Source of the DNA: Polaromonas sp.
GTDB lineage: Bacteria; Pseudomonadota; Gammaproteobacteria; Burkholderiales; Burkholderiaceae_C
Reading direction: 5' to 3'
Length of the DNA: 64,000 nt
Assembly: GCF_030689685.1 (NCBI RefSeq)
Contig: NZ_JAUYEY010000051.1
Location: forward strand, 1-64,000
The position numbers were made by a program, and so were the translations under genes. Position 1 is the stretch's first letter; the number at the start of each line of letters is the position of its first letter. A model generated the notes under the pieces. It had not been told where the DNA came from, ran no database searches, and was given only the letters and a program-made list of their open reading frames with translations. Shown one piece after another: positions 1-64,000 of the stretch.

Positions 1-90
1 TGACAAGTCTCCTTCAAAACCGGGGAATATTCCCCAGCTTGAAGGTTTCTCCTCAGACTCCCCGAACGCAAGCCACCCCTCAACAAAAAC

Positions 91-123
91 GCGGTGGTGG
101 CCTGTGCGGACCCGCCACCGCGT
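91..123. repeat. Inverted repeat (hairpin)
   Basis: Arms cgcggtggtgg and ccgccaccgcg pair with one mismatch around an 11-base loop. It lies next to the attC-like site and may belong to the same cassette junction. There is no T tract on either side, so it is not a typical intrinsic terminator. Nothing else in bases 1-90 could be assigned. Confidence 0.5.
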
Positions 124-137
124 AGCGGTTTAGTTCA

Positions 138-207
138 ACGAAAGTTGAGGGGCGCTTGGAGGCCGTAGGCCGAAAAGCGTCCCCTCGATGGAAGGGCTAG
201 GCCGCGC
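138..207 (-). other. attC-like integron recombination site (candidate)
   Basis: Read on the minus strand just after the DUF1697 stop, a gcctagccc motif is followed by cttccatcgagggg, a short hairpin around ggcc, then cccctcaac and gttgaac. The long imperfect stem with arms aggggacgctt and aagcgcccct resembles attC sites of environmental integrons, which begin RYYYAAC and end GTTRRRY. The core motifs here are degenerate (cctagcc rather than cctaacc). No integrase is in the window, so this could be the edge of an array or a lone relic. Confidence 0.4.
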
Positions 208-215
208 TGCGAGAC

Positions 216-731
216 TCATGCGGACACGCATTTCTTGATGGTCTCCCACGTTCGCGTGGTGACCTCGCGTCCGAATGCGTTCTCGAGCAGCTTCATAAAC
301 ACCGGCCCCTTGTCGCTCGGCACGTAAGCAGTGAATACCTCCCGACCAACTACGCCCAGGATTTGGGCCCCATCAGATTCAAGCGGGAGCGCGAGTTTGG
401 GGGTGCTCGGCTCGCGCAGAAAGCTCACGACGCGCTTTGCGCCTGACGGGGCCGAGAAAGCGGTATACGGGTCTGTCTCCAACAAGCTTCGTAGAGCGTT
501 GACTGATCGCACAATTGTGTAGAACGTGCGACCGAGTGAGTCCTGCATTGAAGCCTCTGCTTTTCGCTCAAGCGAAGATTCGGCCGCTGAGCGTGCATCG
601 AAGACCACGTTGCCGCTGGAGAGTACGGTTCTCACGTTCGTGAAACCGGCCGCCTCGAAGGCACGCTTCAGCTCGGGCATCTTGGCATTCAGGGGACTGA
701 CCCCGCGAAGAAAAGCAACGTATCGAGGCAT
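216..731 (-). CDS. DUF1697 family protein
   Basis: A 171-residue protein opening with the YVAFLRGV segment typical of DUF1697 proteins, with SSGNVVF at about residues 38-44 and the C-terminal TTRTWETIKK stretch, all family hallmarks. The length is normal for the family. Its biochemical function is unknown. It starts at the ATG at 731 with no strong ribosome-binding site, as is common for cassette genes. An attC-like element follows the stop codon, suggesting it may be a captured integron cassette. It is isolated from the following cydAB region by 340 bp with two stem-loops. I am confident of the family and unsure of the role. Confidence 0.85.
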   Translation of the reverse strand: MPRYVAFLRGVSPLNAKMPELKRAFEAAGFTNVRTVLSSGNVVFDARSAAESSLERKAEASMQDSLGRTFYTIVRSVNALRSLLETDPYTAFSAPSGAKRVVSFLREPSTPKLALPLESDGAQILGVVGREVFTAYVPSDKGPVFMKLLENAFGREVTTRTWETIKKCVSA

Positions 732-882
732 GATGGATTTTGCGCGGTCTAATTAATGTATAGAGCAAGGTCTGCTCGATAAACTGGCCCGTACTCGATA
801 TTCTGGACCTACCAAATACGCACAAGTCCTTATTCTTAAAAGAATATTCCATCTTTACCGGTGCTCCTCAGCCAAATAAATA

Positions 883-975
883 AGCGCCAAACCCTGCAGC
901 CGCAAGTTTAGGCGCTGCTGGTAGCACCGCGCATCTCCCATTTGAACGGCCCCCTTTTTTCCCGGGGGGCCTCAA
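883..975. repeat. Two stem-loops in the 732-1072 intergenic region
   Basis: The 341-bp gap between the DUF1697 gene and the regulator holds two hairpins: 883-892 paired with 906-916 (agcgccaaac stem, one bulge), and 942-954 paired with 965-975 (ggccccc/gggggcc flanked by ttga/tcaa). The second has its T run in the loop, not after the stem, so terminator activity is uncertain. No reading frame with family resemblance was seen here. Confidence 0.45.
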
Positions 976-1032
976 ATCCCCTTGGATCGTTAATGGCAAA
1001 ACAAGCAAACCTTAATTTGCATCAATAATTCC

Positions 1033-1055
1033 TATAATTTCAGTAACTCCTGAAA
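1033..1055 (+). promoter_or_regulatory. Promoter -10 with overlapping operator palindrome
   Basis: A perfect TATAAT lies at 1033-1038. Its last base begins the inverted repeat TTTCAG (1038-1043), six-base spacer, CTGAAA (1050-1055). The palindrome therefore covers the likely transcription start, 18 bases before the regulator ATG. This layout fits autorepression by the GbsR-like protein. No good -35 box is visible. Confidence 0.55.
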
Positions 1056-1072
1056 ATACAGTAGGTCAAATC

Positions 1073-1654
1073 ATGAACATCGCCCCCCTGACCCAGCGCT
1101 TTGTTTTGCACTTCGGCGAAATGGGCAGCCGCTGGGGCATCAACCGCACCGTCGGCCAGATTTATGCGCTGCTGTATGTCTCGCCGCGCGCGCTCAATGC
1201 CGACGAGATTGGCGAGGCGCTGGCTTTCTCGCGCTCCAACGTCAGCATGGGTTTGAAAGAGTTGCAGTCCTGGAATCTGGTGCGGCTGCAACACCTGCCC
1301 AACGACAGGCGCGAGTACTTTCAGGCGCCGGAAGACGTGTGGGCGATCTTCCGCACGCTGGCTGAAGAGCGGCGCAAACGCGAGATTGATCCCACGCTGT
1401 CGATGTTGCGCGACGCGCTGATGGAAGAAGGCGTGACGGGTGACGATGTTCACGCCCAGGCGCGGATGCGGCAAATGCATGACTTGATTGAACTCATGAC
1501 GGGCTGGCTGCAAGAGGTGCAGAAGATGGACTCAGCGACTTTGGCCAGTTTGATGAAAATGGGGGCCAAAGTCGCCAAGCTGCTGGAGGCCAAGGACAAG
1601 GTGGCGACCACCCTCGGCTTAAAGGCGGTAGTGGTAAAAAATGCATCCTTCTAA
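1073..1654 (+). CDS. GbsR/MarR-type transcriptional regulator
   Basis: This 193-residue protein has a winged-helix domain of the GbsR family (MarR-like, COG1510). It begins with the family's FGEMGSRWGINRTVGQIYAL stretch (about residues 14-33) and continues with a helix-turn-helix around SRSNVSMGLKEL (residues 53-64) and a wing near LPNDRREYFQA. The C-terminal half is helical and probably dimerises. It sits directly upstream of cydAB on the same strand, the usual betaproteobacterial arrangement, so it probably controls the bd oxidase. A palindrome overlaps its own promoter. The gap to cydA is 130 bp and holds a family D repeat, so cydA may also have its own promoter. Confidence 0.85.
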   Translation: MNIAPLTQRFVLHFGEMGSRWGINRTVGQIYALLYVSPRALNADEIGEALAFSRSNVSMGLKELQSWNLVRLQHLPNDRREYFQAPEDVWAIFRTLAEERRKREIDPTLSMLRDALMEEGVTGDDVHAQARMRQMHDLIELMTGWLQEVQKMDSATLASLMKMGAKVAKLLEAKDKVATTLGLKAVVVKNASF

Positions 1655-1666
1655 AACGGTGTTTTG

Positions 1667-1753
1667 TCTGTCACCGCGGGCTCGACCCGGGATCCAGTCC
1701 AATTTCTATGCAGCATGCCGAGGGAACTGGATTGCGGGTCAGGCCCGCAATGA
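1667..1753. repeat. Family D dispersed repeat (imperfect palindrome)
   Basis: The copy runs from tgtcaccgcgggctcgaccc to gcgggtcaggcccgcaatga, two facing arms about 35 bp apart. Related copies are at 25392-25423 and 47938-48026. It fills most of the gap between the regulator and cydA and could form a hairpin in the transcript. Confidence 0.7.
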
Positions 1754-1784
1754 CAGATCTATACAAACTTGACCGGAACTCACC

Positions 1785-3323
1785 ATGGAAAACCTTGACG
1801 CATTCCTGCTGGCGCGGATCCAGTTTGCGGCCAACATCACGTTTCACATCCTGTTCCCCACCATCAGCATCTCGCTGGGCTGGGTGCTGCTGTTTTTCAA
1901 GCTGCGTTTTGTCAAGACCGGCCAGCAGCACTGGATGGACGCCTACCAGTTCTGGGTGAAAATTTTCGCGCTGACTTTTGCGCTGGGTGTGGTCAGCGGC
2001 ATCACCATGAGCTTCCAGTTTGGCACCAACTGGCCGGGCTACATGGAAAAAGTCGGCAACATTGCCGGGCCGCTGCTGGCCTATGAGGTGCTCACTGCGT
2101 TTTTCCTGGAAGCCACCATGCTGGGCGTGATGCTGTTCGCGCGAGAACGTGTCAGTGAGCGCATGCACACCATCGCTACCTTGTTGGTGGCCGGTGGCAC
2201 CACGCTGTCGGCCTTCTGGATCCTGGCGCTCAACTCCTGGATGCACACGCCGGCCGGGTTTGAGATGATCAATGGCCAGGCGCATGTGACGAGCTGGCTT
2301 GAAGTTATCTTTAACCCGTCCTTCCCCTACCGTTTCACCCACATGATGCTGGCCTCGGGGCTGACGGTGGCGTTTCTGGTGGCGGGTATTTCGGCTTACC
2401 GCTGGCTGCGTGATGACAAAAGCGCCGAGGTGTTGGCCAGTCTCAAAACCGGCATCTACCTAGCCGCCATGCTGATTCCGCTGCAGATCATCGCAGGCGA
2501 TTTGCACGGCCTGAACACGCTGGAGCACCAGCCGGCCAAACTGGCGGCGATGGAGGGCATCTGGAAAACCCAGAAGGGCGCACCGGCCATTCTGTTTGCG
2601 CTGCCCGATGAGAAGGCCAAGGAAAACCGCTACGAAATTGCCATTCCGAAACTCGCCTCGCTCTACCTGACCCATTCGTGGGACGGAGAGATCAAGGGCC
2701 TGGACCAGTTTGAAGGCAAACACCCGCCAGTGGCGCCAGTGTTCTGGGCTTTTCGCATCATGGTTGGCATGGGGCTGTTGATGCTCGTTGTGAGTTGGGC
2801 CAGTGCCTTTCAGCTCGCACCCTGGAGAAATAGAGCCCCCACGCTTGTCGCTTCGCGAGCCTCCGGCAATTCGCTGCCCCTTGCACCAGGAACAGGGGCG
2901 CTGCGCCTGCGGGCCGGCGAAGCCGGACCCGCGGCCCTGGCTGGTGAAGAGGTTGTCCCCCCGCGGGAGTTGAAGCGCTGGCAACTGCGCATGCTGGTGG
3001 CCATGACCTTTGCCGGCTGGGTCGCGCTGATCGCCGGCTGGTATGTCACCGAAATTGGCCGCCAGCCCTGGCTGGTCACGGGTGTGCTGACCACAGCCGA
3101 GGCGGCCTCCCAAGTGTCGGCGCCGCGTATTGCACTGACGCTGGCCTTGTACCTCACGCTGTACGCGGCGCTGATTGTGGCTTATATCTCGGTGGTGTTT
3201 TACCTGGCGCGCCACAAGACACACGCCGACAAACCGTTTGGCGACGACAACACCGCCGGCGACACGGAGAAGCAACTCAACGTCGTCAACTACCCGGGGA
3301 AAGAAGGAGGCGCCCATGCTTGA
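1785..3323 (+). CDS. cydA: Cytochrome bd ubiquinol oxidase subunit I (CIO type)
   Basis: This is the haem-bearing subunit of the inner-membrane quinol oxidase that reduces O2 to water with high affinity, often tolerant of cyanide. The 512-residue protein shows His21 (probable ligand of a high-spin haem), the RFTHMM segment near residue 187 carrying the b558 His, Met326 in FRIMVG (b558 Met ligand), and the GWYVTEIGRQPW motif. The Q-loop is short, as in CIO-type enzymes. Residues ~352-392, in the loop after the FRIMVG helix, are encoded by an in-frame family B repeat; relatives lack this stretch, so the protein is about 40 residues longer than expected. It overlaps cydB by 8 bases. The haem assignments come from family knowledge. 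Confidence 0.95.
   Translation: MENLDAFLLARIQFAANITFHILFPTISISLGWVLLFFKLRFVKTGQQHWMDAYQFWVKIFALTFALGVVSGITMSFQFGTNWPGYMEKVGNIAGPLLAYEVLTAFFLEATMLGVMLFARERVSERMHTIATLLVAGGTTLSAFWILALNSWMHTPAGFEMINGQAHVTSWLEVIFNPSFPYRFTHMMLASGLTVAFLVAGISAYRWLRDDKSAEVLASLKTGIYLAAMLIPLQIIAGDLHGLNTLEHQPAKLAAMEGIWKTQKGAPAILFALPDEKAKENRYEIAIPKLASLYLTHSWDGEIKGLDQFEGKHPPVAPVFWAFRIMVGMGLLMLVVSWASAFQLAPWRNRAPTLVASRASGNSLPLAPGTGALRLRAGEAGPAALAGEEVVPPRELKRWQLRMLVAMTFAGWVALIAGWYVTEIGRQPWLVTGVLTTAEAASQVSAPRIALTLALYLTLYAALIVAYISVVFYLARHKTHADKPFGDDNTAGDTEKQLNVVNYPGKEGGAHA
2837..2962 (+). repeat. Family B repeat inside cydA
   Basis: This in-frame copy opens gcccccacgcttgtcgcttc and contains ggggcgctgcgcctgcgggc and ccggcgaagccgga, the core of a family whose other copies are at 5488-5672, 6772-6885, 19437-19610, 25208-25262, 46970-47066 and 62868-62965. 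It keeps the cydA frame open and encodes a linker rich in Ala, Gly, Pro and Arg. Confidence 0.85.
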
Positions 3324-4347
3324 CCTCGCTCCCGACCTGACGCAGGCCGCTGGCTGGATGCCGATTGTTTTTCTGGCGGTCATGGGCCTGGCCATGCTGG
3401 CCTATGTGATTCTTGACGGCTACGACCTGGGCGTGGGTGTGCTGATGCGCCGCGCCAGCGACGACGACAAGGACAGCATGATTGCCAGCATTGGCCCCTT
3501 CTGGGACGCCAACGAGACCTGGCTGGTGCTGGGTGTGGGCATCATGCTGACGGTGTTTCCGATGGCGCACGGCGTGATTCTGGGTGCGCTGTATCTGCCG
3601 GTCGCTTTCATGCTGATTGGCCTGACTCTGCGTGGTGTGGCCTTTGACTTCCGCGTCAAGGCGCGGGCCGCGCACAAGCCGCTGTGGAACCGCCTGTTCT
3701 ACGGCGGCTCGCTGCTGGCGAGCTGGTCCCAGGGCTACATGTTGGGTTCGCTGATCACCGGTTTTGCCGATACCTGGTGGACCATGCTGTTCAATGCCGT
3801 GATCGGGCTGGCGCTGGTGGCAGCTTATTGCCTGCTCGGTGCGGGCTGGCTGATCATCAAGTCAGAAGGCGCGCTGCAACTGCACGCGGTGCGCTGGGCG
3901 CGCGCCAGCCTGCTGTTCACCATGGTCGGCGTGGCCGCCATTTCAATCGCCACGCCGCTGGTCAGTCCCAGCATTTTTGACAAATGGTTTTCGTTTCCCA
4001 ACATCGTGCTGCTGATACCGATTCCGGCGGCCACAGCGGTGTTGTTTGCAGTGATCTTCCGCAGCCTGCAGCGCCTGCCGGTACGCCTGGCCGCAGGCAA
4101 TGAATACGGCGCCTGGGTGCCGTTTGGTGCCACGGTCGGTGTGTTTTTGCTGGCGTTCTACGGCCTGGCCTACAGCCTGTTTCCGTGGCTGGTGATTGAC
4201 CGCATCACGATCTGGCAGGCCGCGACCGCACCGGCGGCCATGGGCGTGATTCTGGTGGGTGCGACGGTGGTGCTGCCCATGATCATTGGCTACACGGTGT
4301 TTGCCTACCGTGTGTTCTGGGGCAAAAGCGCGGCGCTGAAGTATTAG
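3316..4347 (+). CDS. cydB: Cytochrome bd ubiquinol oxidase subunit II
   Basis: This multi-spanning subunit stabilises the haem core of CydA. The ATG at 3316 is chosen because it follows a strong gaaggagg site and the protein then starts MLDLAPDL; an upstream in-frame start would add a non-membrane tail read from the cydA frame. The resulting 343 residues match the family. The first helix contains YVILDGYDLGVGVL, the conserved CydB signature, followed by WDANETWLVLG. The start overlaps the end of cydA by 8 bases, indicating translational coupling. The stop lies one base from the stop of the convergent paaE, with no visible terminator between them. No small CydX-like frame was recognised downstream. 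Confidence 0.95.
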   Translation: MLDLAPDLTQAAGWMPIVFLAVMGLAMLAYVILDGYDLGVGVLMRRASDDDKDSMIASIGPFWDANETWLVLGVGIMLTVFPMAHGVILGALYLPVAFMLIGLTLRGVAFDFRVKARAAHKPLWNRLFYGGSLLASWSQGYMLGSLITGFADTWWTMLFNAVIGLALVAAYCLLGAGWLIIKSEGALQLHAVRWARASLLFTMVGVAAISIATPLVSPSIFDKWFSFPNIVLLIPIPAATAVLFAVIFRSLQRLPVRLAAGNEYGAWVPFGATVGVFLLAFYGLAYSLFPWLVIDRITIWQAATAPAAMGVILVGATVVLPMIIGYTVFAYRVFWGKSAALKY

Positions 4348-4348
4348 G

Positions 4349-5467
4349 TCAACGCTCGTCGTAGCTGATGGACAGGCTGTCACTCAGCGGCCTGGCCTGG
4401 CAGCTCAGCACAAAGCCTTTTTCGACTTCCCAGTCTTCGAGCGTATAGTTTTTCTCCATCGCCACCTGGCCTTCAGTCACCTTGGCGCGGCAGGTGCAGC
4501 AGACGCCGCCCCTGCAGCTGTAGGGCAGGTCCAGGCCCGCAGCCAGCGCCACGTCCAGCACCTTCTCATGCGCGAACATGCGCAGCGCGTGGGCCTTGCC
4601 GTCGAGTTGCACCGACAAGTGGATGGGGCCGGGTACTGCGCTTTTTATAGAGCTATTTTGGCCACTAGCCCTTATCCCACCTGCGTAATTAGCTCCTGAT
4701 TTGATAGCATCAGCGGTTGGCGACCCGCTTAGAAAACGTTCTGCGTGGATGTGCGCCCTGGGCACACCGGCGGCCAGCAGGGCCTGCTCACAGCCTTCAA
4801 TCATGGCTTCGGGGCCACAGATAAAAGTTTCGTCAATGCTGGCAGCGGGGATCAGGCTGGCCAGCAATTCGCTGACCTTGGCCGCATCAAGTCGACCATT
4901 GAACAGGGCCACCTCCTGCGCCTGGCGCGACAGCAGGTGAATCAGGCTCAGGCGCGCCGGGTAGCGGTCTTTCAGGTCCTGTAGCGCTTCATTGAACAGG
5001 ATGGAGCTGCTGCGCTGGTTGCAGTACACCAGCGTGAAGGTGGAGCCGGATTCGCCGGCCAGTGTGCTGGCGATGATGGACAGCAGCGGTGTGATGCCCG
5101 AGCCCGCTGCCCAGCCCACGCGGTGCACCGCGCCGCTCAGGCGCGGCGTGAAGCGGCCCTCGGGCTGCATCACATCCAGCGTGTCGCCGGGTTGCAGGCG
5201 GGTGGCCCAGTTGGAAAAGACGCCGCCTTCGACCGGCTTGATGCCGACTTCAATCTCCTGCGTGGCTGCCAGGTGCTGGGTGCTGCTACAGATAGAATAA
5301 CTGCGGCGCACGGATTCGCCGCCTATCTGCGCCTTCAGTGTGAGGAACTGGCCCGGCGTGAAGCGGAACACATCCTGCAGCTCGGGCGGGATTGCAAAGC
5401 TGATGGCTACTGCGCCAGCGGCTTCGGGCGTGACGCGTGAAATGGTGAGTGAATGGAAGTAGGACAT
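4349..5467 (-). CDS. paaE: Phenylacetyl-CoA 1,2-epoxidase, reductase subunit
   Basis: PaaE passes electrons from NADPH through FAD and a 2Fe-2S cluster to the di-iron epoxidase PaaAC. The 372 residues contain a ferredoxin-reductase FAD domain with RRSYSICS (about 54-61), an NAD-binding part with GSGITPLLSI and CGPE, and a C-terminal plant-type ferredoxin with SCRGGVCCTCRAKV plus a distal Cys (LSCQ). Residues ~249-278, in the linker between reductase and ferredoxin, come from an in-frame family A repeat. It is the last gene of paaABCDE, separated from paaD by 206 bp of family B repeat. It converges on cydB with one base between the stops. Confidence 0.95.
   Translation of the reverse strand: MSYFHSLTISRVTPEAAGAVAISFAIPPELQDVFRFTPGQFLTLKAQIGGESVRRSYSICSSTQHLAATQEIEVGIKPVEGGVFSNWATRLQPGDTLDVMQPEGRFTPRLSGAVHRVGWAAGSGITPLLSIIASTLAGESGSTFTLVYCNQRSSSILFNEALQDLKDRYPARLSLIHLLSRQAQEVALFNGRLDAAKVSELLASLIPAASIDETFICGPEAMIEGCEQALLAAGVPRAHIHAERFLSGSPTADAIKSGANYAGGIRASGQNSSIKSAVPGPIHLSVQLDGKAHALRMFAHEKVLDVALAAGLDLPYSCRGGVCCTCRAKVTEGQVAMEKNYTLEDWEVEKGFVLSCQARPLSDSLSISYDER
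4636..4722 (-). repeat. Family A repeat inside paaE
   Basis: The copy shows the family A signature: a small palindrome around agctcctgatttgatagc, then a gggat/ccactagccc arm and a ttttatagagctatttt tail. It is in frame and encodes the linker between the reductase and ferredoxin domains. Confidence 0.75.
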
Positions 5468-5487
5468 GTGAAGTCAGTTGCCGGTGT

Positions 5488-5672
5488 TCTCTTGACCAGT
5501 CGGGGCTGCGGAGACGGCTTTGCCGGGCCGCAGGCGCAGCGCCCCCTCGGGGCTGGAACCTGCGGCTCCAAACCTGCTTGAGCAGGTTTGGACAGGCGAC
5601 AGAAGCGAAGCCTCTGGCGAGCGGCGGCCTGCAAGGTGCAGAGAGCTACACGGAGTGAGAGAACGTGGGGGC
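5488..5672. repeat. Family B repeat between paaD and paaE
   Basis: A long copy of family B: gccgggccgcaggcgcagcg, ccccctcggggctggaacct, an inner palindrome aacctgcttgagcaggtt, then agagctacacggagtgagag and cgtgggggc. It fills the whole paaD-paaE gap and extends close to both genes. The inner aacctgcttgagcaggtt also occurs in the dtd copy, which marks a long subtype. Confidence 0.85.
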
Positions 5673-5673
5673 A

Positions 5674-6177
5674 TCAATAACTTTTGAAATAGTCAAACGG
5701 CTCCAGGCAATCCAGGCACTTGTACAAGGCCTTGCAGGCGGTCGAGCCGAAGTGCGAGGTTTCTGTGGTGTTGACCGAGCCGCATTGCGGGCAGGCCACC
5801 GCATCAACGGCAGACTTGCGGGCTGTAAAGCGGATCACCCTGTCGCTGTCGGGCGTGGTGGTGTGCGGCGGCGCAATGCCGTAGCTGCGCAGCTTTTCCT
5901 TTGTCGCCGGGCTGATCCAGTCGGTGGTCCAGGCGGGTGCGAGCTGGGTGGTGATGCGGGCCGTGATGTGTTGCTGGGCCAGCACGGCGTGGATGTCGTC
6001 CTCAATTTGCCCCATGGCCGGGCAGCCGCTGTAGGTGGGCGTGATGATGATTTCCACCCCTGCGCTGGTGTGGCGTACATCGCGCAGAATGCCCAGCTCG
6101 CGGAGGGACACCACCGGAATTTCCGGGTCGGGCACGGCTTCCAGCGCGTCCCAGATCGCTTGCACGGTGTTCACCAC
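5674..6177 (-). CDS. paaD: Phenylacetate degradation protein PaaD
   Basis: PaaD is needed for phenylacetyl-CoA epoxidase activity and probably helps mature the Fe-S or di-iron centre. The 167 residues match E. coli PaaD in size. An N-terminal MIP18/DUF59 domain (EAVPDPEIPVVSLRELGI, then TPTYSGCPAM) is followed by a C-terminal zinc-ribbon-like part with CPQCGS and CLDCLEPFDYFK. It lies 9 bases downstream of paaC in the same operon. It starts at the ATG at 6177. The first Cys pair and the TYSGCP cysteine are all intact. Confidence 0.95.
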   Translation of the reverse strand: MVNTVQAIWDALEAVPDPEIPVVSLRELGILRDVRHTSAGVEIIITPTYSGCPAMGQIEDDIHAVLAQQHITARITTQLAPAWTTDWISPATKEKLRSYGIAPPHTTTPDSDRVIRFTARKSAVDAVACPQCGSVNTTETSHFGSTACKALYKCLDCLEPFDYFKSY

Positions 6178-6186
6178 ATCACCTTG

Positions 6187-7077
6187 TCACCACCGCGCCT
6201 GGGGGTGCGCGCGCGCCAGGCTTTGCATGTCAGCCAGCAGCGGCGCCAGGTGCGCGCTGTGCTGGCCGTTTTTGCCCTGTGGCGGTTTCGCCATGACACG
6301 CGGGCGTTGCAGGCCTGCTTCTTCCAAAGCGTCGTTGACCAGTTCGTCCCAGCGGGTTTGCAGCATCGCCATACCAGCAGCAGTCTCTGGAGTTGCTATT
6401 GTTTCGATAGCTGCTTGCGCCCAGTACTCGTGGGTGTAAGGCATTAAATGGTTCACAGCCGACTGGCTGCGGGCATGCGACTCGGCGGTGCCGTCGCCCA
6501 GGCGCACCAGCCAGTCGCGCGAGTGGCGAAAGTGGTAACGCACTTCTTTGAGCGACTTGCCGGCAATCGCTGCCAGTTGCGTGTCTGTCGATGTTTGCAG
6601 CGCCTCCCACAGCAGCAGCATGAGGGCGCTGTAGAAAAAATTGCGGGTGATGGTCACCGCGTAGTCGCGCTCCGAGCTGCTGGAGGCATGCGGCAGTTCG
6701 AGCAGCGTGAAGTTGCGAAAGTCCCCAGCGTCACGAAAGTAGGCCAGCGTGTCTTCGGTGACGAGTTCGCCTGCAGCCTCTTCACCAGCCGGGGCCGCGG
6801 AACCTGCTTTGCCGGGCCGCAGGCGCAGCGCCCCCTCGGGGGGCAGCGAACCACACGAAGTGGGGAGCGTGGGGGTATAAATTTTAGCCGCATGCTGGTA
6901 CAACATCCGCGCCTGGCCTATCAGGTCCAGGCTCATGTTGGCCAGGGCGATGTCTTCTTCAAGCACCGGGCCGTTGCCGCACCACTCGGCATTGCGCTGG
7001 CCCAGCACCAGTGCGTTGTCGGCCAGGTGCAGCAGGTAGTCCAGCGGCGCGGTGACGGGTGTTGCCAGCGCAGCCAT
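6187..7077 (-). CDS. paaC: Phenylacetyl-CoA 1,2-epoxidase, structural subunit
   Basis: PaaC is the ferritin-like partner that pairs with catalytic PaaA in the epoxidase. The start chosen is the ATG at 7077, which shares a base with the paaB stop (TGATG); a GTG three bases upstream is the alternative. The 296 residues exceed the roughly 250 usual for PaaC because two repeats are read in frame: a family B copy near residues 65-102, after the LIGQARMLYQHAA helix, and a family A copy near residues 215-234. The conserved LGQRNAEWCGNGP start and YHFRHSRDW segment are intact, so the protein is probably functional despite about 45 extra residues. Confidence 0.95.
   Translation of the reverse strand: MAALATPVTAPLDYLLHLADNALVLGQRNAEWCGNGPVLEEDIALANMSLDLIGQARMLYQHAAKIYTPTLPTSCGSLPPEGALRLRPGKAGSAAPAGEEAAGELVTEDTLAYFRDAGDFRNFTLLELPHASSSSERDYAVTITRNFFYSALMLLLWEALQTSTDTQLAAIAGKSLKEVRYHFRHSRDWLVRLGDGTAESHARSQSAVNHLMPYTHEYWAQAAIETIATPETAAGMAMLQTRWDELVNDALEEAGLQRPRVMAKPPQGKNGQHSAHLAPLLADMQSLARAHPQARW
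6378..6436 (-). repeat. Family A repeat inside paaC
   Basis: The copy has ttgctattgtttcgatagct followed by gcttgcgccc, the family A core. It encodes the AIETIATPE segment in the C-terminal third of PaaC. Confidence 0.7.
6772..6885 (-). repeat. Family B repeat inside paaC
   Basis: The in-frame copy contains tgccgggccgcaggcgcagc, ccccctcggggggcagcg and cacgaagtggggagcgtggg. It adds a Gly/Ala/Pro-rich stretch in a predicted loop between helices of PaaC. Confidence 0.85.
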
Positions 7078-7409
7078 CACATGTGGCCCACTTCATCGGG
7101 GATGTTGTAGAAGCTGGGGTGGCGGTAAATCTTGTCGGCCATAGGCTCAAAAAACGCGGGTTTGTCATCAGGCTCGCTGGCGGTGATGGTGCTGGAGGGC
7201 ACGACCCAGATGCTCACGCCTTCCTGGCGCCGGGTGTAGACATCACGCGCCATTTGCAGCGCCTGCTGCGCATCGGTGGCATGCAGGCTGCCGCAGTGTT
7301 TGTGTTCAAGACCCTGCTTGCTGCGCACAAACACTTCCCAGAGAGGCCAGTCGCGCTGCACTACTCCCTCTCCCTCTGGGAGAGGGTTGGGGTGAGGGCT
7401 CTTGCTCAT
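7077..7409 (-). CDS. paaB: Phenylacetyl-CoA 1,2-epoxidase subunit PaaB
   Basis: PaaB is a small subunit that organises the PaaA/PaaC epoxidase. The 110 residues include the conserved [18 protein letters not shown] segment and a C-terminal [14 protein letters not shown]. Residues 1-16 ([15 protein letters not shown] and neighbours) are encoded by a family C repeat and are absent from typical PaaB proteins, which start just before the WPLWEVF motif. The start overlaps the paaA stop as ATGA, and the stop overlaps paaC as TGATG, so A-B-C are translationally coupled. The repeat has therefore supplied both the start context and the first residues of the protein. Confidence 0.93.
7362..7405. repeat. 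Family C repeat at the paaB start
   Basis: The sequence ccctctccctctgggagagg followed by ttggggtgaggg is the palindromic family C unit, also at 22387-22437, 42731-42776 and 46057-46165. Here it forms the 5' end of the paaB coding region. Confidence 0.85.
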
Positions 7410-8413
7410 GCGGCCTCCTTCAAAAGGCGCGCTTGCTGTTTGGCGGCATACGCCTGCGCCGCATCACGCACCCACTGTCCGTCCTCATGCGCTTTCACGC
7501 GATTGGCCAAGCGTTCCTTGTTGCAGGGGCCGTTGCCGCCCACCACGGCCCAGAAATCGTCCCAGTCGATGGCGCCATAGCTGTGCTGCTGGCGCTCGTC
7601 GTTCCATTTCAGATCGGGGTCGGGCAGGGTCACGCCCAGTACCGCAGCCTGCGGCACGGTGGCATCCACAAACTTCTGGCGCAAATCGTCGTTGGAAATG
7701 CGTTTGATGCCCCAGCGCATGCCCTGCGCGCCATGGGTGCTGTCGGCATCGGGTGGCCCGAACATGGCCAGCACCGGCCACCACCAGCGGTTCACCGCGT
7801 CCTGCACCATGGCGCGCTGCTCGGGTGTGCCCTGCATTTGCACCATCAGGCTTTCAAAGCCCTGGCGCTGGTGAAAACTTTCTTCCTTGCAGATACGGAT
7901 CATGGCGCGCGCATACGGGCCGTAGGAGCAGCGGCAGAGCGGCACCTGGTTCATGATGGCCGCACCGTCAACCAGCCAGCCAATCACGCCGACATCGGCC
8001 CATTGCAAGGTCGGGTAGTTGAAGATGGAGCTGTATTTGGCCTTGCTGGTGTGCAGTGCGTCCAGCAGCTGATCGCGCGATGTGCCCAGGGTTTCAGCCG
8101 CCGAATACAGGTACAGGCCGTGGCCGCCTTCGTCCTGCACCTTGGCCAGCAAAATCGCCTTGCGCTTGAGCGAGGGTGCGCGCGAAATCCATTGGCCTTC
8201 GGGCTGCATGCCGATGATTTCGCTGTGCGCGTGCTGGCTGATCTGGCGCACCAGGGTGCGGCGGTAGGCCTCGGGCATCCAGTCCTGCGGCTCGATTTTC
8301 TGGTCAGCGTCAATCTTTTCGTCAAAGCGGGTTTGCAGCGCGTCGGGCGCTGATGGCACGGCCGCTAGCGCGGGCGCCGATGCATCGGGCACGTCAAGGG
8401 ATTGGGTATACAT
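7406..8413 (-). CDS. paaA: Phenylacetyl-CoA 1,2-epoxidase, catalytic subunit
   Basis: PaaA is the di-iron oxygenase that epoxidises the aromatic ring of phenylacetyl-CoA, the first committed step of aerobic phenylacetate breakdown. The 335 residues carry metal-ligand motifs QDEGGHG and [11 protein letters not shown], as well as the conserved [13 protein letters not shown] segment. The ATG at 8413 follows a clear aggaga site. About 25 N-terminal residues rich in Ala and Pro precede the conserved region. It is the first gene of paaABCDE, under a promoter with a TetR-type palindrome. Genes for the CoA ligase and later steps are not in the window. Confidence 0.96.
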
Positions 8414-8459
8414 GCTTGTCTCCTGTCGCTAGGGCTCGCTGAACCTTCGGTTTTGCAAC

Positions 8460-8495
8460 AGTATATCAATTAACCGACCGTTCGGTCGGTTAATT
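8460..8495 (-). promoter_or_regulatory. paa promoter with TetR-type operator
   Basis: On the minus strand a TATACT -10 lies at 8465-8460. Immediately upstream, 8468-8495 is a palindrome with 13-base perfect arms (aattaaccgaccg and its complement) around tt, covering the -35 region. The ACCGACCG/CGGTCGGT core is typical of TetR-family operators, including PaaR-type sites. Binding would block polymerase. No regulator gene is adjacent, so the cognate protein is probably encoded elsewhere. Confidence 0.75.
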
Positions 8496-8518
8496 GCGGT
8501 TGGGCGAGCAGGCTGGTT

Positions 8519-8700
8519 TCAGGCGACGCGCGCCAGGTCGGTCAGCAGGTCGTCGGCCGAGGTGCAAGGTACCAGCGGGTTCTGGCCATGAGACGGTTCG
8601 CTTCGGTGGCGGCCAGGGTGTCAAAACCTTCGAGCTTCAAGAGGCGGACGTTGTTGCCTCGGATGTCATCGTCGTCCTCGATCACCGGAACCAACGCCAT
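8519..8700 (-). pseudogene. Response-regulator relic
   Basis: From the ATG at 8700 the minus strand reads VIEDDDDIRGNNVRLLKLEG, a clear receiver-domain start with its acidic cluster, then soon runs to a stop. In another frame the same stretch ends TSADDLLTDLARVA before a stop at 8519, resembling the tail of a receiver protein. The middle of the domain, including the phosphorylated Asp, is missing. I read it as an internally deleted, frameshifted remnant between paaA and rlmJ. Confidence 0.6.
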
Positions 8701-8725
8701 GGCCCTGTCCTTGCTGCCTCCGGTA

Positions 8726-9712
8726 TCAGCCGCCGTGTTCCAGCGTGAAACCTGCGTTACGGTCCTGCCCCAGGCGCGCCACCATCTGCGGCAGGGCGGC
8801 CTGCAGGTCGGCCTTCAGCGTATGCGGTGGGTTGATCACAAACATGCCGCTGGCCGGCAGGCCGGGCCGCTTCACATCGCCGGCTTCGTCGGTCGTCAGT
8901 TTGCTGGACTTGACGGTCAGGGTCGCGTTGAGCCAGCTGCGGCCAGCCTTGACCGCCAGGGTTTTGAGCTTGCGCGGCAGGTCGTGCGCTTCGGGGCGCG
9001 GAATGATGGGGTACCAGACCACATAGGTGCCGGTGGCAAAACGCTTGACGGCGTCGGCCATGCAGACCACCACCCGCGCATAGTCGGTCTTGATTTCGTA
9101 GCTCGGGTCGCACAGCACCATGGCGCGGCGCGCCGGCGGCGGCAAAAAGGTTTTCAGCACCTCAAAGCCGTCCTCGCGCGTGACGCTGACCTGCCGGCCC
9201 GCGCCGAGCTGCTCGATGTTGCCGGTCAGCGACTTGAAATCGGTGGGATGCAGTTCGAACAACTTGAGCTTGTCGCGGCCGCTGAGGAACTTTTGCGCGA
9301 TGAAGGGCGAGCCGGGGTAAATCTTGAGCTGGGCCGGGTCGCCGGTTTCCGCAAAAGCCTGGTTCAGGCTGCGCAGCAGGTCAACGTAATCCTGCAGAGC
9401 CGGCGCTAGCGGCTGCACAGCGGGCGCCTTCGTTTTTTTAGATGCTATTATTTTAATAGCTGGTTGCCCTTGACCGACGTGGGCTGGAGGCGTATTTGGC
9501 ACTGAAATCAAGCGAAAAATACCGTCTTTGGCCTCACCGCTGGTTTCGGTGTAATCCCCGTCAAGCCGGTACAGGCCGGCACCCGCATGGGTGTCGAACA
9601 CGGTCAGCGCCGTGTCTTTCTGGGTCAGGTACTTCATCAACGCGATCAGCGTGGTGTGCTTGAGCACGTCGGCATGGTTGCCGGCATGGAAGGCGTGGCG
9701 ATAACTAAACAT
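8726..9712 (-). CDS. rlmJ: 23S rRNA (adenine2030-N6)-methyltransferase
   Basis: RlmJ methylates A2030 of 23S rRNA and is linked to use of DNA as a nutrient in some bacteria. The 328-residue protein opens with the highly conserved FSYRHAFHAGNHADVLKH, has the SAM-binding DTHAGAGLY at about 41-49, and the catalytic motif as LCDPSYE. The family norm is DPPYE, so Ser replaces one Pro. Residues ~70-100 are a family A repeat read in frame between the GIFRLI helix and ALQDYVDLLRSLN; E. coli RlmJ is about 280 residues. It starts at the ATG at 9712 and is transcribed away from rplM. Confidence 0.93.
   Translation of the reverse strand: MFSYRHAFHAGNHADVLKHTTLIALMKYLTQKDTALTVFDTHAGAGLYRLDGDYTETSGEAKDGIFRLISVPNTPPAHVGQGQPAIKIIASKKTKAPAVQPLAPALQDYVDLLRSLNQAFAETGDPAQLKIYPGSPFIAQKFLSGRDKLKLFELHPTDFKSLTGNIEQLGAGRQVSVTREDGFEVLKTFLPPPARRAMVLCDPSYEIKTDYARVVVCMADAVKRFATGTYVVWYPIIPRPEAHDLPRKLKTLAVKAGRSWLNATLTVKSSKLTTDEAGDVKRPGLPASGMFVINPPHTLKADLQAALPQMVARLGQDRNAGFTLEHGG
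9411..9508 (-). repeat. Family A repeat inside rlmJ
   Basis: The core gctattattttaatagc is followed by tggttgcccttgaccg, gtgggctggaggc and ttggcactgaaatc, matching the full family A layout. It is in frame and codes for a Lys/Pro-rich loop. Confidence 0.8.
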
Positions 9713-9795
9713 GGCGCTATGGTAACGGGCAGGGGATTTTGTCCGGTTAAAAGGAGGCCGGTTGGAGCTTGTTTCTGAAATTTGTACCCGCCGCC

Positions 9796-9823
9796 TTGCG
9801 GCATCCCACCAGTTTTGTATAAT
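9796..9823 (+). promoter_or_regulatory. rplM-rpsI promoter
   Basis: TTGCGG at 9796-9801 and a perfect TATAAT at 9818-9823 are separated by 16 bases. The start of transcription would be near 9830, giving a leader of about 115 bases before rplM that could carry ribosomal-protein autoregulation. The leader structure was not resolved. Confidence 0.75.
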
Positions 9824-9944
9824 CGAAGGCTTCGCAGCGATTGGCTGGCCCCGCGGCGAGGCTTAGACACCACCTAAGAGGTTTCCATCAGAGAAACACC
9901 GACCGTGGAAAAGGGCTGCTCAAACCAACTTTAGAAGTAACTCC

Positions 9945-10400
9945 ATGACAACTTTCAGCGCAAAACCCGCTGACGTGGTGCATGAGTGGTTTGTGATTGA
10001 CGCGACCGACAAGGTCCTCGGACGAGTAGCCAGCGAAGTTGCTCTCCGTTTGCGCGGCAAACACAAGGCCATTTATACGCCCCACGTCGATACCGGTGAC
10101 TTCATCGTCATCATCAACGCAGCCCAGCTACGTGTCACCGGCGCCAAGTCGACCGACAAGATCTACTACCGCCATTCCGGTTATCCCGGCGGCATCTCGG
10201 CGACCAATTTCAAGGACATGCAGGCCAAGCACCCCGGCCGCGCGCTTGAAAAAGCCGTCAAGGGCATGTTGCCCAAAGGACCGCTGGGTTACGCCATGAT
10301 CAAAAAACTCAAGGTGTACGGTGGTGCCGAGCACCCGCACACTGCCCAGCAGCCCAAAGTGCTTGAGATTCCAGCTTTATCGAACGGGGTGGCCAAATGA
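9945..10400 (+). CDS. rplM: 50S ribosomal protein L13
   Basis: L13 is an early-assembling large-subunit protein. The protein has the conserved start ([16 protein letters not shown]), the RHSGYPGG motif and the [19 protein letters not shown] stretch. At 151 residues it is about nine longer than the usual 142: after the normal ending [11 protein letters not shown] it continues PALSNGVAK and reaches a stop that overlaps the rpsI start as ATGA. That tight overlap suggests translational coupling of the two ribosomal proteins. Confidence 0.98.
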
Positions 10401-10789
10401 TTGGTGATTGGAACAATGGCACCGGCCGTCGCAAATCCAGCGTCGCCCGCGTGTTCATCAAAAAAGGCACTGGCAAGATCACCGTCAACGACCGTGACAT
10501 CCAGACCTTCTTCGGTCGCGAAACGTCGATCATGATCTGCAAGCAGCCGCTGCACCTGACCAACCATGTCGAAACCTTTGACATCATGGTCAACGTCCAC
10601 GGCGGCGGTGAGTCCGGCCAGGCCGGCGCGATACGCCACGGCATCACCCGTGCGCTGATCGACTACGACACCACCCTCAAGCCGGTTCTGAGCCAGGCCG
10701 GGTTTGTGACACGTGATGCACGTGAAGTCGAACGTAAAAAGGTCGGTTTCCGCTCGGCACGCCGCCGCAAGCAGTTCAGCAAGCGTTAA
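10397..10789 (+). CDS. rpsI: 30S ribosomal protein S9
   Basis: S9 is a small-subunit protein whose C-terminal tail reaches the P-site tRNA. The 130 residues contain [13 protein letters not shown] near the start and the basic tail [17 protein letters not shown] at the end, both diagnostic. The start overlaps the rplM stop by four bases. A strong terminator follows 18 bases downstream, closing the two-gene operon. Confidence 0.98.
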
Positions 10790-10807
10790 TTCGTTTCGCT
10801 GTTCCCG

Positions 10808-10842
10808 AAAAAGCCGTCCGGTTTGCGCCTGGCGGCTTTTTT
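10808..10842 (+). terminator. Intrinsic terminator after rpsI
   Basis: Stem aaaagccg (10808-10815) pairs with cggctttt (10833-10840) and continues into a T run to 10842. Confidence 0.9.
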
Positions 10843-10955
10843 CATGGATTGTCGCCGGACGGACGCGGACGCAAATCCTTACCCGCTTATAGGCGGTTGC
10901 GGGTTCATCTGCGTGCACAATGCACCTCCCAACATAAAAACCGCAGGGTCTGCCT

Positions 10956-11663
10956 TTGAAGTTTCGCCTGTTTCGCCGCCGTCTGACCATCAGCTCCCCG
11001 CGCATGGCGATACGCACTTCCATGCCCTGGCCGTTGCGCTGGGCGCTGGGCGCGATGATGCTTGGTTTTTCTGCCGCCATTGCGCTGTGGACCTTTGAGC
11101 TCGGCGTCAGCATTGCCGGACTGGACAAGGCCGCCAAGCTCGAATTGAGCAAGCTGCGTGAAGAAGTTGCGAAGCTTCGCTCTGAACGCGACAAATCGCA
11201 ATCGATCGCCAACATTTCAGGCAGTCTGCTGACGGCCGAGAAAGCTGCGCAGGAAAAGATGGTGGGCCAGATCAAGCAACTGGAGTCGGAGAACCGGCTG
11301 CTGCGTGATGACCTGGGGTTTTTCGAGAAGCTGCTGCCGGCCGGCGGGGCCGACAGCGCAGCCATTCGGGGCCTGCAGGCCGAAAAGCTGTCTGACATGC
11401 AACTCAAATGGCAGGTGCTGGTGATTCAGCCCGTACGCGATGCGCCGGTATTTAACGGCAAGCTGGAGTTGACGTTCAGCGGCACGCTGGCCGGAAAGCC
11501 CTGGACCACCGGTTTGTCCGGTGGTCCGCAAACTTTACAGTTCAAACAGTACCGGCGCGTGGAAGGTGTTCTCGACTTGCCGCCCCAAGCCGTGGTACAA
11601 ACGATTACAGCCAAACTCGTCGAAGGAACCGCCACGCGTTCCGTGCAAGCCATCAAGTTGTAG
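10956..11663 (+). CDS. DUF6776-type membrane coiled-coil protein
   Basis: The 235-residue protein has one predicted membrane helix (about residues 27-50, WALGAMMLGFSAAIALWTF), then a long coiled coil (about 60-125, rich in Glu, Lys and Leu), then a beta-rich C-terminal domain. It matches my recollection of the betaproteobacterial DUF6776 family, found next to bactofilin. Its function is unknown; a role in envelope organisation with bactofilin is an inference from position. The start is a TTG at 10956; an ATG at 11004 would remove 16 basic residues before the helix. It ends a few bases before the bactofilin start region. Confidence 0.75.
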   Translation: MKFRLFRRRLTISSPRMAIRTSMPWPLRWALGAMMLGFSAAIALWTFELGVSIAGLDKAAKLELSKLREEVAKLRSERDKSQSIANISGSLLTAEKAAQEKMVGQIKQLESENRLLRDDLGFFEKLLPAGGADSAAIRGLQAEKLSDMQLKWQVLVIQPVRDAPVFNGKLELTFSGTLAGKPWTTGLSGGPQTLQFKQYRRVEGVLDLPPQAVVQTITAKLVEGTATRSVQAIKL

Positions 11664-11689
11664 TGTTGATGCAAGACAGGAATTTCCCC

Positions 11690-12133
11690 ATGTTCGGTAA
11701 AAAAGCCCAGCCCTCTATTCGCAGCCTGATCGCTCAGGGTAGCTGTATTGAAGGCAATCTCAAGTTCACCGACGGCTTGCGCATTGACGGCGAAGTGATT
11801 GGTGACATACGTGCCAACGAAGGCAGCCCCAGCATTCTGGTGATCAGCGAGACGGCCTGTGTCACCGGCCATATTCACGCCGACCACGTCATCATCAACG
11901 GCCGCGTGGTTGGCCCTGTGCACGCGTCAGAACTGCTTGAGTTGCAGCCCAAGGCCAAAATCCAGGGCGATATCGCCTACAAGGCGCTTGAAATGCACCA
12001 GGGCGCGGTCATCTTTGGGCAGTTGCGGCCCACCAACCACGAGGTGGGCGACAAGCCCCTGTTGACGCTGGCGGCCAACAACGTCGAAAAAACACGGGAC
12101 GAAGTCTCTGTCAGCGGCTTCGGGCGCCTCTAA
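11690..12133 (+). CDS. Bactofilin (polymer-forming cytoskeletal protein)
   Basis: Bactofilins polymerise without nucleotides into filaments that localise cell-wall enzymes. The 147-residue protein carries a central beta-helical domain starting ISLI-like (SLIAQGSCIEGNLKFTDGL) with repeated short strands such as RIDGEVIGDI and HVIINGRVVG. The ATG at 11690 gives MFGKKAQP, the common bactofilin N-terminus, and follows a gacagga site; upstream GTG/ATG starts in the same frame overlap the preceding gene. An M23 peptidase, a typical bactofilin partner, lies 1.8 kb away, on the other strand. Confidence 0.92.
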   Translation: MFGKKAQPSIRSLIAQGSCIEGNLKFTDGLRIDGEVIGDIRANEGSPSILVISETACVTGHIHADHVIINGRVVGPVHASELLELQPKAKIQGDIAYKALEMHQGAVIFGQLRPTNHEVGDKPLLTLAANNVEKTRDEVSVSGFGRL

Positions 12134-12206
12134 GTCAGCGTGCGCCTTATGGTTGATCGAATTGCTGTACTATAAATTGATTGATTTGTGAAGAACGGAG
12201 TTTCCC

Positions 12207-12572
12207 ATGAGCGCAGTTGCTGAAAACATCCAGACCCAGATGCCCGATCCATTTGTCTTTACCGACAGCGCGGCGGCCAAAGTGGCAGACCTGATTGCCG
12301 AGGAAGGCAACCCGGACCTGAAACTGCGCGTGTTTGTTCAGGGTGGCGGTTGTTCCGGCTTCTCCTATGGCTTCACGTTTGACGAGATCACCAACGAAGA
12401 CGACACCACCATGACCAAGAACGGTGTGTCGCTGTTGATTGACGCCATGAGCTACCAGTACCTGGTCGGCGCCGAGATCGACTACAAGGACGACCTCGAA
12501 GGCGCCCAGTTCGTGATCAAGAACCCGAATGCCACCAGCACCTGCGGCTGCGGTTCCAGCTTTTCTGCCTGA
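12207..12572 (+). CDS. erpA: Iron-sulfur cluster insertion protein ErpA
   Basis: This A-type carrier receives and delivers Fe-S clusters to client enzymes, including those of isoprenoid synthesis. It is 121 residues with the three conserved cysteines: Cys49 in QGGGCSGF, and Cys113 and Cys115 in STCGCGSSF. The ATG at 12207 follows aacggag. It stands alone between bactofilin and a bidirectional terminator. The ATG choice and length match the family. Confidence 0.96.
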
Positions 12573-12593
12573 TAGCGCAGATCAAGCACCTTT

Positions 12594-12620
12594 AAAAAGC
12601 CGCCGAAAGGCGGCTTTTTT
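12594..12620. terminator. Bidirectional terminator between erpA and anmK
   Basis: An 11-bp stem aaaaagccgcc with loop gaaa and arm ggcggcttttt, with T/A runs on both sides, suits both erpA and the convergent anmK. Confidence 0.9.
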
Positions 12621-12662
12621 GTTGTCAGCCTTTTCAGCGCTCGCTGGGCCGGCCTGCAACCG

Positions 12663-13817
12663 TCAGGCCGGGTAAATCGCTCCCAGCACCCGCAGCCCGG
12701 CAGCCCCAGTCACGCTGGGCAGGTTACCGGCCTGGCGCAGAACCGCCTGGCGCGCCAGCCAAGCAAATGCTGCGGCTTCGACCTGCAACGGCGGCAGGCC
12801 CTGCAACTCCGACGATTCAACCCGCAATTGCGGCAAGCTTGCCTGCAGGCGCTGCATCAGATGCTGGTTGAAGGCACCCCCGCCACAGACAATCAGCAAT
12901 TTGCTATCTTTTGCATAGCTGTTGATGCCCGCTACACATGGGCTGACAGTGAATTCGGTCAATGTATTCTGGATATCTTCAGGGCGTTCGCGGGAAAAGG
13001 CGGCCAGCTTGTGATCCAGCCAAGCCGCGCTGAAAAGATCGCGACCGGTGCTTTTCGGAGGCGGTAGAGCGAAGTAGAGGTCGTCGAGCAGGCTGGCCAG
13101 CAGGGCCGGGATCAGCTTGCCGCTGGCAGCCCAGGCGCCGCTGGCGTCGAACGCCTGGCCAGTGTGCCGCTGGCACCAGGCGTCCATCAGGGCGTTGCCC
13201 GTGCCGCAGTCAAAGCCCTGCACGGCTCTTGTGCCTTTAGGCGGCAACACGCTCAGGTTGGAGATACCGCCAAGGTTCAGCACGCACACGGTGGCATCCT
13301 CCTGGCCAAACACGCCCTGGTGAAAAGCCGGTGCCAGCGGCGCGCCCTGGCCACCCGCCGCCAGGTCGCGGCTGCGAAAATCGGCGACCACAGGCAAGCC
13401 AGTCAGCTCTGCCAGCAGGGCCGGGTTGTTGAGCTGAAGGGTGTAGGCGGCATGGGAAGCCTGGGAAGCCTGGGAAGCCTGGGAAGGGCCGGGTGGCGGC
13501 TGGTGCCTGACGGTTTGCCCGTGCGCGCCGACGGCCTGCACATGGCTGGCTGGGACCCCCTGGGCAGCGCCCTGGTCCAGCAGCGCTTTGACGACGCGGG
13601 CGTAGACCACCGCCAGTTGGTTAGCGGCCAGGGCCGCGCGGTGCAGCTCGTTGTGACCGGGGGCGTTCAGCGCCAGCAGTTCGGCGCGAAAGTCATCCGA
13701 AAAAGACTCGGTAGCCGTCGCGATCACCTGCGGCTTGCCGCCCAGAAAATCAACCAGTACGCCGTCCGCGCCATCGAGGGAGGTGCCTGACATCAGGCCG
13801 ATGTAGTGATTGAGCAT
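12663..13817 (-). CDS. anmK: Anhydro-N-acetylmuramic acid kinase
   Basis: AnmK phosphorylates and opens 1,6-anhydro-MurNAc during peptidoglycan recycling. The ATG at 13817 is chosen because the protein then opens YIGLMSGTSLDGAD, the family's nucleotide-binding start; upstream starts would add ten unrelated residues. Later motifs are FDCGTGNALMDAW and VCGGGAFNQHLM. At 384 residues it is slightly long. Two low-complexity inserts are visible: a 9-bp tandem repeat giving SQASQASQAS (about residues 111-123), and a family A palindrome near residues 288-308 just before the CGGGAFN motif. Confidence 0.93.
   Translation of the reverse strand: MLNHYIGLMSGTSLDGADGVLVDFLGGKPQVIATATESFSDDFRAELLALNAPGHNELHRAALAANQLAVVYARVVKALLDQGAAQGVPASHVQAVGAHGQTVRHQPPPGPSQASQASQASHAAYTLQLNNPALLAELTGLPVVADFRSRDLAAGGQGAPLAPAFHQGVFGQEDATVCVLNLGGISNLSVLPPKGTRAVQGFDCGTGNALMDAWCQRHTGQAFDASGAWAASGKLIPALLASLLDDLYFALPPPKSTGRDLFSAAWLDHKLAAFSRERPEDIQNTLTEFTVSPCVAGINSYAKDSKLLIVCGGGAFNQHLMQRLQASLPQLRVESSELQGLPPLQVEAAAFAWLARQAVLRQAGNLPSVTGAAGLRVLGAIYPA
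12895..12955 (-). repeat. Family A-like repeat inside anmK
   Basis: tttgctatcttttgcatagc followed by tgttgatgcccgct and acatgggctgac keeps the family A order (palindrome, gcccgct, atgggct). It is diverged but in frame. Confidence 0.6.
13451..13487. repeat. Nine-base tandem repeat within anmK
   Basis: Four copies of cctgggaag (first copy catgggaag) in a row encode SQA repeats. Such a tract can change copy number by slippage without shifting the frame. Confidence 0.9.
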
Positions 13818-13890
13818 GCAGCCATTTTGCCGCATGGCAGCATGCACCCGTGGCAGAGACTTGGCGTCGGTGAGCGACCGTGGGGGGCAA

Positions 13891-15267
13891 CTATTCCGCG
13901 CGGGTCTGAGTGATCGTCGCTGCCGCCTGAAGCTGGCTTTTCACGCCGGCAGCCAGTTCGCGGAATGCGGGCATGGCTGCCGCAGACAGCGCAATGGTTT
14001 CGCTTTGCTTGGCTATCGTCATCGGGTCCTGGTGGACACCGTTGACGCGAAATTCAAAATGCAGGTGCGGGCCGGTGGCCCAGCCGGTCGCGCCGACCAG
14101 GCCAATGGTCTGGCCCTGGCTGACATTCTGGCCGCGCTGTACCGAGATTTTGCTCAGGTGCGCATACACGGTCTCGTGGCCGTTGCGGTGCTTGATGAAA
14201 ACCACATTGCCGTAGCCGTTTTGCATACCGGCAAACTCGACCACACCGTCACCGACAGTGCGTGCCGGGGTGCCGGTGGCGGCCGCGAAATCAGTGCCCA
14301 AATGCGCGCGCCACTTTTGCAGGATGGGATGAAAACGCATGGAAAAGCCACTGCTGACGCGCGAGAACTCGACCGGTGAGCTCAGGTAGACGCGGCGCAG
14401 GCTCTGGCCGTCCAGGGTGTAATAGCCGCCCTTGTTCTGCGCGCCCGCACCCTGGCCGGGGGTCTGGAACCACATGGCCTGGTAAGTTTTGCTGGCATTG
14501 ACGAACTCGGCCGACAGCACGCGGCCGGTGCGCAAGGCTTCGCCGTCGGCTTCCAGGGTTTCATACACCACGTTGAAGCGGTCGCCCTTGCGCAGGTCGC
14601 GCCGGAAATCGATATCGCCCGAAAAAATTTCAGCGACTTGCACTGCAACGGCGTCGGGAATGCGGGCCTCATCGGTCGCCGCAAACAGCGAGGTCTGGAT
14701 GTTGCCGCTGGCCAACCGCGCCGATGCTGCGTAGGGCGCCGTCTCAATGCGTGAACTCAGGCCCGCCGCGCTGCGTTCGATCACCAGGCGTTTGAACAGG
14801 GCTTCATCGTCGGTGGGCCAGCGCATGCTGAGCTTGAGCAGTTGCTGGCTGTCGCTGGCTTCGACCGTGACGGTCTTACCTGGGCGGCCTGCCAGGATAA
14901 GGCGTGCATTGGCATCGCTGCGCAAAAAAACCGAGGCGGAGGCATCGTCAATGTTCAGTCGCCTGAGCAGGGCGTCGGCAGTATCGCTGCTGCGGGTGGT
15001 GTCGGTGCGAAACAATGAGTAGCGAAAATCGCCCAACACCTCGGTCTGGCTTTCCGTGGGCAGGGCTTGAACGGCTTCCAGCACCTGGCGCACGGGCAGA
15101 TCGGCTGCGTCAGGTGCGAGTGGGGCCACGCCGAAAGCGGTCACGCCTGTGCCGAGCAACAGGGCAGCCAATGTGCCTGTGATCCTTTTCGGGTGACGGT
15201 GAAAAAAAGCGGTGACGACTTGCAGGCCGTATGAGAGATCGTTCTTGATCAAAACTGAATTTCCCAA
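13891..15267 (-). CDS. M23 family metallopeptidase (MepM-like)
   Basis: A cell-wall endopeptidase that probably cleaves peptidoglycan cross-links. The 458 residues contain an N-terminal membrane anchor (about 28-50), a middle OapA/LysM-like region, and a C-terminal LytM domain with HLGTDFAA (zinc His and Asp) near residue 329 and GPHLHFEFRVNG (HxH) near residue 405. All three zinc ligands are present, so it should be active. It starts at the ATG at 15267 and is divergent from tyrS. Proximity to bactofilin suggests a morphogenetic link, but that is inference. Confidence 0.92.
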   Translation of the reverse strand: MGNSVLIKNDLSYGLQVVTAFFHRHPKRITGTLAALLLGTGVTAFGVAPLAPDAADLPVRQVLEAVQALPTESQTEVLGDFRYSLFRTDTTRSSDTADALLRRLNIDDASASVFLRSDANARLILAGRPGKTVTVEASDSQQLLKLSMRWPTDDEALFKRLVIERSAAGLSSRIETAPYAASARLASGNIQTSLFAATDEARIPDAVAVQVAEIFSGDIDFRRDLRKGDRFNVVYETLEADGEALRTGRVLSAEFVNASKTYQAMWFQTPGQGAGAQNKGGYYTLDGQSLRRVYLSSPVEFSRVSSGFSMRFHPILQKWRAHLGTDFAAATGTPARTVGDGVVEFAGMQNGYGNVVFIKHRNGHETVYAHLSKISVQRGQNVSQGQTIGLVGATGWATGPHLHFEFRVNGVHQDPMTIAKQSETIALSAAAMPAFRELAAGVKSQLQAAATITQTRAE

Positions 15268-15458
15268 CTTAGAGAGCCGTCAGGCAACAACAAGAAGCCC
15301 GGTGACGGCGGATGAAAATGATGTGCCGCCGGAAAAAACGTGGGCGGACGACAATTTAGAATGGGTTTGCAACTTGTGGGCCAGCCAGCACTGGCGCCTA
15401 ACCATGGCAGAAACGCGAGTATATCTGTCAGACAACCGCCCGACATGTGAAAACCCTT

Positions 15459-16691
15459 ATGAATCAAGAGCTTGTTACAAATTTCCTGGTCACTGACCGT
15501 GTCAGGGAGGCCATGGCGGTGTCCTTGCGCGGCTGTGAAGAGCTGATTCCTGAAGACGAGTGGCTCAAAAAACTGGCCCGCTCCGAGGCCACCGCTACGC
15601 CGCTGCGCATCAAATTGGGGCTGGACCCGACCGCGCCTGACATTCATGTCGGCCATACCGTGGTTCTGAACAAAATGCGCCAGTTGCAGGATCTGGGGCA
15701 CACAGTGATCTTTTTGATCGGTGACTTCACCTCACTGATTGGTGATCCGTCCGGGCGCAACACCACCCGGCCGCCGCTGACCCCCGAGCAAATCAAGGCC
15801 AATGCCGAGACCTATTACCGACAGGCTTCGATGGTGCTCGACCCGGCGCGCACCGAGATTCGCTACAACAGCGAATGGAGTGACCCGCTGGGTGCGCGCG
15901 GCATGATTGCCCTGGCCGCCAAATACAACGTGGCCCGCATGATGGAGCGCGACGATTTCAACAAGCGTTTCAAGGCCGGCCAGTCTATTAGCGTGCACGA
16001 GTTTTTGTACCCGCTGATGCAGGGTTACGACTCGGTGGTATTAAAGAGCGACCTGGAACTGGGTGGTACCGACCAGAAATTCAACCTGCTCATGGGCCGC
16101 CACCTGCAGGCCGAATACGGCCAGGAGCCGCAGTGCATTTTGACCATGCCGCTGCTTGAAGGGCTGGACGGCGTGGAAAAAATGTCCAAGAGCAAGAACA
16201 ACTACATTGGCATTTCCGAAGACGCCAACACCATGTTTGCCAAGGTGTTGTCGATCTCCGACGTGTTGATGTGGAAGTGGTACACCTTGCTGAGCTTCAA
16301 AAGCGAAGCCGATATCGCCGCGCTTAAAAAAGAGGTGGAGGCTGGTCGCAACCCCAAAGAGGCCAAGGTGGCGCTGGCCAAAGAAATCACCGCGCGCTTT
16401 CATTCCGCAGCAGCCGCTGACGCAGCAGAGCAGGACTTCATCAACCGCAGCAAAGGCGGCGTTCCGGACGAAATTCCTGAAATCAGCCTGAGCGGCGCTC
16501 CGCTGGGCATTGCCGCTTTGCTCAAAATGGCCAGCTTGGCCACTTCAACCGGCGACGGCAACCGGCTGATCGAAGGCGGCGGGGTGCGTGTGGACTCCAG
16601 CGTGGTCAGCGACAAGGCGCTCAAACTGTCTGCCGGGGTGTATGTGGTGCAGGTTGGCAAGCGCAAGTTTGCGCGCGTGACCCTGACATAA
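15459..16691 (+). CDS. tyrS: Tyrosyl-tRNA synthetase
   Basis: This class I enzyme charges tRNA-Tyr. It has the HIGH motif as HVGH (residues 63-66), KMSKS at 241-245, and a C-terminal S4-like RNA-binding domain (GGVRVDSSVVSDKALKLSAG). With the ATG at 15459 the protein has 410 residues and begins MNQELVTNF; a GTG four codons upstream is possible. The 190-bp gap to the divergent M23 gene contains a tagaat-type -10 but no clear leader structure such as a T-box. Confidence 0.96.
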   Translation: MNQELVTNFLVTDRVREAMAVSLRGCEELIPEDEWLKKLARSEATATPLRIKLGLDPTAPDIHVGHTVVLNKMRQLQDLGHTVIFLIGDFTSLIGDPSGRNTTRPPLTPEQIKANAETYYRQASMVLDPARTEIRYNSEWSDPLGARGMIALAAKYNVARMMERDDFNKRFKAGQSISVHEFLYPLMQGYDSVVLKSDLELGGTDQKFNLLMGRHLQAEYGQEPQCILTMPLLEGLDGVEKMSKSKNNYIGISEDANTMFAKVLSISDVLMWKWYTLLSFKSEADIAALKKEVEAGRNPKEAKVALAKEITARFHSAAAADAAEQDFINRSKGGVPDEIPEISLSGAPLGIAALLKMASLATSTGDGNRLIEGGGVRVDSSVVSDKALKLSAGVYVVQVGKRKFARVTLT

Positions 16692-16721
16692 GGGCCGCCT
16701 GACATGGCGTGAAGATCTGAT

Positions 16722-16740
16722 TTGTACAGGCAGTGTACAA
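16722..16740 (+). promoter_or_regulatory. vapBC operator palindrome
   Basis: TTGTACA (16722-16728), a five-base spacer and TGTACAA (16734-16740) form a perfect inverted repeat ten bases before the antitoxin ATG, the usual place for VapB autorepression. Confidence 0.75.
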
Positions 16741-16749
16741 TCTATCCAC

Positions 16750-17064
16750 ATGATTACCAACATCGATATTGATGAGGCTGTTGTGGCTGAGGCCATGCGG
16801 CTGTCGGGTGCACGTACCAAACGTGAGGTGGTGGACCGCGCCCTGCGCGAGATGGTCGCGCGCGCCACACGACCCTCGGTGCGTGAGTTGTTTGGCATAG
16901 GCGGTGTGGACGCTGACTACGACCCCAAGGCGCCGTGGGCACGCGGTGTCGAAGTCGGGCAAAACCGGGTGGAACAACCGCGTGCCATCTACCCGGTGGC
17001 CGCCCAACCCAGCGCCAAAAAACCCTCCAGCCCGATCAAGCCCGCCCGACCCAGGAAGAGCTGA
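16750..17064 (+). CDS. vapB: VapB-type antitoxin
   Basis: The 104-residue antitoxin has an N-terminal ribbon-helix-helix DNA-binding domain (TNIDIDEAVVAEAMRLSG, then TKREVVDRALREMV) followed by a toxin-binding tail. The tail beyond about residue 62 is unusually long and rich in Pro, Ala and Lys (ending SPIKPARPRKS); VapB proteins are normally 65-90 residues. Its stop shares a base with the vapC start (TGATG). A palindromic operator lies just upstream. The family call is firm; the role of the long tail is unknown. Confidence 0.88.
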   Translation: MITNIDIDEAVVAEAMRLSGARTKREVVDRALREMVARATRPSVRELFGIGGVDADYDPKAPWARGVEVGQNRVEQPRAIYPVAAQPSAKKPSSPIKPARPRKS

Positions 17065-17486
17065 TGCTGCTGGTCGATTCCTCGGTCTGGATTGACTGGC
17101 TGCACGGGGCTGACACCGACGCGGTTCGTTTTGTTCAAGAGCGCGAGGCGCACGAAGAACTGGCGCTCACGCAGATGATTTACCTGGAGGTGCTGCAAGG
17201 TATCAGCTCCGAGCGCCAGTTTGCCGCGACCCGCCGGGTGCTGGGCGCGCAGACCCTGCTGCAGCCACTGGATGCGCTGGAGACTTTTGAGGCGGCAGCG
17301 CAGCTGTATCGGCGTGCGCGGAAGAAAGGCTTGACGATCCGTAAATCAACCGACTGCCTGATTGCGGCCATGGCTATCGAGCATGAAGCCATGCTGGTGC
17401 ACAACGACCGCGATTTTCTGGCACTGGCGCAGGCAGCGCCAGCGCTTGTGATCTATCCGAACCGCGCCTTTTCGCCCAGGCACTGA
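17064..17486 (+). CDS. vapC: VapC-type PIN-domain toxin
   Basis: A probable tRNA- or rRNA-cleaving endoribonuclease neutralised by VapB. From the ATG at 17064, preceded by aggaagag, it is 140 residues. The PIN-domain acidic residues are all visible: Asp5 in LLVDSSVWID, Glu42 in YLEVLQG, Asp97 in STDCLIAA, and Asp115/Asp117 in HNDRDF. Earlier in-frame starts run into the antitoxin and were rejected. Active-site residues are intact, so the toxin is probably functional. Confidence 0.92.
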   Translation: MLLVDSSVWIDWLHGADTDAVRFVQEREAHEELALTQMIYLEVLQGISSERQFAATRRVLGAQTLLQPLDALETFEAAAQLYRRARKKGLTIRKSTDCLIAAMAIEHEAMLVHNDRDFLALAQAAPALVIYPNRAFSPRH

Positions 17487-17499
17487 GGCGTTTTCTGCC

Positions 17500-18219
17500 T
17501 TATCTGGCGCCTGCCTTTTCCAGCATCTGCACCATCGCGGTGTAGCCACGCGACCGGGCCAGTTGCAGCGGCGTGTTGCCCTGCCGGTCGGTCAGTTGCA
17601 GGCGGGCACCCGCGTCTATCAGCGCTTTGAGCGTGACCTTATGCCGGGCGCCACCGTCGCCCAGCACCACCGCTTCAATCGCCGCTGTCCAGTGCAGGTT
17701 GTTCACATGGTCCAGCGGCGCGCCGGCAGCAATCAGCTGTTTGACGACACCATCATGGCCCAGATGCGCAGCGGCAATCAGCGCGGTGCCGTCGTAGCGA
17801 CTGGTGACCTGCCTGGCGCTGGCGCCGAGTGACAGCAACACGCGCAGCGTGTCTTCATCGTCAGCGACCGAGGCAATCGTCACGCCGTCGTAGCGGTCCT
17901 TGTCGAGCAGGTTGATGTTGGCGCCAGCTTTCACAAGCGCGCGAATCGCGTCGTGCTGTCTGGCAAAGGTGGCCACATGTAGCGGCGTACGGCCGTTGCC
18001 GTCGCGGGCATTGAGGTCGGCTTTGGCGGCAAGGTTTTCAATCTCTGTCACATTACCTGTGTAGGCGGCTGCGTGCAAACCCTTGTACTGTGCCGCCTCC
18101 ACGCCGCTCGGAGCCACTTGGGCGTTAGCGGGCTCCATGCCCAGGGCACCCAAGCCACAGGCGACGGCGACGATGCTGCCCTGCAGGTGGAGGTGCAGGC
18201 GAAGTAAGTTCTGGTTCAT
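17500..18219 (-). CDS. Ankyrin-repeat protein, secreted
   Basis: The ATG at 18219 follows aggag and gives a 239-residue protein with a signal peptide (cleavage likely after about residue 34, ...NAQVAPSG). Then come five or six ankyrin repeats, recognisable as GLHAAAYTGNV, GRTPLHVATFARQ, DGTALIAAAHLGH and GNTPLQLARSRGY. These form a protein-binding solenoid, probably in the periplasm. No enzyme domain is present. It converges on vapC, with 13 bases between the stops, and is unrelated to it. Partner unknown. Confidence 0.88.
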   Translation of the reverse strand: MNQNLLRLHLHLQGSIVAVACGLGALGMEPANAQVAPSGVEAAQYKGLHAAAYTGNVTEIENLAAKADLNARDGNGRTPLHVATFARQHDAIRALVKAGANINLLDKDRYDGVTIASVADDEDTLRVLLSLGASARQVTSRYDGTALIAAAHLGHDGVVKQLIAAGAPLDHVNNLHWTAAIEAVVLGDGGARHKVTLKALIDAGARLQLTDRQGNTPLQLARSRGYTAMVQMLEKAGAR

Positions 18220-18356
18220 GGCGTGACTCCTGCTGACTGCTTTGCTGCCGGCTGAACCGGTGTAGGGTTTGGTCGGTGCGTCTATGTCAGCGTCTGCAGC
18301 TTCGGTACATTTTGCGGCATGAGGGGTGAGCAAGGAACATCATTCACAATGGATCG

Positions 18357-19271
18357 ATGAAATTTCCGCAATTGCAATCGCTGACGCCACGAGGCCTGCT
18401 CCGGGCCTCGGTGCTGGTGGCGTTGGTGACCATTGTGCTCAAGACCGGGGCCTGGTACATCACCGGCTCCGTCGGCTTGCTGGCTGATGCGATGGAGTCT
18501 TTTGTGAACCTGGCCAGCGCGATTTTCGGGCTGGCCATGGTCACCATTGCGCAGCGCCCCGCTGATGATGACCATCCCTATGGCCACCACAAGGCAGAGT
18601 ATTTTTCATCGGGTTTTGAGGGGCTGCTGATTGTGGCGGCGGCGCTCGCGATCATCTGGGCGGCGGGCCACCGCATTCTGGACCCACAGCCCTTGCAGCA
18701 GGTGGGCTGGGGTCTGGGTTTGTCGGTGGTCAGCTCTGCACTCAATGGTTTGCTGGCTTGGGTGATGTTTGGCGTTGCCGCCAAAAGCCGTTCGATTGCA
18801 CTCGAAGCCGATGCCAAGCACCTGGTGACCGATGTCTGGACCTCAGCCGGTGTGGTGGTCGGCATAGCGGCGGTGGCGCTGACCGGCTGGCTGTGGCTGG
18901 ATGCGCTGGTGGCCATCGGTGTGGCGCTCAACATCCTGTGGGAAGGCTTCAGGCTGATGTGGCGATCGTCGCAGGGCCTGATGGACGAGGCGCTTGAGCC
19001 CGAAGTGCTGGCCGACATCCACAAAACCCTTGCCGGTTTCGAACATGCCACCATTCGTTTTGACCACCTGAGCACGCGCCGCGCCGGTCAGCGCCGTTTT
19101 GTGGATCTGCACATGCACATGCCGGGCAGTTGGTCGCTGGGAAGGGCAGCCGCCCTGCGTGCCAGCGTCGAGCAGGCGCTGATGAGCGCGGTGCCTGGCC
19201 TGCGTGCCACCATTCAGTTGCTGCCATCGGATGTGGAAGCGCACTTTGACGATGAGAGAAATTTGATTTGA
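18357..19271 (+). CDS. Cation diffusion facilitator (CDF) family transporter
   Basis: An inner-membrane divalent-metal/proton antiporter. The 304 residues contain six predicted helices, the metal-site segment [11 protein letters not shown] in helix 2 (Asp and Glu), [11 protein letters not shown] after helix 2, and [12 protein letters not shown] in helix 5 (His and Asp). A cytoplasmic C-terminal domain with [10 protein letters not shown] follows. The substrate cannot be decided between Zn, Fe, Mn and Co. The stop overlaps the TTG start of dtd, so the two genes are coupled. Confidence 0.9.
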
Positions 19272-19891
19272 TCAGTGTGATCCAGCGGGTAAGCCAGGCG
19301 CGTGTGTTGGTGGGTGGCGCAGTGATCGGCGAGATCGGCATGGGCCTGCTGGTGCTGTTGTGTGCCGAGCGCGGAGACAGCGAAGTGCAGGCCGACAAGC
19401 TGCTGGCAAAAATCCTGAAGCTGCGTATATTTGCTGACGAGCCGGGCGCCGGGCCGCCCCAAGCACGGCCACCCCCCGAGGGGCTGGAGCCTGCGGCTCC
19501 AAACCTGCTTGAGCAGGTTTGGACAGGCGACAGAGGCGAAGCGTCTCGCGAGCTGCGGCCTACAAGGCCTTGCGCAGCACACGAAGTGGCAAGCGTGGGG
19601 GCCAGTAAACCGGGCAAGATGAACCGCAGCGTGCAGGACGTGAGCGGCGGTCTGCTCATTGTCAGCCAGTTCACGCTGGCCGCTGATGTGTCTGGCGGCA
19701 ACCGGCCCAGCTTCACGGGTGCTGCTGCGCCGGACGAAGGCAGGCGGTTTTACGACTACTTTGTGGCGCAGGCGCGGCGGCTCCATCCGGTGGTGCAGAC
19801 CGGCCAGTTTGCAGCCGACATGCAGGTGCACCTGGTCAATGACGGGCCGGTGACGATTCCGCTGCGCATTGATCCGCTATCAATTCAGTAG
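19268..19891 (+). CDS. dtd: D-aminoacyl-tRNA deacylase
   Basis: Dtd removes D-amino acids mischarged onto tRNA. It reads [10 protein letters not shown] at the start, SQFTLAAD and NDGPVTIPL at the end, covering the active-site SQ and GP motifs. Its 207 residues exceed the usual ~145 because a family B repeat of about 58 codons is inserted in frame after RIFADE (residues ~57-115), before the conserved [10 protein letters not shown] family A copy supplies the last residues. The start is the TTG at 19268, overlapping the CDF stop. Whether the enzyme tolerates the insert is unknown, but both active-site halves are intact. Confidence 0.9.
19437..19610 (+). repeat. Family B repeat inside dtd
   Basis: The longest intragenic copy: ccccgaggggctggagcctg, aacctgcttgagcaggtt, gacaggcgacagaggcgaag and cacgaagtggcaagcgtggg. 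It has the same inner palindrome as the paaD-paaE copy. It is free of stops in the dtd frame. Confidence 0.9.
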
Positions 19892-19945
19892 CGTCTTCCG
19901 CCTATGAAATAAGGGCTGGAGCCTTATTTGATGCTTGAAATCGGC
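19876..19945. repeat. Family A repeat at the end of dtd
   Basis: gctatcaattcagtagc begins inside dtd and gives it its stop codon; atgaaataagggctggag and a tttgatgcttgaaat tail follow. This is the usual family A order. Confidence 0.7.
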
Positions 19946-20021
19946 GACCTTCCGGTGGGCCACCATTTCGATCTCATTCGCTTCCATCGCCTTGCTGTGC
20001 TCACGCAGTGGTGCTGGCCGC

Positions 20022-20711
20022 TTACCGTGTCAACCGGTAAGGTTCATCAAAATCAACAAAGTCTTTTTCAGCCAGAGCCTCGTCCATCCAGGCCTTCACG
20101 CCGGGCAGGCCGCCGACCCGATCCATGTAGTCGCAGATGAGGTCCGGTACCGGCAGGCCATAGTTTTTCAGGCGCATGCAGACCGGAGCGAAATAGGCGT
20201 CAGCGACTGAGAACTCGCCAAAAAGCATGGGGCTCTTGTGCTGCGCCAAGAGTTCGGTCCACATCTCCACAAGGCGCTGCACATCGGCTCGTACCGTCGG
20301 TTTGTCGCGCCAGATGATGGCTCCGGTCTGGGACAGGTCCGCTTCGATGTTCATCGGGCAGGCACTGCGCAAGGCGCCAAAGCCTGAGTGCATTTCGGCG
20401 CAGATGCTGCGCGCGCGGGCGCGCGCCTTCACGTCTTGCGGCCAGAGCTGCTTTTCCGGAAACTTCTCGGCCACATACTCGGCAATAGCGAGCGTGTCCC
20501 AGATCGCGAAGCCGTCGTCCACCAGCACCGGCACCCGGCCCCCCGGACTCACCGCAAGCACCGCCTGTTTGAAGCTGGAGGTGGGGGCGAAGGTATCGGT
20601 GCCGACGCGCACCATGACTTCCTCGAACGGTATGCCAGCCTGCTTGAGCAGCACCCAGGAGCGCATGGACCAGGACGAGTAATTCTTGTTGGCGATGTAG
20701 AGCTTGAGCAC
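20022..20711 (-). CDS. Glutathione S-transferase family protein
   Basis: The 229-residue protein has an N-terminal thioredoxin-like domain (KLYIANKNYSSWSMRSWVLL, with the Ser-Ser-Trp-Ser region where the catalytic residue of zeta- or YfcF-like GSTs lies), the glutathione-binding GRVPVLVDDGFAIWDTLAI with cis-Pro, and a helical C-terminal domain ending in ADAYFAPVCMRL. The substrate is unknown. It starts at the ATG at 20711 and stands alone before the NDUFA9-like gene. Confidence 0.9.
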   Translation of the reverse strand: MLKLYIANKNYSSWSMRSWVLLKQAGIPFEEVMVRVGTDTFAPTSSFKQAVLAVSPGGRVPVLVDDGFAIWDTLAIAEYVAEKFPEKQLWPQDVKARARARSICAEMHSGFGALRSACPMNIEADLSQTGAIIWRDKPTVRADVQRLVEMWTELLAQHKSPMLFGEFSVADAYFAPVCMRLKNYGLPVPDLICDYMDRVGGLPGVKAWMDEALAEKDFVDFDEPYRLTR

Positions 20712-20807
20712 GGGGCCTCCCTTGAAAATGACCGCCTATGCTACTGCGCGCCGGCCATCCCATTGATGCGCAAAGGCGCGTCGATTGATGCATGCACGGG
20801 TGACCGC

Positions 20808-21806
20808 TTAGAAGCGCCCAGCGGTCTTGCGTTTGGCCACCAGGTTGCTGCGCAGGCCCCAGCCGCCGGCGTTGGGCCCGAGGTAGCTGGGCGCAATCGC
20901 CTCGAGTGCCGCAGGCGTGATGCCCAGCGCCTCCAGCCCCGGCAGGTTGCCGCTGGCGATGTTGGGTACGCTCATCGAATCGAGGTTGTCGCGGCTCATC
21001 AGCGGTTCGCCGGGCGCCAGGGCCATCATGCGGGCCTGCAGCCGGCCCAGCGCCGCAGGCAGCGCAAGCACGGGTCGGCCTCGGCCTTGGTTGATGCCGC
21101 TGAAACGTCCTGCCAGCTCGACCAGTTGTCTGAGCGTGTAGACATCCGGGCCGCAGGCTTCAAAGGTCTGGCCCGTCGTGGCGTGCAGATGCGCGTCCTG
21201 CAGGCAGTGCACGATGGCGCTGGCCACATCTTCCACCCACACCGGCTGGAACAGCGCATGGCTGCCGGCCAGCGGGATCACCGGGAACATCTTTTGCAGA
21301 CTGGCAAAGACATTGAGAAATTTATCCTCGGCGCCAAAAATCACACTGGGCCGAAATATGGTCAGCGCCAGCGGCGCCTGGTGCAAGGCCACTTCGCCAT
21401 GGCCCTTGCTGCGCAGGTACATGGACGGCGCGCCATCCGGGTTGCGCGCGTCGACGCCCAGAGCGCTGACATGCACCACGCGCCTGACACCGGCAGCAGC
21501 GCAGGCGCGGGCGAGTTTTTTCGGCAACTCGACATGCGCTTTGTCAAAGGCCTGCTGCTTGCCATGCAGGATGGCAATCAGGTTGACCACTGCGTCGTGC
21601 CCGGCGACCAGTTGCGTCAGCGCCGCTTCGTCATGCACGCTGGCCTCAAACACGTCCAGCGAAGGCAGCATCTGGATATCGCGCGCGCTGGCAAGCTGGC
21701 GCGTGGGCACCGTCACGCGCCATTGAAGTTGGGTCAGCTTCTCGCAGACATGGCGGCCGACAAAACCTGTACCGCCCAGAACCAGTATTTTTTTCATAGC
21801 TGTCAT
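20808..21806 (-). CDS. NDUFA9-like NAD(P)-binding protein
   Basis: The 332-residue protein is an atypical short-chain dehydrogenase related to the complex I NDUFA9 subunit. It opens with the Rossmann motif ILVLGGTGFVGRHV, followed by VVNLIAILHG and RPSVIFGAEDKFLN. The catalytic YxxxK is not evident, as in most of this subfamily. Possible roles are quinone or complex I related, but nothing nearby confirms that. The start may be the ATG at 21806 or the ATG at 21797 (MKKILVLGG). Confidence 0.85.
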   Translation of the reverse strand: MTAMKKILVLGGTGFVGRHVCEKLTQLQWRVTVPTRQLASARDIQMLPSLDVFEASVHDEAALTQLVAGHDAVVNLIAILHGKQQAFDKAHVELPKKLARACAAAGVRRVVHVSALGVDARNPDGAPSMYLRSKGHGEVALHQAPLALTIFRPSVIFGAEDKFLNVFASLQKMFPVIPLAGSHALFQPVWVEDVASAIVHCLQDAHLHATTGQTFEACGPDVYTLRQLVELAGRFSGINQGRGRPVLALPAALGRLQARMMALAPGEPLMSRDNLDSMSVPNIASGNLPGLEALGITPAALEAIAPSYLGPNAGGWGLRSNLVAKRKTAGRF

Positions 21807-21933
21807 TAAACGCCTTCAGGACGACGCATGCAAAACAGATACCCAAAACACCCGCTGGTGTAGGCCTCGGGCGCAGGCGAAACTGGCTTGCCGACCTACG
21901 CCGCTATGGCGCTTGCCTTTGGATAATCTGCTG

Positions 21934-22377
21934 ATGAACATTTTTGAAGCCCTCCGCACCAGCCACATCACTCAACGCAACCTTGCGGACAACCTGATCA
22001 AGACCTCAGGCGACAGCAAGGAGCGTGATCTGCTCTTCAAGGAACTCAAAGCCGAGCTGGCTGCCCACGCGGCGGCTGAAGAGCGCTTCTTCTACGTGCC
22101 ACTGATTGCACACGACATGACGCAGGAGCCTTCGCGTCACGGCATTGCAGAGCACCATGAGATGGACGAGCTGGTGGAAAAGCTGGAGAAAACCGAGTTC
22201 AGTTCACCGGCGTGGATTGCGGTCGCCAAAGAACTGCACCACAAGGTTTATCACCATCTTGAGGACGAAGAGCAGGGGATATTCCAGCTGGCTGGCAAGG
22301 TACTGACAGAAGCCGAAAAACTGTCACTGGCCAAGGACTACGAAGGTGAGTTTTTGTCGCAGCGCGTCAAGGACTGA
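21934..22377 (+). CDS. Hemerythrin-domain protein
   Basis: The ATG at 21934 gives 147 residues (MNIFEALRTSHITQRNL); a TTG seven codons earlier is less likely. Di-iron ligands of a hemerythrin/HHE fold are visible: His11 in TSHITQ, HAAAEERFFY, IAEHHEMDELV and HHKVYHHLEDEE. It may sense or bind O2 or NO, or store iron. It stands alone, followed by a family C and then a family A repeat. Confidence 0.88.
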   Translation: MNIFEALRTSHITQRNLADNLIKTSGDSKERDLLFKELKAELAAHAAAEERFFYVPLIAHDMTQEPSRHGIAEHHEMDELVEKLEKTEFSSPAWIAVAKELHHKVYHHLEDEEQGIFQLAGKVLTEAEKLSLAKDYEGEFLSQRVKD

Positions 22378-22386
22378 GGCGTTCTC

Positions 22387-22540
22387 ACCCGCGCGTTGGC
22401 CCTCACCCCTGCCCTCTCCCAGAGGGAGAGGGAGTAAGAAGGCCCCGTTGCAGCATGGGCAACTCCATTTTTAAGTCATTTTCGGCTTCAGCCCTTGCCA
22501 CACCTGCGCAGACAGCTATCTATTTGATAGCATCTCAGGG
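22387..22540. repeat. Family C and family A repeats after the hemerythrin gene
   Basis: 22387-22437 holds ccctcacccctgccctctcc and agagggagaggg (family C). 22480-22540 holds ttcagcccttgccacacctg and agctatctatttgatagc (family A), which reaches the stop codon of the convergent slt gene. Confidence 0.8.
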
Positions 22541-24559
22541 CATTTTTTCATCCGGCAACGGCGCCGACGCATCACGCGGGCCCACGCTACCGAGCCGCGC
22601 TTTCAGCGATTGCGGCTGTCCGGTCAGAAGCGCGGCGTAATTGGTGGTGTTGGACAACACTTTTTTCACGTAGTCGCGCGTCTCGCTGAACGGCACGTTT
22701 TCGGCCCAGATCGCGGCCTCCATGACCGGGCCGTTGCGCCAGCTGCGCGGCCTGCCCGGGCCGGCGTTGTAGGCCGCCGCAGCCAGCGGCATAGAGCCGC
22801 CGAAGTCGTCGAGGGCGCGCTTGAGGTAAGCGGTGCCTATGACGATGTTGGTATCGCGGTCATTGATCTGGTTGGCGGTGAAGCTGGTCAGACCAATGTG
22901 GCGCGCCGTCTCACGCGCAGTGGCCGGCATCACCTGCATCAGGCCCGACGCGCCAACGTGCGAGCGGGCGTCCATGATAAAACGCGACTCCTGGCGGATC
23001 AGGCCATAGACATAGGCCGGGTCCAGCCCGATGTCACGGCTGCGCTGCATGACCGCCTCACGAAAGGGTGTGGGGAAGCGCTGCTCGAAATCCATCACAG
23101 TGGGCGTTTTTTCGCTGGTGTTGATGCAGCGATCCCAGATGGACCGGTCACAGGCAAACTGGGCAGCGGCCAACAGATCACGCTCGCCCATACCGCCACG
23201 CTGGTGCAGGTTGGTGCTGTAGTTCCATTCGCGCACGCCGTCGGGCCGAAGGCCAATCGCAATCGCATAGGCTGCACGGTTCAAGCCCGGGTTCAGGCGT
23301 GCTGCTTCTTTTTCTTCTGGCGACAGTGCCGCTGGTTTGGGCGGTGCGATAATTTTTTGCCCCAGCTCTTCCAGCGCCAATTGCTCATAAAAGCCGCGCA
23401 CCGAAGCAATCGACTGTAACAACGCCAGGGCTTCGGCGCGTTGCGGCGATATCGGGCCACCGGGCGCAGCGGGCGGCGCGTTGCTCAGCAGCGCGCGCGC
23501 CTTCCAGTAGACCCAGGTTGGGTCTTTGCGGGCGTCGTCGCTCATGGCGTTGATGGCGCCCAGCACGACCGGCCAGCGCGGCGTGCTGCCGGCGCGCAGG
23601 GCGGCACGCACTTTCCAGCCCAGCATTTCGTCGCTGAGGTCGCTGTCCTTGCTGACTTTGGCAAAGTAGCCCGGTGCCTCGTTGCTCAAGCGGCTGGCGG
23701 CTTGTTTACCGATGGCGCCCCAGACCCAGTTGCGCTCTTCGCCGGTGAGCTGCATGCCCCATTTGTCTTCTACAAAACGCGCAGCGCCGTCGGCGTCGGT
23801 GCTGGCCAGCTTGACCAGCGCCAGCACAATGATTTCGCGGCGCACCTCCCTGATCGCAATCATCTTGCTGCTCAAGAACTTCACCGGGCTGGTGTTCAGT
23901 TCTGCCAGCAGGTTCAAGGCCTCCGGGGCGATGATCTCAACCGCTTCGCGCGCGGCGCGCGGGCGGTTGGCTTCTGTTGCCAGCCTGGCCTTGATCCAGA
24001 CATCATGCGTGGACAGGCTTTTGTTGCCCACCAGCCGCGACGCCGCAGAGGTACAGCCGTCGCTTGCTTCGCGCTGGGCCAGCCAGTTCTTGCGCACTTC
24101 ATCGGCCAGCCGCGTATCTGCGCCCGGGTTTTTCAGGTGTTCGACCAGCAGCGCATAACAACGCACATCCCTGTCGTCACCCATGCGGAAATTCGGGTAT
24201 TCGGAAGCAAAAGTGGCCCAGTCGCGGCGCTGGCCCAGCAACAACAGCCAGTCGTTGCGCAGCCGGTCTTCCTGGTAGCTGCCGACGTAACGCGCCATGA
24301 CATCCTGCACCTCTGCGGCGCTGGCTTCGCCCAGCCTGTTTTTGAGTTCCCAGTAGGCGGCCCAGGGTTCGAGCGCATGGCCGCGGGCCTGCGGCAGCAA
24401 CTGCGCCAGCCGGTTTTTGTCCCCGCGTTTAAAGGCCTGGTTCATCTCCAGCAACACGTCGTCGCCGCGCGAACCACTGGTTTGTGCGAAGGCTTGTGTG
24501 GGCAGAAGTGCCGAGCTGAGGCCCGAAATCAGGGCTGTGACAAAAAATTTGGATAGCAT
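22535..24559 (-). CDS. Soluble lytic murein transglycosylase (Slt70-like)
   Basis: A periplasmic enzyme that cuts peptidoglycan between MurNAc and GlcNAc to form 1,6-anhydro ends. The 674 residues contain a signal peptide (about 1-25, ending AFAQ), a long helical superhelix (U domain) and a C-terminal SLT domain with GLIRQESRFIMDARSHVGA (catalytic Glu), GLMQVMPATA and AAYNAGPGR. Its products feed the pathway in which AnmK acts. Its start is only nine bases from the divergent cyclo-ligase start. Confidence 0.95.
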   Translation of the reverse strand: MLSKFFVTALISGLSSALLPTQAFAQTSGSRGDDVLLEMNQAFKRGDKNRLAQLLPQARGHALEPWAAYWELKNRLGEASAAEVQDVMARYVGSYQEDRLRNDWLLLLGQRRDWATFASEYPNFRMGDDRDVRCYALLVEHLKNPGADTRLADEVRKNWLAQREASDGCTSAASRLVGNKSLSTHDVWIKARLATEANRPRAAREAVEIIAPEALNLLAELNTSPVKFLSSKMIAIREVRREIIVLALVKLASTDADGAARFVEDKWGMQLTGEERNWVWGAIGKQAASRLSNEAPGYFAKVSKDSDLSDEMLGWKVRAALRAGSTPRWPVVLGAINAMSDDARKDPTWVYWKARALLSNAPPAAPGGPISPQRAEALALLQSIASVRGFYEQLALEELGQKIIAPPKPAALSPEEKEAARLNPGLNRAAYAIAIGLRPDGVREWNYSTNLHQRGGMGERDLLAAAQFACDRSIWDRCINTSEKTPTVMDFEQRFPTPFREAVMQRSRDIGLDPAYVYGLIRQESRFIMDARSHVGASGLMQVMPATARETARHIGLTSFTANQINDRDTNIVIGTAYLKRALDDFGGSMPLAAAAYNAGPGRPRSWRNGPVMEAAIWAENVPFSETRDYVKKVLSNTTNYAALLTGQPQSLKARLGSVGPRDASAPLPDEKMP

Positions 24560-24568
24560 CGGGACATT

Positions 24569-25207
24569 ATGGACAAATTAACCGCGCGCAAAGCATTGAT
24601 CGAACAACGCCTGAATCTGCCGGATCGCCTACAGCGTGCCGACCTGTTACAGCGTGTCATGCGGATCTGGCTGGTCGGCCGCGAAGATGCGGTGATCGGG
24701 GCCTACTGGCCGATCAAGGGGGAATTTGATCCGCTGCCCGCGCTGTACCGCTGGCAGGAAGACGCGATCTTAAGCCAGGAATCTGAATCAAATCAGGCGT
24801 CAGCCCATGAGGGACGGGCAGAAGCAGCTACTGAAAACATAGCAAACCGGTCGCCCCGCAAGATCGGCCTGCCGGTGGTCAACAAGCTGCACAAGACCTT
24901 GACCTTCCACGCCTGGTACCCTGGCTGCCCGATGGAAGAAGACGCCTACGGCATCCCCAAGCCCAAGGACACCGAGATCATTGTGCCGACCCTGCTGTTT
25001 GTGCCCTGCGTCGGTTACGGGCCCGGCGGCTTCCGGCTCGGTTACGGCGGCGGCTTTTACGACCGCACGCTGGCCACACTGCAGCCCAAACCCTTCACCG
25101 TCGGCCTCGGCTACAGCCATGGCTGGCTGCCCGACCTGGACCCCGAGCCGCACGATGTGGCGCTGGATGCCATCCTCAATGACAACGGGGTGGTTTGGCC
25201 GGTGTAG
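24569..25207 (+). CDS. 5-formyltetrahydrofolate cyclo-ligase
   Basis: This enzyme (YgfA/MTHFS family) converts 5-formyl-THF to 5,10-methenyl-THF using ATP. The 212 residues start KLTARKALIEQRL, have YWPIKGEFDP, and the C-terminal GYGPGGFRLGYGGGFYDRTL motif that binds ATP. Residues ~68-97 (SQESESNQAS and following) come from a family A repeat in frame, in a variable loop. It is divergent from slt, with nine bases between the start codons, so the two promoters must overlap the genes. Confidence 0.92.
   Translation: MDKLTARKALIEQRLNLPDRLQRADLLQRVMRIWLVGREDAVIGAYWPIKGEFDPLPALYRWQEDAILSQESESNQASAHEGRAEAATENIANRSPRKIGLPVVNKLHKTLTFHAWYPGCPMEEDAYGIPKPKDTEIIVPTLLFVPCVGYGPGGFRLGYGGGFYDRTLATLQPKPFTVGLGYSHGWLPDLDPEPHDVALDAILNDNGVVWPV
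24771..24858 (+). repeat. Family A repeat inside the cyclo-ligase gene
   Basis: The reverse orientation copy reads aatctgaatcaaatcaggcg, tcagcccatgagggacggg and cagctactgaaaacatagc. It maintains the frame. Confidence 0.75.
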
Positions 25208-25503
25208 TGTGGCCCCCACGGTCGTTCACTTCGTGTAACTCCCTGCCCCCGAAGGGACCCCGACTATCGGGTCGCCTTTTTCTTTGCTTACTTTCTTTTT
25301 GGCGACGCAAAAAGAAAGTGAGTTGCCGCCGGGCAACCCCCGGCTAGTTGGCACACCACTGCGCCACGAAACAAGCTGATTAGTCGGTGAACATGGATCC
25401 CGGATCAGGTCCGGGATGACGGACGATGCGATAAAATTGCTATGAATTCAATAGCTTCTCATGCCCGCTGGTCATGGGCTAACAGCATAAAACACCTCAA
25501 GCA
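25208..25503. repeat. Cluster of four repeat types, no gene
   Basis: This 296-bp gap is nearly all repeats: family B at 25208-25262 (gcccccacggtcgttcactt, cgtgtaactccctgcccc); a strong hairpin near 25288-25320 with arms actttctttttggcg and cgcaaaaagaaagt, which could terminate transcription both ways; family D at 25392-25423 (catggatcccggatcaggtc); and family A at 25436-25503 (gctatgaattcaatagc, cccgctggtcatgggct). No coding frame was recognised. Confidence 0.85.
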
Positions 25504-26916
25504 TCAGGCTTTCGGTGCTTTCACTGGCCGCTGCCAGGTCGCCAGACTCACCTGCTTGCCGCGCGCCACGCTCAGCGTACCGGGCGGGGTGCTTTTGGTG
25601 ATGGTCGAGCCGGCGCCCACGGTGCCGCCCGCGCCTATGGTGAGCGGCGCCACCAGCACGCAGTTGCTGCCGATGTGCACATCGGCCTCGATCACCGTGC
25701 GGTGCTTGTTGGCGCCGTCGTAGTTGGCGGTGATGCTGCCGGCACCGTAGTTGACACGTTCGCCCAAGGCCGCATCGCCCACGTAGGCCAGGTGGTTGGC
25801 CTTGGCGCCTTTCGCCAGGCTGGCATTCTTGACCTCGACAAAGTTGCCGATATGCACCTCGGCGCCCAGTTGCGCGCCGGGCCGCAGCCGTGCAAACGGA
25901 CCGACCAGCGCGCCTTCGCCAACCGTCACGCCGAGCTTTTCACCGTCAATGTGGGTGAACGGGTGGATCACCGCGCCAGCGGCGATGTTGGCGTTGGCGA
26001 TCATGCAATGGGCGCCTATGCGCACGCCTTCGCCCAGCGTCACTGCGCCGTCAAAAACGCAGTTGACATCAATCTCCACGTCCTGCGCGCAGTCCAGCGT
26101 GCCGCGCACATCGAGCCGTGACGGGTCGGCCAAGCGCACGCCCCGCTCCATCAGGGCAGTGGCAATTCGCAGCTGGTAGATCCGCTCAAGCTCGGCCAAC
26201 TGCACCGGGCTGTTGACGCCGGCCACCTGGGCGGCGTCGGTGATCTGGTGCGCCACCACGGCCACGCCGTCAGCTACTGCAAATTTCACGATGTCGGTCA
26301 GGTAGTACTCGTTCTGGGCGTTTTTGTTGTCCAGCCGCGCCAGCCAGTCGCGCAGCAGCCGGGTCGGCACGGCCATGATGCCGCTGTAGATTTCGGGGAT
26401 GCTGCGTTCGGCCTCGCTGGCGTCCTTATGCTCGACGATGGCGCGTACCTGCGCCGACGGCTCCTTGCCGGCGCGGACGATGCGCCCATACCCCGTGGGG
26501 TCGGCCATACTCAGCGTCAGCAGCGCCAGCCGCTGGCCGTCGCATTGCGCCAGCAGGGCTTGCAGGGTGTCGGCCTGCATCAAAGGCACGTCGCCCGACA
26601 GTATCAGCGTGATGCTGTCGTCGCCCAGCAGAGGGATGGCCTGCTGCACCGCATGGCCGGTGCCGAGTTGGGGCTCCTGCCGCGCAAAAGCCAGTTGCAA
26701 GCCGCTGGGCGCCGCTGCGGTGAGGGCGGCCTCGACTTCGGCAGCGCCGTGGCCGGTGATCACCACTGCCCGCCGTGCCGATAACCGCGCCGCACAGTCA
26801 ATCACATGGGTCAACAGCGCACGACCGCCCAAACGGTGTAACACTTTGGGCAGCCGGCTTTTCATCCGGGTGCCTTTGCCCGCTGCCATGATGACGACAT
26901 CAACTGGAGGTGCCAT
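25504..26916 (-). CDS. glmU: Bifunctional GlcNAc-1-P uridyltransferase / GlcN-1-P acetyltransferase
   Basis: GlmU makes UDP-GlcNAc for peptidoglycan and LPS. The 470 residues have an N-terminal pyrophosphorylase domain (IMAAGKGTRMKSRLPKVLH, then SGDVPLM) and a C-terminal left-handed beta-helix of hexapeptide repeats with YVGDAALGERVNYGAGSITANYDG at the acetyl-CoA and active site. GlmS, which makes the precursor glucosamine-6-P, is in the window at 37.3 kb, but GlmM is not. The start ATG at 26916 overlaps the start of the divergent lipoprotein gene in the shared CATG. Confidence 0.97.
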   Translation of the reverse strand: MAPPVDVVIMAAGKGTRMKSRLPKVLHRLGGRALLTHVIDCAARLSARRAVVITGHGAAEVEAALTAAAPSGLQLAFARQEPQLGTGHAVQQAIPLLGDDSITLILSGDVPLMQADTLQALLAQCDGQRLALLTLSMADPTGYGRIVRAGKEPSAQVRAIVEHKDASEAERSIPEIYSGIMAVPTRLLRDWLARLDNKNAQNEYYLTDIVKFAVADGVAVVAHQITDAAQVAGVNSPVQLAELERIYQLRIATALMERGVRLADPSRLDVRGTLDCAQDVEIDVNCVFDGAVTLGEGVRIGAHCMIANANIAAGAVIHPFTHIDGEKLGVTVGEGALVGPFARLRPGAQLGAEVHIGNFVEVKNASLAKGAKANHLAYVGDAALGERVNYGAGSITANYDGANKHRTVIEADVHIGSNCVLVAPLTIGAGGTVGAGSTITKSTPPGTLSVARGKQVSLATWQRPVKAPKA

Positions 26917-27835
26917 GAAATTTCCTGTGCCTTGTGTGTGTGGCGCGCGAACGGCGCAATCTGGAGGTTTGCTACGGATTATCCGTCTTACCGCGCTGCT
27001 GGCACTGGCCGGCCTGCTGAGCGCCTGCAGCGCGGTAAAAATCGCCTACAACCAGGCCCCCGAGCTGGCTTTCCTGCAGCTCGACGGCTATTTTGATTTC
27101 AGCGGCGCGCAGACCAGCCGGGTCAAGGAAGAACTGGTGAAAATCCAGCGCTGGCACCGTAGTAACCAGTTGCCGGCTTACAGCGACTTCCTGAAGAAAT
27201 GGCAAGGACTGCTGCCCGGCGACCTGGACGAGGCGCAGGTGTGCAGCGCCACCGACGATCTGCGCAGCAGCTTGCTGGCGATTTCGAGTCGAGCCGAGCC
27301 GCTTGTTGCCGAGCTTGCGGGAACGCTGGCGCCCGAGCAGTTGAAGTTTCTCCAGCGCAAATTCTCAAAACTGAACCGCACGTACCAGAGCGACTTTCTG
27401 GAAGGCACGCTGGCGTCGCGCATCGACAAACGTGTCAAAAAAGCCGCAAGCCGCGCCGAAATGTTGTATGGCGCACTGGAAGAAAAGCAGCTGGCGGTTT
27501 TGCGCCGGCAGATCGCGCAATCGGTGTTTGACGCCAGCCTGTCTCTGGCCGAGCATCAGCGCCGTCAGCAGGATGCGCTGCAAACCCAGGCGCCCCTGGC
27601 AGCCGGCGCTGCCACGGCAACGCAGGCCAAATCAGCGATCAGGGGCTACTTTGAGCGGTCTTTCAACTCACCGAATCCGGTCTACCGCAGCTACCAGGAA
27701 AAGCTGACGCGCGACAACTGCAAAACACTGGCGCTGCTGCATAACAGCACAAGCCTGGCGCAGCGCGCGAAGGCGGTCCAGACGCTGGCGGACTATGCTC
27801 GGGACCTCAGGATTTTGGCGGCGCAGGATTTTTAA
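26915..27835 (+). CDS. DUF6279-type lipoprotein
   Basis: The ATG at 26915 follows tggagg and gives a 306-residue protein with a lipoprotein signal (LLALAGLLSACS, lipobox Cys around residue 36), so it is probably anchored in the outer membrane. The mature part is mostly helical and contains YNQAPELAFLQLDGYFDF, typical of DUF6279 proteins. Function unknown. A longer open frame continues upstream antisense to glmU, but it lacks a ribosome-binding site and is rejected. The start codons of this gene and glmU overlap by two bases. Confidence 0.85.
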   Translation: MKFPVPCVCGARTAQSGGLLRIIRLTALLALAGLLSACSAVKIAYNQAPELAFLQLDGYFDFSGAQTSRVKEELVKIQRWHRSNQLPAYSDFLKKWQGLLPGDLDEAQVCSATDDLRSSLLAISSRAEPLVAELAGTLAPEQLKFLQRKFSKLNRTYQSDFLEGTLASRIDKRVKKAASRAEMLYGALEEKQLAVLRRQIAQSVFDASLSLAEHQRRQQDALQTQAPLAAGAATATQAKSAIRGYFERSFNSPNPVYRSYQEKLTRDNCKTLALLHNSTSLAQRAKAVQTLADYARDLRILAAQDF

Positions 27836-28010
27836 CGCGGCTTCCGTCGCTGCTGTGTTGCCGGGTCGGGCTTGAGGCCTGGCCCAGTAGCCCGCCGCGC
27901 GGCGGCTGGAATTCGCCCGAACCGCTGCTTTGCTGCTGTAGCTGGTTGCCCGGGCGCCGGGGTTGCTGCTGAAGCAAACCGGGCCGGAAAATAATTTTGT
28001 TGTTCATCAA
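27807..28010 (-). CDS. Possible small Gln/Pro-rich protein
   Basis: A 67-residue frame starting MMNNKIIFRPGLLQQQPRRP, rich in Gln, Pro, Gly and Arg, overlaps the last 29 bases of the lipoprotein gene. An 8-bp-stem inverted repeat (cggtatcg/cgataccg, 28031-28049) lies 20 bases upstream and could be an operator or hairpin. There is only a weak ribosome-binding site (aagaaagcc), and no family is recognised. The rest of the 27836-28133 gap shows no clear feature. Confidence 0.3.
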   Translation of the reverse strand: MMNNKIIFRPGLLQQQPRRPGNQLQQQSSGSGEFQPPRGGLLGQASSPTRQHSSDGSRVKNPAPPKS

Positions 28011-28133
28011 GGCTTTCTTGCGCGGAGCGTCGGTATCGCGTCGATACCGCGTCGGTTAGACAGGTCAATCAGCTTAAAAAGCTTGTGTTGCTGAGGCTGT
28101 CATCCGGCACAGCGCGCTGGCGTCAGAGCCTGC

Positions 28134-28895
28134 CTACAACAAAGGTACTTTGCGCAGGGGCAGGTCGTAGTAGTCCGCCAGGCGGTGCAGCGCCTTGGGG
28201 TTGAGCAGGCGCAGACGCCCATCCCGGACCTGGTGCAAACCCAGCTGTGCCAGGCGCCGCAAGGTCTTGTTGGTGTGCACCAGCGACAGGCCCAGCGCGT
28301 CGGCGATGTGTTGCTGGTTGATTGGAAATTCAATCGACCCATCGGTCGCGAGCCCCAGCCACTCGACACGCCGGTACAGGTGGATCAGCAGCATGGCCAC
28401 CCGTTCGGTGGCGTTGCGCCGCCCGTTGGTCAGCAGGTTTTCGTCGACCATGCCTTCCTCGCGTGCGGACAGCCAGGTCACGTCGTAACCCAGGCCGGGA
28501 AACTGCCGGAACAGGTCCCATAGACCATCGCGCGGAAAAACGCACAAGGTCGCGTCGGTCAACGCTTCCACACCGTGGCTGGCGCCATCGGCAAACTCCT
28601 GCTGCAGGCCGATGAAGTCACCGGGCAGCAGGAAATTGAGAATCTGCCGGCGCCCGTCGCTGAGGGTTTTGTAGCGAAAGGCCCAACCGGCGTAGAGCGT
28701 GAACAGTTTGCCGTTGGGGTTTTGCTCCGAAATGATAGAGGTGCCGGCCGCTGCAAACCCCGCGCTGCTGCGAAGGCTTTGGATAAAGCCCAGCTCCTGC
28801 GGCGTCACCGGCTTGAAGGCGTCCAGGGCGCGTAAGCGGCAATCCTTGCAGTGCCGGGGGCACACACTGGTGTTGGAAAGAGGGGTGATGACCAC
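28134..28895 (-). CDS. Crp/Fnr-family regulator with FNR-like cysteines
   Basis: The protein has a cyclic-nucleotide-type sensor domain (GDFIGLQQEFADG) and a C-terminal helix-turn-helix (NQQHIADALGLSLVHTNKTL). Starting from the GTG at 28895 (254 residues; a GTG at 28970 is the alternative), it opens CPRHCKDC at Cys12, Cys16 and Cys19. Cys118 lies 99 residues after Cys19, the same spacing as between Cys23 and Cys122 of E. coli FNR. The position of FNR Cys29 is Asp25. This suggests a redox or O2 sensor with a modified Fe-S site. The recognition helix lacks the ExxSR of FNR, so its DNA target probably differs. It is divergent from a BLUF photoreceptor gene. E. coli numbering is from memory. Confidence 0.85.
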   Translation of the reverse strand: MVITPLSNTSVCPRHCKDCRLRALDAFKPVTPQELGFIQSLRSSAGFAAAGTSIISEQNPNGKLFTLYAGWAFRYKTLSDGRRQILNFLLPGDFIGLQQEFADGASHGVEALTDATLCVFPRDGLWDLFRQFPGLGYDVTWLSAREEGMVDENLLTNGRRNATERVAMLLIHLYRRVEWLGLATDGSIEFPINQQHIADALGLSLVHTNKTLRRLAQLGLHQVRDGRLRLLNPKALHRLADYYDLPLRKVPLL

Positions 28896-28926
28896 GCGGA
28901 ATTTTAGTACTGAACGCCTGTGTCTT

Positions 28927-28932
28927 TTGACA
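28927..28932 (+). promoter_or_regulatory. Perfect -35 box upstream of the BLUF gene
   Basis: TTGACA lies in the 77-bp gap between the FNR-like and BLUF genes. No -10 at the standard distance is obvious (tacatt begins 23 bases later), so an activator may be needed. Confidence 0.35.
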
Positions 28933-28972
28933 TTGTTGCGGCCGCGCCCTCTGGCTACATTACACGCCACCT

Positions 28973-29377
28973 ATGGAAAAAGCCTTGCAATTGCACGAGG
29001 TGCTCTATGTCAGCACCCTCTCCCCCGACTCCCCCGTAAAGGTTGTTTCCCAAATTGCCGCGAAAGCCCGGACCGCCAACGAAGTGGCTGGCGTCACCGG
29101 CCTGCTGATCTTCGACGGCATGCGTTTTTGCCAGCAGATCGAGGGGCCGCGCAAGCAGGTGCTCAGGCTGATCGAGCGTATCCGGCAGGACCTGCGCCAC
29201 GTCAACGTCGAAATACTTCACCATGGACCGCTTGCGGAACGCCGTTTCCGGCGTTTCGGCCTGGGCTATGTCACGGTGGATGACGTGGACGTGTTGGCGC
29301 GCATCGAAGAAGCCGGCGCGGAACAGGCGATGGCGCAATTTCTGGCGCTTATCCCCAACGTCGATATGGACAGCTAA
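28973..29377 (+). CDS. BLUF-domain blue-light sensor
   Basis: A 134-residue protein consisting of one BLUF domain, which binds FAD and switches on blue light. The three key flavin contacts are present with exact family spacing: Tyr12 (VLYVSTL), Asn36 (TANEVAG) and Gln54 (RFCQQIEG), matching Tyr21, Asn45 and Gln63 of AppA. No output domain is attached, so it must act through a partner. The divergent FNR-like regulator is the obvious candidate by position. A light- plus oxygen-responsive module is an inference. Confidence 0.9.
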   Translation: MEKALQLHEVLYVSTLSPDSPVKVVSQIAAKARTANEVAGVTGLLIFDGMRFCQQIEGPRKQVLRLIERIRQDLRHVNVEILHHGPLAERRFRRFGLGYVTVDDVDVLARIEEAGAEQAMAQFLALIPNVDMDS

Positions 29378-29402
29378 GGCGCGCCCCTGTAGAGCCCGAG
29401 TG

Positions 29403-29456
29403 TCAGGCTTGCAGCGCCGTCCCCATTTCCTTGTCGCGCTGTGCCCTCCAGATGCG
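29403..29456 (-). pseudogene. Relic of a second MBL-fold gene (3' end)
   Basis: This stretch reads PRIWRAQRDKEMGTALQA and a stop, nearly identical to the last residues of the intact MBL gene (PRIWTAQRDKEMWAALQA, 29550-29603). It is the remaining 3' end of a tandem copy. 29464-29516 between them carries a hairpin with arms cccttttgcg and cgcaaaaggg. Confidence 0.7.
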
Positions 29457-29549
29457 TGGCGAGCCCTTTTGCGACCTGCGAGGGGCCCCGCTCGCGGGGA
29501 TCGAAGCGCAAAAGGGTGAGGATAATCCGCGTCGGCTCGATCAGTGAAA

Positions 29550-30539
29550 TCAGGCTTGCAGCGCTGCCCACATTTCCTTGTCGCGCTGTGCCGTCCAGAT
29601 GCGCGGATTCTTGATCCCGCTGGCCTCGTCGTAGGCGCGGCTCACGTCAAACGGCAGGCAGTGTTCGTAGATGAAGACCTGGCCGAAGATCGGGTCCATG
29701 CTTTGACGGGTGTGCGCCATCGCGCTTTTCAGGTCCATCTTCGCGGCGGCGGCTTCTTTGCCGCAGCGGTACAGCGTTTGTACCCACTGGACCGTGTAAT
29801 CAATCGCCTTGTTGACATCCGCAGCGCCTTTCATGGCTTCGCCGCGTCCCGGCACGATGGCTTGTGCCCCGAGCGCGCGCAGCGTTTCCAGCGTGGCCGG
29901 CCACTCTTCGAGCTGGGCGTCACCGGTATAGACGCCGGCGTTGTACTCGACCAGGTCGCCGGAGAACAGCACTTTTTCTTCGGCCACCCAGGCAATCGTG
30001 TCGCCACGCGTGTGGCCGGGGCCGGGGTGCCAGATCTGCACGCGCACGCCGCCCAGGTCGATCACCAGCTTGCCCGGAACTTCGCCTTTGACCGGGTTGC
30101 CGCCGGCGATCACCAGGGTCGGCCAGGTCAGGCCGGGCACGCTTTCGGCATTGCGGAACAGGCGCGGAAAACGCTCCATCTCACTTTGCATGTCCTCGGC
30201 ACCGCGCTCGACGATCAATTCGTACGTGCCCTGGCTGGCGATGACTTCGGTCGCGCCCTCGGCCACATAGGCGCTGGCGCCCAGCACACGCACCGCGTGG
30301 TAGTGCGTGAGCAGCACGTACTTGATCGGCTTGTCGCTGACGGCACGGATGCGTGCGATCAAATCCTGCGCCATCGCCGGGGTGGCGGTCGCGTCGCTGA
30401 CCATGATGAACTTTTCGCCGATGATCACGCCGGAATTGGGGTCGCCCTCGGCGGTGTAGGCCCAGCAATGCGCACTGAGTTGTTCAAAAGTGATTTTTTT
30501 GTCCGTGAGGTCGGACTGCGAGGCAAAAGCTTTGGACAT
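29550..30539 (-). CDS. MBL-fold metallo-hydrolase-like protein
   Basis: The 329-residue protein has the metallo-beta-lactamase fold with LLTHYHAVRVLGASAY and, later, HPGPGHTRGDTIAW and FSGDLVEYNAG. The first metal motif, HxHxDH in active enzymes, reads HYHAVR, so the Asp and third His are lost; one metal site may be missing or rebuilt. The reaction is unknown. Upstream is a 34-bp palindrome and a TetR gene, which probably controls it. A relic of a second copy follows the gene. It starts at the ATG at 30539 after ggagacc. Confidence 0.85.
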   Translation of the reverse strand: MSKAFASQSDLTDKKITFEQLSAHCWAYTAEGDPNSGVIIGEKFIMVSDATATPAMAQDLIARIRAVSDKPIKYVLLTHYHAVRVLGASAYVAEGATEVIASQGTYELIVERGAEDMQSEMERFPRLFRNAESVPGLTWPTLVIAGGNPVKGEVPGKLVIDLGGVRVQIWHPGPGHTRGDTIAWVAEEKVLFSGDLVEYNAGVYTGDAQLEEWPATLETLRALGAQAIVPGRGEAMKGAADVNKAIDYTVQWVQTLYRCGKEAAAAKMDLKSAMAHTRQSMDPIFGQVFIYEHCLPFDVSRAYDEASGIKNPRIWTAQRDKEMWAALQA

Positions 30540-30584
30540 GGGGTCTCCGTGGGTTGGCGGGTCCGTACTGGCCCTTGCCTGGAA

Positions 30585-30618
30585 TTTTACTATACGTAAC
30601 TTATTACGAATAGTAAAA
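30585..30618 (-). promoter_or_regulatory. Operator palindrome between tetR and the MBL gene
   Basis: Arms TTTTACTATACGTAA and TTACGAATAGTAAAA (15 bases, 14 complementary) face each other around ctta. It lies 45 bases upstream of the MBL start and 12 bases after the TetR stop, a likely TetR target controlling the MBL gene. Confidence 0.75.
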
Positions 30619-30629
30619 CGCTGAGACGG

Positions 30630-31226
30630 TCAGTTCAGGCCGCGCTCCAGCATGGTCACCACTTCTGCGGAAAACGCCCGATAACTCATGGGCCCGTCGG
30701 GGCGCATCCAGGTGAAGGTCCAGTTGATCATGCCGAACAGCATCATGGTCACGGCCGTTTGGTTGGCTGCGGTGATGCGCAGCGGGTAGGCGCGCTTGAG
30801 AAAACGCGTCATGGCCGAGACCACATCGCGCTGCCGGTCCAGGATCAGTTCGCGCTGAACGTCGCCCAGGAACTTGGTGTCGCCCAGCAGCGCAACATGG
30901 CGTGTGGCTGAACTTTCATACTGGTCGAGAAAGTTGCGGATCAGCTCATGCAGCGCGGCGCGGTCGTCCAGGTTCTTGCGCTGGGCACTGGCTTCGGTCT
31001 GGCCGATGATGGCCAGCAAATGCTGGGTGTAGCGGTCCAGCAGGTCGAACAGGATGGCCTCCTTGCTGCCATAGTAGTGGTACAGCCTGGCCTTGGAGGT
31101 GCCGCAAGCGGCGGCAATGTCGTTCATGCTGGCGGCCACGTAGCTGCGCTGCGCAAAACACTGGGCAGCCACATCGAGGATGGCTTCGCGCTGAAGCTCG
31201 TGGGTGGCGGATTTGGGACGGGCCAT
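30630..31226 (-). CDS. TetR-family transcriptional regulator
   Basis: This 198-residue repressor has an N-terminal helix-turn-helix (AILDVAAQCFAQRSY, then MNDIAAACGTSKARLYHYYG at about 34-53) and a ligand-binding C-terminal domain with FTWMRPDGPMSY. It is transcribed in the same direction as the MBL-fold gene, 90 bp upstream of it, with a large palindrome between. The ligand may be an acyl-CoA or aromatic compound, but nothing shows which. It is not adjacent to paaA and its presumed operator differs from the paa palindrome. Confidence 0.9.
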   Translation of the reverse strand: MARPKSATHELQREAILDVAAQCFAQRSYVAASMNDIAAACGTSKARLYHYYGSKEAILFDLLDRYTQHLLAIIGQTEASAQRKNLDDRAALHELIRNFLDQYESSATRHVALLGDTKFLGDVQRELILDRQRDVVSAMTRFLKRAYPLRITAANQTAVTMMLFGMINWTFTWMRPDGPMSYRAFSAEVVTMLERGLN

Positions 31227-31273
31227 GCGCTATTGTGAAGCACGGAGTCGGCTTTTAAATTGGACGTTGGCCG

Positions 31274-33496
31274 TCATTTTGGCATTGCCCACACACTCTC
31301 TTGGTCAATCACTTCGATGAACCGTGCTGCGGAAAAACCGTCCGTGTACAGCGTCCAGCACGGCGCACTGGGTGGAGATTCGCCATCCTCCCGCTTCTGG
31401 CGGAGCAAGCCATCGGGATCGTTGAGCAAGCGACGGTCGTCTCGCAGGGCAATCAAAACCTCTTCCAGCGACACCTTCAGGAAACCGCTGAAGCGCTGGT
31501 GATCGCATTCAATCGAGGTGTCGACGATCCAGCCCGTCATCGTGGGCATCCCGTCGGTGGATGAGAGCCCCAAGGGGTGCAAAAATTCCGGGTCCGAGGT
31601 CAGTGCATGACGCACAGCCCGCAGCTTGCGATGCAGTTGCAGGCCGGCCTTGCGCAAGGTGGTGGTGCCGTGCATCCATGCGTCTTTCTTCGACCGACGC
31701 AGGAAGGTGGACTTAACTTCCAGCACCAGCAAGTGGCCGTCGCGGGCGCACAGCAGGTCAATCTCTCCAGCGTCGCCCTCGTCGAGCACGGCAGGCTGGT
31801 GGTTGGCCAGTACGCGAAAACCTCGCCTTTCGAACTGTTCGCCCAGCCGCTGTTCAATGCGGCGGGTTTCCTCCCGCGCTTCCATGCGACGTGATCCGAT
31901 GCGCCGCAGGTTGTTGATGGCCGCTGTCGCGTTGTTCTGCAGTGCCACCATCCAGGGAAGCTGGAACAGATGACGCCCCATCTTCAGCATGGGCCGCTCC
32001 AGCAGCGTTGGCTGCAGGCCGGGTTCATGACTGCGCAGCCGTGCCGACAGAGCCGTCCAGTCACTGGTCCAGAAGTCGAGAATCGCTTCGGCGGCCTTGG
32101 CGTGGCCTTGGGGGAATTCGGAGCTAACGGTCCAGGACTTGATGCGTTCGACCTTGGCGGCCTTGTCCGACCATGTGATCGGAAAGCGGTTCTGCATGTC
32201 ACCCTGCAGCAGGCCGACGAATGCCAGCCGGCCCAGCGCAAGCCGACCATCGCCGAACTGCTCCAGATACTCGCCATAGGGTCGCAGGAAGTTCTTCATG
32301 AAGAAGGCCGTCATCAATTCCATCGCCAGCAGCGCCCGGAACACATCGACAGGCAGGCCGGATTCGGTCCGCACCGTTTCAGCCAGTCCGTAGACTTCCT
32401 GCAGCTGCAATTGCGAACCCATGGATTTGGCAAAGGCCTGCAGATTCGCTTCGAAATTCTCGGGACCGACCATCGCCAGCATCGACTCGGAAGCCATCAG
32501 CGCGTCCATGCCGCGGTAAAGCCAATAGCTGTGCAGGCGCGTGAGTTTCTCGCTATCGCGCTCCCAGGCGGCCCGCTGGCCGGTGTCAACCTCGAGAATC
32601 TCCAGACGGTCGCTGTTGCGCACAAAGCGGATGCCGTCGTCGTAGCTTAAGGCGTCGGTTGACTGCGAGATAAAGCTGTTCAGCTCCATTTGCGCGTCCA
32701 TCAAATGCTGGAACGCCCGGTACAGGTCGTCACGCGGAAGCGACCCTTCCCGTGAGGGGAAGAGAAACGGCGATAGGTGCTGCCGCAAGGAGCTTCCGAT
32801 GTCTGCATCGCTGAGTTGAAGGCTGCGCGGATCGCAGGTCGTGAGCTTCCAGGCGAGCAGATCGTTGATGGCATCCCATCCCTCCTGCATGTCGATATCG
32901 CCGTCAATCTTCGGGACGAGCCCGAGTGCACGAGGTACCAGATGCTCGAAGGCATAGAGACTGGCGTACACCAACAGCTCCAACGGCGTGAGCAGAGCCA
33001 GCGGCCGCTCGAACAACGCGACCGCCGCCCCGCGCTCACGGTGGGCCAGATCGAAAATCTCGAAGATGCGGACGAACTCGTCGAACTCGGCTGCATGCAC
33101 ATGCCGCAGGGCTTCGATCTCGCCCCAGCGAAGCGAGTGTTGCCGCAGCACAAGACCTGAGTAACGTGCCGCGCGGCGAACGGCCTCTGGGGTCACGGAA
33201 GCGACATGCGCGATCAGCGTGAGGTTCGCGTAGCGCTCCTGCCCCATGTAGCGCGCCAACGCCAGGACCATTGGCTCGGTCAGCCAAACGACCGACGGCA
33301 AGGCCATGAGAAAAGCAGACGACCAGAAAGCCTGGAGTCGATCCGTCGCCGTGAACTTGCCGCTTCTTGCAGGTTTGCCGTCCAGGAAGGCCTCGGCCAC
33401 AGTCACGGCAGCATCGTTAGCGGACTGTCCCAAATCCAATTGCCTGGAAAACAGCAACTCGTAGTAGCTGCTGCTGTGCTCGTCTGTTGTTGTCAC
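31274..33496 (-). CDS. Large protein with C-terminal PD-(D/E)XK nuclease-like domain
   Basis: A 740-residue protein of no family I recognise over its first ~530 residues, which are mostly helical and rich in Leu, Ala and aromatic residues. The C-terminal part carries RRIEQRLGEQFERRGFRVL (about 550), then GEIDLLC with Asp580 and VLEVKS with Glu593 and Lys595. The D-x12-ExK spacing is that of PD-(D/E)XK or NERD-like nucleases. It starts at a GTG that overlaps the Fic stop (GTGA), so the two are translationally coupled. A DNA-targeting role, possibly defence or stress, is inferred; it could also be a regulatory protein. Confidence 0.75.
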   Translation of the reverse strand: MTTTDEHSSSYYELLFSRQLDLGQSANDAAVTVAEAFLDGKPARSGKFTATDRLQAFWSSAFLMALPSVVWLTEPMVLALARYMGQERYANLTLIAHVASVTPEAVRRAARYSGLVLRQHSLRWGEIEALRHVHAAEFDEFVRIFEIFDLAHRERGAAVALFERPLALLTPLELLVYASLYAFEHLVPRALGLVPKIDGDIDMQEGWDAINDLLAWKLTTCDPRSLQLSDADIGSSLRQHLSPFLFPSREGSLPRDDLYRAFQHLMDAQMELNSFISQSTDALSYDDGIRFVRNSDRLEILEVDTGQRAAWERDSEKLTRLHSYWLYRGMDALMASESMLAMVGPENFEANLQAFAKSMGSQLQLQEVYGLAETVRTESGLPVDVFRALLAMELMTAFFMKNFLRPYGEYLEQFGDGRLALGRLAFVGLLQGDMQNRFPITWSDKAAKVERIKSWTVSSEFPQGHAKAAEAILDFWTSDWTALSARLRSHEPGLQPTLLERPMLKMGRHLFQLPWMVALQNNATAAINNLRRIGSRRMEAREETRRIEQRLGEQFERRGFRVLANHQPAVLDEGDAGEIDLLCARDGHLLVLEVKSTFLRRSKKDAWMHGTTTLRKAGLQLHRKLRAVRHALTSDPEFLHPLGLSSTDGMPTMTGWIVDTSIECDHQRFSGFLKVSLEEVLIALRDDRRLLNDPDGLLRQKREDGESPPSAPCWTLYTDGFSAARFIEVIDQESVWAMPK

Positions 33497-34551
33497 TTAA
33501 GTTGGTACCAAACCCCGCGCCCACTGCCACGTTGTTCCAGATTTCCGCGCTCCACCAACGCCCGAAAGTGCTGCTTGAGTGTATTGCGATTGCCACCTGT
33601 CAGACGGATCGCATCACCCATCGTCATGCGCCCATGGTCACGTGCAAACTCGACAATCTGCAGCGACAACTCGGGCAGTGCGGCGAGCACCAGCTTCTCG
33701 CGCTCGACCTTGCGGTTAAGCCTGCGCACCTGTTCCGCCATCGCCCGCAAGAAAAAGATTAACCACGGTTGCGAATCCGGGGCATCGGTCCGGATCGTGC
33801 CTTGTGTCTGCCGCAATGCGAGGTAGTACGCCTCCTTGCTCTGCTCGATCACGCTTTCGAGTGAGCTGTACGGCACATAGGCATAGCCGGCCTCTAGCAG
33901 CAGCAAAGTGGTCAGCACGCGGCTCAGGCGGCCGTTGCCATCCTGGAAGGGGTGGATCTCCAGGAAGACCACGACCCAGATGCCGATGAGCAGCAGCGGA
34001 TGGAGCCGGCCTGTTCCTTGATTCTCTCGCTCTTCGTTGAACCAGGCCACCAACTCGGTCATCAAACGTGGTGTATCGAAAGGCGCCGCGGTTTCGAACA
34101 CCACGCCGAGCTGCTTGCCGTCTTCGTCGAACGCGACCACGCTGTTCGATGAAGTCTTGTAGCTGCCGCGGTGCCAGGCATCCTTCTCGCTGTAGATGAG
34201 CAGGTCGCGGTGCAACTGCTTGATGTGGTTTTCGGTCAGCGCGATGGCCTGCCAAGAGGAGAACACCAGCTCCATGACCTCTGCGTAGCCGGCCACTTCC
34301 TGCTCGTCGCGTGTGGCGAACGACCTGATCTGCAGGTTGGACAGCAGACGCTCGACCTCGCGGTCCGACAGCTTGCTGCCCTCGATGCGGGTGGACGAAC
34401 CGATGCTCTCGATGGTGGCCACGCGCCGCAACGCCGAAAGGCGGTCCGGCGCGAGCGTGCCGAGCGCGCGCCAAGCCCCTTTGAACTCATCGACACTGGC
34501 GATGAGGCTCAAGATTTCAGGGGTGATCTGGACGCTGTTGGGCTGGATCAT
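33493..34551 (-). CDS. Fic-domain protein with winged-helix C-terminus
   Basis: Fic enzymes transfer AMP or related groups onto target proteins. From the ATG at 34551 the protein has 352 residues; GTG and ATG starts up to 27 bases upstream are in frame but overlap repeats. The core reads IHPFQDGNGRLSR with catalytic His200, intact. An N-terminal inhibitory helix (Ser53-x3-Glu57-Gly58, SSTRIEG) makes it a class II Fic. The C-terminus (about 290-352, ALPELSLQIVEFARDHGRMT and GGNRNTLKQHF) looks like a winged-helix DNA-binding domain. It is upstream of the nuclease-like gene, which it overlaps by four bases. Confidence 0.9.
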   Translation of the reverse strand: MIQPNSVQITPEILSLIASVDEFKGAWRALGTLAPDRLSALRRVATIESIGSSTRIEGSKLSDREVERLLSNLQIRSFATRDEQEVAGYAEVMELVFSSWQAIALTENHIKQLHRDLLIYSEKDAWHRGSYKTSSNSVVAFDEDGKQLGVVFETAAPFDTPRLMTELVAWFNEERENQGTGRLHPLLLIGIWVVVFLEIHPFQDGNGRLSRVLTTLLLLEAGYAYVPYSSLESVIEQSKEAYYLALRQTQGTIRTDAPDSQPWLIFFLRAMAEQVRRLNRKVEREKLVLAALPELSLQIVEFARDHGRMTMGDAIRLTGGNRNTLKQHFRALVERGNLEQRGSGRGVWYQLK

Positions 34552-34580
34552 TACACCCAATATTACACCCATTTGCACCC
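34551..34580 (-). promoter_or_regulatory. Iterated repeats over the Fic start
   Basis: ttacaccc occurs at 34551-34558 and again at 34563-34570, and a diverged ttgcaccc at 34573-34580. The spacing of 12 and 10 bases puts repeats on one DNA face. They could be binding sites for the Fic protein's own winged helix. Confidence 0.5.
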
Positions 34581-34635
34581 ATTCAATGTCAGACCTTCAC
34601 GCCGTTAGGCTTGACTTTGAAATTAGACTGCAACC

Positions 34636-35136
34636 ATGCCTGTGGACCTGTCCTTTTCCCATTACTGCTGCGAACTGCTCGGCAGCGTCGGTCCGTGCAA
34701 GGCACGCCGCATGTTCGGCGGCTTCGGCATCAGCACCGAGGGGCTGAACATCGCGCTGCTGGCCGATCTCGGCGGCGGCGACACCCTGTGGCTCAAGGCC
34801 GACGACGAAACCCGCAGCGCCTTTGAAGCTGCCGGCTGCCGGCCTTTTATTTATGAGGCCAAAGGCAAGGCCATGAAGCTGAACTACTACAGCGCGCCCG
34901 ACGACGCCATGGAGTCCGTTCAACTGATGGCGCAGTGGGATCGGCTTTCGCTGGCCTGCGCCTTGAAGGCGCGTGCGGCCAAGGCTGTGCGGGCGCGGCC
35001 GGTGGCCCGCTCCAGGACAAAACGCGGCAGCAGCACCAGCAAGGCGGCCCCAAACACACCTGCCAGCCCAAAAGCGAGCCGGCCCGAGGCCGCAGCAGCC
35101 AGTCCCAGGGCGCCACGCAAGTCGCGCAGCGGCTGA
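34636..35136 (+). CDS. TfoX N-terminal domain protein
   Basis: The first ~105 of 166 residues match a TfoX/Sxy N-terminal domain: LGSVGPCKARRMFGGFGIS, LWLKADDETRSAFE and MKLNYYSAP. These proteins are often linked to competence regulation, but many stand alone with unknown roles. Beyond residue ~105 the tail is low-complexity Ala, Arg, Ser and Lys. That tail is antisense to the last 217 bases of the convergent DUF2917 gene, so it may be a consequence of the overlap rather than a functional domain. Confidence 0.85.
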   Translation: MPVDLSFSHYCCELLGSVGPCKARRMFGGFGISTEGLNIALLADLGGGDTLWLKADDETRSAFEAAGCRPFIYEAKGKAMKLNYYSAPDDAMESVQLMAQWDRLSLACALKARAAKAVRARPVARSRTKRGSSTSKAAPNTPASPKASRPEAAAASPRAPRKSRSG

Positions 35137-35528
35137 GCCACACCGGCGCGCCAGGGCAGGCTGACCGCTCGCTGCGCCAGTGCATGCCGTGAGGGATTCG
35201 CAAGCGCCAGACCGGCTGCGACGGGCAAGGGGTCCCAGCTGAAATAGGCGGGCGATGCGTTGGCCGCATGCCAGGACTCCATCACCAGCACCTGGCCCGG
35301 CAGCAGCTTGAGTTCTTGGCCCGCGCCCAGAAAATGATCGCCGCCGCGCACACCATCGTCCTGATGCGCGTTGTTGAAGGTGATCCAGACCTGGCCGTGG
35401 GCGATACGCAGCACGCCGGGCTGGGTCGGCCGCAAGGTCAAGGCTCGTTCGCTGCCCAGCTTCCAGCAGCCCGACAGCGCATCAGCACCGCTCAATGATT
35501 GCAGGGGAAAGTGGGTCGAGGTGGTCAT
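34920..35528 (-). CDS. DUF2917-domain protein
   Basis: The 202-residue protein carries a small beta-barrel DUF2917 domain (about 25-90: LTLRPTQPGVLRIAHGQVWI, DHFLGAGQELKLLPGQVLV) and a later hydrophobic, Ala/Leu-rich region (about 140-175) that may span the membrane. Function unknown. It is divergent from a LysR regulator, a common pairing for this family, and its 3' part overlaps the TfoX gene on the other strand. It starts at the ATG at 35528. Confidence 0.85.
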   Translation of the reverse strand: MTTSTHFPLQSLSGADALSGCWKLGSERALTLRPTQPGVLRIAHGQVWITFNNAHQDDGVRGGDHFLGAGQELKLLPGQVLVMESWHAANASPAYFSWDPLPVAAGLALANPSRHALAQRAVSLPWRAGVAQPLRDLRGALGLAAAASGRLAFGLAGVFGAALLVLLPRFVLERATGRARTALAARAFKAQASESRSHCAIS

Positions 35529-35594
35529 TGCAGTTCTCCATCAAAAGCCAGTAAGGCCGAGTGAATGATCCTCGCGCGGTGCTTGGCAGTCCAA

Positions 35595-35616
35595 TGAATT
35601 CGGGTTAGGCTATTCA
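35595..35616. promoter_or_regulatory. Candidate LysR binding site
   Basis: TGAAT and ATTCA at 35595-35599 and 35612-35616, 12 bases apart, lie in the 119-bp gap between the DUF2917 gene and the LysR gene. This dyad fits the T-N11-A pattern of LysR sites. Confidence 0.45.
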
Positions 35617-35647
35617 TTCCATAAACGCATGAATCGAAAACCCTGCC

Positions 35648-36634
35648 ATGCAGCATTCCCAGACCCATTTGCGCTCCCGGCCGATCTCCGCCGGCCAGTT
35701 GCGCGCCTTTGAAGCTGTCGCCCGACACCTGAACTTTCGCGCCGCCTCGGAAGAATTGGCGCTGACCCAGTCCGCAGTGAGCCGGCAGATCCAGGCGCTC
35801 GAAGAAGAGGTCGGCCTGAGCCTGTTTCACCGCCACACCCGGTCCGTCGAGCTTACTGGCGCCGGTGGCATTTTGCTGCGCGCCGTGACGCCTTCCTTGG
35901 AACGCATCGACGGCGCTGTGCGGCAGATCCGCCAGAGTGCGGGCCGCAAAAGCGTGGCCCTCACCACCTTCGCCTCCTTTGCATCGATGTGGCTGATTCC
36001 GAGGCTCGAAGCCTTCCAGCGTGACAACCCCGACATGGACATTCGCATTGACGCGTCGGACTCGGCGATTGACCTGGATACCTCGGACCTGGACATGGCG
36101 TTGCGTTACGGCCCGGCCAGCCGGATGGCGTCCTCCGGCGCCATTCGGCTGTTTGGCGAACAGCTCACGCCGGTCGCCAGCCCCTGGCTGCTTAAAAGCA
36201 GCCCGCGCCTGAAAAAGCCCGAAGACCTCGCCAATTTCGCATTGATCGAAGCCGGCGATTCACACGCCACGCATATGGAATGGCTGACTTGGCGGCGCTG
36301 GCTGGAGGTCAATGGCACGCCCAAGCTTGAAGGCAAACGCTGGCTCTATTTCAACTACGCCTACCAGATGGTGCAGGCGGCGCTGACCGGCCAGGGCATT
36401 GTGCTGGCGCGCCTGCCGCTGATCGCCGAAAGCCTGGCCTCGGGCGACCTGATCGAGCCGCTGCCGCACCTGCGGCTCGACTCGCCTATGGCCTACTGGC
36501 TCATCGTCGGCCCGCGCAGCGCGGCGCGGCCGGAGGTCAAGGCCTTTTGCGACTGGCTGCTGGTGCAGGGCGCGCTGACACGCCAGGCGATTGGCGATGT
36601 GCCGGATCCGGACACGGTGGATGACATTGATTGA
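35648..36634 (+). CDS. LysR-family transcriptional regulator (GcvA-like)
   Basis: The 328-residue regulator has an N-terminal winged helix (GQLRAFEAVARHLNFRAASEELALTQSAVSRQIQALEEEV, given here as the segment 18-57 by position) and a C-terminal periplasmic-binding-like effector domain. The pattern with RLEAFQRDNPDMDIRI resembles GcvA-type members. It is divergent from the DUF2917 gene and probably regulates it. The effector is unknown. It is followed by a family A repeat and the convergent Lrp gene. Confidence 0.92.
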   Translation: MQHSQTHLRSRPISAGQLRAFEAVARHLNFRAASEELALTQSAVSRQIQALEEEVGLSLFHRHTRSVELTGAGGILLRAVTPSLERIDGAVRQIRQSAGRKSVALTTFASFASMWLIPRLEAFQRDNPDMDIRIDASDSAIDLDTSDLDMALRYGPASRMASSGAIRLFGEQLTPVASPWLLKSSPRLKKPEDLANFALIEAGDSHATHMEWLTWRRWLEVNGTPKLEGKRWLYFNYAYQMVQAALTGQGIVLARLPLIAESLASGDLIEPLPHLRLDSPMAYWLIVGPRSAARPEVKAFCDWLLVQGALTRQAIGDVPDPDTVDDID

Positions 36635-36645
36635 GGGTCTGCGCC

Positions 36646-36700
36646 AATATGCTATGAATTTAATAGCTACTTGCGCCCGTGGCTAAAGGGCCAGAGGCAG
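36646..36700. repeat. Family A repeat after the LysR gene
   Basis: gctatgaatttaatagc followed by tacttgcgcccgtggct and aaagggccag. The copy reaches into the last codons of the convergent Lrp gene. Confidence 0.75.
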
Positions 36701-37165
36701 TTTTGGCTCAAACTTTGCACGCTTGATACTGAAAAACGCCTTGACGTTGCGCACATTCGCATCGCTGGTAAACAAGCGCTGCGCCAGCGCCAGGTAGGCC
36801 GGCATGTCGCTGACGTGCACCACCAGCACAAAGTCCGGACCCGGCGAGACGCGGTAACACTGCTGCACCGCGCTGTCCTGCGCCACGCGGGCTTCGAATG
36901 CTTCCTGCCGTTCGGTGCCTTGCTGGTCCAGCGTGATTTCAACCAGCGCTGTCAGGCCGTGGCCTAAGGCGCTGGCCAGCTTGTCGGGGTTGAGAATCGC
37001 GATTTCGCGCTCGATCAGGCCGGCGTCCCGCAGTCGTTTGACGCGCCGAAGACAGGTCGGCGGTGAAATGTGCGCGCACGCTGCCAATGCCTGGTTGCTC
37101 AGCGAGGCATTGTCCTGCAAGACTTCAAGCAGTTTGATGTCGATGTCATCGATGTCTGAAACCAC
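36683..37165 (-). CDS. Lrp/AsnC-family regulator
   Basis: A 160-residue protein with an N-terminal helix-turn-helix (LLEVLQDNASLSNQALAACAHISPPTCLRRVKRL given by position 9-42) and a C-terminal RAM ligand-binding domain (PDFVLVVHVSDMPAYLALA). Such proteins sense amino acids and regulate their own and neighbouring genes. It is divergent from glmS across an AT-rich spacer with inverted repeats, so control of glmS is possible but not usual for this family. It starts at the ATG at 37165. Confidence 0.92.
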   Translation of the reverse strand: MVSDIDDIDIKLLEVLQDNASLSNQALAACAHISPPTCLRRVKRLRDAGLIEREIAILNPDKLASALGHGLTALVEITLDQQGTERQEAFEARVAQDSAVQQCYRVSPGPDFVLVVHVSDMPAYLALAQRLFTSDANVRNVKAFFSIKRAKFEPKLPLAL

Positions 37166-37189
37166 ATTAATTCCGTATTTTTAAATTAA

Positions 37190-37225
37190 TTGAAATAATA
37201 TTACAAAAATTTCAATAAATGAAAT
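37190..37225. promoter_or_regulatory. AT-rich spacer with three half-sites
   Basis: TTGAAAT (37190-37196), ATTTCAA (37209-37215) and TGAAAT (37220-37225) form two overlapping inverted repeats. The surrounding 140 bp are unusually AT-rich for this genome. They are likely Lrp-type binding sites between the Lrp gene and glmS. Confidence 0.55.
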
Positions 37226-37311
37226 TTATATGCTATTTAGAAGAAAAAATGTAGATTCAAAAAAACATCTTAGGCCTAATATTCGCTCATTATTTTTATC
37301 TGGAGCGGCTT

Positions 37312-39159
<1,848 letters not shown>

Positions 39160-39232
39160 CGGGCACGGTGCGCGGCCGCGCACTGCGGGGTTTGGTGGAC
39201 GCTCACTTCGCGTAGCGAAGTTATGCGGCCGC

Positions 39233-39275
39233 ACAAACCGCGCAACCTCGCCAAGAGCGTGACCGTCGAATGACG
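39233..39275 (+). repeat. Partial direct duplication of the glmS 3' end
   Basis: acaaaccgcgcaacctcgcc and aagagcgtgaccgtcgaatg repeat the end of glmS (39119-39161) with 40 of 43 bases identical, including its stop codon. Between the copies is a hairpin around acttcgc/gcgaagt (39205-39221). Confidence 0.85.
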
Positions 39276-39299
39276 TACCCACGGTACGATTGCCGTCGC

Positions 39300-39440
39300 T
39301 TACATGTACCAAGGATTGACGAGCGCTACGCCTGTATCGACAAAGTCTGACACGTTGCGGGTCGCCACCGTAAAGCTGTGTTCAATCGCGGTTGCAGCGA
39401 TCATCCGTTGGTGTCCAGGACGAACATCAAGGGCCTCAGT
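39300..39440 (-). pseudogene. Truncated PIN-domain toxin
   Basis: The minus strand reads GHQRMIAATAIEHSFTVATR and then NVSDFVDTGVALVNPWYM before a stop at 39300. This is the C-terminal ~45 residues of a FitB/VapC-like PIN toxin. The first ~90 residues, with two catalytic acidic residues, are missing. Confidence 0.7.
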
Positions 39441-39690
39441 CAAGCGATGCGCCATGGGTCTGGAGATCCAGCCGAGGTGAATTGAAATCGATGTCGTCCC
39501 CACCAGGGATGCCATCCATGACGTCGAGGAGCGAGAGTTCGCTTTGCCCGGCGATGCGCTAGTAGTCGTCGATTTTGACCAGCGCAAACGCAGGACGCCC
39601 ACGGTCGGTAATAAACACAGGGCCATTTACCGCCGCGCGCGTGGCCGCTGACACATCCCGAGTGAAGTCTGCAGCATGGGCTGCACGCCC
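39436..39690 (-). pseudogene. Phd/VapB-like antitoxin with nonsense codon
   Basis: Read in one frame from about 39690, it gives DFTRDVSAATRAAVNG, PVFITDRGRPAFALVKIDDY, then TAG at 39561-39559, then RIAGQSELSLLDVMDGIPGG and DDIDFNSPRL, ending at 39436. Apart from the amber codon this is a normal antitoxin, which would pair with the PIN relic downstream. Confidence 0.65.
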
Positions 39691-39742
39691 ATGCAAGGGA
39701 TCCGGCCTGCCTGCCGCCTCGTTCTTGAATTCAGGCTACAGA

Positions 39743-39815
39743 ATTGCTATTAAAACAGTAGCTGCCTACGCATGCTGGACATGGGCTGGAGGCCTTTTTT
39801 TGCTTATAAATTGCG
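39743..39815. repeat. Family A repeat
   Basis: gctattaaaacagtagc, acgcatgctggacatgggct and gctggaggcctttttttgct in order. It lies between the antitoxin relic and the slyD-like gene. Confidence 0.8.
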
Positions 39816-39848
39816 CCAGCCTGCCCGGCGTAGCCGCAATGTCAGGGC

Positions 39849-40325
39849 TCAGTGGTGGTGCCCGTGCTCGCCATGCACATGGCGGTGCGCGATTTCCTCG
39901 GCGCTGGCGGCCCGCACGTCGGTCACGGCCAGGGTGAAGCGCAGCGCCTTGCCGGCCAGCGGGTGGTTGCCGTCGAGCAGCACGGTGTCGCCCTTGATCT
40001 TCATCACGGTGAACGCGATGGTCTTGCCGTCCTCGCCACGGCCTTCAAGCTGACCGCCGACCTTGACGCCAGGGGAGAACTGTTTTTTTGGAATGGTCTG
40101 GACCAGGCTTTCATCGCGCAGGCCGAAGGCGTCCTCAGGCTGCAGCTCCAGCGTGGTCTGGTAACCCGTCGTCTTGTCAGCCAGCGCTTCCTCGATCTTG
40201 GGCAGCGTGTTGCCGTAGCCGCCATGCAGATAGACCATGGGTGCCTTGCTGTCCTCAATGAGTTTGCCGTCCAGGTCGGCGACCTTGAAGCGCAAACTGA
40301 CGGCGGTGTCTTTGTCGATGATCAT
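39849..40325 (-). CDS. SlyD-like FKBP-type peptidyl-prolyl isomerase
   Basis: A folding helper with FKBP and insert-in-flap domains. The ATG at 40325 gives 158 residues starting MIIDKDTAVSLRFKV; upstream starts are not conserved. It has YGNTLPKIEEALADKTTGYQ (given as one 20-residue segment) and EDAFGLRDESLVQT in the flap. The His-rich tail (HRHVHGEHGHHH) is typical of SlyD and can bind nickel. It stands alone; a link to hydrogenase or urease maturation is not supported by neighbours. Confidence 0.9.
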   Translation of the reverse strand: MIIDKDTAVSLRFKVADLDGKLIEDSKAPMVYLHGGYGNTLPKIEEALADKTTGYQTTLELQPEDAFGLRDESLVQTIPKKQFSPGVKVGGQLEGRGEDGKTIAFTVMKIKGDTVLLDGNHPLAGKALRFTLAVTDVRAASAEEIAHRHVHGEHGHHH

Positions 40326-40485
40326 GGGGATGTCAAAACAGGAAGTGGAGGAGAGGGGTCCTATTTTCACTCAAAGGGCGCGCCAGGCGCAGGGACGGGA
40401 AAGCCGCTTACGGCGTGGACCGCCGCCAGCCAGTATGCTGATCTGTTGAGAATTGCAGAACACATGGTATTTACCTCACTCCCGT

Positions 40486-40513
40486 TCGTCCTGAGCTTGG
40501 CCCGAACGGTTTG
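40486..40513. repeat. Short dispersed inverted repeat
   Basis: ccgttcgtcctgagcttg with closing cccgaacgg is a dyad of a type common as a dispersed element in this bacterial family. It sits 55 bases upstream of the TonB receptor gene. Confidence 0.5.
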
Positions 40514-40567
40514 ATGCCATCAGTCAAGTAAACGTCAATAATTTTCTTTTCACCGCGCATCCACACC

Positions 40568-42697
40568 ATGAAGCTCCCTGCCCGCCCCCCATCCGCCCCG
40601 GTAGCCTGCCTGGTCCTGGCGGTTGCGCTGGGCACGCCGGTGCTGGCCCAGACGCTGGCGCCCATCAATGTGACGGCCACACTAACCGAAGTCCCGCTTT
40701 TCGAGGTTCCTGCTTCCGTCGATGTGTTGGACGGCGGGCGTACCCGCGGCGATGGACGAGCGCAGGTCAACCTGTCGGAGAGTCTGGCGCTGGTGCCCGG
40801 CCTGCTGGCGCGAGACCGGCTGAACCAGGCGCAGGACATGCAGTTGTCGGTGCGCGGCTTCGGCGCACGCGCGACTTTCGGCGTGCGCGGCGTGCGCCTG
40901 TATGTGGACGGCATCCCGGCGACCATGCCTGACGGCCAGGGCCAACTCTCGCACATCGACCTGGCGTCGGTCGGCCGCTTGGAGGTTTTGCGTGGCCCGT
41001 TCTCGGTGCTGTATGGCAACTCGTCGGGCGGTGTGCTGCAGGTGTTCACCGAAGAAGGGCAGGGGCAGCCCCTGTTGGGCGGCAGTGTGGCGACCGGTTC
41101 GTATGGCCTCAAGCGCATTGACATCAAGGCCAGTGGCGGCACTGGTGCGCTGGGTTATGTGCTGAGTGCCGGACGCTTGAGCATCAACGGTTATCGCCAG
41201 CACAGCGCCGCCGAGCGCGATGGCGCCAATGCCCGATTCGATTGGACACTGGACGGTGATCGCAAGTTGACCTTGCTGGCCAACACACTGTCGGTGCAGG
41301 CGCAGGACCCGTTGGGGTTGAACCGCGCGCAGTTTGATGCGTCGCCGCGCAGTGTCGATGCATCGGCGACCACGTTCAACACCCGCAAGACGGTGCGCCA
41401 GAGCCAGCTCGGCGCGGTGTATGAGCACCGGCTTGATGCCGACAACCAGCTGCGGCTGATGGTGTACGGCGGCGAGCGCGCCGTCACCCAGTTTCAGGCG
41501 ATTCCGACCGGGCCGCAAGCCAGCCCGCTACACCCCGGTGGTGTGATCGGCCTGGCGCGCAACTACGGCGGGCTGGACGCGCGCTGGACCACACGCACGG
41601 CGCTGGCGCAGCGCCCGCTGGAAATCGTCGGCGGCCTGGCCTATGACACGATGAACGAAACGCGGCGTGGCTGGCAAAACTTCCAGGGCAGCACACTGGG
41701 TGTGCAGGGCGCTCTGCGGCGTGAAGAAGACAACCGGGTCACCAGCCTTGACCCCTATGTTCAGGCGACCTGGAAGCCGGATGCGCGCTGGACCGTCAAC
41801 GCTGGCGTGCGCCACAGCCTGGTGCGTTTCAGCTCTGCGGACAATTACATCGTCGGGGCCAACGGCAATGACAGCGGCAGCGTGCGCTACAGTGCGACCT
41901 TGCCGGCGGCGGGCGTGACCTATGCCCCGTCGGAGCAGTGGCGGGTGTACGCGGCGGCCGGGCGTGGCTTTGAGACGCCGACCTTCAATGAGTTGGCTTA
42001 CCGTTCCGTCGGCACCGGACTTAACTTTGCGTTGCGTCCTTCACACAGTGACAATTTAGAGACCGGTGTCAAATGGCGGACCCTTCCCGGTGCCGCCACG
42101 CGCATGGAGGCGACAGCCGCGATGTTTCATACCGCAACCCAGGACGAAATCGTCACGCAGTCCAATGTGGGTGGCCGCAGCACCTTCCAGAACGCAGGTG
42201 CCACACGCCGCCGCGGGCTGGAGCTGGCCACCAGCATCGCGCCCGCGCGCCACTGGCTGGCGCAGGTCTCCTACACGCTGCTTGACGCCCGTTACCGCGA
42301 TGCTTTTGTCTGCCCGGTCAATGTCAACCTTTGTCCAGCCGGCCGGGTCCCGGCTGGCAACCGGATTCCCGGCACCGCGCGCAACGCGCTGGCGGCGGAG
42401 ATGGGCTGGCGCCCGACTACCGGCTGGCGTGCAGGTGCCGATGCGCGTTATCTCAGCAGCGTCGCCGTCAACGATGTCAACAGGGATGCGGCAGCGTCTT
42501 TTGTGAGCCTGGGTGCGCATGTCGGCTACGTGCTGGCGCTGGATCGCTGGCGCATCGCCGCGACGGCGCGCGTGGACAACCTGGCAGACCGCAAGTACGC
42601 CGGTTCGGTCATCGTCAATGAGGGCAATGGCCGCTACTTTGAACCAGCGGCGGGGCGCAACTACGTGCTCTCGCTGTCGGCCAGTTACCGCTTTTAA
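40568..42697 (+). CDS. TonB-dependent outer-membrane receptor
   Basis: The 709-residue protein has a signal peptide (about 1-28, ending VLAQ), a plug domain with LPVTATL-like TonB box region (APINVTATL), LVPGLLARDRLNQAQD and VLYGNSSGGVLQV, and a 22-strand beta-barrel ending YVLSLSASYRF with the terminal Phe needed for outer-membrane insertion. The substrate is not evident; the barrel resembles siderophore or vitamin receptors. No Fur box or cobalamin riboswitch was seen upstream, although cobalamin genes occur 4 kb away. Confidence 0.93.
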   Translation: MKLPARPPSAPVACLVLAVALGTPVLAQTLAPINVTATLTEVPLFEVPASVDVLDGGRTRGDGRAQVNLSESLALVPGLLARDRLNQAQDMQLSVRGFGARATFGVRGVRLYVDGIPATMPDGQGQLSHIDLASVGRLEVLRGPFSVLYGNSSGGVLQVFTEEGQGQPLLGGSVATGSYGLKRIDIKASGGTGALGYVLSAGRLSINGYRQHSAAERDGANARFDWTLDGDRKLTLLANTLSVQAQDPLGLNRAQFDASPRSVDASATTFNTRKTVRQSQLGAVYEHRLDADNQLRLMVYGGERAVTQFQAIPTGPQASPLHPGGVIGLARNYGGLDARWTTRTALAQRPLEIVGGLAYDTMNETRRGWQNFQGSTLGVQGALRREEDNRVTSLDPYVQATWKPDARWTVNAGVRHSLVRFSSADNYIVGANGNDSGSVRYSATLPAAGVTYAPSEQWRVYAAAGRGFETPTFNELAYRSVGTGLNFALRPSHSDNLETGVKWRTLPGAATRMEATAAMFHTATQDEIVTQSNVGGRSTFQNAGATRRRGLELATSIAPARHWLAQVSYTLLDARYRDAFVCPVNVNLCPAGRVPAGNRIPGTARNALAAEMGWRPTTGWRAGADARYLSSVAVNDVNRDAAASFVSLGAHVGYVLALDRWRIAATARVDNLADRKYAGSVIVNEGNGRYFEPAAGRNYVLSLSASYRF

Positions 42698-42730
42698 TGG
42701 TCTTCCCCAATTACACGACAGTGAATTGGG

Positions 42731-42776
42731 CCGCCTTCACCCTCGCCCTTTGGGAGAGGGCCGGGGTGAGGGACAC
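42731..42776. repeat. Family C repeat before queC
   Basis: ccttcaccctcgccctttgg and gagagggccggggtgaggga form the palindromic family C unit in the 122-bp gap between the TonB gene and queC. Confidence 0.8.
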
Positions 42777-42819
42777 CCGGGCACAATAGTCGCTTTGTCC
42801 TCGGCCTGATTGCCCACGT

Positions 42820-43527
42820 ATGCACACCACCGCCCTTGTTTTGTTCTCCGGAGGCCAGGACTCCACCACCTGTCTGGCGCAGGCGCTCTCGAAATATGAG
42901 CGCGTCGAAACCGTGGGTTTTGATTATGGCCAGCGCCACCGCGTGGAGTTGCAGGCGCGGCTGGTGGTGCTGCGCGAAATCAAGGCACAGTTCCCGCAAT
43001 GGGCCAGCCGGCTGGGCGATGACCATGTGCTGGACCTGGCGGTGCTGGGTCAGGTCAGCGAGACTTCGCTGACGCGCGATATGGTCTTCAAGATGGAAAG
43101 CTCGGGCCTGCCCAATACCTTTGTGCCGGGGCGCAACCTGCTGTTTTTGACGCTGGCCGCCGCGCTGGCCTACCGGCGCGGCTTGCAGGTGCTGGTGACC
43201 GGTGTCTGCGAGACCGATTTTTCAGGTTACCCCGACTGCCGCGACGACACCATGAAGGCCATGCAACTGGCGCTGTCGCTGGGCATGGACAAGCGCTTTT
43301 TGATTGATACGCCGCTGATGTGGATAGACAAGGCCGCGACCTGGGCCATGGCCGAGGCGCTGGGCGGCCAGGCGCTGGTGGACTTGATCATCGAGCACAC
43401 CCACACCTGTTACCTGGGCGACCGCGAACACCGCCAGGCCTGGGGCTATGGCTGCGCGACGTGTCCGGCCTGCGAGCTGCGCGCGCGCGGGTACGCGGTC
43501 TACGCTGCGACCTTGCACGCGCGCTGA
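42820..43527 (+). CDS. queC: 7-cyano-7-deazaguanine synthase
   Basis: QueC makes preQ0 from 7-carboxy-7-deazaguanine with ATP and ammonia, for queuosine in tRNA. The 235 residues include the ATP-pyrophosphatase loop [10 protein letters not shown] (8-17) and a C-terminal zinc site ([13 protein letters not shown] plus the CYLGD Cys). The start is the ATG at 42820. It converges on the ABC exporter, with the two stops adjacent. Other que genes are not in the window and no preQ1 riboswitch was recognised. Confidence 0.95.
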
Positions 43528-45330
43528 TCAGCGTCGGGTCTCGCGCAATCCGTACAGCGCGGGCGAGCCTTCGGGCAGCTTCTCCAGTTCCCATTGTTTG
43601 TCATGAAAAGCCGCGACCGCCGGCCGGTGCGCGATGGACACCAGCGCGCCGCCCGCCTGCCTGACCTGTGCCACCAGGCGTTCGTACAGGGTTTTTTCGG
43701 CGGCCTCGTCGAGCGCGCTGGTGGCCTCGTCGGCAAACAGCCAGGCCGGTTTTTTCAGCAGCACGCGCGCAATCGCCAGGCGCTGCTGCTCGCCGCCCGA
43801 CAGTTTTTGGCTCCAGGCGTCCTCGTCGTCGAGCCGGTCACTGAGCTGCGGCAGCAGTGCGTCATGCAGCGCCTGGCGCAGGGCTTCGTCGCTGTAGCTG
43901 CCGGCAGGCTCCGGGTAGGCCAATGCATCGCGCAGGCTGCCGTTGGGAAAATAAGGGCGCTGCGGGATGAACATGGTGTTGGCCGGCAGCGTGGTGCGGC
44001 CTCGGCTGAAAGGCCAGATCCCCGCAAAAGAGCGGAACAACGTGGATTTTCCGCTGCCAGACGGGCCCTTGATCAGCACCGTGTCGCCAGCTTCGGCGTG
44101 CAGCGAAATACCGGCCAGCAAGACCGCGCCCGTGGGCAAAGACACCGTCAGGTTCTGCGTGTCCAGTGTTCGCGCAGACTCATCAATTGCTACTGAATTA
44201 ATAGCTGCTAACGCTTGCTGGGTATGGGCCAGAGCCCTGAAACTGTCTTCAAAGCTGGTCAAGCGGTCAGTCGTGGCGCGCCAGGCCGCCAGGCTGCTGT
44301 AGTTGTCGACAAACCAGCTCAGGGAGTCCTGCACTCTCCCAAAGGCCGAGGCAATCTGCATCAGTTGCCCGAGCTGGATCGCGCCGCTGAAAAAACGCGG
44401 TGCTGCGACGATGAAGGGAAACACCACCGCTGCCTGGCCGAAAAAGTTGGTGAACCAGATCAGGTTTTTCTGCTTCTTGATCAGCGTCAGGTAGTTGGCC
44501 AGCACTGTCGAAAAACGGCTGTCCAGTTGTGCCCGCTCGACCGCTTCGCCCTTGTCCAGCGCAATCGATTCGCTGTATTCGCGCACGCGCACCAGATGGT
44601 GTCGGAAGTCGGCCTCGTAGCGCTGCTGCAGAAAATTGAGCCGGATCTGCGGCCGGCCGATGTAGTGCGTGATGATGCTGCCGACCGTGCAGTAGAGCAC
44701 CGCCATCCAGACCATGAAGCCTGGGATGTTGAAGCTGTTGCCGCCCAGCGTGAAGGCAAACGGCCCGGACAGACTCCACAGGATGCCGACGAAACTCAGC
44801 AGCGTCACCACGGCGTTGAGCAGGCCCATGCTCAGCGAGATGGTGTAAGTGGTGAACAGATTCAGGTCTTCCTGGATGCGCTGGTCGGGGTTATCGGGAG
44901 TGGCCGGCTGCGCGCCCGAAGGCGCATACCGGGCGAGCTCCATCTGGTAGAAAGCGTGGTTGGACAGCCAGCGCTGCAGGTAATGCGCGGTCATCCAGGC
45001 GCGCCAGCGCACCTCCAGCAACTGCGTCAGGTAAAAGCGGTAGACCGCGATGATGATGAAGGCAAAGGCCAGGTAGGTGAAGCGGCCCAGTTGCTCCCAG
45101 AACACCGGCTGGTTTTTCTCCTGCACCGCGTCGTAGAAGACCCGGTTCCACTCGTTGAGCAATACCAGCATGTAGACCGCAGCCAGGTTAAGCAGCACGA
45201 TGGCCAGCAACAATCCGCGTGCCTTCCACTTCTCCTCCGACTGAAAGTAGGGCCGCGTCAGCGCCCAGGTTTTGCGACAGAAGTCCTTAAAGGCGGCGAA
45301 TTTGCCGAAGGGCTTGGGGGGCTGGTTCAT
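43528..45330 (-). CDS. ABC transporter, permease fused to ATPase (YddA/SbmA-like)
   Basis: A 600-residue half-transporter with an N-terminal six-helix membrane part of the SbmA/BacA type (WRAWMTAHYLQRWL, NPDQRIQEDL) and a C-terminal ATPase with IKGPSGSGKSTL (Walker A), LSGGEQQRLAIAR (signature) and LFADEATSALDE (Walker B). The ATG at 45330 gives MNQPPKPFGK; an upstream ATG overlaps the 5'-nucleotidase stop. A family A repeat is in frame at about residues 366-383, at the membrane-ATPase linker. The substrate is unknown, possibly peptides or vitamin B12 by family. Confidence 0.9.
   Translation of the reverse strand: MNQPPKPFGKFAAFKDFCRKTWALTRPYFQSEEKWKARGLLLAIVLLNLAAVYMLVLLNEWNRVFYDAVQEKNQPVFWEQLGRFTYLAFAFIIIAVYRFYLTQLLEVRWRAWMTAHYLQRWLSNHAFYQMELARYAPSGAQPATPDNPDQRIQEDLNLFTTYTISLSMGLLNAVVTLLSFVGILWSLSGPFAFTLGGNSFNIPGFMVWMAVLYCTVGSIITHYIGRPQIRLNFLQQRYEADFRHHLVRVREYSESIALDKGEAVERAQLDSRFSTVLANYLTLIKKQKNLIWFTNFFGQAAVVFPFIVAAPRFFSGAIQLGQLMQIASAFGRVQDSLSWFVDNYSSLAAWRATTDRLTSFEDSFRALAHTQQALAAINSVAIDESARTLDTQNLTVSLPTGAVLLAGISLHAEAGDTVLIKGPSGSGKSTLFRSFAGIWPFSRGRTTLPANTMFIPQRPYFPNGSLRDALAYPEPAGSYSDEALRQALHDALLPQLSDRLDDEDAWSQKLSGGEQQRLAIARVLLKKPAWLFADEATSALDEAAEKTLYERLVAQVRQAGGALVSIAHRPAVAAFHDKQWELEKLPEGSPALYGLRETRR
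44184..44235 (-). repeat. Family A repeat inside the ABC gene
   Basis: ttgctactgaattaatagct, gctaacgcttgctgggtatg and ggccagagccctgaaac in family A order. It is in frame at the permease-ATPase linker. Confidence 0.75.
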
Positions 45331-45353
45331 TGCTGGACGCCTCGGTAGGAATA

Positions 45354-46388
45354 TCAAGACAACTGGTTGGACACGCCGCTGACCACATGGCCCGAAGGCA
45401 CATGCTGCGACGCTGAATCGACATGGCCGGTCTGGTCGTCGAAGAAGAAGTCGGGTTCGAACTCGCGCAAAAATTCGCCCTTGGCCAGCCCGCCGAGAAA
45501 CATCGCTTCATCGACCTCGATGTTCCAGTCCATCAGCGTGCGGATCGCGCGCTCATGCGCCGGTGCGCTGCGCGCAGTGACCAGCGCGGTGCGTATGCGC
45601 ATGTGCGAGGTGCCGACTTGCTGCAGCCGGTGCAAGGCTTCAAGCAGCGGCTTGAAGGGCCCGGCCAGCAGGGGCTGCGCGGCCTTGTCGCGCTCATGCG
45701 CCTGAAAGGCCGACAGACCCTGCGCCTGGAACACGCGCTCGGCTTCGTCGGAAAAAAGCACCGCATCGCCGTCGAAGGCAATGCGCACTTCATGCGGGTG
45801 TTTGTCGCTGGCGTGGGCTGATTGGGGGTACACCTGCGCCGCCGGTACCCCGGCCGCCAGTGCGTCGCGCACGTCGCTCAGGTGGGCCGACAAAAACAGG
45901 TTGGCGTGCAGCGGCTTGAGGTAACGCCACGGCGCTTCGCCGCGGTTGAAGGTGCCGCGCTGGATGTTCAGGCCGTAGTGCTGGGCCGAGCGGAACACCC
46001 GCATGCCAGAGACCGGGTCGTTGCGCGAGAGGATGACTACTTCAACCGGCTGCCCACTGCCGCCCTCACCCCAACCCTCTCCCAGTGGGAGAGGGAGCAA
46101 GGCACCTGCACCCGGCTGTTCACTCCCTCTCCCTTTGGGAGAGGGTTGGGGTGAGGGCGGGGCCTGGTTAAAGGCCAACAGCTTCTTCACCAGCGAAAAA
46201 GCCACGCCGGGTTTGGCTGGCACGTCCAACCGGTCCAGTTGCAATTGCATATAGGCAGCGTCTTTTTTTCGGCCCGGCTCGGGTGGCTGCACCAGGCCGT
46301 CTTCAAACACGCGGTTTTCTTCCTCAAAGTCAAACAGCGCGCGTGACGAAATCGCCACCACCAGTTGCCCGTCCAGAGTTGCTGCCAT
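45354..46388 (-). CDS. 5'-nucleotidase (NT5C1-like)
   Basis: The 344-residue protein resembles the cytosolic 5'-nucleotidase family (PF06189): LVVAISSRALFDFEEENRVF at 9-28, VVILSRNDPVSGMRVF, IAFDGDAVLFSDEAERVF and a C-terminal FFFDDQTGHVDSASQHVPSG. It probably removes phosphate from nucleoside monophosphates. Residues ~75-111 are a doubled family C repeat read in frame (SPQPSPKGRG and [10 protein letters not shown]), just before the VEVVILSRN strand. It starts at the ATG at 46388, 11 bases after cobC stops. Confidence 0.88.
   Translation of the reverse strand: MAATLDGQLVVAISSRALFDFEEENRVFEDGLVQPPEPGRKKDAAYMQLQLDRLDVPAKPGVAFSLVKKLLAFNQAPPSPQPSPKGRGSEQPGAGALLPLPLGEGWGEGGSGQPVEVVILSRNDPVSGMRVFRSAQHYGLNIQRGTFNRGEAPWRYLKPLHANLFLSAHLSDVRDALAAGVPAAQVYPQSAHASDKHPHEVRIAFDGDAVLFSDEAERVFQAQGLSAFQAHERDKAAQPLLAGPFKPLLEALHRLQQVGTSHMRIRTALVTARSAPAHERAIRTLMDWNIEVDEAMFLGGLAKGEFLREFEPDFFFDDQTGHVDSASQHVPSGHVVSGVSNQLS
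46057..46165 (-). repeat. Double family C repeat inside the 5'-nucleotidase gene
   Basis: Two palindromic units (ccctcaccccaaccctctcc, agtgggagaggg; ctccctttgggagagg, ttggggtgaggg) are separated by about 40 bases. The whole block has no stop in the gene's frame. Confidence 0.9.
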
Positions 46389-46399
46389 GGTTTACCTGT

Positions 46400-46951
46400 T
46401 TACTGCGTAAGCTCAAGTGTGCGCCATTGCCCGCAGGCCACGCCATCGCGTGGCCACTGGTCGGGGCGGCTGACCTGGCGCACGCCGTTGGCCACCAGCT
46501 CTGCCGCCCGGATGATGCCGGCATGTGTGATCCAGACGCTATCGACGGCCTGCGGGAGCTCGTCAAAAGCCTGCGCCACGCGCGCCATCACCGCACCCAC
46601 GCTGTCGCCGTGGCCACCCACCGCATGATCGGCAAAGTTCGCAGTCCAGACTTCAAACTCGCCCAGGGGGATGTCGGCCCAGGGCCGGCCCTCCCAGGCG
46701 CCGAAGTTCATTTCTTGTAGGCGGGCGTCGGTTTTATAGACTAAGTCCGGCCGCAGCTCAATCACCGCCTGTGCCAAATGCTCACATCTTTGTAGCGGCG
46801 ATGTGCTGATGCAGGCCCCGGCCGGAAGCGCCGCGGCGAGGTCGCGGGCACACTCGAGCGTGACCTCGGGGCCAGCCGGCACGTCCAGCAAGCCGTAGCA
46901 AGTGCCTGGCGGGAACAGCACCTGCGCGTGTCGGACCAGCCAGAGCTTCAT
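46400..46951 (-). CDS. cobC: Histidine phosphatase, probable alpha-ribazole phosphatase
   Basis: CobC removes phosphate in nucleotide-loop assembly of cobalamin. The ATG at 46951 gives 183 residues starting MKLWLVRHAQV, with RHA active-site His at residue 8, the SPLQRC segment and THAGIIRA with the second His. A longer upstream frame through the family B repeat is rejected. It lies downstream of cobS in a cobT-cobS-cobC order, which supports the name over a general phosphatase. Confidence 0.85.
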   Translation of the reverse strand: MKLWLVRHAQVLFPPGTCYGLLDVPAGPEVTLECARDLAAALPAGACISTSPLQRCEHLAQAVIELRPDLVYKTDARLQEMNFGAWEGRPWADIPLGEFEVWTANFADHAVGGHGDSVGAVMARVAQAFDELPQAVDSVWITHAGIIRAAELVANGVRQVSRPDQWPRDGVACGQWRTLELTQ

Positions 46952-46969
46952 GCCGGTAACGGCATGAAG

Positions 46970-47066
46970 CCGCGCCGCGCGGCAATTTTCCGCTGGGCCG
47001 CCCCAAGGAAAATTCGCCCCCTTGGGGGGCAGAGAGCTACACGCAGTGAGGCGAACGTGGGGGCCA
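46970..47066. repeat. Family B repeat between cobS and cobC
   Basis: ccgcgccgcgcggcaatttt, tgggccgccccaaggaaaa, ccccttggggggcagagagc and acacgcagtgaggcgaacgt. It fills the gap between cobS and cobC and is flanked by the palindrome cttcatgccggtaacggcat at the cobC start. Confidence 0.85.
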
Positions 47067-47069
47067 GTT

Positions 47070-47918
47070 TCATAGGCTAAGGGCCAGACCGAGGTAAAAA
47101 GCGATCTCGCAAACCTGCTGCGTGGCGCCCAGGCAGTCGCCGGTAAAACCCTGCAAACGGCGGGTGAACAGCCGCCCCATCCACAGCAGGGCAAGCACTG
47201 AAAAACTGCAAGCTGCTATTAAATTAACAGCTGTAAACGCAGTACTGACAAGGGCTAGGGCCAGAAAACACCATAAAAATGCAGCCCCCAGGCTGGGCAG
47301 CGTGATCTGGTCGGCCAACGGCTTGGATTTGGAGCCCGCCACGTCCCCGACGTGCGGCAGGATGCGAATCAGCAGCAGCGGCAGCGCGCGTGAGACCACA
47401 TGGGCCGCAAACAGCGCGGCGGCAACCAGCCAGCCGTTGAAAGGGGCTTCCAGCGTGGCGCCGTCTGTATCGGTCAGCGTGCCCTCTGCGCTACCCAGCA
47501 GGCCCAGCAGCGCAACTTTGCTCAGCAGCGCCAGCACCAGCGCCATCGCGCCAAAGGCGCCGACGCGCGAGTCCTTCATGATCTCCAGCGCGCGGTCGCG
47601 GTCCGAACTGCCGCCCAGACCGTCGGCCACGTCGGCCAGCCCGTCTTCATGAAAACCACCCGTCAGCAGCACCGTGGCCACGGTGGACAGCGCGGCTGCA
47701 ACCAGCGGCGCGAATGGGCTGGCGGGCAGCAGCGCCAGCAGCAACACATACACGCCCGCTGCCGCTGCGCCCACCAGCCAGCCAATTCCAGGGAAATGGG
47801 CGGCGCTGGCACGCAGCATGACCGGGCTGCAGCCGACCCACTCCGCCAGCCGTCCGGTCACCGGAATGCGGGTGAAAAACTGCACCGCCAGCAGGTAGTG
47901 GCGAATGAACTGGCTCAT
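47070..47918 (-). CDS. cobS: Adenosylcobinamide-GDP ribazoletransferase
   Basis: CobS joins adenosylcobinamide-GDP to alpha-ribazole, the last bond of cobalamin, in the inner membrane. The 282 residues show TRIPVTGRL near the start, ATVLLTGGFHEDGLADVADG (the key His-Glu-Asp-Gly-Asp motif) and DSRVGAFGAMALV. At least five hydrophobic helices follow. A family A repeat in frame at about residues 217-236 forms part of a membrane segment near ALVSTAFTAVNLIAA. It starts at the ATG at 47918. Confidence 0.94.
   Translation of the reverse strand: MSQFIRHYLLAVQFFTRIPVTGRLAEWVGCSPVMLRASAAHFPGIGWLVGAAAAGVYVLLLALLPASPFAPLVAAALSTVATVLLTGGFHEDGLADVADGLGGSSDRDRALEIMKDSRVGAFGAMALVLALLSKVALLGLLGSAEGTLTDTDGATLEAPFNGWLVAAALFAAHVVSRALPLLLIRILPHVGDVAGSKSKPLADQITLPSLGAAFLWCFLALALVSTAFTAVNLIAACSFSVLALLWMGRLFTRRLQGFTGDCLGATQQVCEIAFYLGLALSL
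47212..47270 (-). repeat. Family A repeat inside cobS
   Basis: gctgctattaaattaacagc, gtactgacaagggctaggg in order. It is in frame within a hydrophobic stretch. Confidence 0.75.
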
Positions 47919-47937
47919 GACTTGGCCCCGGCATGGG

Positions 47938-48026
47938 CTGTCATTGCGGGCCTGACCCGCAATCCATGTTGGATCACTACGCCTTTTGGTAACTGCTGCA
48001 TGGATCCCGGATCGAGTCCGGGATGA
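47938..48026. repeat. Family D repeat between cobT and cobS
   Basis: Facing arms tgtcattgcgggcctgaccc and ggatcccggatcgagtccgg with a 40-base centre. It occupies most of the 147-bp gap between cobT and cobS. Confidence 0.85.
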
Positions 48027-48065
48027 CGAGACATGTACAGGGACATCACTGAACCGGCCATGATT

Positions 48066-49121
48066 TCACGTGTCCGCTTTCCCGCTGACGCCGGCCGACT
48101 CAAAACTCGCCATCTCCGCCATGAACAGCGCGGCAGATTGCAGCAGCGGCCAGGCCAGCAGGGCGCCTGTGCCTTCGCCCAGGCGCATGTCCAGGTCGAG
48201 CAGCGGTGTGGCCTGCAGATGGGCCAGCAGCAGGTGGTGGCCGCGCTCGGCCGAGCGGTGGCAAAACACCAGGTAGTCCAACACCTGCGGCGCCAGCGCG
48301 CACGCCACCAGGGCCGCCGCGCCGGCAATAAAACCATCGACCAGCACCACGCGGCGTTCGCTGGCGGCTTGCAGCATGGCGCCGGCCATCATGGCAATCT
48401 CAAAACCGCCCAGCGCAGCCAGCACCGCCAGCGGCTCACGCACGTCGGCATGGCGGGCGAGGGCGCGCGTGAGAACGGTCTGCTTGTGCGCCAGTTGCGC
48501 GTCATCCAGCCCGGTGCCGCGCCCGACCACATCGCTGACCGGCAGGCCAGCCAGCCGCGCCAGCAGCAGCGTCGCTGCCGAGGTGTTGGCAATACCCATT
48601 TCGCCAAAGGCCACCACGTTGCCGGGCAGACCCCGCACGACGTCCATACCGGCCTGCAGCGCCTGGTCGGCTTGCGCCAGTGACATGGCAGGGCCTGCGC
48701 AGAGGTTGTGTGTGCCGGCGGCGATTTTGCGCTTCAGCAGTTGCGGGTGGTCGGCCAGCTCGGCGGCGACACCGGCATCGACGACCTGCAAGGCAAAGCC
48801 ATGCTGGCGCGCAAACACATTGATGGCGGCACCTCCCGCCAGCATGTTGCCCACCATCTGTAGCGTCACCGCCTGCGGAAAGGCCGACACGCCCTCAGCG
48901 GCAATGCCGTGGTCGGCGGCAAACACCACCATCTGTGGCGCTTCAAAGCGCAGACTGTCGCTGCGCTGGATCATGCCGATTTGCAGCGCCAGGCGCTCCA
49001 GTTGGCCGAGGGCGCCCTGGGGTTTGGTTTTCTGATCGATCTTGTGCTGCAGGCGGGCTGCCAGCGCGTTGTCCGCAGTGGCTTCAATTTCAGGCAGGCA
49101 GGGTGTTGTGTGGGCGGTCAT
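48066..49121 (-). CDS. cobT: Nicotinate-nucleotide-dimethylbenzimidazole phosphoribosyltransferase
   Basis: CobT makes alpha-ribazole phosphate from dimethylbenzimidazole. The ATG at 49121 gives 351 residues starting MTAHTTPCLP; a longer frame runs antisense-free into the upstream CWC gene and is rejected. Motifs include QMVVFAADHGIAAEGVSAFP, GEMGIANTSAATL and RLGEGTGALLA with the catalytic Glu. It starts 32 bases inside the CWC gene, so the two overlap. With cobS and cobC it forms the nucleotide-loop branch; the corrin ring genes are absent here. Confidence 0.95.
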   Translation of the reverse strand: MTAHTTPCLPEIEATADNALAARLQHKIDQKTKPQGALGQLERLALQIGMIQRSDSLRFEAPQMVVFAADHGIAAEGVSAFPQAVTLQMVGNMLAGGAAINVFARQHGFALQVVDAGVAAELADHPQLLKRKIAAGTHNLCAGPAMSLAQADQALQAGMDVVRGLPGNVVAFGEMGIANTSAATLLLARLAGLPVSDVVGRGTGLDDAQLAHKQTVLTRALARHADVREPLAVLAALGGFEIAMMAGAMLQAASERRVVLVDGFIAGAAALVACALAPQVLDYLVFCHRSAERGHHLLLAHLQATPLLDLDMRLGEGTGALLAWPLLQSAALFMAEMASFESAGVSGKADT

Positions 49122-49332
49122 CGGTAATTTTTTTGAGGCAGGCGGGGCAGAAGCAAGAGGCTCCAGTTGTGCCGGTGTTTGTTGTGGAGGCGGAGCTGGC
49201 TGGTACGCGCATGAGGTGCGGCAGCTTGACGCACCAGCATTCATTGTCGCCACCGACCATGCCGCAGCGAAAAGCCGCACCGCAGCGATGACACGACGAG
49301 TTGAGTTCCGCGTTGGTGCCTGCTGTAGTCAT
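49090..49332 (-). CDS. Cysteine-rich CWC family protein
   Basis: An 80-residue protein with eight cysteines: NSSCHRCGAAFRCGMV, DNECWCVKLP and SCFCPACLKK. This pattern is the CWC family (zinc-ribbon-like, PF14375). It probably binds zinc. Its role is unknown. It overlaps the cobT start by 32 bases in another frame, and cobT may depend on its translation. It starts at the ATG at 49332, 12 bases after the ilvA stop. Confidence 0.88.
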   Translation of the reverse strand: MTTAGTNAELNSSCHRCGAAFRCGMVGGDNECWCVKLPHLMRVPASSASTTNTGTTGASCFCPACLKKITDDRPHNTLPA

Positions 49333-49344
49333 GGAAAAGCCGCC

Positions 49345-50937
49345 TCAGGCCTGCAAAAACAAGCGATAAACCGGGTTGTCGGTCTCTTCCACGTGCGGGT
49401 AGCCCAGGGTATCCAGAAACGCTTTGAAAGCCTTGTTGTCGGCCTTGGGCACCTGTAGCCCGACCAGGATGCGGCCATAGTCGGCGCCCTGGTTGCGGTA
49501 ATGGAACAGGCTGATGTTCCAGCCCGGCTTCATGGCGCCCAAAAACTTCATCAGTGCGCCAGGCCGCTCGGGGAACACAAAACGCAGCAGACGTTCGTCT
49601 TTGGACAGCGCGCTGTGTCCGCCCACCATGTGGCGGATGTGTTCCTTGGCCAGCTCGTCGTGCGTCAGGTCCAGCGATTTAAAGCCGTGTTTGCTGAAGT
49701 TGTTGGCGATTTTGGTGCTTTCACCCTTGCCGTGGGTGGTCAGGCCGATAAACACATGGGCTTCTCTAGCATCGCTGATGCGGTAGTTGAACTCGGTCAC
49801 GCTGCGCGGGCCGCCGGGCAACTCGCCTATCAATTCGCAAAAACGCCGGAAGCTGCCGCGCTCTTCAGGAATCGTCACCGCAAACAAGGCCTCGCGCTCT
49901 TCACCGACCTCAGCACGCTCGGCGACAAAGCGCAGGCGATCAAAATTCATGTTGGCGCCGCACAGGATGGCGGCGTAGGTTTCGCCCTTGGTTTTGTGGG
50001 TGGCCACGTACTGCTTGATGGCGGCCACACTCATGGCACCCGAGGGCTCGACAATGCTGCGGGTGTCGATGAACACATCCTTGATGGCAGCGCAGACGGC
50101 GTCGGTGTCCACCGTGATGAACTCATCGACAAGCGCACGGCTGATGCGGAAGGTTTCCTCGCCGACCAGTTTGACGGCCGTGCCATCGGCAAACAGGCCG
50201 ACATCGGGCAGCGTGACGCGCTTGCCGGCGCTCACCGACAGCGCCATCGCGTTCGAGTCGCTCATCTGCACGCCGATGACCTTGACCTCGGGACGCACCG
50301 CCTTGATGTAGTTGGCCACGCCGGAGATCAGCCCGCCGCCACCAATGGCGACAAACACCGCGTCGAGCGAGCCCTTGCCGATGGTCTGGATCTGCCGCAG
50401 GATTTCCATGGCGATCGTGCCCTGGCCGGCAATCACGTCCGGGTCGTCAAAGGGGTGCACAAAGGTCATCCCGTTTTTTTTCTCCAGCGTGAGCGCGTAC
50501 AGGTGCGCGTCCGAGTAACTGTCGCCGTGCAGGATCACCTCGCCGCCGAGTGCCCGGACCGCATCGACCTTGACCTGTGGCGTGGTGACCGGCATCACGA
50601 TGACTGCGCGCGTGCCGAGTTTGTGCGCGCCCAGCGCCACCCCCTGCGCATGGTTGCCGGCCGAGGCGCAGATCACGCCCTTCTTGAGCTGGGCTGCGCT
50701 TAAATGCGCCATCTTGTTGTAGGCGCCGCGCAGCTTGAAGCTGAACACCGGCTGCTGGTCCTCGCGCTTGAGCAGCACCGTGTTATGCAGGCGCTTGCTC
50801 AGGTTTTTGGCTGGTTCCAGACCGGACTCGACGGCCACGTCATAGACGCGTGCAGTTAGGATTTTTTTTAGATAGTCGGCTGGGTTGAGGCCGAAAGTCT
50901 TAAGCGGTGCGGAATTTTTTTTTGAGGTCGATTTCAT
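49345..50937 (-). CDS. ilvA: Threonine ammonia-lyase, biosynthetic
   Basis: IlvA converts threonine to 2-oxobutanoate, the first step to isoleucine. The 530 residues have the PLP Lys68 in VFSFKLRGAYNK, the ASAGNHAQGVA segment, the GGGGLISG phosphate cup and two C-terminal ACT-like domains (EERGSFRRFCELIG and PERPGALMKFLGAM) that give isoleucine feedback control. It begins at the ATG at 50937 with a Lys/Ser-rich start. It is followed by cwc-cobT, which may be cotranscribed. Confidence 0.96.
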   Translation of the reverse strand: MKSTSKKNSAPLKTFGLNPADYLKKILTARVYDVAVESGLEPAKNLSKRLHNTVLLKREDQQPVFSFKLRGAYNKMAHLSAAQLKKGVICASAGNHAQGVALGAHKLGTRAVIVMPVTTPQVKVDAVRALGGEVILHGDSYSDAHLYALTLEKKNGMTFVHPFDDPDVIAGQGTIAMEILRQIQTIGKGSLDAVFVAIGGGGLISGVANYIKAVRPEVKVIGVQMSDSNAMALSVSAGKRVTLPDVGLFADGTAVKLVGEETFRISRALVDEFITVDTDAVCAAIKDVFIDTRSIVEPSGAMSVAAIKQYVATHKTKGETYAAILCGANMNFDRLRFVAERAEVGEEREALFAVTIPEERGSFRRFCELIGELPGGPRSVTEFNYRISDAREAHVFIGLTTHGKGESTKIANNFSKHGFKSLDLTHDELAKEHIRHMVGGHSALSKDERLLRFVFPERPGALMKFLGAMKPGWNISLFHYRNQGADYGRILVGLQVPKADNKAFKAFLDTLGYPHVEETDNPVYRLFLQA

Positions 50938-50946
50938 CTTTGTTTC

Positions 50947-51459
50947 TCACGCCGGGTGGAGTCGAGTGTCGAGCGCAAAGTCTTCAATGCTTAAACGGTC
51001 GAACATTCCACGGGCCCCCACAACATCAATCACGAGGTTCCACGAATGCGCGCTGACCACGCTAGGCACCACCAGAAGTGGGTGAATATCAAGCAGCGCG
51101 TTGCCAAAGGCTTGCTGACCGGCGCTTACCGCACCGGGGCGTAGCCATCCTTTGTTCGGTACTGTTGCTGGGTCGAGCACATGCGCCTTATCAGGCCTGG
51201 AAATCCTGATCTGCAGGAGCTTGTGGGCAACCGTATCGAGAACTTTGAACCCCTTGTGCACCGCCACCTCCATGATCGCCGTGGCCGGGTCCAAAGCGCA
51301 ATAGATGACACGACGCCCCTTGGGGGACCATCGCCCGCCTACCTTGAACGCACCTTCCCCCTTTTTCCAGGTCTTGGCATGAGTTGCAGCTTCCATTCTC
51401 CAAACCAAAATCTCTGTCTTCGTGGTCGAACCGCCAAGCGCAGGCGGCAAAGGGGTCAA
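50947..51459 (-). CDS. RES-domain toxin
   Basis: RES toxins deplete cellular NAD+. The start is a TTG at 51459 that overlaps the antitoxin stop (TTGA), preceded by ggag; the protein then begins LTPLPPALGGS, the usual RES opening. The 170 residues include VWRMEAATHAKTWKKGEGAF, GGRWSPKGRRVIYCA (Arg, Tyr) and IMEVAVHKGF (Glu), with SVVSAHSWNLVIDV near the end. The key Arg, Tyr, Glu and Ser residues named for this family appear present. It is paired with a DUF2384 antitoxin. Confidence 0.9.
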   Translation of the reverse strand: MTPLPPALGGSTTKTEILVWRMEAATHAKTWKKGEGAFKVGGRWSPKGRRVIYCALDPATAIMEVAVHKGFKVLDTVAHKLLQIRISRPDKAHVLDPATVPNKGWLRPGAVSAGQQAFGNALLDIHPLLVVPSVVSAHSWNLVIDVVGARGMFDRLSIEDFALDTRLHPA

Positions 51460-51941
51460 GCGTACACCCCGTACTCCATCCTGGTCAGATGGTCCCTTAC
51501 CAGTTCTGCGCCAGAGCTGGTGGCAATCAAATCGATTGGTTTTCTCCCGTCTAAACCGAGGGCTGGTTTTAAAAGCCATTCCTCAGCTTCAGCATGGCTG
51601 CCCAGAATGTTTTCTGCCATGGAGGTGATCTCAATCAAGGCCAGCGTCGCATCCGAGGCCCCGCGCGGCAGCAACTCATCTTTTCGTCTGTTTGCCGTCT
51701 TGCTGCTGATGCCGATGACCGAATAAACCTGGGGCTTGCTGATGTGAATGTACGAATCTAAAAGCGTGATCAGAACTTCGGTGCGCACGCCCTTGTTCAC
51801 CACATCGTGCCGTGAGATCTGATTGAGCTGGCCTACAAAAGTTCGAAGGCTGCTCCAGTTGTTGTCGGGCGATTTAATTACCACAGACTTGCTGGCGGGA
51901 CGAAACCTCGGTGTACGTGAGATCGGTGCGGCTGTGCTCAT
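51456..51941 (-). CDS. Xre/MbcA/ParS-type antitoxin
   Basis: The ATG at 51941 gives 161 residues; an upstream start would add 16 residues. A helix-turn-helix part (DSYIHISKPQVYSVIGISSK) precedes a C-terminal DUF2384 toxin-binding domain ending in PALGLDGRKPIDLIATSSGA and HLTRMEYGVYA. It neutralises the RES toxin encoded immediately downstream, with which it overlaps by four bases. The pair is well known as RES-Xre. Confidence 0.9.
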   Translation of the reverse strand: MSTAAPISRTPRFRPASKSVVIKSPDNNWSSLRTFVGQLNQISRHDVVNKGVRTEVLITLLDSYIHISKPQVYSVIGISSKTANRRKDELLPRGASDATLALIEITSMAENILGSHAEAEEWLLKPALGLDGRKPIDLIATSSGAELVRDHLTRMEYGVYA

Positions 51942-52000
51942 GATGGTCTCCTTGGACAAGTGGGATGATACACCAGGACAAATGACCACGATTCAGAATA

Positions 52001-52037
52001 AAAAAAAGCCGCCAAGTCCGAAGACCTGACGGCTTTT
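52001..52037 (-). terminator. Intrinsic terminator after the porin gene
   Basis: On the minus strand the stem gccgtcagg...cttggcggc with a ttcg loop is followed by a T run (A run at 51999-52007 on the plus strand). It lies 40 bases after the porin stop. Confidence 0.85.
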
Positions 52038-52075
52038 GAGCTTTGAATCTCAAGCTGGCTTATGCCAGCCGGGGA

Positions 52076-53179
52076 TCAGAAAGCGTGGCGAACGCCCAGG
52101 TACAGCTGGCTGGGATCCTGGCCAACAGCGTTGTTAGGCGTACCGTTCAGTGCAGCCTGCGTGTACAGGTTGTAGCCGGCGGCGGACTGGTTGTTGATCT
52201 TGGCGTAAGACACGCCCACCGATGTACGCTTGGACAGTGCGTAGTCGTAGCCCACAGAGAACATCGTAGCGCCAGTGTTAGGCGTGGTCGTGCCATTCAG
52301 CTTGACTTGTTGGGCCTTGGTGTAGGTGACCAGGAAGGTGCCAGCGCCGAGCGGCACAGTCACAGGGATGGAGAATGCGCGACGACGGTTTTCAGCAGCA
52401 GCGCCGCCGATGGTGCCGCCGTTGATTTGCGAGCTGTCATAGGTCAGGCCAACGGTGGCAACACCGAAGTTCCAGTCGATGAAAGCGGAGCCAGCGCTCT
52501 GGTCGTTACGTGCTGCACCAGTGACACGGCTTTCGGAATTGGCATCCCAGAACGACACGCCCGTCCTCAGGGGGCCGTTGCTGTAGTTCAGGCCCAGAGA
52601 CATTGCGCGGCCTTTGCCTGCATCGCCCACGGCGCCTTCAGAACCAACCCAGTTGGTGCTGTAGTTCGCCTGGCCCTGGAAGCCAGAGAAGTTAGGCGTG
52701 GTGTAGCGGACAACGTTGACCGAACGGCTGGCGTTGGCAATCGCGTTGGTGCCGCCGTTGACATAACCGAGGATGGAGCAGCTAGAAGCTTGCAAAGCAG
52801 TAGAGCGAGCGCCGTGCTGGTCAGAGCCCAGGCAGTAGTGGGTGTCCAACTTGCCGAGCTGGACCATGCCCAGGCCGCCGCGCAGGCCGACGAAGGTGTT
52901 ACCACCAGCTTGTGCGGCAGCTGGGGATTCGTCAAGGCGGAAGCGGGTGTCGATCTGGAAAACAGCTTTCAGGCCGCCACCGAGGTCTTCAGTGCCACCG
53001 ATGATGAAACGCGAAGAGCCGTCAGCAATGGCCAAGCCGTTACCGTTGGTACCAGCGCCGCCGCCAGAATATTTGGTTTGTGCAACGCCGCCCTTGACGA
53101 TGCCGGACAGGGTCACAGAAGACTGAGCGAAAGCGCTAACAGCCGCGAATGCAGCCAGAGCAACTAGGGATTTTTTCAT
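52076..53179 (-). CDS. Gram-negative general porin
   Basis: The ATG at 53179 follows ggagaaactcg and gives 367 residues with a signal peptide (MKKSLVALAAFAAVSAFA, cleaved after AFAQ or at AFA|QS). The mature start SSVTLSGIVKGGVAQ and the end YLGVRHAF, with terminal Phe, match 16-stranded porins of betaproteobacteria. It is an outer-membrane diffusion channel. The long upstream region suggests strong regulated expression. Confidence 0.95.
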   Translation of the reverse strand: MKKSLVALAAFAAVSAFAQSSVTLSGIVKGGVAQTKYSGGGAGTNGNGLAIADGSSRFIIGGTEDLGGGLKAVFQIDTRFRLDESPAAAQAGGNTFVGLRGGLGMVQLGKLDTHYCLGSDQHGARSTALQASSCSILGYVNGGTNAIANASRSVNVVRYTTPNFSGFQGQANYSTNWVGSEGAVGDAGKGRAMSLGLNYSNGPLRTGVSFWDANSESRVTGAARNDQSAGSAFIDWNFGVATVGLTYDSSQINGGTIGGAAAENRRRAFSIPVTVPLGAGTFLVTYTKAQQVKLNGTTTPNTGATMFSVGYDYALSKRTSVGVSYAKINNQSAAGYNLYTQAALNGTPNNAVGQDPSQLYLGVRHAF

Positions 53180-53494
53180 TGCGAGTTTCTCCAAGGTTAA
53201 ACATAGGGCTCCAGGATTTTGGATCCCCGGGCCAACCTCCATTTAGGAAGTTGTATGTATTGCACCAGAGGCCGGGAGCTTTCGCAAAGGAATTAGCTCG
53301 CTAAATACATTTCCGTTGCACACCTGCAACAAATACTGACTGCTTGTGGAAAAGATGGGCCAGCTCCGTCACATGCCTTCTTGTTGCGGATTGATTTAAT
53401 CACTATTAATCGTTATGATTAATTGAAGTCGAGCGCCTCGGAGAAGTTTCTTTTTTAATTGATGTTGAGTTTGTTCGGCGTATAAAGATCAGTC
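53180..53494. other. 315-bp intergenic region with porin and TA promoters
   Basis: The left part should hold the porin promoter, but no confident -35/-10 pair was picked. A dyad of ttaatc and gattaa half-sites around 53395-53421, with a further attaatcg inside, lies upstream of the ribbon-helix-helix gene and may be its operator. Nothing else is evident. Confidence 0.4.
53459..53486 (+). promoter_or_regulatory. Promoter of the ParD/RelE-like pair
   Basis: TTGATG (53459-53464) and TATAAA (53481-53486) are 16 bases apart. The ATG follows eight bases after the -10 box, so the transcript would start at or next to the start codon and be leaderless. Confidence 0.55.
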
Positions 53495-53764
53495 ATGACA
53501 CAGGCAGAAACCAAAGTACTTACCGCTCATGTTCCACTGCCACTGGCCAATAAGGTCGATCAGATGGCTGCACGTTTTGATCGGTCGCGTGGCTGGGTCA
53601 TGAAGCAGGCGCTATCGGCGTGGATCGACCAAGAGGAAGAGCGTAGTCGTCTGACACTTGAGGCGTTGGCTGATGTGGACGCTGGTCGGCTCCTCGACCA
53701 CCTGGCCGTGCAAGCCTGGGCTGACAGTCTGAATACCGATAGCCCGTTGCCGGTGCCGCGTTGA
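53495..53764 (+). CDS. Ribbon-helix-helix antitoxin (ParD/RelB-like)
   Basis: The 89-residue protein has a CopG-type ribbon-helix-helix domain (TAHVPLPLANKVDQMAARFD, then SRGWVMKQALSAWID) and an acidic, disordered-looking tail (ALADVDAGRLLDHL) that would hold the toxin. Its stop shares a base with the toxin ATG (TGATG). The likely promoter places the mRNA start almost at the ATG. It is followed by the toxin and coq7. Confidence 0.88.
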   Translation: MTQAETKVLTAHVPLPLANKVDQMAARFDRSRGWVMKQALSAWIDQEEERSRLTLEALADVDAGRLLDHLAVQAWADSLNTDSPLPVPR

Positions 53765-54039
53765 TGGAGTTGAAGTGGACGAGCAAAGCGCTGTCCGATC
53801 TGTCGCGGGTCTACGAATTCTTGGCTTCGGTGAAGGGGGTCGTGGCGGCGCGCACTCTGCAGTCTCTCATTGGTGCACCGCTCAAGCTGTTGGCGAATCC
53901 GCGCATCGGTAGAAAGCTCGAGGAGTTCGAGCCGCGAGAGGTGCGCCGAGTGATCGTGGGGCAGTACGAAATGCGCTACGAGATTCGGGGGGCTACGCTT
54001 TACGTGCTGCGCTTGTGGCATACGCGTGAGGATCGTTAA
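53764..54039 (+). CDS. RelE/ParE-family toxin
   Basis: From the ATG at 53764 the toxin is 91 residues: [20 protein letters not shown] at the start, then [20 protein letters not shown] and the C-terminal [12 protein letters not shown]. These match the ParE/RelE fold. Whether it targets ribosome-bound mRNA (RelE) or gyrase (ParE) cannot be told from sequence. It ends one base before the coq7 ATG, so the toxin and coq7 could be in one transcript. Confidence 0.88.
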
Positions 54040-54040
54040 C

Positions 54041-54658
54041 ATGGATACCCTGCTCAACGCCGCTGACAGTGCCCTGCGCACGCTGTTTGCCAAACCACAT
54101 GCGAGTCGAAGCTGCCCGACTGTCGCCGGACAAACAACGGAGTTGTCCAGCGCAGACAAAGCACTGGCCGGCGCGCTGATGCGCGTCAACCATGTGGGCG
54201 AGGTGTGTGCCCAGGCGCTGTATGCCTCGCAGGCGCTGAGCACGCAAAACCCGGTGCTGCGCCAGCATTTCATCGAGGCCAGCAAGGAAGAGGGCGACCA
54301 TCTGGCGTGGACCCGCGACAGGCTCGATGAATTGGGCACCCGGCCTTCGCTGCTCAATCCGCTGTGGTACGCTGGAGCGTTCGGATTGGGCCTGCTAGCC
54401 GGGCGGCTGGGTGACAGGGTCAGCCTGGGTTTTGTGATGGAGACCGAACGCCAGGTGGAGTCGCATCTGGCCAGCCACCTGGAACGCCTGCCGCAGGGCG
54501 ACCACGCTTCACGCGCCATCGTGGCGCAGATGAAGGACGACGAGGCGCGCCATGCCCAGGAGGCGCAGGGCGCTGGCGGCTTTGATTTGCCCACGCCCGT
54601 GAAGGCCTTGATGCGCGCGTCGGCCAAAGTCATGACAACGACGGCGCATTACATCTGA
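54041..54658 (+). CDS. coq7: Ubiquinone biosynthesis di-iron hydroxylase Coq7
   Basis: Coq7 hydroxylates 2-polyprenyl-3-methyl-6-methoxy-1,4-benzoquinol in ubiquinone synthesis. The ATG at 54041 ([12 protein letters not shown]) gives 205 residues. The di-iron ligands are visible: Glu in [28 protein letters not shown] and [10 protein letters not shown]. The gap from the RelE-like stop is one base. Essential respiratory metabolism thus sits downstream of a toxin gene. A family A repeat follows. Confidence 0.94.
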
Positions 54659-54673
54659 GACGAGACGCTCCTC

Positions 54674-54740
54674 TTTTGATAGCTGTCTGCGCCCGCTGGA
54701 TATGGGCTGACGGCTGATTTGACTTGAAATCAGGCTTCGA
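54674..54740. repeat. Family A repeat between coq7 and the OsmC gene
   Basis: tttgatagctgtctgcgccc, gctggatatgggctgacgg and tttgacttgaaatcagg in order. It overlaps the last codons of the convergent OsmC gene. Confidence 0.8.
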
Positions 54741-55200
54741 TCAGCTCAAAACTCGTGGTGATGTCGGCGGTCTTGCCGAGCATGATGGTGGCCGAGCAGT
54801 ATTTGTCGTGGCTCATCGCAATCGCGCGCTCCACGGCGCTGGCCGGAATGCCGCGCCCGCTGACCACAAAGTGCATCTGGATGCGGGTGAACACCTTGGG
54901 GTCGGTTTCTGCCCGTTCGGCGCTGAGCCTGACGGTGCAGCCGCGCACGTCGTGGCGGCCCCGTTTGAGAATCAACACCACGTCGTAAGCGGTGCAGCCA
55001 CCAGTGCCGGCGAGCACGGTTTCCATGGGGCGGGGCGCGAGGTTGGCGCCGCCGTTGTCTGGTTTGGCGGCATCCGGCGCACCGTCCATGACCAGCGTGT
55101 GGCCGCTGCCGGTGGTGGCCAGAAAACGCATCGCTGACCCCGGCGCGCTGGTTGTGCCGGCAGAAATGTTTGGGCCGGTCCAGCTCACTGTGCATTCCAT
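54730..55200 (-). CDS. OsmC-family peroxiredoxin-like protein
   Basis: OsmC/Ohr proteins reduce organic hydroperoxides with two cysteines. The 156 residues have GTGGCTAYDVVLIL with the first Cys (about residue 71) and DKYCSATIML with the second (about residue 134), both in place. It starts at the ATG at 55200. No regulator is adjacent. The gene is separated from the following sRNA candidate by about 110 bp. Confidence 0.9.
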   Translation of the reverse strand: MECTVSWTGPNISAGTTSAPGSAMRFLATTGSGHTLVMDGAPDAAKPDNGGANLAPRPMETVLAGTGGCTAYDVVLILKRGRHDVRGCTVRLSAERAETDPKVFTRIQMHFVVSGRGIPASAVERAIAMSHDKYCSATIMLGKTADITTSFELIEA

Positions 55201-55308
55201 AAATCTCTATCCTTTAAAACCAGAAATAGTTGGATAAAACGCTGTAAATGTTCATTTTTCACAACAGATTATTGCTGCGGTGCAACACGGCTCCGCTATA
55301 CTGAAATC

Positions 55309-55408
55309 ATCGCATGAACAAGGCAAATGTTTTCATGCAATGCTTGTCTCCTCCATCCCTGAAAGGGTGGATTTACAGGTCCAGATCGCAAGGTCTGGAC
55401 CTTTTTTC
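55309..55408 (+). ncRNA. Candidate small RNA with intrinsic terminator
   Basis: A TATACT -10 at 55297-55302 precedes a ~100-base transcript. It has three hairpins: GCATGAA/TTCATGC (55312-55338), ccatccc/gggtgg with a five-base loop (55353-55370), and a 9-bp terminator aggtccaga/tctggacct (55377-55402) followed by a run of T. Between the first two, CTCCTCC (55348-55354) is unpaired and complementary to Shine-Dalgarno sites. A possible -35 (TTGCTG) is 19 bases upstream of the -10. No protein frame is convincing. Confidence 0.65.
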
Positions 55409-55523
55409 TTGCCCGCAGGTTTCCCATAGCTGGAGCCCGCCCTGCACTGCGGACCCAAACGGCCTGTAGGTGATTGTCAACAGCGCTGCCTATACTCGCG
55501 CATTGTTTTAACCGGGTAAGCGG

Positions 55524-56294
55524 ATGTTTTGTAGCGCAGCAAGAGTGTTGGCGGCTGTGGCTGTGTTGCAACTGGCAGCCTGTGCATCGCCGCCCATTGT
55601 GTCCGAGGGGCCGGCGACGCAGGCCGGGCTGGCTGCCACGCCCTGGACCATCGCGTCCGGTGCTGCGCCGGGCGCGCCGGCCTGGCAGCACTACAAATTG
55701 CCGGGCAAACAGCCCAGCCAGTTCAGCTACGTCCGCAAGGACGGGCGTGACGCCATGGTGGCGCATTCGACATCTTCCGCCAGCATGGTGCGCCAGGCGG
55801 TTCGCATCGAGCCGGATGAACTGGGCAGTGTCCGGTTTTCATGGAAGGTGCCCAACCTGATCGCCCAGGCCGACATGGCCTTGCGCGAGATGGACGATTC
55901 GCCGGTGCGCATTGTGCTGGCCTTTGAAGGCGACCGCAGCAAGTTCTCGGGTAAAAATGCCATGCTTTCCGAACTGGCGCGCGCGCTGACAGGGGAGGAG
56001 ATGCCCTTCGCCACCTTGATGTATGTGTGGTGCAACTCGCGCCAGCCGGACAGTGTGATTGTCAACCCGCGCACCGACCGTATACGCAAACTGGTGGTGG
56101 AGTCCGGCACCGGCAAGCTGCGCCAGTGGGTGGACTATGAGCGAAACATCCGCGCCGACTATGAAAAGGCCTTCGGCGAGACGCCTGGGGCGCTGGTGGG
56201 CATAGGCATCATGACCGACAGCGACAACACCCGCAGCACGATCCAAGCCTGGTACGGACCTGTCACCGTGGGGGCTTTCGGGCGTATGAAGTAG
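55524..56294 (+). CDS. DUF3047 lipoprotein
   Basis: The 256-residue protein has a lipoprotein signal (VLQLAACAS, lipobox Cys at about residue 20) and a DUF3047 domain with VRFSWKVPNLI, MYVWCNSRQP and GALVGIGIMTDSDNTRST. It is predicted to be periplasmic, anchored to a membrane. Function unknown. It starts at the ATG at 55524 and precedes the ABC operon by 91 bp. Confidence 0.87.
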   Translation: MFCSAARVLAAVAVLQLAACASPPIVSEGPATQAGLAATPWTIASGAAPGAPAWQHYKLPGKQPSQFSYVRKDGRDAMVAHSTSSASMVRQAVRIEPDELGSVRFSWKVPNLIAQADMALREMDDSPVRIVLAFEGDRSKFSGKNAMLSELARALTGEEMPFATLMYVWCNSRQPDSVIVNPRTDRIRKLVVESGTGKLRQWVDYERNIRADYEKAFGETPGALVGIGIMTDSDNTRSTIQAWYGPVTVGAFGRMK

Positions 56295-56385
56295 CTGCAG
56301 AGCAGCGGTGGGTGAAGGAAAGCCCTGATGCCGTCCCGGCCTGCTTATTGCATAGTAGTGGTCTTTCAATTGACGAGGAGTTTTC

Positions 56386-57966
56386 ATGAAATTCAAACAG
56401 CTTGCTTGGGTCTCTGCCGCCCTTGCGGTATTTGCGGCCGCACCGGCTTTACAGGCCAAGCCTTTCAAATGGTCCAGTGCCAGCGACATTCCCACGCTGG
56501 ACATCCATTCCCAAAACAATGCGCTGGGTAACGGGGTGCATGCCGCGATTTACGACTCGCTGGTTTATTACAACAGCCAGACTTTCAAGCCCGAAGCCCA
56601 GCTAGCGACGGCCTGGCGCGATGTGTCGCCAACGCAGGTGCGCTTTACCCTGCGCTCCGGCGTGAAGTTCAGCGACGGCACGCCGTTCACGGCGGACGAT
56701 GTGGTTTATTCGATCACACGGGCCATGGCCAAGACCTCGAATTACGCCATCTACACCCAGGGTATCGATAAGGCGGTCAAAGTCAACGACACCACCGTGG
56801 ACTTGATGATGAAAGGCCCGAACCCGGTGCTGCTGAGCCAGTTGACCGAGCTGCGCATCATGAGCAAGGCCTGGGCGGAAAAAAACAAATCCGTTGAGCC
56901 CAAAGACATCCGCGCCAAGGATGAAACCTTTGCCCACCGCAACGCCATGGGAACCGGCCAGTTCATGGTCAAGGAATGGCAGCCCGACCAGAAGCTGGTG
57001 CTTGTCAAGAACCCCAATTACTGGGGCACCATTCCTTCGAATGTGACGGAAATCATCTACACCCCGATCAAGTCCGAAGCGACGCGCGTGGCCGCGCTGC
57101 TGTCGGGAGAAGTCGATTTGGTGCTGGACCCGAGCCCGCAGGATATGACGCGTCTGCGCGGCAATTCCAACCTCAAGGTGATCGACGGCATCGAGAGCCG
57201 CACCATCTTCTTCGGCATGGACCAGTTCAGGGATGAGCTGCCCGGCTCGAACGTCAAGGGCAAAAATCCGCTCAAGGACCTGCGTGTGCGCAAGGCGCTG
57301 TATCAGGCCATCGACATCAACAGCATTGTCCGCGTGACGCTGCGCGGTCTGGGTCAGGCCACCGGCACCATCGTGGCGCCCCAGGTCAACGGCTGGAACG
57401 AGACGGTGCACAAACGCTTCCCTTATGACCCGGAGGCGTCTAAAAAGCTATTGGCGGAAGCCGGCTATCCGCAAGGTTTCGAGGTGGATTTCGCCTGCCC
57501 GAACAACCGCTACATCAATGACGAGGAAATCTGCCAGGCCGTGACGGCCATGTGGTCGCGCATCGGTGTCAAGGCCAAGCTGCGCACCTTGCCGCTGGTG
57601 ACCTACTTCCCGATGATTCAGCGTTACGAAGCCAGCATCTACATGCTGGGCTGGGGCGTGCCGACCTTTGACGCGCTGTACAGCCTGCAATCGCTGACGC
57701 GCAGCGTCGGTACCGGTGGCGATGGCAACTACAACGTCGGCCGTTACAGCAACCCGCGCATGGACATCATCGTGGACCGCGTGAAGATCGAAACCGATTT
57801 GCCGGTGCGTAACCGCTTTCTGACTGAAGGCCTTCAATTGAGCAACGACACGGTGTCGCACCTGCCGCTTCACAACCAGATCATTCCCTGGGCCATGAAG
57901 AAAAATATCGACGTGACACACCGGGCCGACAACCGGCTGGACTGGCGAGTCATCAAGGTCAACTGA
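56386..57966 (+). CDS. Peptide-type ABC substrate-binding protein (first)
   Basis: A periplasmic SBP of family 5 (DppA/OppA). The 526 residues have a signal peptide (about 1-25, ending ALQA), then WSSASDIPTLDIHSQ and the family's TFKPEAQLATAWRDVSPTQV segment. SVGTGGDGNYNVGRYSN near the end resembles binders of dipeptides, glutathione or larger compounds; the ligand is unknown. It is followed by a terminator and then the permease. It differs from the second SBP at 60.4 kb in sequence, so the two are paralogues. Confidence 0.93.
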   Translation: MKFKQLAWVSAALAVFAAAPALQAKPFKWSSASDIPTLDIHSQNNALGNGVHAAIYDSLVYYNSQTFKPEAQLATAWRDVSPTQVRFTLRSGVKFSDGTPFTADDVVYSITRAMAKTSNYAIYTQGIDKAVKVNDTTVDLMMKGPNPVLLSQLTELRIMSKAWAEKNKSVEPKDIRAKDETFAHRNAMGTGQFMVKEWQPDQKLVLVKNPNYWGTIPSNVTEIIYTPIKSEATRVAALLSGEVDLVLDPSPQDMTRLRGNSNLKVIDGIESRTIFFGMDQFRDELPGSNVKGKNPLKDLRVRKALYQAIDINSIVRVTLRGLGQATGTIVAPQVNGWNETVHKRFPYDPEASKKLLAEAGYPQGFEVDFACPNNRYINDEEICQAVTAMWSRIGVKAKLRTLPLVTYFPMIQRYEASIYMLGWGVPTFDALYSLQSLTRSVGTGGDGNYNVGRYSNPRMDIIVDRVKIETDLPVRNRFLTEGLQLSNDTVSHLPLHNQIIPWAMKKNIDVTHRADNRLDWRVIKVN

Positions 57967-57990
57967 TCGGCCTGGGTCCGCGAGAAATTC

Positions 57991-58014
57991 AAAAGAGCCC
58001 TCAGGGGCTCTTTT
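57991..58014 (+). terminator. Intrinsic terminator after the first SBP
   Basis: Stem aaaagagccc, loop tcag, arm gggctctttt, T run. It lies inside the operon, between the SBP and the permease, and would make SBP transcripts more abundant than the rest. Confidence 0.85.
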
Positions 58015-58111
58015 TTTGATCACAAAATATTATCTTTAAACCTAAAGGAAACCCGATGTCGGCACGTTGCTTGCTCTGCTAGCATCGGCATTCGATAAAA
58101 AAACCCGCACG

Positions 58112-59092
58112 ATGTTCGCATTTATTCTCCGTCGCCTGTTCCAGGCCGTGATCGTGATGGTTACGGTGGCTTTTCTGGCTTTCATGCTGTTCCAGTACGT
58201 GGGCGACCCCGTGGTGTTTCTGCTCGGGCAGGACGCCCAGCCGGACCAGATCCGGCAGCTCCGCGCTGATTTGGGGCTGGACAAGCCTTTTTTCGTGCAG
58301 TTCGGCCACTTCCTGGTCAATGCTGTGCAAGGCGAGTTCGGCTTGAGCCTGCGCCAGGGTGCCAAGGTGTCGCGGCTGATTGCCGAGCGCTTTCCGGCCA
58401 CGCTGGAGCTTGCGCTGGTGGCGGCCCTGATGGCGCTGCTGATTGGCGTGCCCATGGGTGTATATGCGGCCTTGCGGCGGGGCACTTTTTTCAGCCAGTT
58501 GTTGATGACGGTGTCACTGCTCGGCGTGTCGCTGCCGACCTTTCTGATCGGCATCCTGTTGATCCTGATTTTCGCGGTCGGCCTCGGCTGGTTTCCCAGT
58601 TTCGGGCGCGGTGAGGTGGTGCAGATGGGCTGGTGGAGCACCGGGCTGCTGACCGCCAAAGGCTGGCAACACATTGTTCTGCCGGCAGTGACGCTGGCCA
58701 TTTTCCAGCTCACGCTGATCATGCGGCTGGTACGTGCCGAAATGCTTGAAGTCCTGCGCACCGACTACATCAAGTTTGCACGCGCGCGGGGTCTGTCCAA
58801 CCGCACCATCCATTTCGGGCATGCGCTCAAAAATACGCTGGTGCCGGTCATGACCATCACCGGCCTACAGCTAGGCGGCCTGATAGCCTTTGCCATCATC
58901 ACCGAGACGGTGTTCCAGTGGCCCGGTATGGGCCTGCTGTTCATTCAGGCCGTGACTTTTGCCGATATTCCCGTGATGGCCGCCTACCTGTGCCTGATTG
59001 CGTTGATCTTCGTGGTCATCAACCTGGTGGTGGACCTGCTTTATTTCGTCGTTGACCCGCGCCTGCGCGTGGGCAACGCCGGAGGCCACTGA
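58112..59092 (+). CDS. Peptide-type ABC permease (DppB-like)
   Basis: The ATG at 58112 gives 326 residues (MFAFILRRLFQAVIV) with six hydrophobic helices. The EAA loop reads YIKFARARGLSNRTIHFGHA (about 225-244), which contacts the ATPase. The stop overlaps the amidohydrolase start by one base (TGATG). It is the first permease of the pair; DppC-like is at 61.9 kb. Confidence 0.94.
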   Translation: MFAFILRRLFQAVIVMVTVAFLAFMLFQYVGDPVVFLLGQDAQPDQIRQLRADLGLDKPFFVQFGHFLVNAVQGEFGLSLRQGAKVSRLIAERFPATLELALVAALMALLIGVPMGVYAALRRGTFFSQLLMTVSLLGVSLPTFLIGILLILIFAVGLGWFPSFGRGEVVQMGWWSTGLLTAKGWQHIVLPAVTLAIFQLTLIMRLVRAEMLEVLRTDYIKFARARGLSNRTIHFGHALKNTLVPVMTITGLQLGGLIAFAIITETVFQWPGMGLLFIQAVTFADIPVMAAYLCLIALIFVVINLVVDLLYFVVDPRLRVGNAGGH

Positions 59093-60324
59093 TGCTGGCG
59101 CCCCGTCCCGCCCCGACGCTCAAAGCCAAGGGTCGCGTATTTGCCCAGATTGCCCAATTCCATCCGGAGCTGACGGCTTTTCGGCGTGACCTGCATGCGC
59201 ATCCCGAACTCGGTTTTGAAGAGGTTTATACCGGCGCGCGCGTCCGGGAGGCGCTTGAGCGCTGCGGGGTGGACGAAATCCACACCGGCATCGGCAAGAC
59301 CGGCCTGGTGGCTGTTATCAAGGGCCAGCAGAGCGGCAGCGGCCGCATGATCGGCCTGCGTGCCGACATGGATGCGCTGCCGATGACCGAGCACAACGAG
59401 TTTGCCTGGAAGTCCTCCAAAGCCGGCTTGATGCACGGCTGCGGGCACGACGGGCACACCACCATGCTGGTGGGTGCGGCGCGTTACCTGGCCGCCACCC
59501 GCAACTTCGACGGCACGGCGGTGCTGATTTTTCAGCCTGGTGAAGAGGGTTTTGCCGGCGCCCGTATCATGATCGAGGACGGCTTGTTTGAGCGCTTTCC
59601 GGTGCAGGCTGTGTACGGCATGCACAACTGGCCGTCGATGCGGCCCGGCACCGTGGGTATCCGCCCCGGCGCTATGATGGCTGCAGCTGATCGCGTCACC
59701 ATCGACATCACCGGCCGCGGCGGCCACGGCGCCCACGCCTACATGACGGTGGACCCGGTGGTGGTGTCGGCGCACATCATCACAGCGATCCAGAGCATTG
59801 TGTCGCGCAACGCCAACCCGATCGACAGTGCAGTGATCAGCATCTGCGCCATGCAGGCCGGTGACATGGGCGCTTTCAGCGTGGTGTCGGGCAAAGCCTC
59901 GCTGGTGGGCACGGTGCGCACTTTCAGCCCCGATGTGCAGAACATGGTGGAGCGCCGGCTCGGCGAGTTGTGCAGCGCCGTGGCCCTGGGTTTCGGCGCC
60001 ACCGCCTCGGTGCGTTACGAGCGTATCTATCCCGCGACCATCAACTCCTATGACGAAGCCGTGTTTGCGGCCGACGTGGCCGAGGCCCTGGTCGGCGCCG
60101 ACCAGGTGGTGCGCGACATCGCGCCCAGCATGGGCGCGGAGGATTTTTCCTTCATGCTGCAGGTCAAGCCGGGCGCCTACCTGCGCATTGGGCAGGGCGC
60201 CGAAAACGGCGTCGGCAGTTGTTTCCTGCACAACACCCGCTACGATTTCAATGACGACATCCTGCCACTGGGCGCCGCTTTGCATGCGGGCCTGGTGGAG
60301 CAGTCCATGCCTTTACCCGTGTAG
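59092..60324 (+). CDS. M20-family amidohydrolase
   Basis: The 410-residue cytoplasmic enzyme of the M20D/hippurate hydrolase type removes an acyl or amide group from amino-acid derivatives. It has DLHAHPELGFEE (metal His), HGCGHDGHTTMLVGAARYLA (metal Cys/His/Asp) and the later QPGEEGFAGARIM. It lies between the two permease genes, so its substrate is probably imported by this ABC system. The start ATG shares a base with the permease stop. Confidence 0.94.
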   Translation: MLAPRPAPTLKAKGRVFAQIAQFHPELTAFRRDLHAHPELGFEEVYTGARVREALERCGVDEIHTGIGKTGLVAVIKGQQSGSGRMIGLRADMDALPMTEHNEFAWKSSKAGLMHGCGHDGHTTMLVGAARYLAATRNFDGTAVLIFQPGEEGFAGARIMIEDGLFERFPVQAVYGMHNWPSMRPGTVGIRPGAMMAAADRVTIDITGRGGHGAHAYMTVDPVVVSAHIITAIQSIVSRNANPIDSAVISICAMQAGDMGAFSVVSGKASLVGTVRTFSPDVQNMVERRLGELCSAVALGFGATASVRYERIYPATINSYDEAVFAADVAEALVGADQVVRDIAPSMGAEDFSFMLQVKPGAYLRIGQGAENGVGSCFLHNTRYDFNDDILPLGAALHAGLVEQSMPLPV

Positions 60325-60356
60325 CCTCAAGACATTTCCACCCACCGGAGAATTCC

Positions 60357-61940
60357 ATGAACTTCAAAAAGAAAACAGTCCTGGCCCTTATCAGCTCTGC
60401 GCTGGCAGCTACAAGTTTTGTAGCATCTGCAGTCACCTTGCGGGTCGGCAACCAGGGCGATGCCCTGTCGCTGGACCCGCACTCGCTCAATGAATCGCTG
60501 CAACTGACGGTGGTCGGCAATGTCTATGAGCCGCTGGTCACGCGCGACCGCAACTACAAATTGGCGCCATCGCTGGCCACCGACTGGAAGCAGACCGCGC
60601 CGACGGTCTGGCGCTTTAACCTGCGCAAAGGCGTGACGTTCCATGACGGCACGCCTTTCACTGCTGACGACGTGATCTTCAGTTACGAGCGCGCCAAAGG
60701 CGATGGCTCCGACATGAAAAGTTATGTCGGCCAGATCAAGGAAATCAAAAAAATCGACGACCACACGATTGACTTCGTGTTGAACAACCCCTTCCCCATC
60801 CTGCCTGAGTTGTTCACGCAGTGGCACATGATGAGCAAGAAGTGGTGTGAGACCAACCAGGCGACCAAACCGGTGGATCGCCGCAAGGGCATTGAAAACG
60901 CCGCGTCCTTCCGCGCCAACGGCACCGGTCCGTTCCGCGTGCGAGAGCGTCAACCGAATGTGCGCACCACCTTTTCCCGCAACGGCAACTACTGGGGCAA
61001 GATCGACGGCAACGTCGACGAGGTGATTTTCAACGTGATCGGCAACGACAGCACGCGCGTCGCCGCACTGCTGTCCGGCGAGATTGACGTGATGGAACCG
61101 GTGCCGGTGCAGGACGTGGCCCGTGTCCAGGGCAGCAGCGCCCTCAAGGTGCTGCAGGGTCCTGAGTTGCGCGTGATTTTCCTGGGCATGGACCAGAAGC
61201 GCGACGAATTGCTGTTTTCCAGCGTCAAAGGCAAAAACCCCTTCAAGGACAAACGCGTGCGTCAGGCCTTCTACCAGGCCATCGACATCGAGGCGATCAA
61301 GAGCCGCGTGATGCGTGGTGCGGCCTCGCCGGTGGCCATCTTGTTGCCGCCGCAGGTCAAGGGTTTTGCCCCGGACCTGGCCAAACGCCTGCCGTTTGAT
61401 GTGGAAGCCGCCAAGAAGCTGATGGCCGACGCCGGCTACGGCGCGGGTTTCGAGCTCAAGATGAACTGCCCGAACGACCGTTATGTGAACGACGGCGAGA
61501 TTTGCCAGGCCGTTGCTGCCAACCTCTCGCGCATCGGCGTCAAAATCAACCTTGAGGCTGAAACCAAGGGTACTTATTTCCCGAAAATCCTGCGCCGTGA
61601 CACCAGCTTCTACATGCTGGGCTGGACCGCCAGCACCGTGGACGCGCACAACGTGCTTTACCCCATCATGTCCACACCCGGTGAGGGCGGCCGCGGCCAG
61701 TTCAACCTGGGCGCTTACAGCAACGCACGCGTGGACGAGTTGACCAACCTGGTGGCGTCCGAGACCGACGACAAGAAACGCATGGAGATGATCCGCGAAG
61801 CGCTGAAGATCCACCAGGACGACGTGGGCCATCTTCCGCTGCACCAGCAGGCCATCAACTGGGCCACGAAGAAGAACATCGAACTGGTGCAGTGGCCTGA
61901 CAACGGCATGCCCTGGAAGTTCGTCAAACTGAACAAGTAG
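60357..61940 (+). CDS. Peptide-type ABC substrate-binding protein (second)
   Basis: A second family-5 SBP of 527 residues. A signal peptide (about 1-28, ending VASA) is followed by VTLRVGNQGDALSLDPHSLN and later FYMLGWTASTVDAHNV. It shares its overall layout with the first SBP (DGTPFTADDVIFSYERA versus DGTPFTADDVVYSITRA), so the operon has two binding proteins for one set of membrane parts. It may widen the ligand range. It starts at the ATG at 60357. Confidence 0.93.
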   Translation: MNFKKKTVLALISSALAATSFVASAVTLRVGNQGDALSLDPHSLNESLQLTVVGNVYEPLVTRDRNYKLAPSLATDWKQTAPTVWRFNLRKGVTFHDGTPFTADDVIFSYERAKGDGSDMKSYVGQIKEIKKIDDHTIDFVLNNPFPILPELFTQWHMMSKKWCETNQATKPVDRRKGIENAASFRANGTGPFRVRERQPNVRTTFSRNGNYWGKIDGNVDEVIFNVIGNDSTRVAALLSGEIDVMEPVPVQDVARVQGSSALKVLQGPELRVIFLGMDQKRDELLFSSVKGKNPFKDKRVRQAFYQAIDIEAIKSRVMRGAASPVAILLPPQVKGFAPDLAKRLPFDVEAAKKLMADAGYGAGFELKMNCPNDRYVNDGEICQAVAANLSRIGVKINLEAETKGTYFPKILRRDTSFYMLGWTASTVDAHNVLYPIMSTPGEGGRGQFNLGAYSNARVDELTNLVASETDDKKRMEMIREALKIHQDDVGHLPLHQQAINWATKKNIELVQWPDNGMPWKFVKLNK

Positions 61941-61948
61941 ACCTGTTG

Positions 61949-62860
61949 ATGAGAAGCGCGCTTTTCCGGTTATGGGACGGCGACGTCGGCTACAGCTTTC
62001 GCACCTCCCCGGTGGCGATGGCGGCGGCCGCAGTCGCCCTGATCTGTATTTTTGGTTCGGTGTTTGCGGGCTTTATTGCCCCGCACAACCCGTTTGACCT
62101 GACAACACTTGAGCTCAGTGACGCGCGTTTGCCACCGGCCTGGTCAGAGGCCGGTTCGACCAAATATTTGCTTGGCACCGACGACCAGGGCCGCGACATT
62201 CTGTCGGCCCTGATGTACGGCGCCCGGGTGTCGCTGGCCGTGGGTTTTGCGTCGGTGGTTTTGTCGGTGGTGCTTGGCGTGGGCCTGGGCCTGCTGGCCG
62301 GCTTCTACGGCGGCTGGATCGACTCTGCCCTGATGCGTTTGTGCGATGTCATGCTGTCCTTCCCGGCTATTTTGGTGGCTTTGCTGATTGCGGGGGTCGG
62401 ACGGGCGCTGTTTCCCAATGCCCAGGACTCGCTGGCGCTGGGGGTGCTGATCATCTCGATCACGCTCACGGGTTGGGTCCAGTACGCGCGGACCGTGCGC
62501 GGCTCGACCCTGGTCGAACGCAGCAAGGAGTATGTGCAGGCCGCCCGTGTGACCGGCGTGGCTCCGCTGCGCATCATGCGTCGCCATGTGCTGCCCAATG
62601 TCATGGGGCCGGTGCTGGTGCTGGCGACCATCCAGGTGGCCACGGCCATCATCACCGAAGCGACCCTGTCTTTTCTGGGCGTCGGCGCGCCGCCGACCTC
62701 GCCATCGCTGGGCACGCTGATCCGCATCGGCAACGATTACCTGTTTTCAGGCGAGTGGTGGATCACGGTGTTTCCCGGCGTCATGCTGGTGACGATTTCG
62801 CTGAGCGTCAATTTGCTGGGTGACTGGCTGCGCGATGCGCTGAACCCGCGCCTGCGCTAA
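61949..62860 (+). CDS. Peptide-type ABC permease (DppC-like)
   Basis: The ATG at 61949 gives 303 residues; a TTG one codon upstream is possible. An N-terminal DppC-like start (FRTSPVAMAAAAVALICIFG) is followed by LLGTDDQGRDILSALMYGAR, diagnostic of this subfamily, and an EAA loop YVQAARVTGVAPLRIMRRHV. It begins nine bases after the second SBP stop. It pairs with the permease at 58.1 kb. Confidence 0.94.
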   Translation: MRSALFRLWDGDVGYSFRTSPVAMAAAAVALICIFGSVFAGFIAPHNPFDLTTLELSDARLPPAWSEAGSTKYLLGTDDQGRDILSALMYGARVSLAVGFASVVLSVVLGVGLGLLAGFYGGWIDSALMRLCDVMLSFPAILVALLIAGVGRALFPNAQDSLALGVLIISITLTGWVQYARTVRGSTLVERSKEYVQAARVTGVAPLRIMRRHVLPNVMGPVLVLATIQVATAIITEATLSFLGVGAPPTSPSLGTLIRIGNDYLFSGEWWITVFPGVMLVTISLSVNLLGDWLRDALNPRLR

Positions 62861-62867
62861 AAAAATG

Positions 62868-62965
62868 GCCCCCACGCTTTTCACTTCGTGTAATACGCTG
62901 CCCCCCGAGGGGGCTAATTTCCCTTGAGGCGGCCCGGCGGGAAATTGCATGGCCCGCGCCTATAC
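62868..62965. repeat. Family B repeat inside the ABC operon
   Basis: ggcccccacgcttttcactt, cgtgtaatacgctgcccccc, gagggggctaatttcccttg and gcggcccggcgggaaattgc. It fills the gap between the DppC-like and DppD-like genes. Confidence 0.85.
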
Positions 62966-62979
62966 GTGCTGAGTAGTCA

Positions 62980-63957
62980 ATGAGTCTTTTACAAGTCAAG
63001 AACCTGATCGTCGAATTCCCTGGCCGGCGCGGCACGCTGCGTGCGCTGGACGACATTTCCTTTGAAATCGCGCCGGGAGAAATCCTTGGCGTGGTCGGTG
63101 AATCCGGTGCCGGCAAGTCGCTGACGGGCGCGGCCATCATTGGCCTGCTGGAGCCACCTGGGCGCATTGGCGGCGGGCAAATTCTGCTCGAAGGCCAGCG
63201 CATCGACAACTTGCCCTATCAGCAAATGCGCCATATCCGCGGCCGCAAGATAGGCGCGATTTTCCAGGACCCGCTGACCTCGCTGAACCCGCTGTACAGC
63301 GTGGGTCGGCAACTGATCGAAACCATCCAGGCGCATTTGCCGGTGAGCCATGCCGAGGCGCGCCAGCGTGCGATCTCGCTGCTGCAGGACACCGGCATTC
63401 CGGCCGCCGAGCAGCGCATCGAACATTTTCCGCACCAGTTCTCTGGCGGCATGCGACAGCGTGTGGTGATTGCCCTGGCGCTGGCCGCCGAGCCCAAGCT
63501 AATCGTCGCCGACGAGCCGACCACAGCGCTCGACGTGTCGATCCAGGCACAGATCATCATGCTGCTCAAAAATATCTGCAAAAAGCGCGGCGCCGCCGTG
63601 ATGCTGATTACCCATGACATGGGCGTGATCGCCGAAACCTGCGACCGCGTGGCCGTGCTGTATGCCGGGCGCATTGCCGAGATCGGCCCGGTGCATGAGG
63701 TCATCAACCACTCCTCGCATCCCTACACCGAAGGCCTGATGGCGGCCATCCCCGACATCACGCTGGACCGCGAGCGGCTTAACCAGATCGACGGCGCCAT
63801 GCCGCGCCTGAACGCCATCCCGCAAGGCTGCGCCTTCAACCCGCGCTGCCCCAAGGTGTTCGAGCATTGCCGCCAGGAGCGGCCCGACCTGTTGTCGGCT
63901 GGAGCCACGCGCGCTGCCTGCTGGCTGCATGATGTGCCGGTGGGGGTGAGCGCATGA
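62980..63957 (+). CDS. Peptide-type ABC ATPase (DppD-like)
   Basis: A 325-residue ATPase with Walker A GESGAGKSLTG, the signature FSGGMRQRVVIA and Walker B LIVADEPTTALDVS. A C-terminal Cys-containing extension (CAFNPRCPKVFEHC) is typical of DppD/OppD. It starts at the ATG at 62980. The stop overlaps the next ATPase gene by four bases (ATGA). Confidence 0.95.
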   Translation: MSLLQVKNLIVEFPGRRGTLRALDDISFEIAPGEILGVVGESGAGKSLTGAAIIGLLEPPGRIGGGQILLEGQRIDNLPYQQMRHIRGRKIGAIFQDPLTSLNPLYSVGRQLIETIQAHLPVSHAEARQRAISLLQDTGIPAAEQRIEHFPHQFSGGMRQRVVIALALAAEPKLIVADEPTTALDVSIQAQIIMLLKNICKKRGAAVMLITHDMGVIAETCDRVAVLYAGRIAEIGPVHEVINHSSHPYTEGLMAAIPDITLDRERLNQIDGAMPRLNAIPQGCAFNPRCPKVFEHCRQERPDLLSAGATRAACWLHDVPVGVSA

Positions 63958-64000
63958 GCACCGCTGCACCACTGGTTCAGGCGCATGACCTGGCCATGAC
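63954..64000 (+). CDS. Second ABC ATPase (DppF-like), start only
   Basis: The ATG at 63954 overlaps the DppD-like stop. Only 15 residues (MSTAAPLVQAHDLAM) are inside the window, resembling the start of an ABC ATPase (QAHDLAM before the Walker A domain). The call rests mainly on operon order. Confidence 0.7.
   Translation, partial: MSTAAPLVQAHDLAM

Follow-up and report, generated by a model that had tools for sequence, protein, structure and literature searches.

Fic proteins that control their own expression have been described before. CccR of Yersinia pseudotuberculosis, a secreted Fic-HTH protein, is presented in PMC9755527 as repressing its own promoter through its HTH, and self-repression by a protein of this kind is thus already known. 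Sofic, as characterized in PMC12249575, is an anti-phage Fic protein that requires its C-terminal domain to be toxic. Regulation of defence operons is reported for BrxR (PMC9122601), RptR (PMC12255303) and CapK/CapS (PMC13373217), and CapW (PMC9122588) is a DNA-binding regulator at a defence operon; all of these are DNA-binding regulators at varied defence operons and, by their descriptions in these sources, not Fic enzymes. Among the matches listed from the CC-licensed PMC literature, and the inverted repeat of CccR aside, no direct-repeat operator or recognition code for a Fic protein was found.

The window analysed here, a stretch of 64,000 nucleotides from Polaromonas sp., contains a Fic gene that overlaps a gene for a 740-residue protein, a likely nuclease, and starts where three tandem repeats end (Table 1). 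The sequence-only reading that singled out this locus had both open reading frames, their coordinates and the GTGA overlap entirely correct. Residue numbers in the comparisons of helix and repeat below are counted from an in-frame GTG at 34578, which lies upstream of the Fic ATG at 34551 and falls within the repeats.

Table 1. Computed positions of the features of the Fic locus within the window
Feature	Position	Strand	Basis
Inserted cassette flanked by a tetR-like and, identified by eye, a tfoX-like gene; ends approximate	31248..34634	.	same-genus comparison
740-aa protein with a NERD-like PD-(D/E)XK domain behind a helical N-terminal part	31274..33496	-	
Glu593-x-Lys595, nuclease core	31712..31720	-	alignments
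Asp580, nuclease core	31757..31759	-	alignments
GTGA stop-start overlap of the Fic gene and the 740-aa protein gene	33493..33496	-	
Class II Fic protein of 352 aa with winged-helix C-terminus	33493..34551	-	ORF, profiles, structure model
Recognition helix, first part, RNTLKQHF, residues 331-338 from GTG 34578 (322-329 of the 352-aa protein)	33565..33588	-	
Fic active-site motif HPFQDGNGR, His200 (352-aa numbering)	33928..33954	-	
Inhibitory motif SSTRIEG, residues 52-58 (352-aa numbering)	34378..34398	-	
Iteron 3, TTGGGTGTAA, spaced 12 nt from iteron 2; ends on the A of the Fic ATG	34551..34560	-	
Iteron 2, ATGGGTGTAA, 10 nt from iteron 1	34563..34572	-	spacing recurs family-wide
Iteron 1, ATGGGTGCAA	34573..34582	-	

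The Fic protein was correctly read as a class II enzyme: it matches PF02661 (5.7e-15, Pfam); its active-site motif satisfies HxFx(D/E)GN(G/K)R, with His200, rightly numbered for the protein that starts at the ATG, invariant in 35/35 sequences (alignment A3); and N-terminal to the Fic core it carries an inhibitory motif of the form (S/T)xxxE(G/N), at least 90% conserved in the same alignment. It presumably AMPylates. The winged-helix tail that had also been proposed appears in the structure model as helices 311-318 and 322-334 (the HTH helix) followed by two strands, and Pfam HTH matches at the C-terminus are weak and sub-threshold. The protein shares with CccR a Fic domain, an N-terminal inhibitory motif and a C-terminal HTH (PMC9755527), and with SoFic a class II Fic domain followed by a C-terminal domain (PMC12249575). 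It matches the PADLOC SoFic profile (149 bits, 5.2e-44, residues 22-357) but falls short of the NCBIfam SoFic equivalog cut-off (50.7 versus 550 bits), and its neighbour is the overlapping 740-residue gene, whereas the account of SoFic in E. coli places the 47-residue AS1 next to it (PMC12249575). The family is a large one, all 8000 candidates scored having matched.

The earlier assignment of a PD-(D/E)XK-like arrangement to the 740-residue protein is supported by the invariance of D580, E593 and K595, together with E548 and Q620, in 23/23 and 66/66 aligned sequences, and by a match to the PADLOC 'Viperin-associated NERD' profile (PDLC02906; 2.6e-21), a likeness of the C-terminal part that covers only residues 467-736; the Pfam NERD score lies below the gathering cut-off (16.8 versus 22.1 bits). 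The earlier statement that no family is known for the first ~530 residues holds for the helical N-terminal part alone; for the protein as a whole it would not, as relatives are numerous (718 of 8000 scored reach E<=1e-3). No relative was found in the viral contigs or phage records searched, and among the matches listed no common partner is seen by eye in the neighbourhoods of the relatives. Upx (PDB 9wuf), the top structural match, was not adopted as the family of this protein: with a TM-score of 0.26, an rmsd of 7.6 in VIA, 11% identity and no match to a PADLOC profile for Upx, it is a lead only.

The three repeats said to cover the Fic start are present at 34551-34582. They are direct repeats at intervals of 10 and 12 nt, in contrast to the two inverted 10-bp boxes 26 bp apart to which CccR is reported to bind (PMC9755527), and they are the only exact matches of the repeat word in the window. 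At up to one mismatch the word is not over-represented in the window overall (8 occurrences against 13.6 expected); what is unusual is its tandem arrangement. The two-copy pattern, with at most two mismatches, occurs once in the 4.11-Mb assembly, and the site therefore looks local; the second Fic gene of the same genome has no such repeats by eye. No sigma-70-type promoter and no promoter consensus was found at the Fic start.

Repeats at the start of the gene recur throughout the Fic family, far above shuffled sequence and other places. At least three copies of an 8-mer are found within an 81-bp start window in 78 of 104 related Fic loci (the other 26 have fewer than three), a frequency to be set against 299/3120 for dinucleotide-shuffled sequences and 143/2806 for windows taken from other parts of these loci; the set of 104 leaves out loci whose match begins after residue 23 or that have <75 bp upstream, and keeps near-duplicates. 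When it is thinned to <90% Fic identity, the proportion is 52/71, the window's own locus having three copies. The spacings seen here also predominate in the 78 loci, where 10 nt accounts for 107 and 12 nt for 49 of 236 intervals (156 together). The word itself differs by lineage: it is TTGGGTGTAA in the window, and ATCGGGTATA, TTGGATGTA, TCCGGTATAA, ATCGGATAA and CTCACATA in relatives near 40% identity.

This variation allows the repeats to be compared with the protein. From 103 rows including the window, 99 were kept in which two repeat units agree at at least 6 of 10 bases, and 68 after thinning at 90%. Across all 8-residue windows of the Fic protein, the partial correlation with the sequence of the repeats, controlled for divergence in the remainder of the protein, has a mean of 0.027 (sd 0.123) and is highest at residues 331-338, in the recognition helix (r 0.468); for residues 330-337 (r 0.460), none of 2000 label permutations, which ignore kinship, gave so high a value. 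The recognition helix is the top window in 11 of 12 test variants. In the remaining one the top is a second, weaker peak at residues 53-67, around the inhibitory motif, which would fit coupling of DNA binding to control of enzyme activity.

Mutual information ranks R331 (with base 3) and K335 (with base 5) as the best two pairs, H337 fifth and Q336 seventh; outside the winged helix, in the Fic domain, R184 is third and fourth and S146 sixth. Seven of the best 20 residues lie in the winged helix, compared with 62/343 overall, a slight excess (P 0.049). Where both repeat units have the same base (55 of the 68 loci for base 3, 58 for base 8), R331 goes with T and any other residue at 331 with C at base 3 in 52/55 loci (Fisher 4e-10, uncorrected for kinship), and residue 336, in classes chosen after inspection of the data, matches base 8 in 56/58 (Fisher 2e-14, likewise uncorrected). 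Kinship is the main caveat on this association. Base 3 changes 5 times on the Fic tree, and of 4 independent pairs ~2 agree, none oppose and 2 do not differ; base 8 also changes 5 times, and its 2 independent pairs both agree. With so few independent changes, the independent-pair test cannot reach significance for either base.

These comparisons suggest that the repeats are the binding site of the winged-helix tail. Since the recognition helix is the part of the protein that best tracks the repeat word once divergence is corrected for, the Fic protein is most likely a DNA-binding, self-regulating protein, and the repeats are most likely its own operator, a candidate predicted from sequence comparison. 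Direct tandem repeats are typical of iteron origins, and related Fic genes also occur on plasmids and viral contigs, as would be expected if the repeats were iterons that serve a mobile element in replication or integration, and not a Fic operator. We consider this very improbable, because relatives aligned at their starts have repeats there whether the gene is chromosomal, on a plasmid or on a viral contig, and because the sequence of the repeats follows the Fic recognition helix.

In the reading that we favour as probable, the Fic protein represses its own gene through its winged helix on the tandem repeats, the overlapping nuclease gene belongs to the unit that Fic controls, and the whole arrived as one insertion. 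The C-terminal winged helix of a SoFic-like class II Fic protein would bind tandem ~10-bp direct repeats, usually 2-5 in number, spaced 10 and 12 nt and overlapping the start of the Fic gene, and would there repress transcription of that gene. Because a defence-type PD-(D/E)XK gene overlaps the Fic gene, the nuclease would lie in the Fic-controlled unit; both genes are presumably read on one transcript, and either product may act against phage. A toxin-type Fic that curbs its own expression could be a self-limiting abortive-infection gene, and derepression of Fic during infection would raise the nuclease as well.

Comparison within the genus is consistent with joint arrival of the two genes. 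In two same-genus genomes (41 searched), in which the neighbouring tetR-like gene is 95-97% identical, the tetR-like and tfoX-like flanks align ~20 bp apart where the window has 31248-34634; the Fic and 740-residue protein genes thus form one ~3.4-kb insertion that is missing at the same place in both. The GC content of the insert is 0.604 versus 0.614 for the window, and its ends have no common word of at least 6 bases.

The sequence-only reading had gone further and proposed a dedicated two-component system, with the nuclease protein under the control of Fic through AMPylation or by other means. The overlap of the genes would fit such a system, as would a relative of the 740-residue protein (79%) and a relative of the Fic protein (90%), which lie on contigs of equal length, 6359 bp (P0004 and P0135), and are perhaps a second Fic/nuclease pair; the distribution of the two genes nevertheless makes it highly improbable. 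Among 399 genomes of the order, the 740-residue protein occurs in 3, one a fragment; these include both carriers found among 101 relatives, namely the window's own genome and one other with a 37-residue match. Close Fic proteins (at least 60% identity over at least 300 residues) occur at 30 places in 28 of the 399 genomes, and both proteins together in 1/399, the window's own. Conversely, the 28 loci that encode relatives of the 740-residue protein, 23 on genome contigs and 5 on plasmid stretches, yielded no close Fic within flanks of at most 8 kb and much shorter in several. One of these loci (L028) has a 25%-identical Fic at 2.3 kb and another (L005) an annotated Fic gene ~4 kb off, and a closely related nuclease gene from Polaromonas, 82% identical in nucleotide sequence, lacks a Fic in the 8 kb to either side. 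A conserved Fic/nuclease pair is accordingly rejected, and the pair is a rare arrangement. Two outcomes had been named as counting against the proposal: failure of the pair to co-occur beyond close strains, which is largely what the genomes gave, and a large protein unrelated to nucleases, which is not what the alignments gave.

The genes behind related Fic genes bear on a further alternative, that this is a stand-alone SoFic-like gene whose repeats autoregulate Fic alone and behind which the nuclease landed by chance in a defence-rich place. Related Fic genes are mostly single: no co-directional ORF of at least 150 aa starts <=30 nt past the Fic stop in 59 of 66 genome loci (those in which Fic is complete and followed by at least 450 nt, excluding the window itself and leaving ORFs <150 aa uncounted), and 8 of 9 plasmids examined have no annotated same-strand gene <=100 nt behind Fic, in a gene table that is incomplete. 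Nor is enrichment of defence genes behind Fic supported, PADLOC matches at E<=1e-5 being found for 8/20 genes behind Fic, hand-picked as plausible or by distance, versus 7/20 control genes randomly drawn from the same loci, one of these controls being JetD of a Wadjet set behind a Fic (at E<=1e-50, 6/20 versus 3/20). As the control genes match about as often, the loci are evidently defence-rich, and the claim made here is limited to such arrangements existing and recurring. On the other side stand the GTGA overlap, the single insertion that holds both genes, and the few other Fic genes that directly precede defence genes, which lead us to regard chance placement as rather unlikely.

Three of the seven genome loci with a tight ORF behind Fic have a defence gene there. 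In L066 it is JetA (1.2e-221), followed by JetB, JetC and JetD as a complete Wadjet set; the ORF finder starts JetA at a TTG, and the likely ATG lies 2 nt past the Fic stop. In L079 it is a type ISP restriction enzyme, and in L084 a DNA methyltransferase matching both type III and type II. Six of the seven tight ORFs were scanned (L158 was left out); that of L137 has a hemerythrin domain and no PADLOC match, and those of L069 and L081 have no match in Pfam or PADLOC.

A bolder reading, which we put forward only tentatively, is that the Fic gene and its repeats are a portable immunity control cassette: a toxin-type enzyme would recognize its operator through a helix-to-repeat code that can be predicted, and would time and again come to head defence operons of unrelated kinds (with this nuclease, Wadjet, type ISP restriction or a methyltransferase). 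A single protein would then both poison a cell under infection and release the operon. If autoregulation as favoured above is true, binding to a self-operator would explain the winged helix on SoFic-like Fic proteins, a large Fic family would gain a testable operator, and a toxin-type enzyme would join the regulators at defence operons; the association of helix and repeat also makes specificity swaps directly testable.

Other genes lie behind related Fic genes at greater distances. A locus near L084 in sequence (L086) has a similar methyltransferase 67 nt behind Fic; among the loci from viral contigs, L113 has an HKD-Snf2 helicase at 57 nt, and L121, whose Fic is distant (36%), a Cas9-like gene at 92 nt; and PDC-S06, OloA and a weak ThsA match are found 194-550 nt behind other Fic genes. 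In L092, a SIR2-like start overlaps the Fic gene and breaks off after 96 codons (three frames read).

The start of the recognition helix of the Fic protein (residues 331-338) is the main peak at which its sequence tracks that of the tandem repeats at its gene start; a second region, residues 53-67 (both ranges numbered from the in-frame GTG at 34578), also tracks the repeats above expectation, and the inhibitory motif SSTRIEG falls inside it. The genome of the window itself carries a different, second Fic gene, at which inspection by eye found no repeats of the window-Fic type. Elsewhere, at locus L066, a repeat-bearing Fic gene is directly followed by the Wadjet genes jetA, jetB, jetC and jetD, and beyond these the opposite strand carries a short ORF whose product has an arm domain of integrase type.

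A close relative of the window nuclease gene occurs in Polaromonas sp. P2-4 with no Fic in the 8 kb to either side, its protein match being broken across frames. On the viral contigs L109-L112 and L114, Fic relatives (58-59%) are followed 46-85 nt downstream by a co-directional ORF, which is DUF2460 in L109 and L114, the two scanned; on another viral contig, a 1107-aa Cas9-like protein is encoded 92 nt behind a distant Fic (36%).

Coordinates of the features in the window and at related loci
Sequence	Positions	Feature
Window	29550-31226	Metallo-beta-lactamase-fold and TetR-type genes adjoining the Fic/nuclease insertion
Window	34378-34422	Fic residues 53-67
L001 (G000:C10)	401-1618	Second Fic gene
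L012 (P2-4)	8001-10217	Nuclease relative
L066 (G175:C20)	6001-13746	Fic gene with Wadjet genes behind it
L121 (viral)	1906-6317	Cas9-like protein, distant Fic
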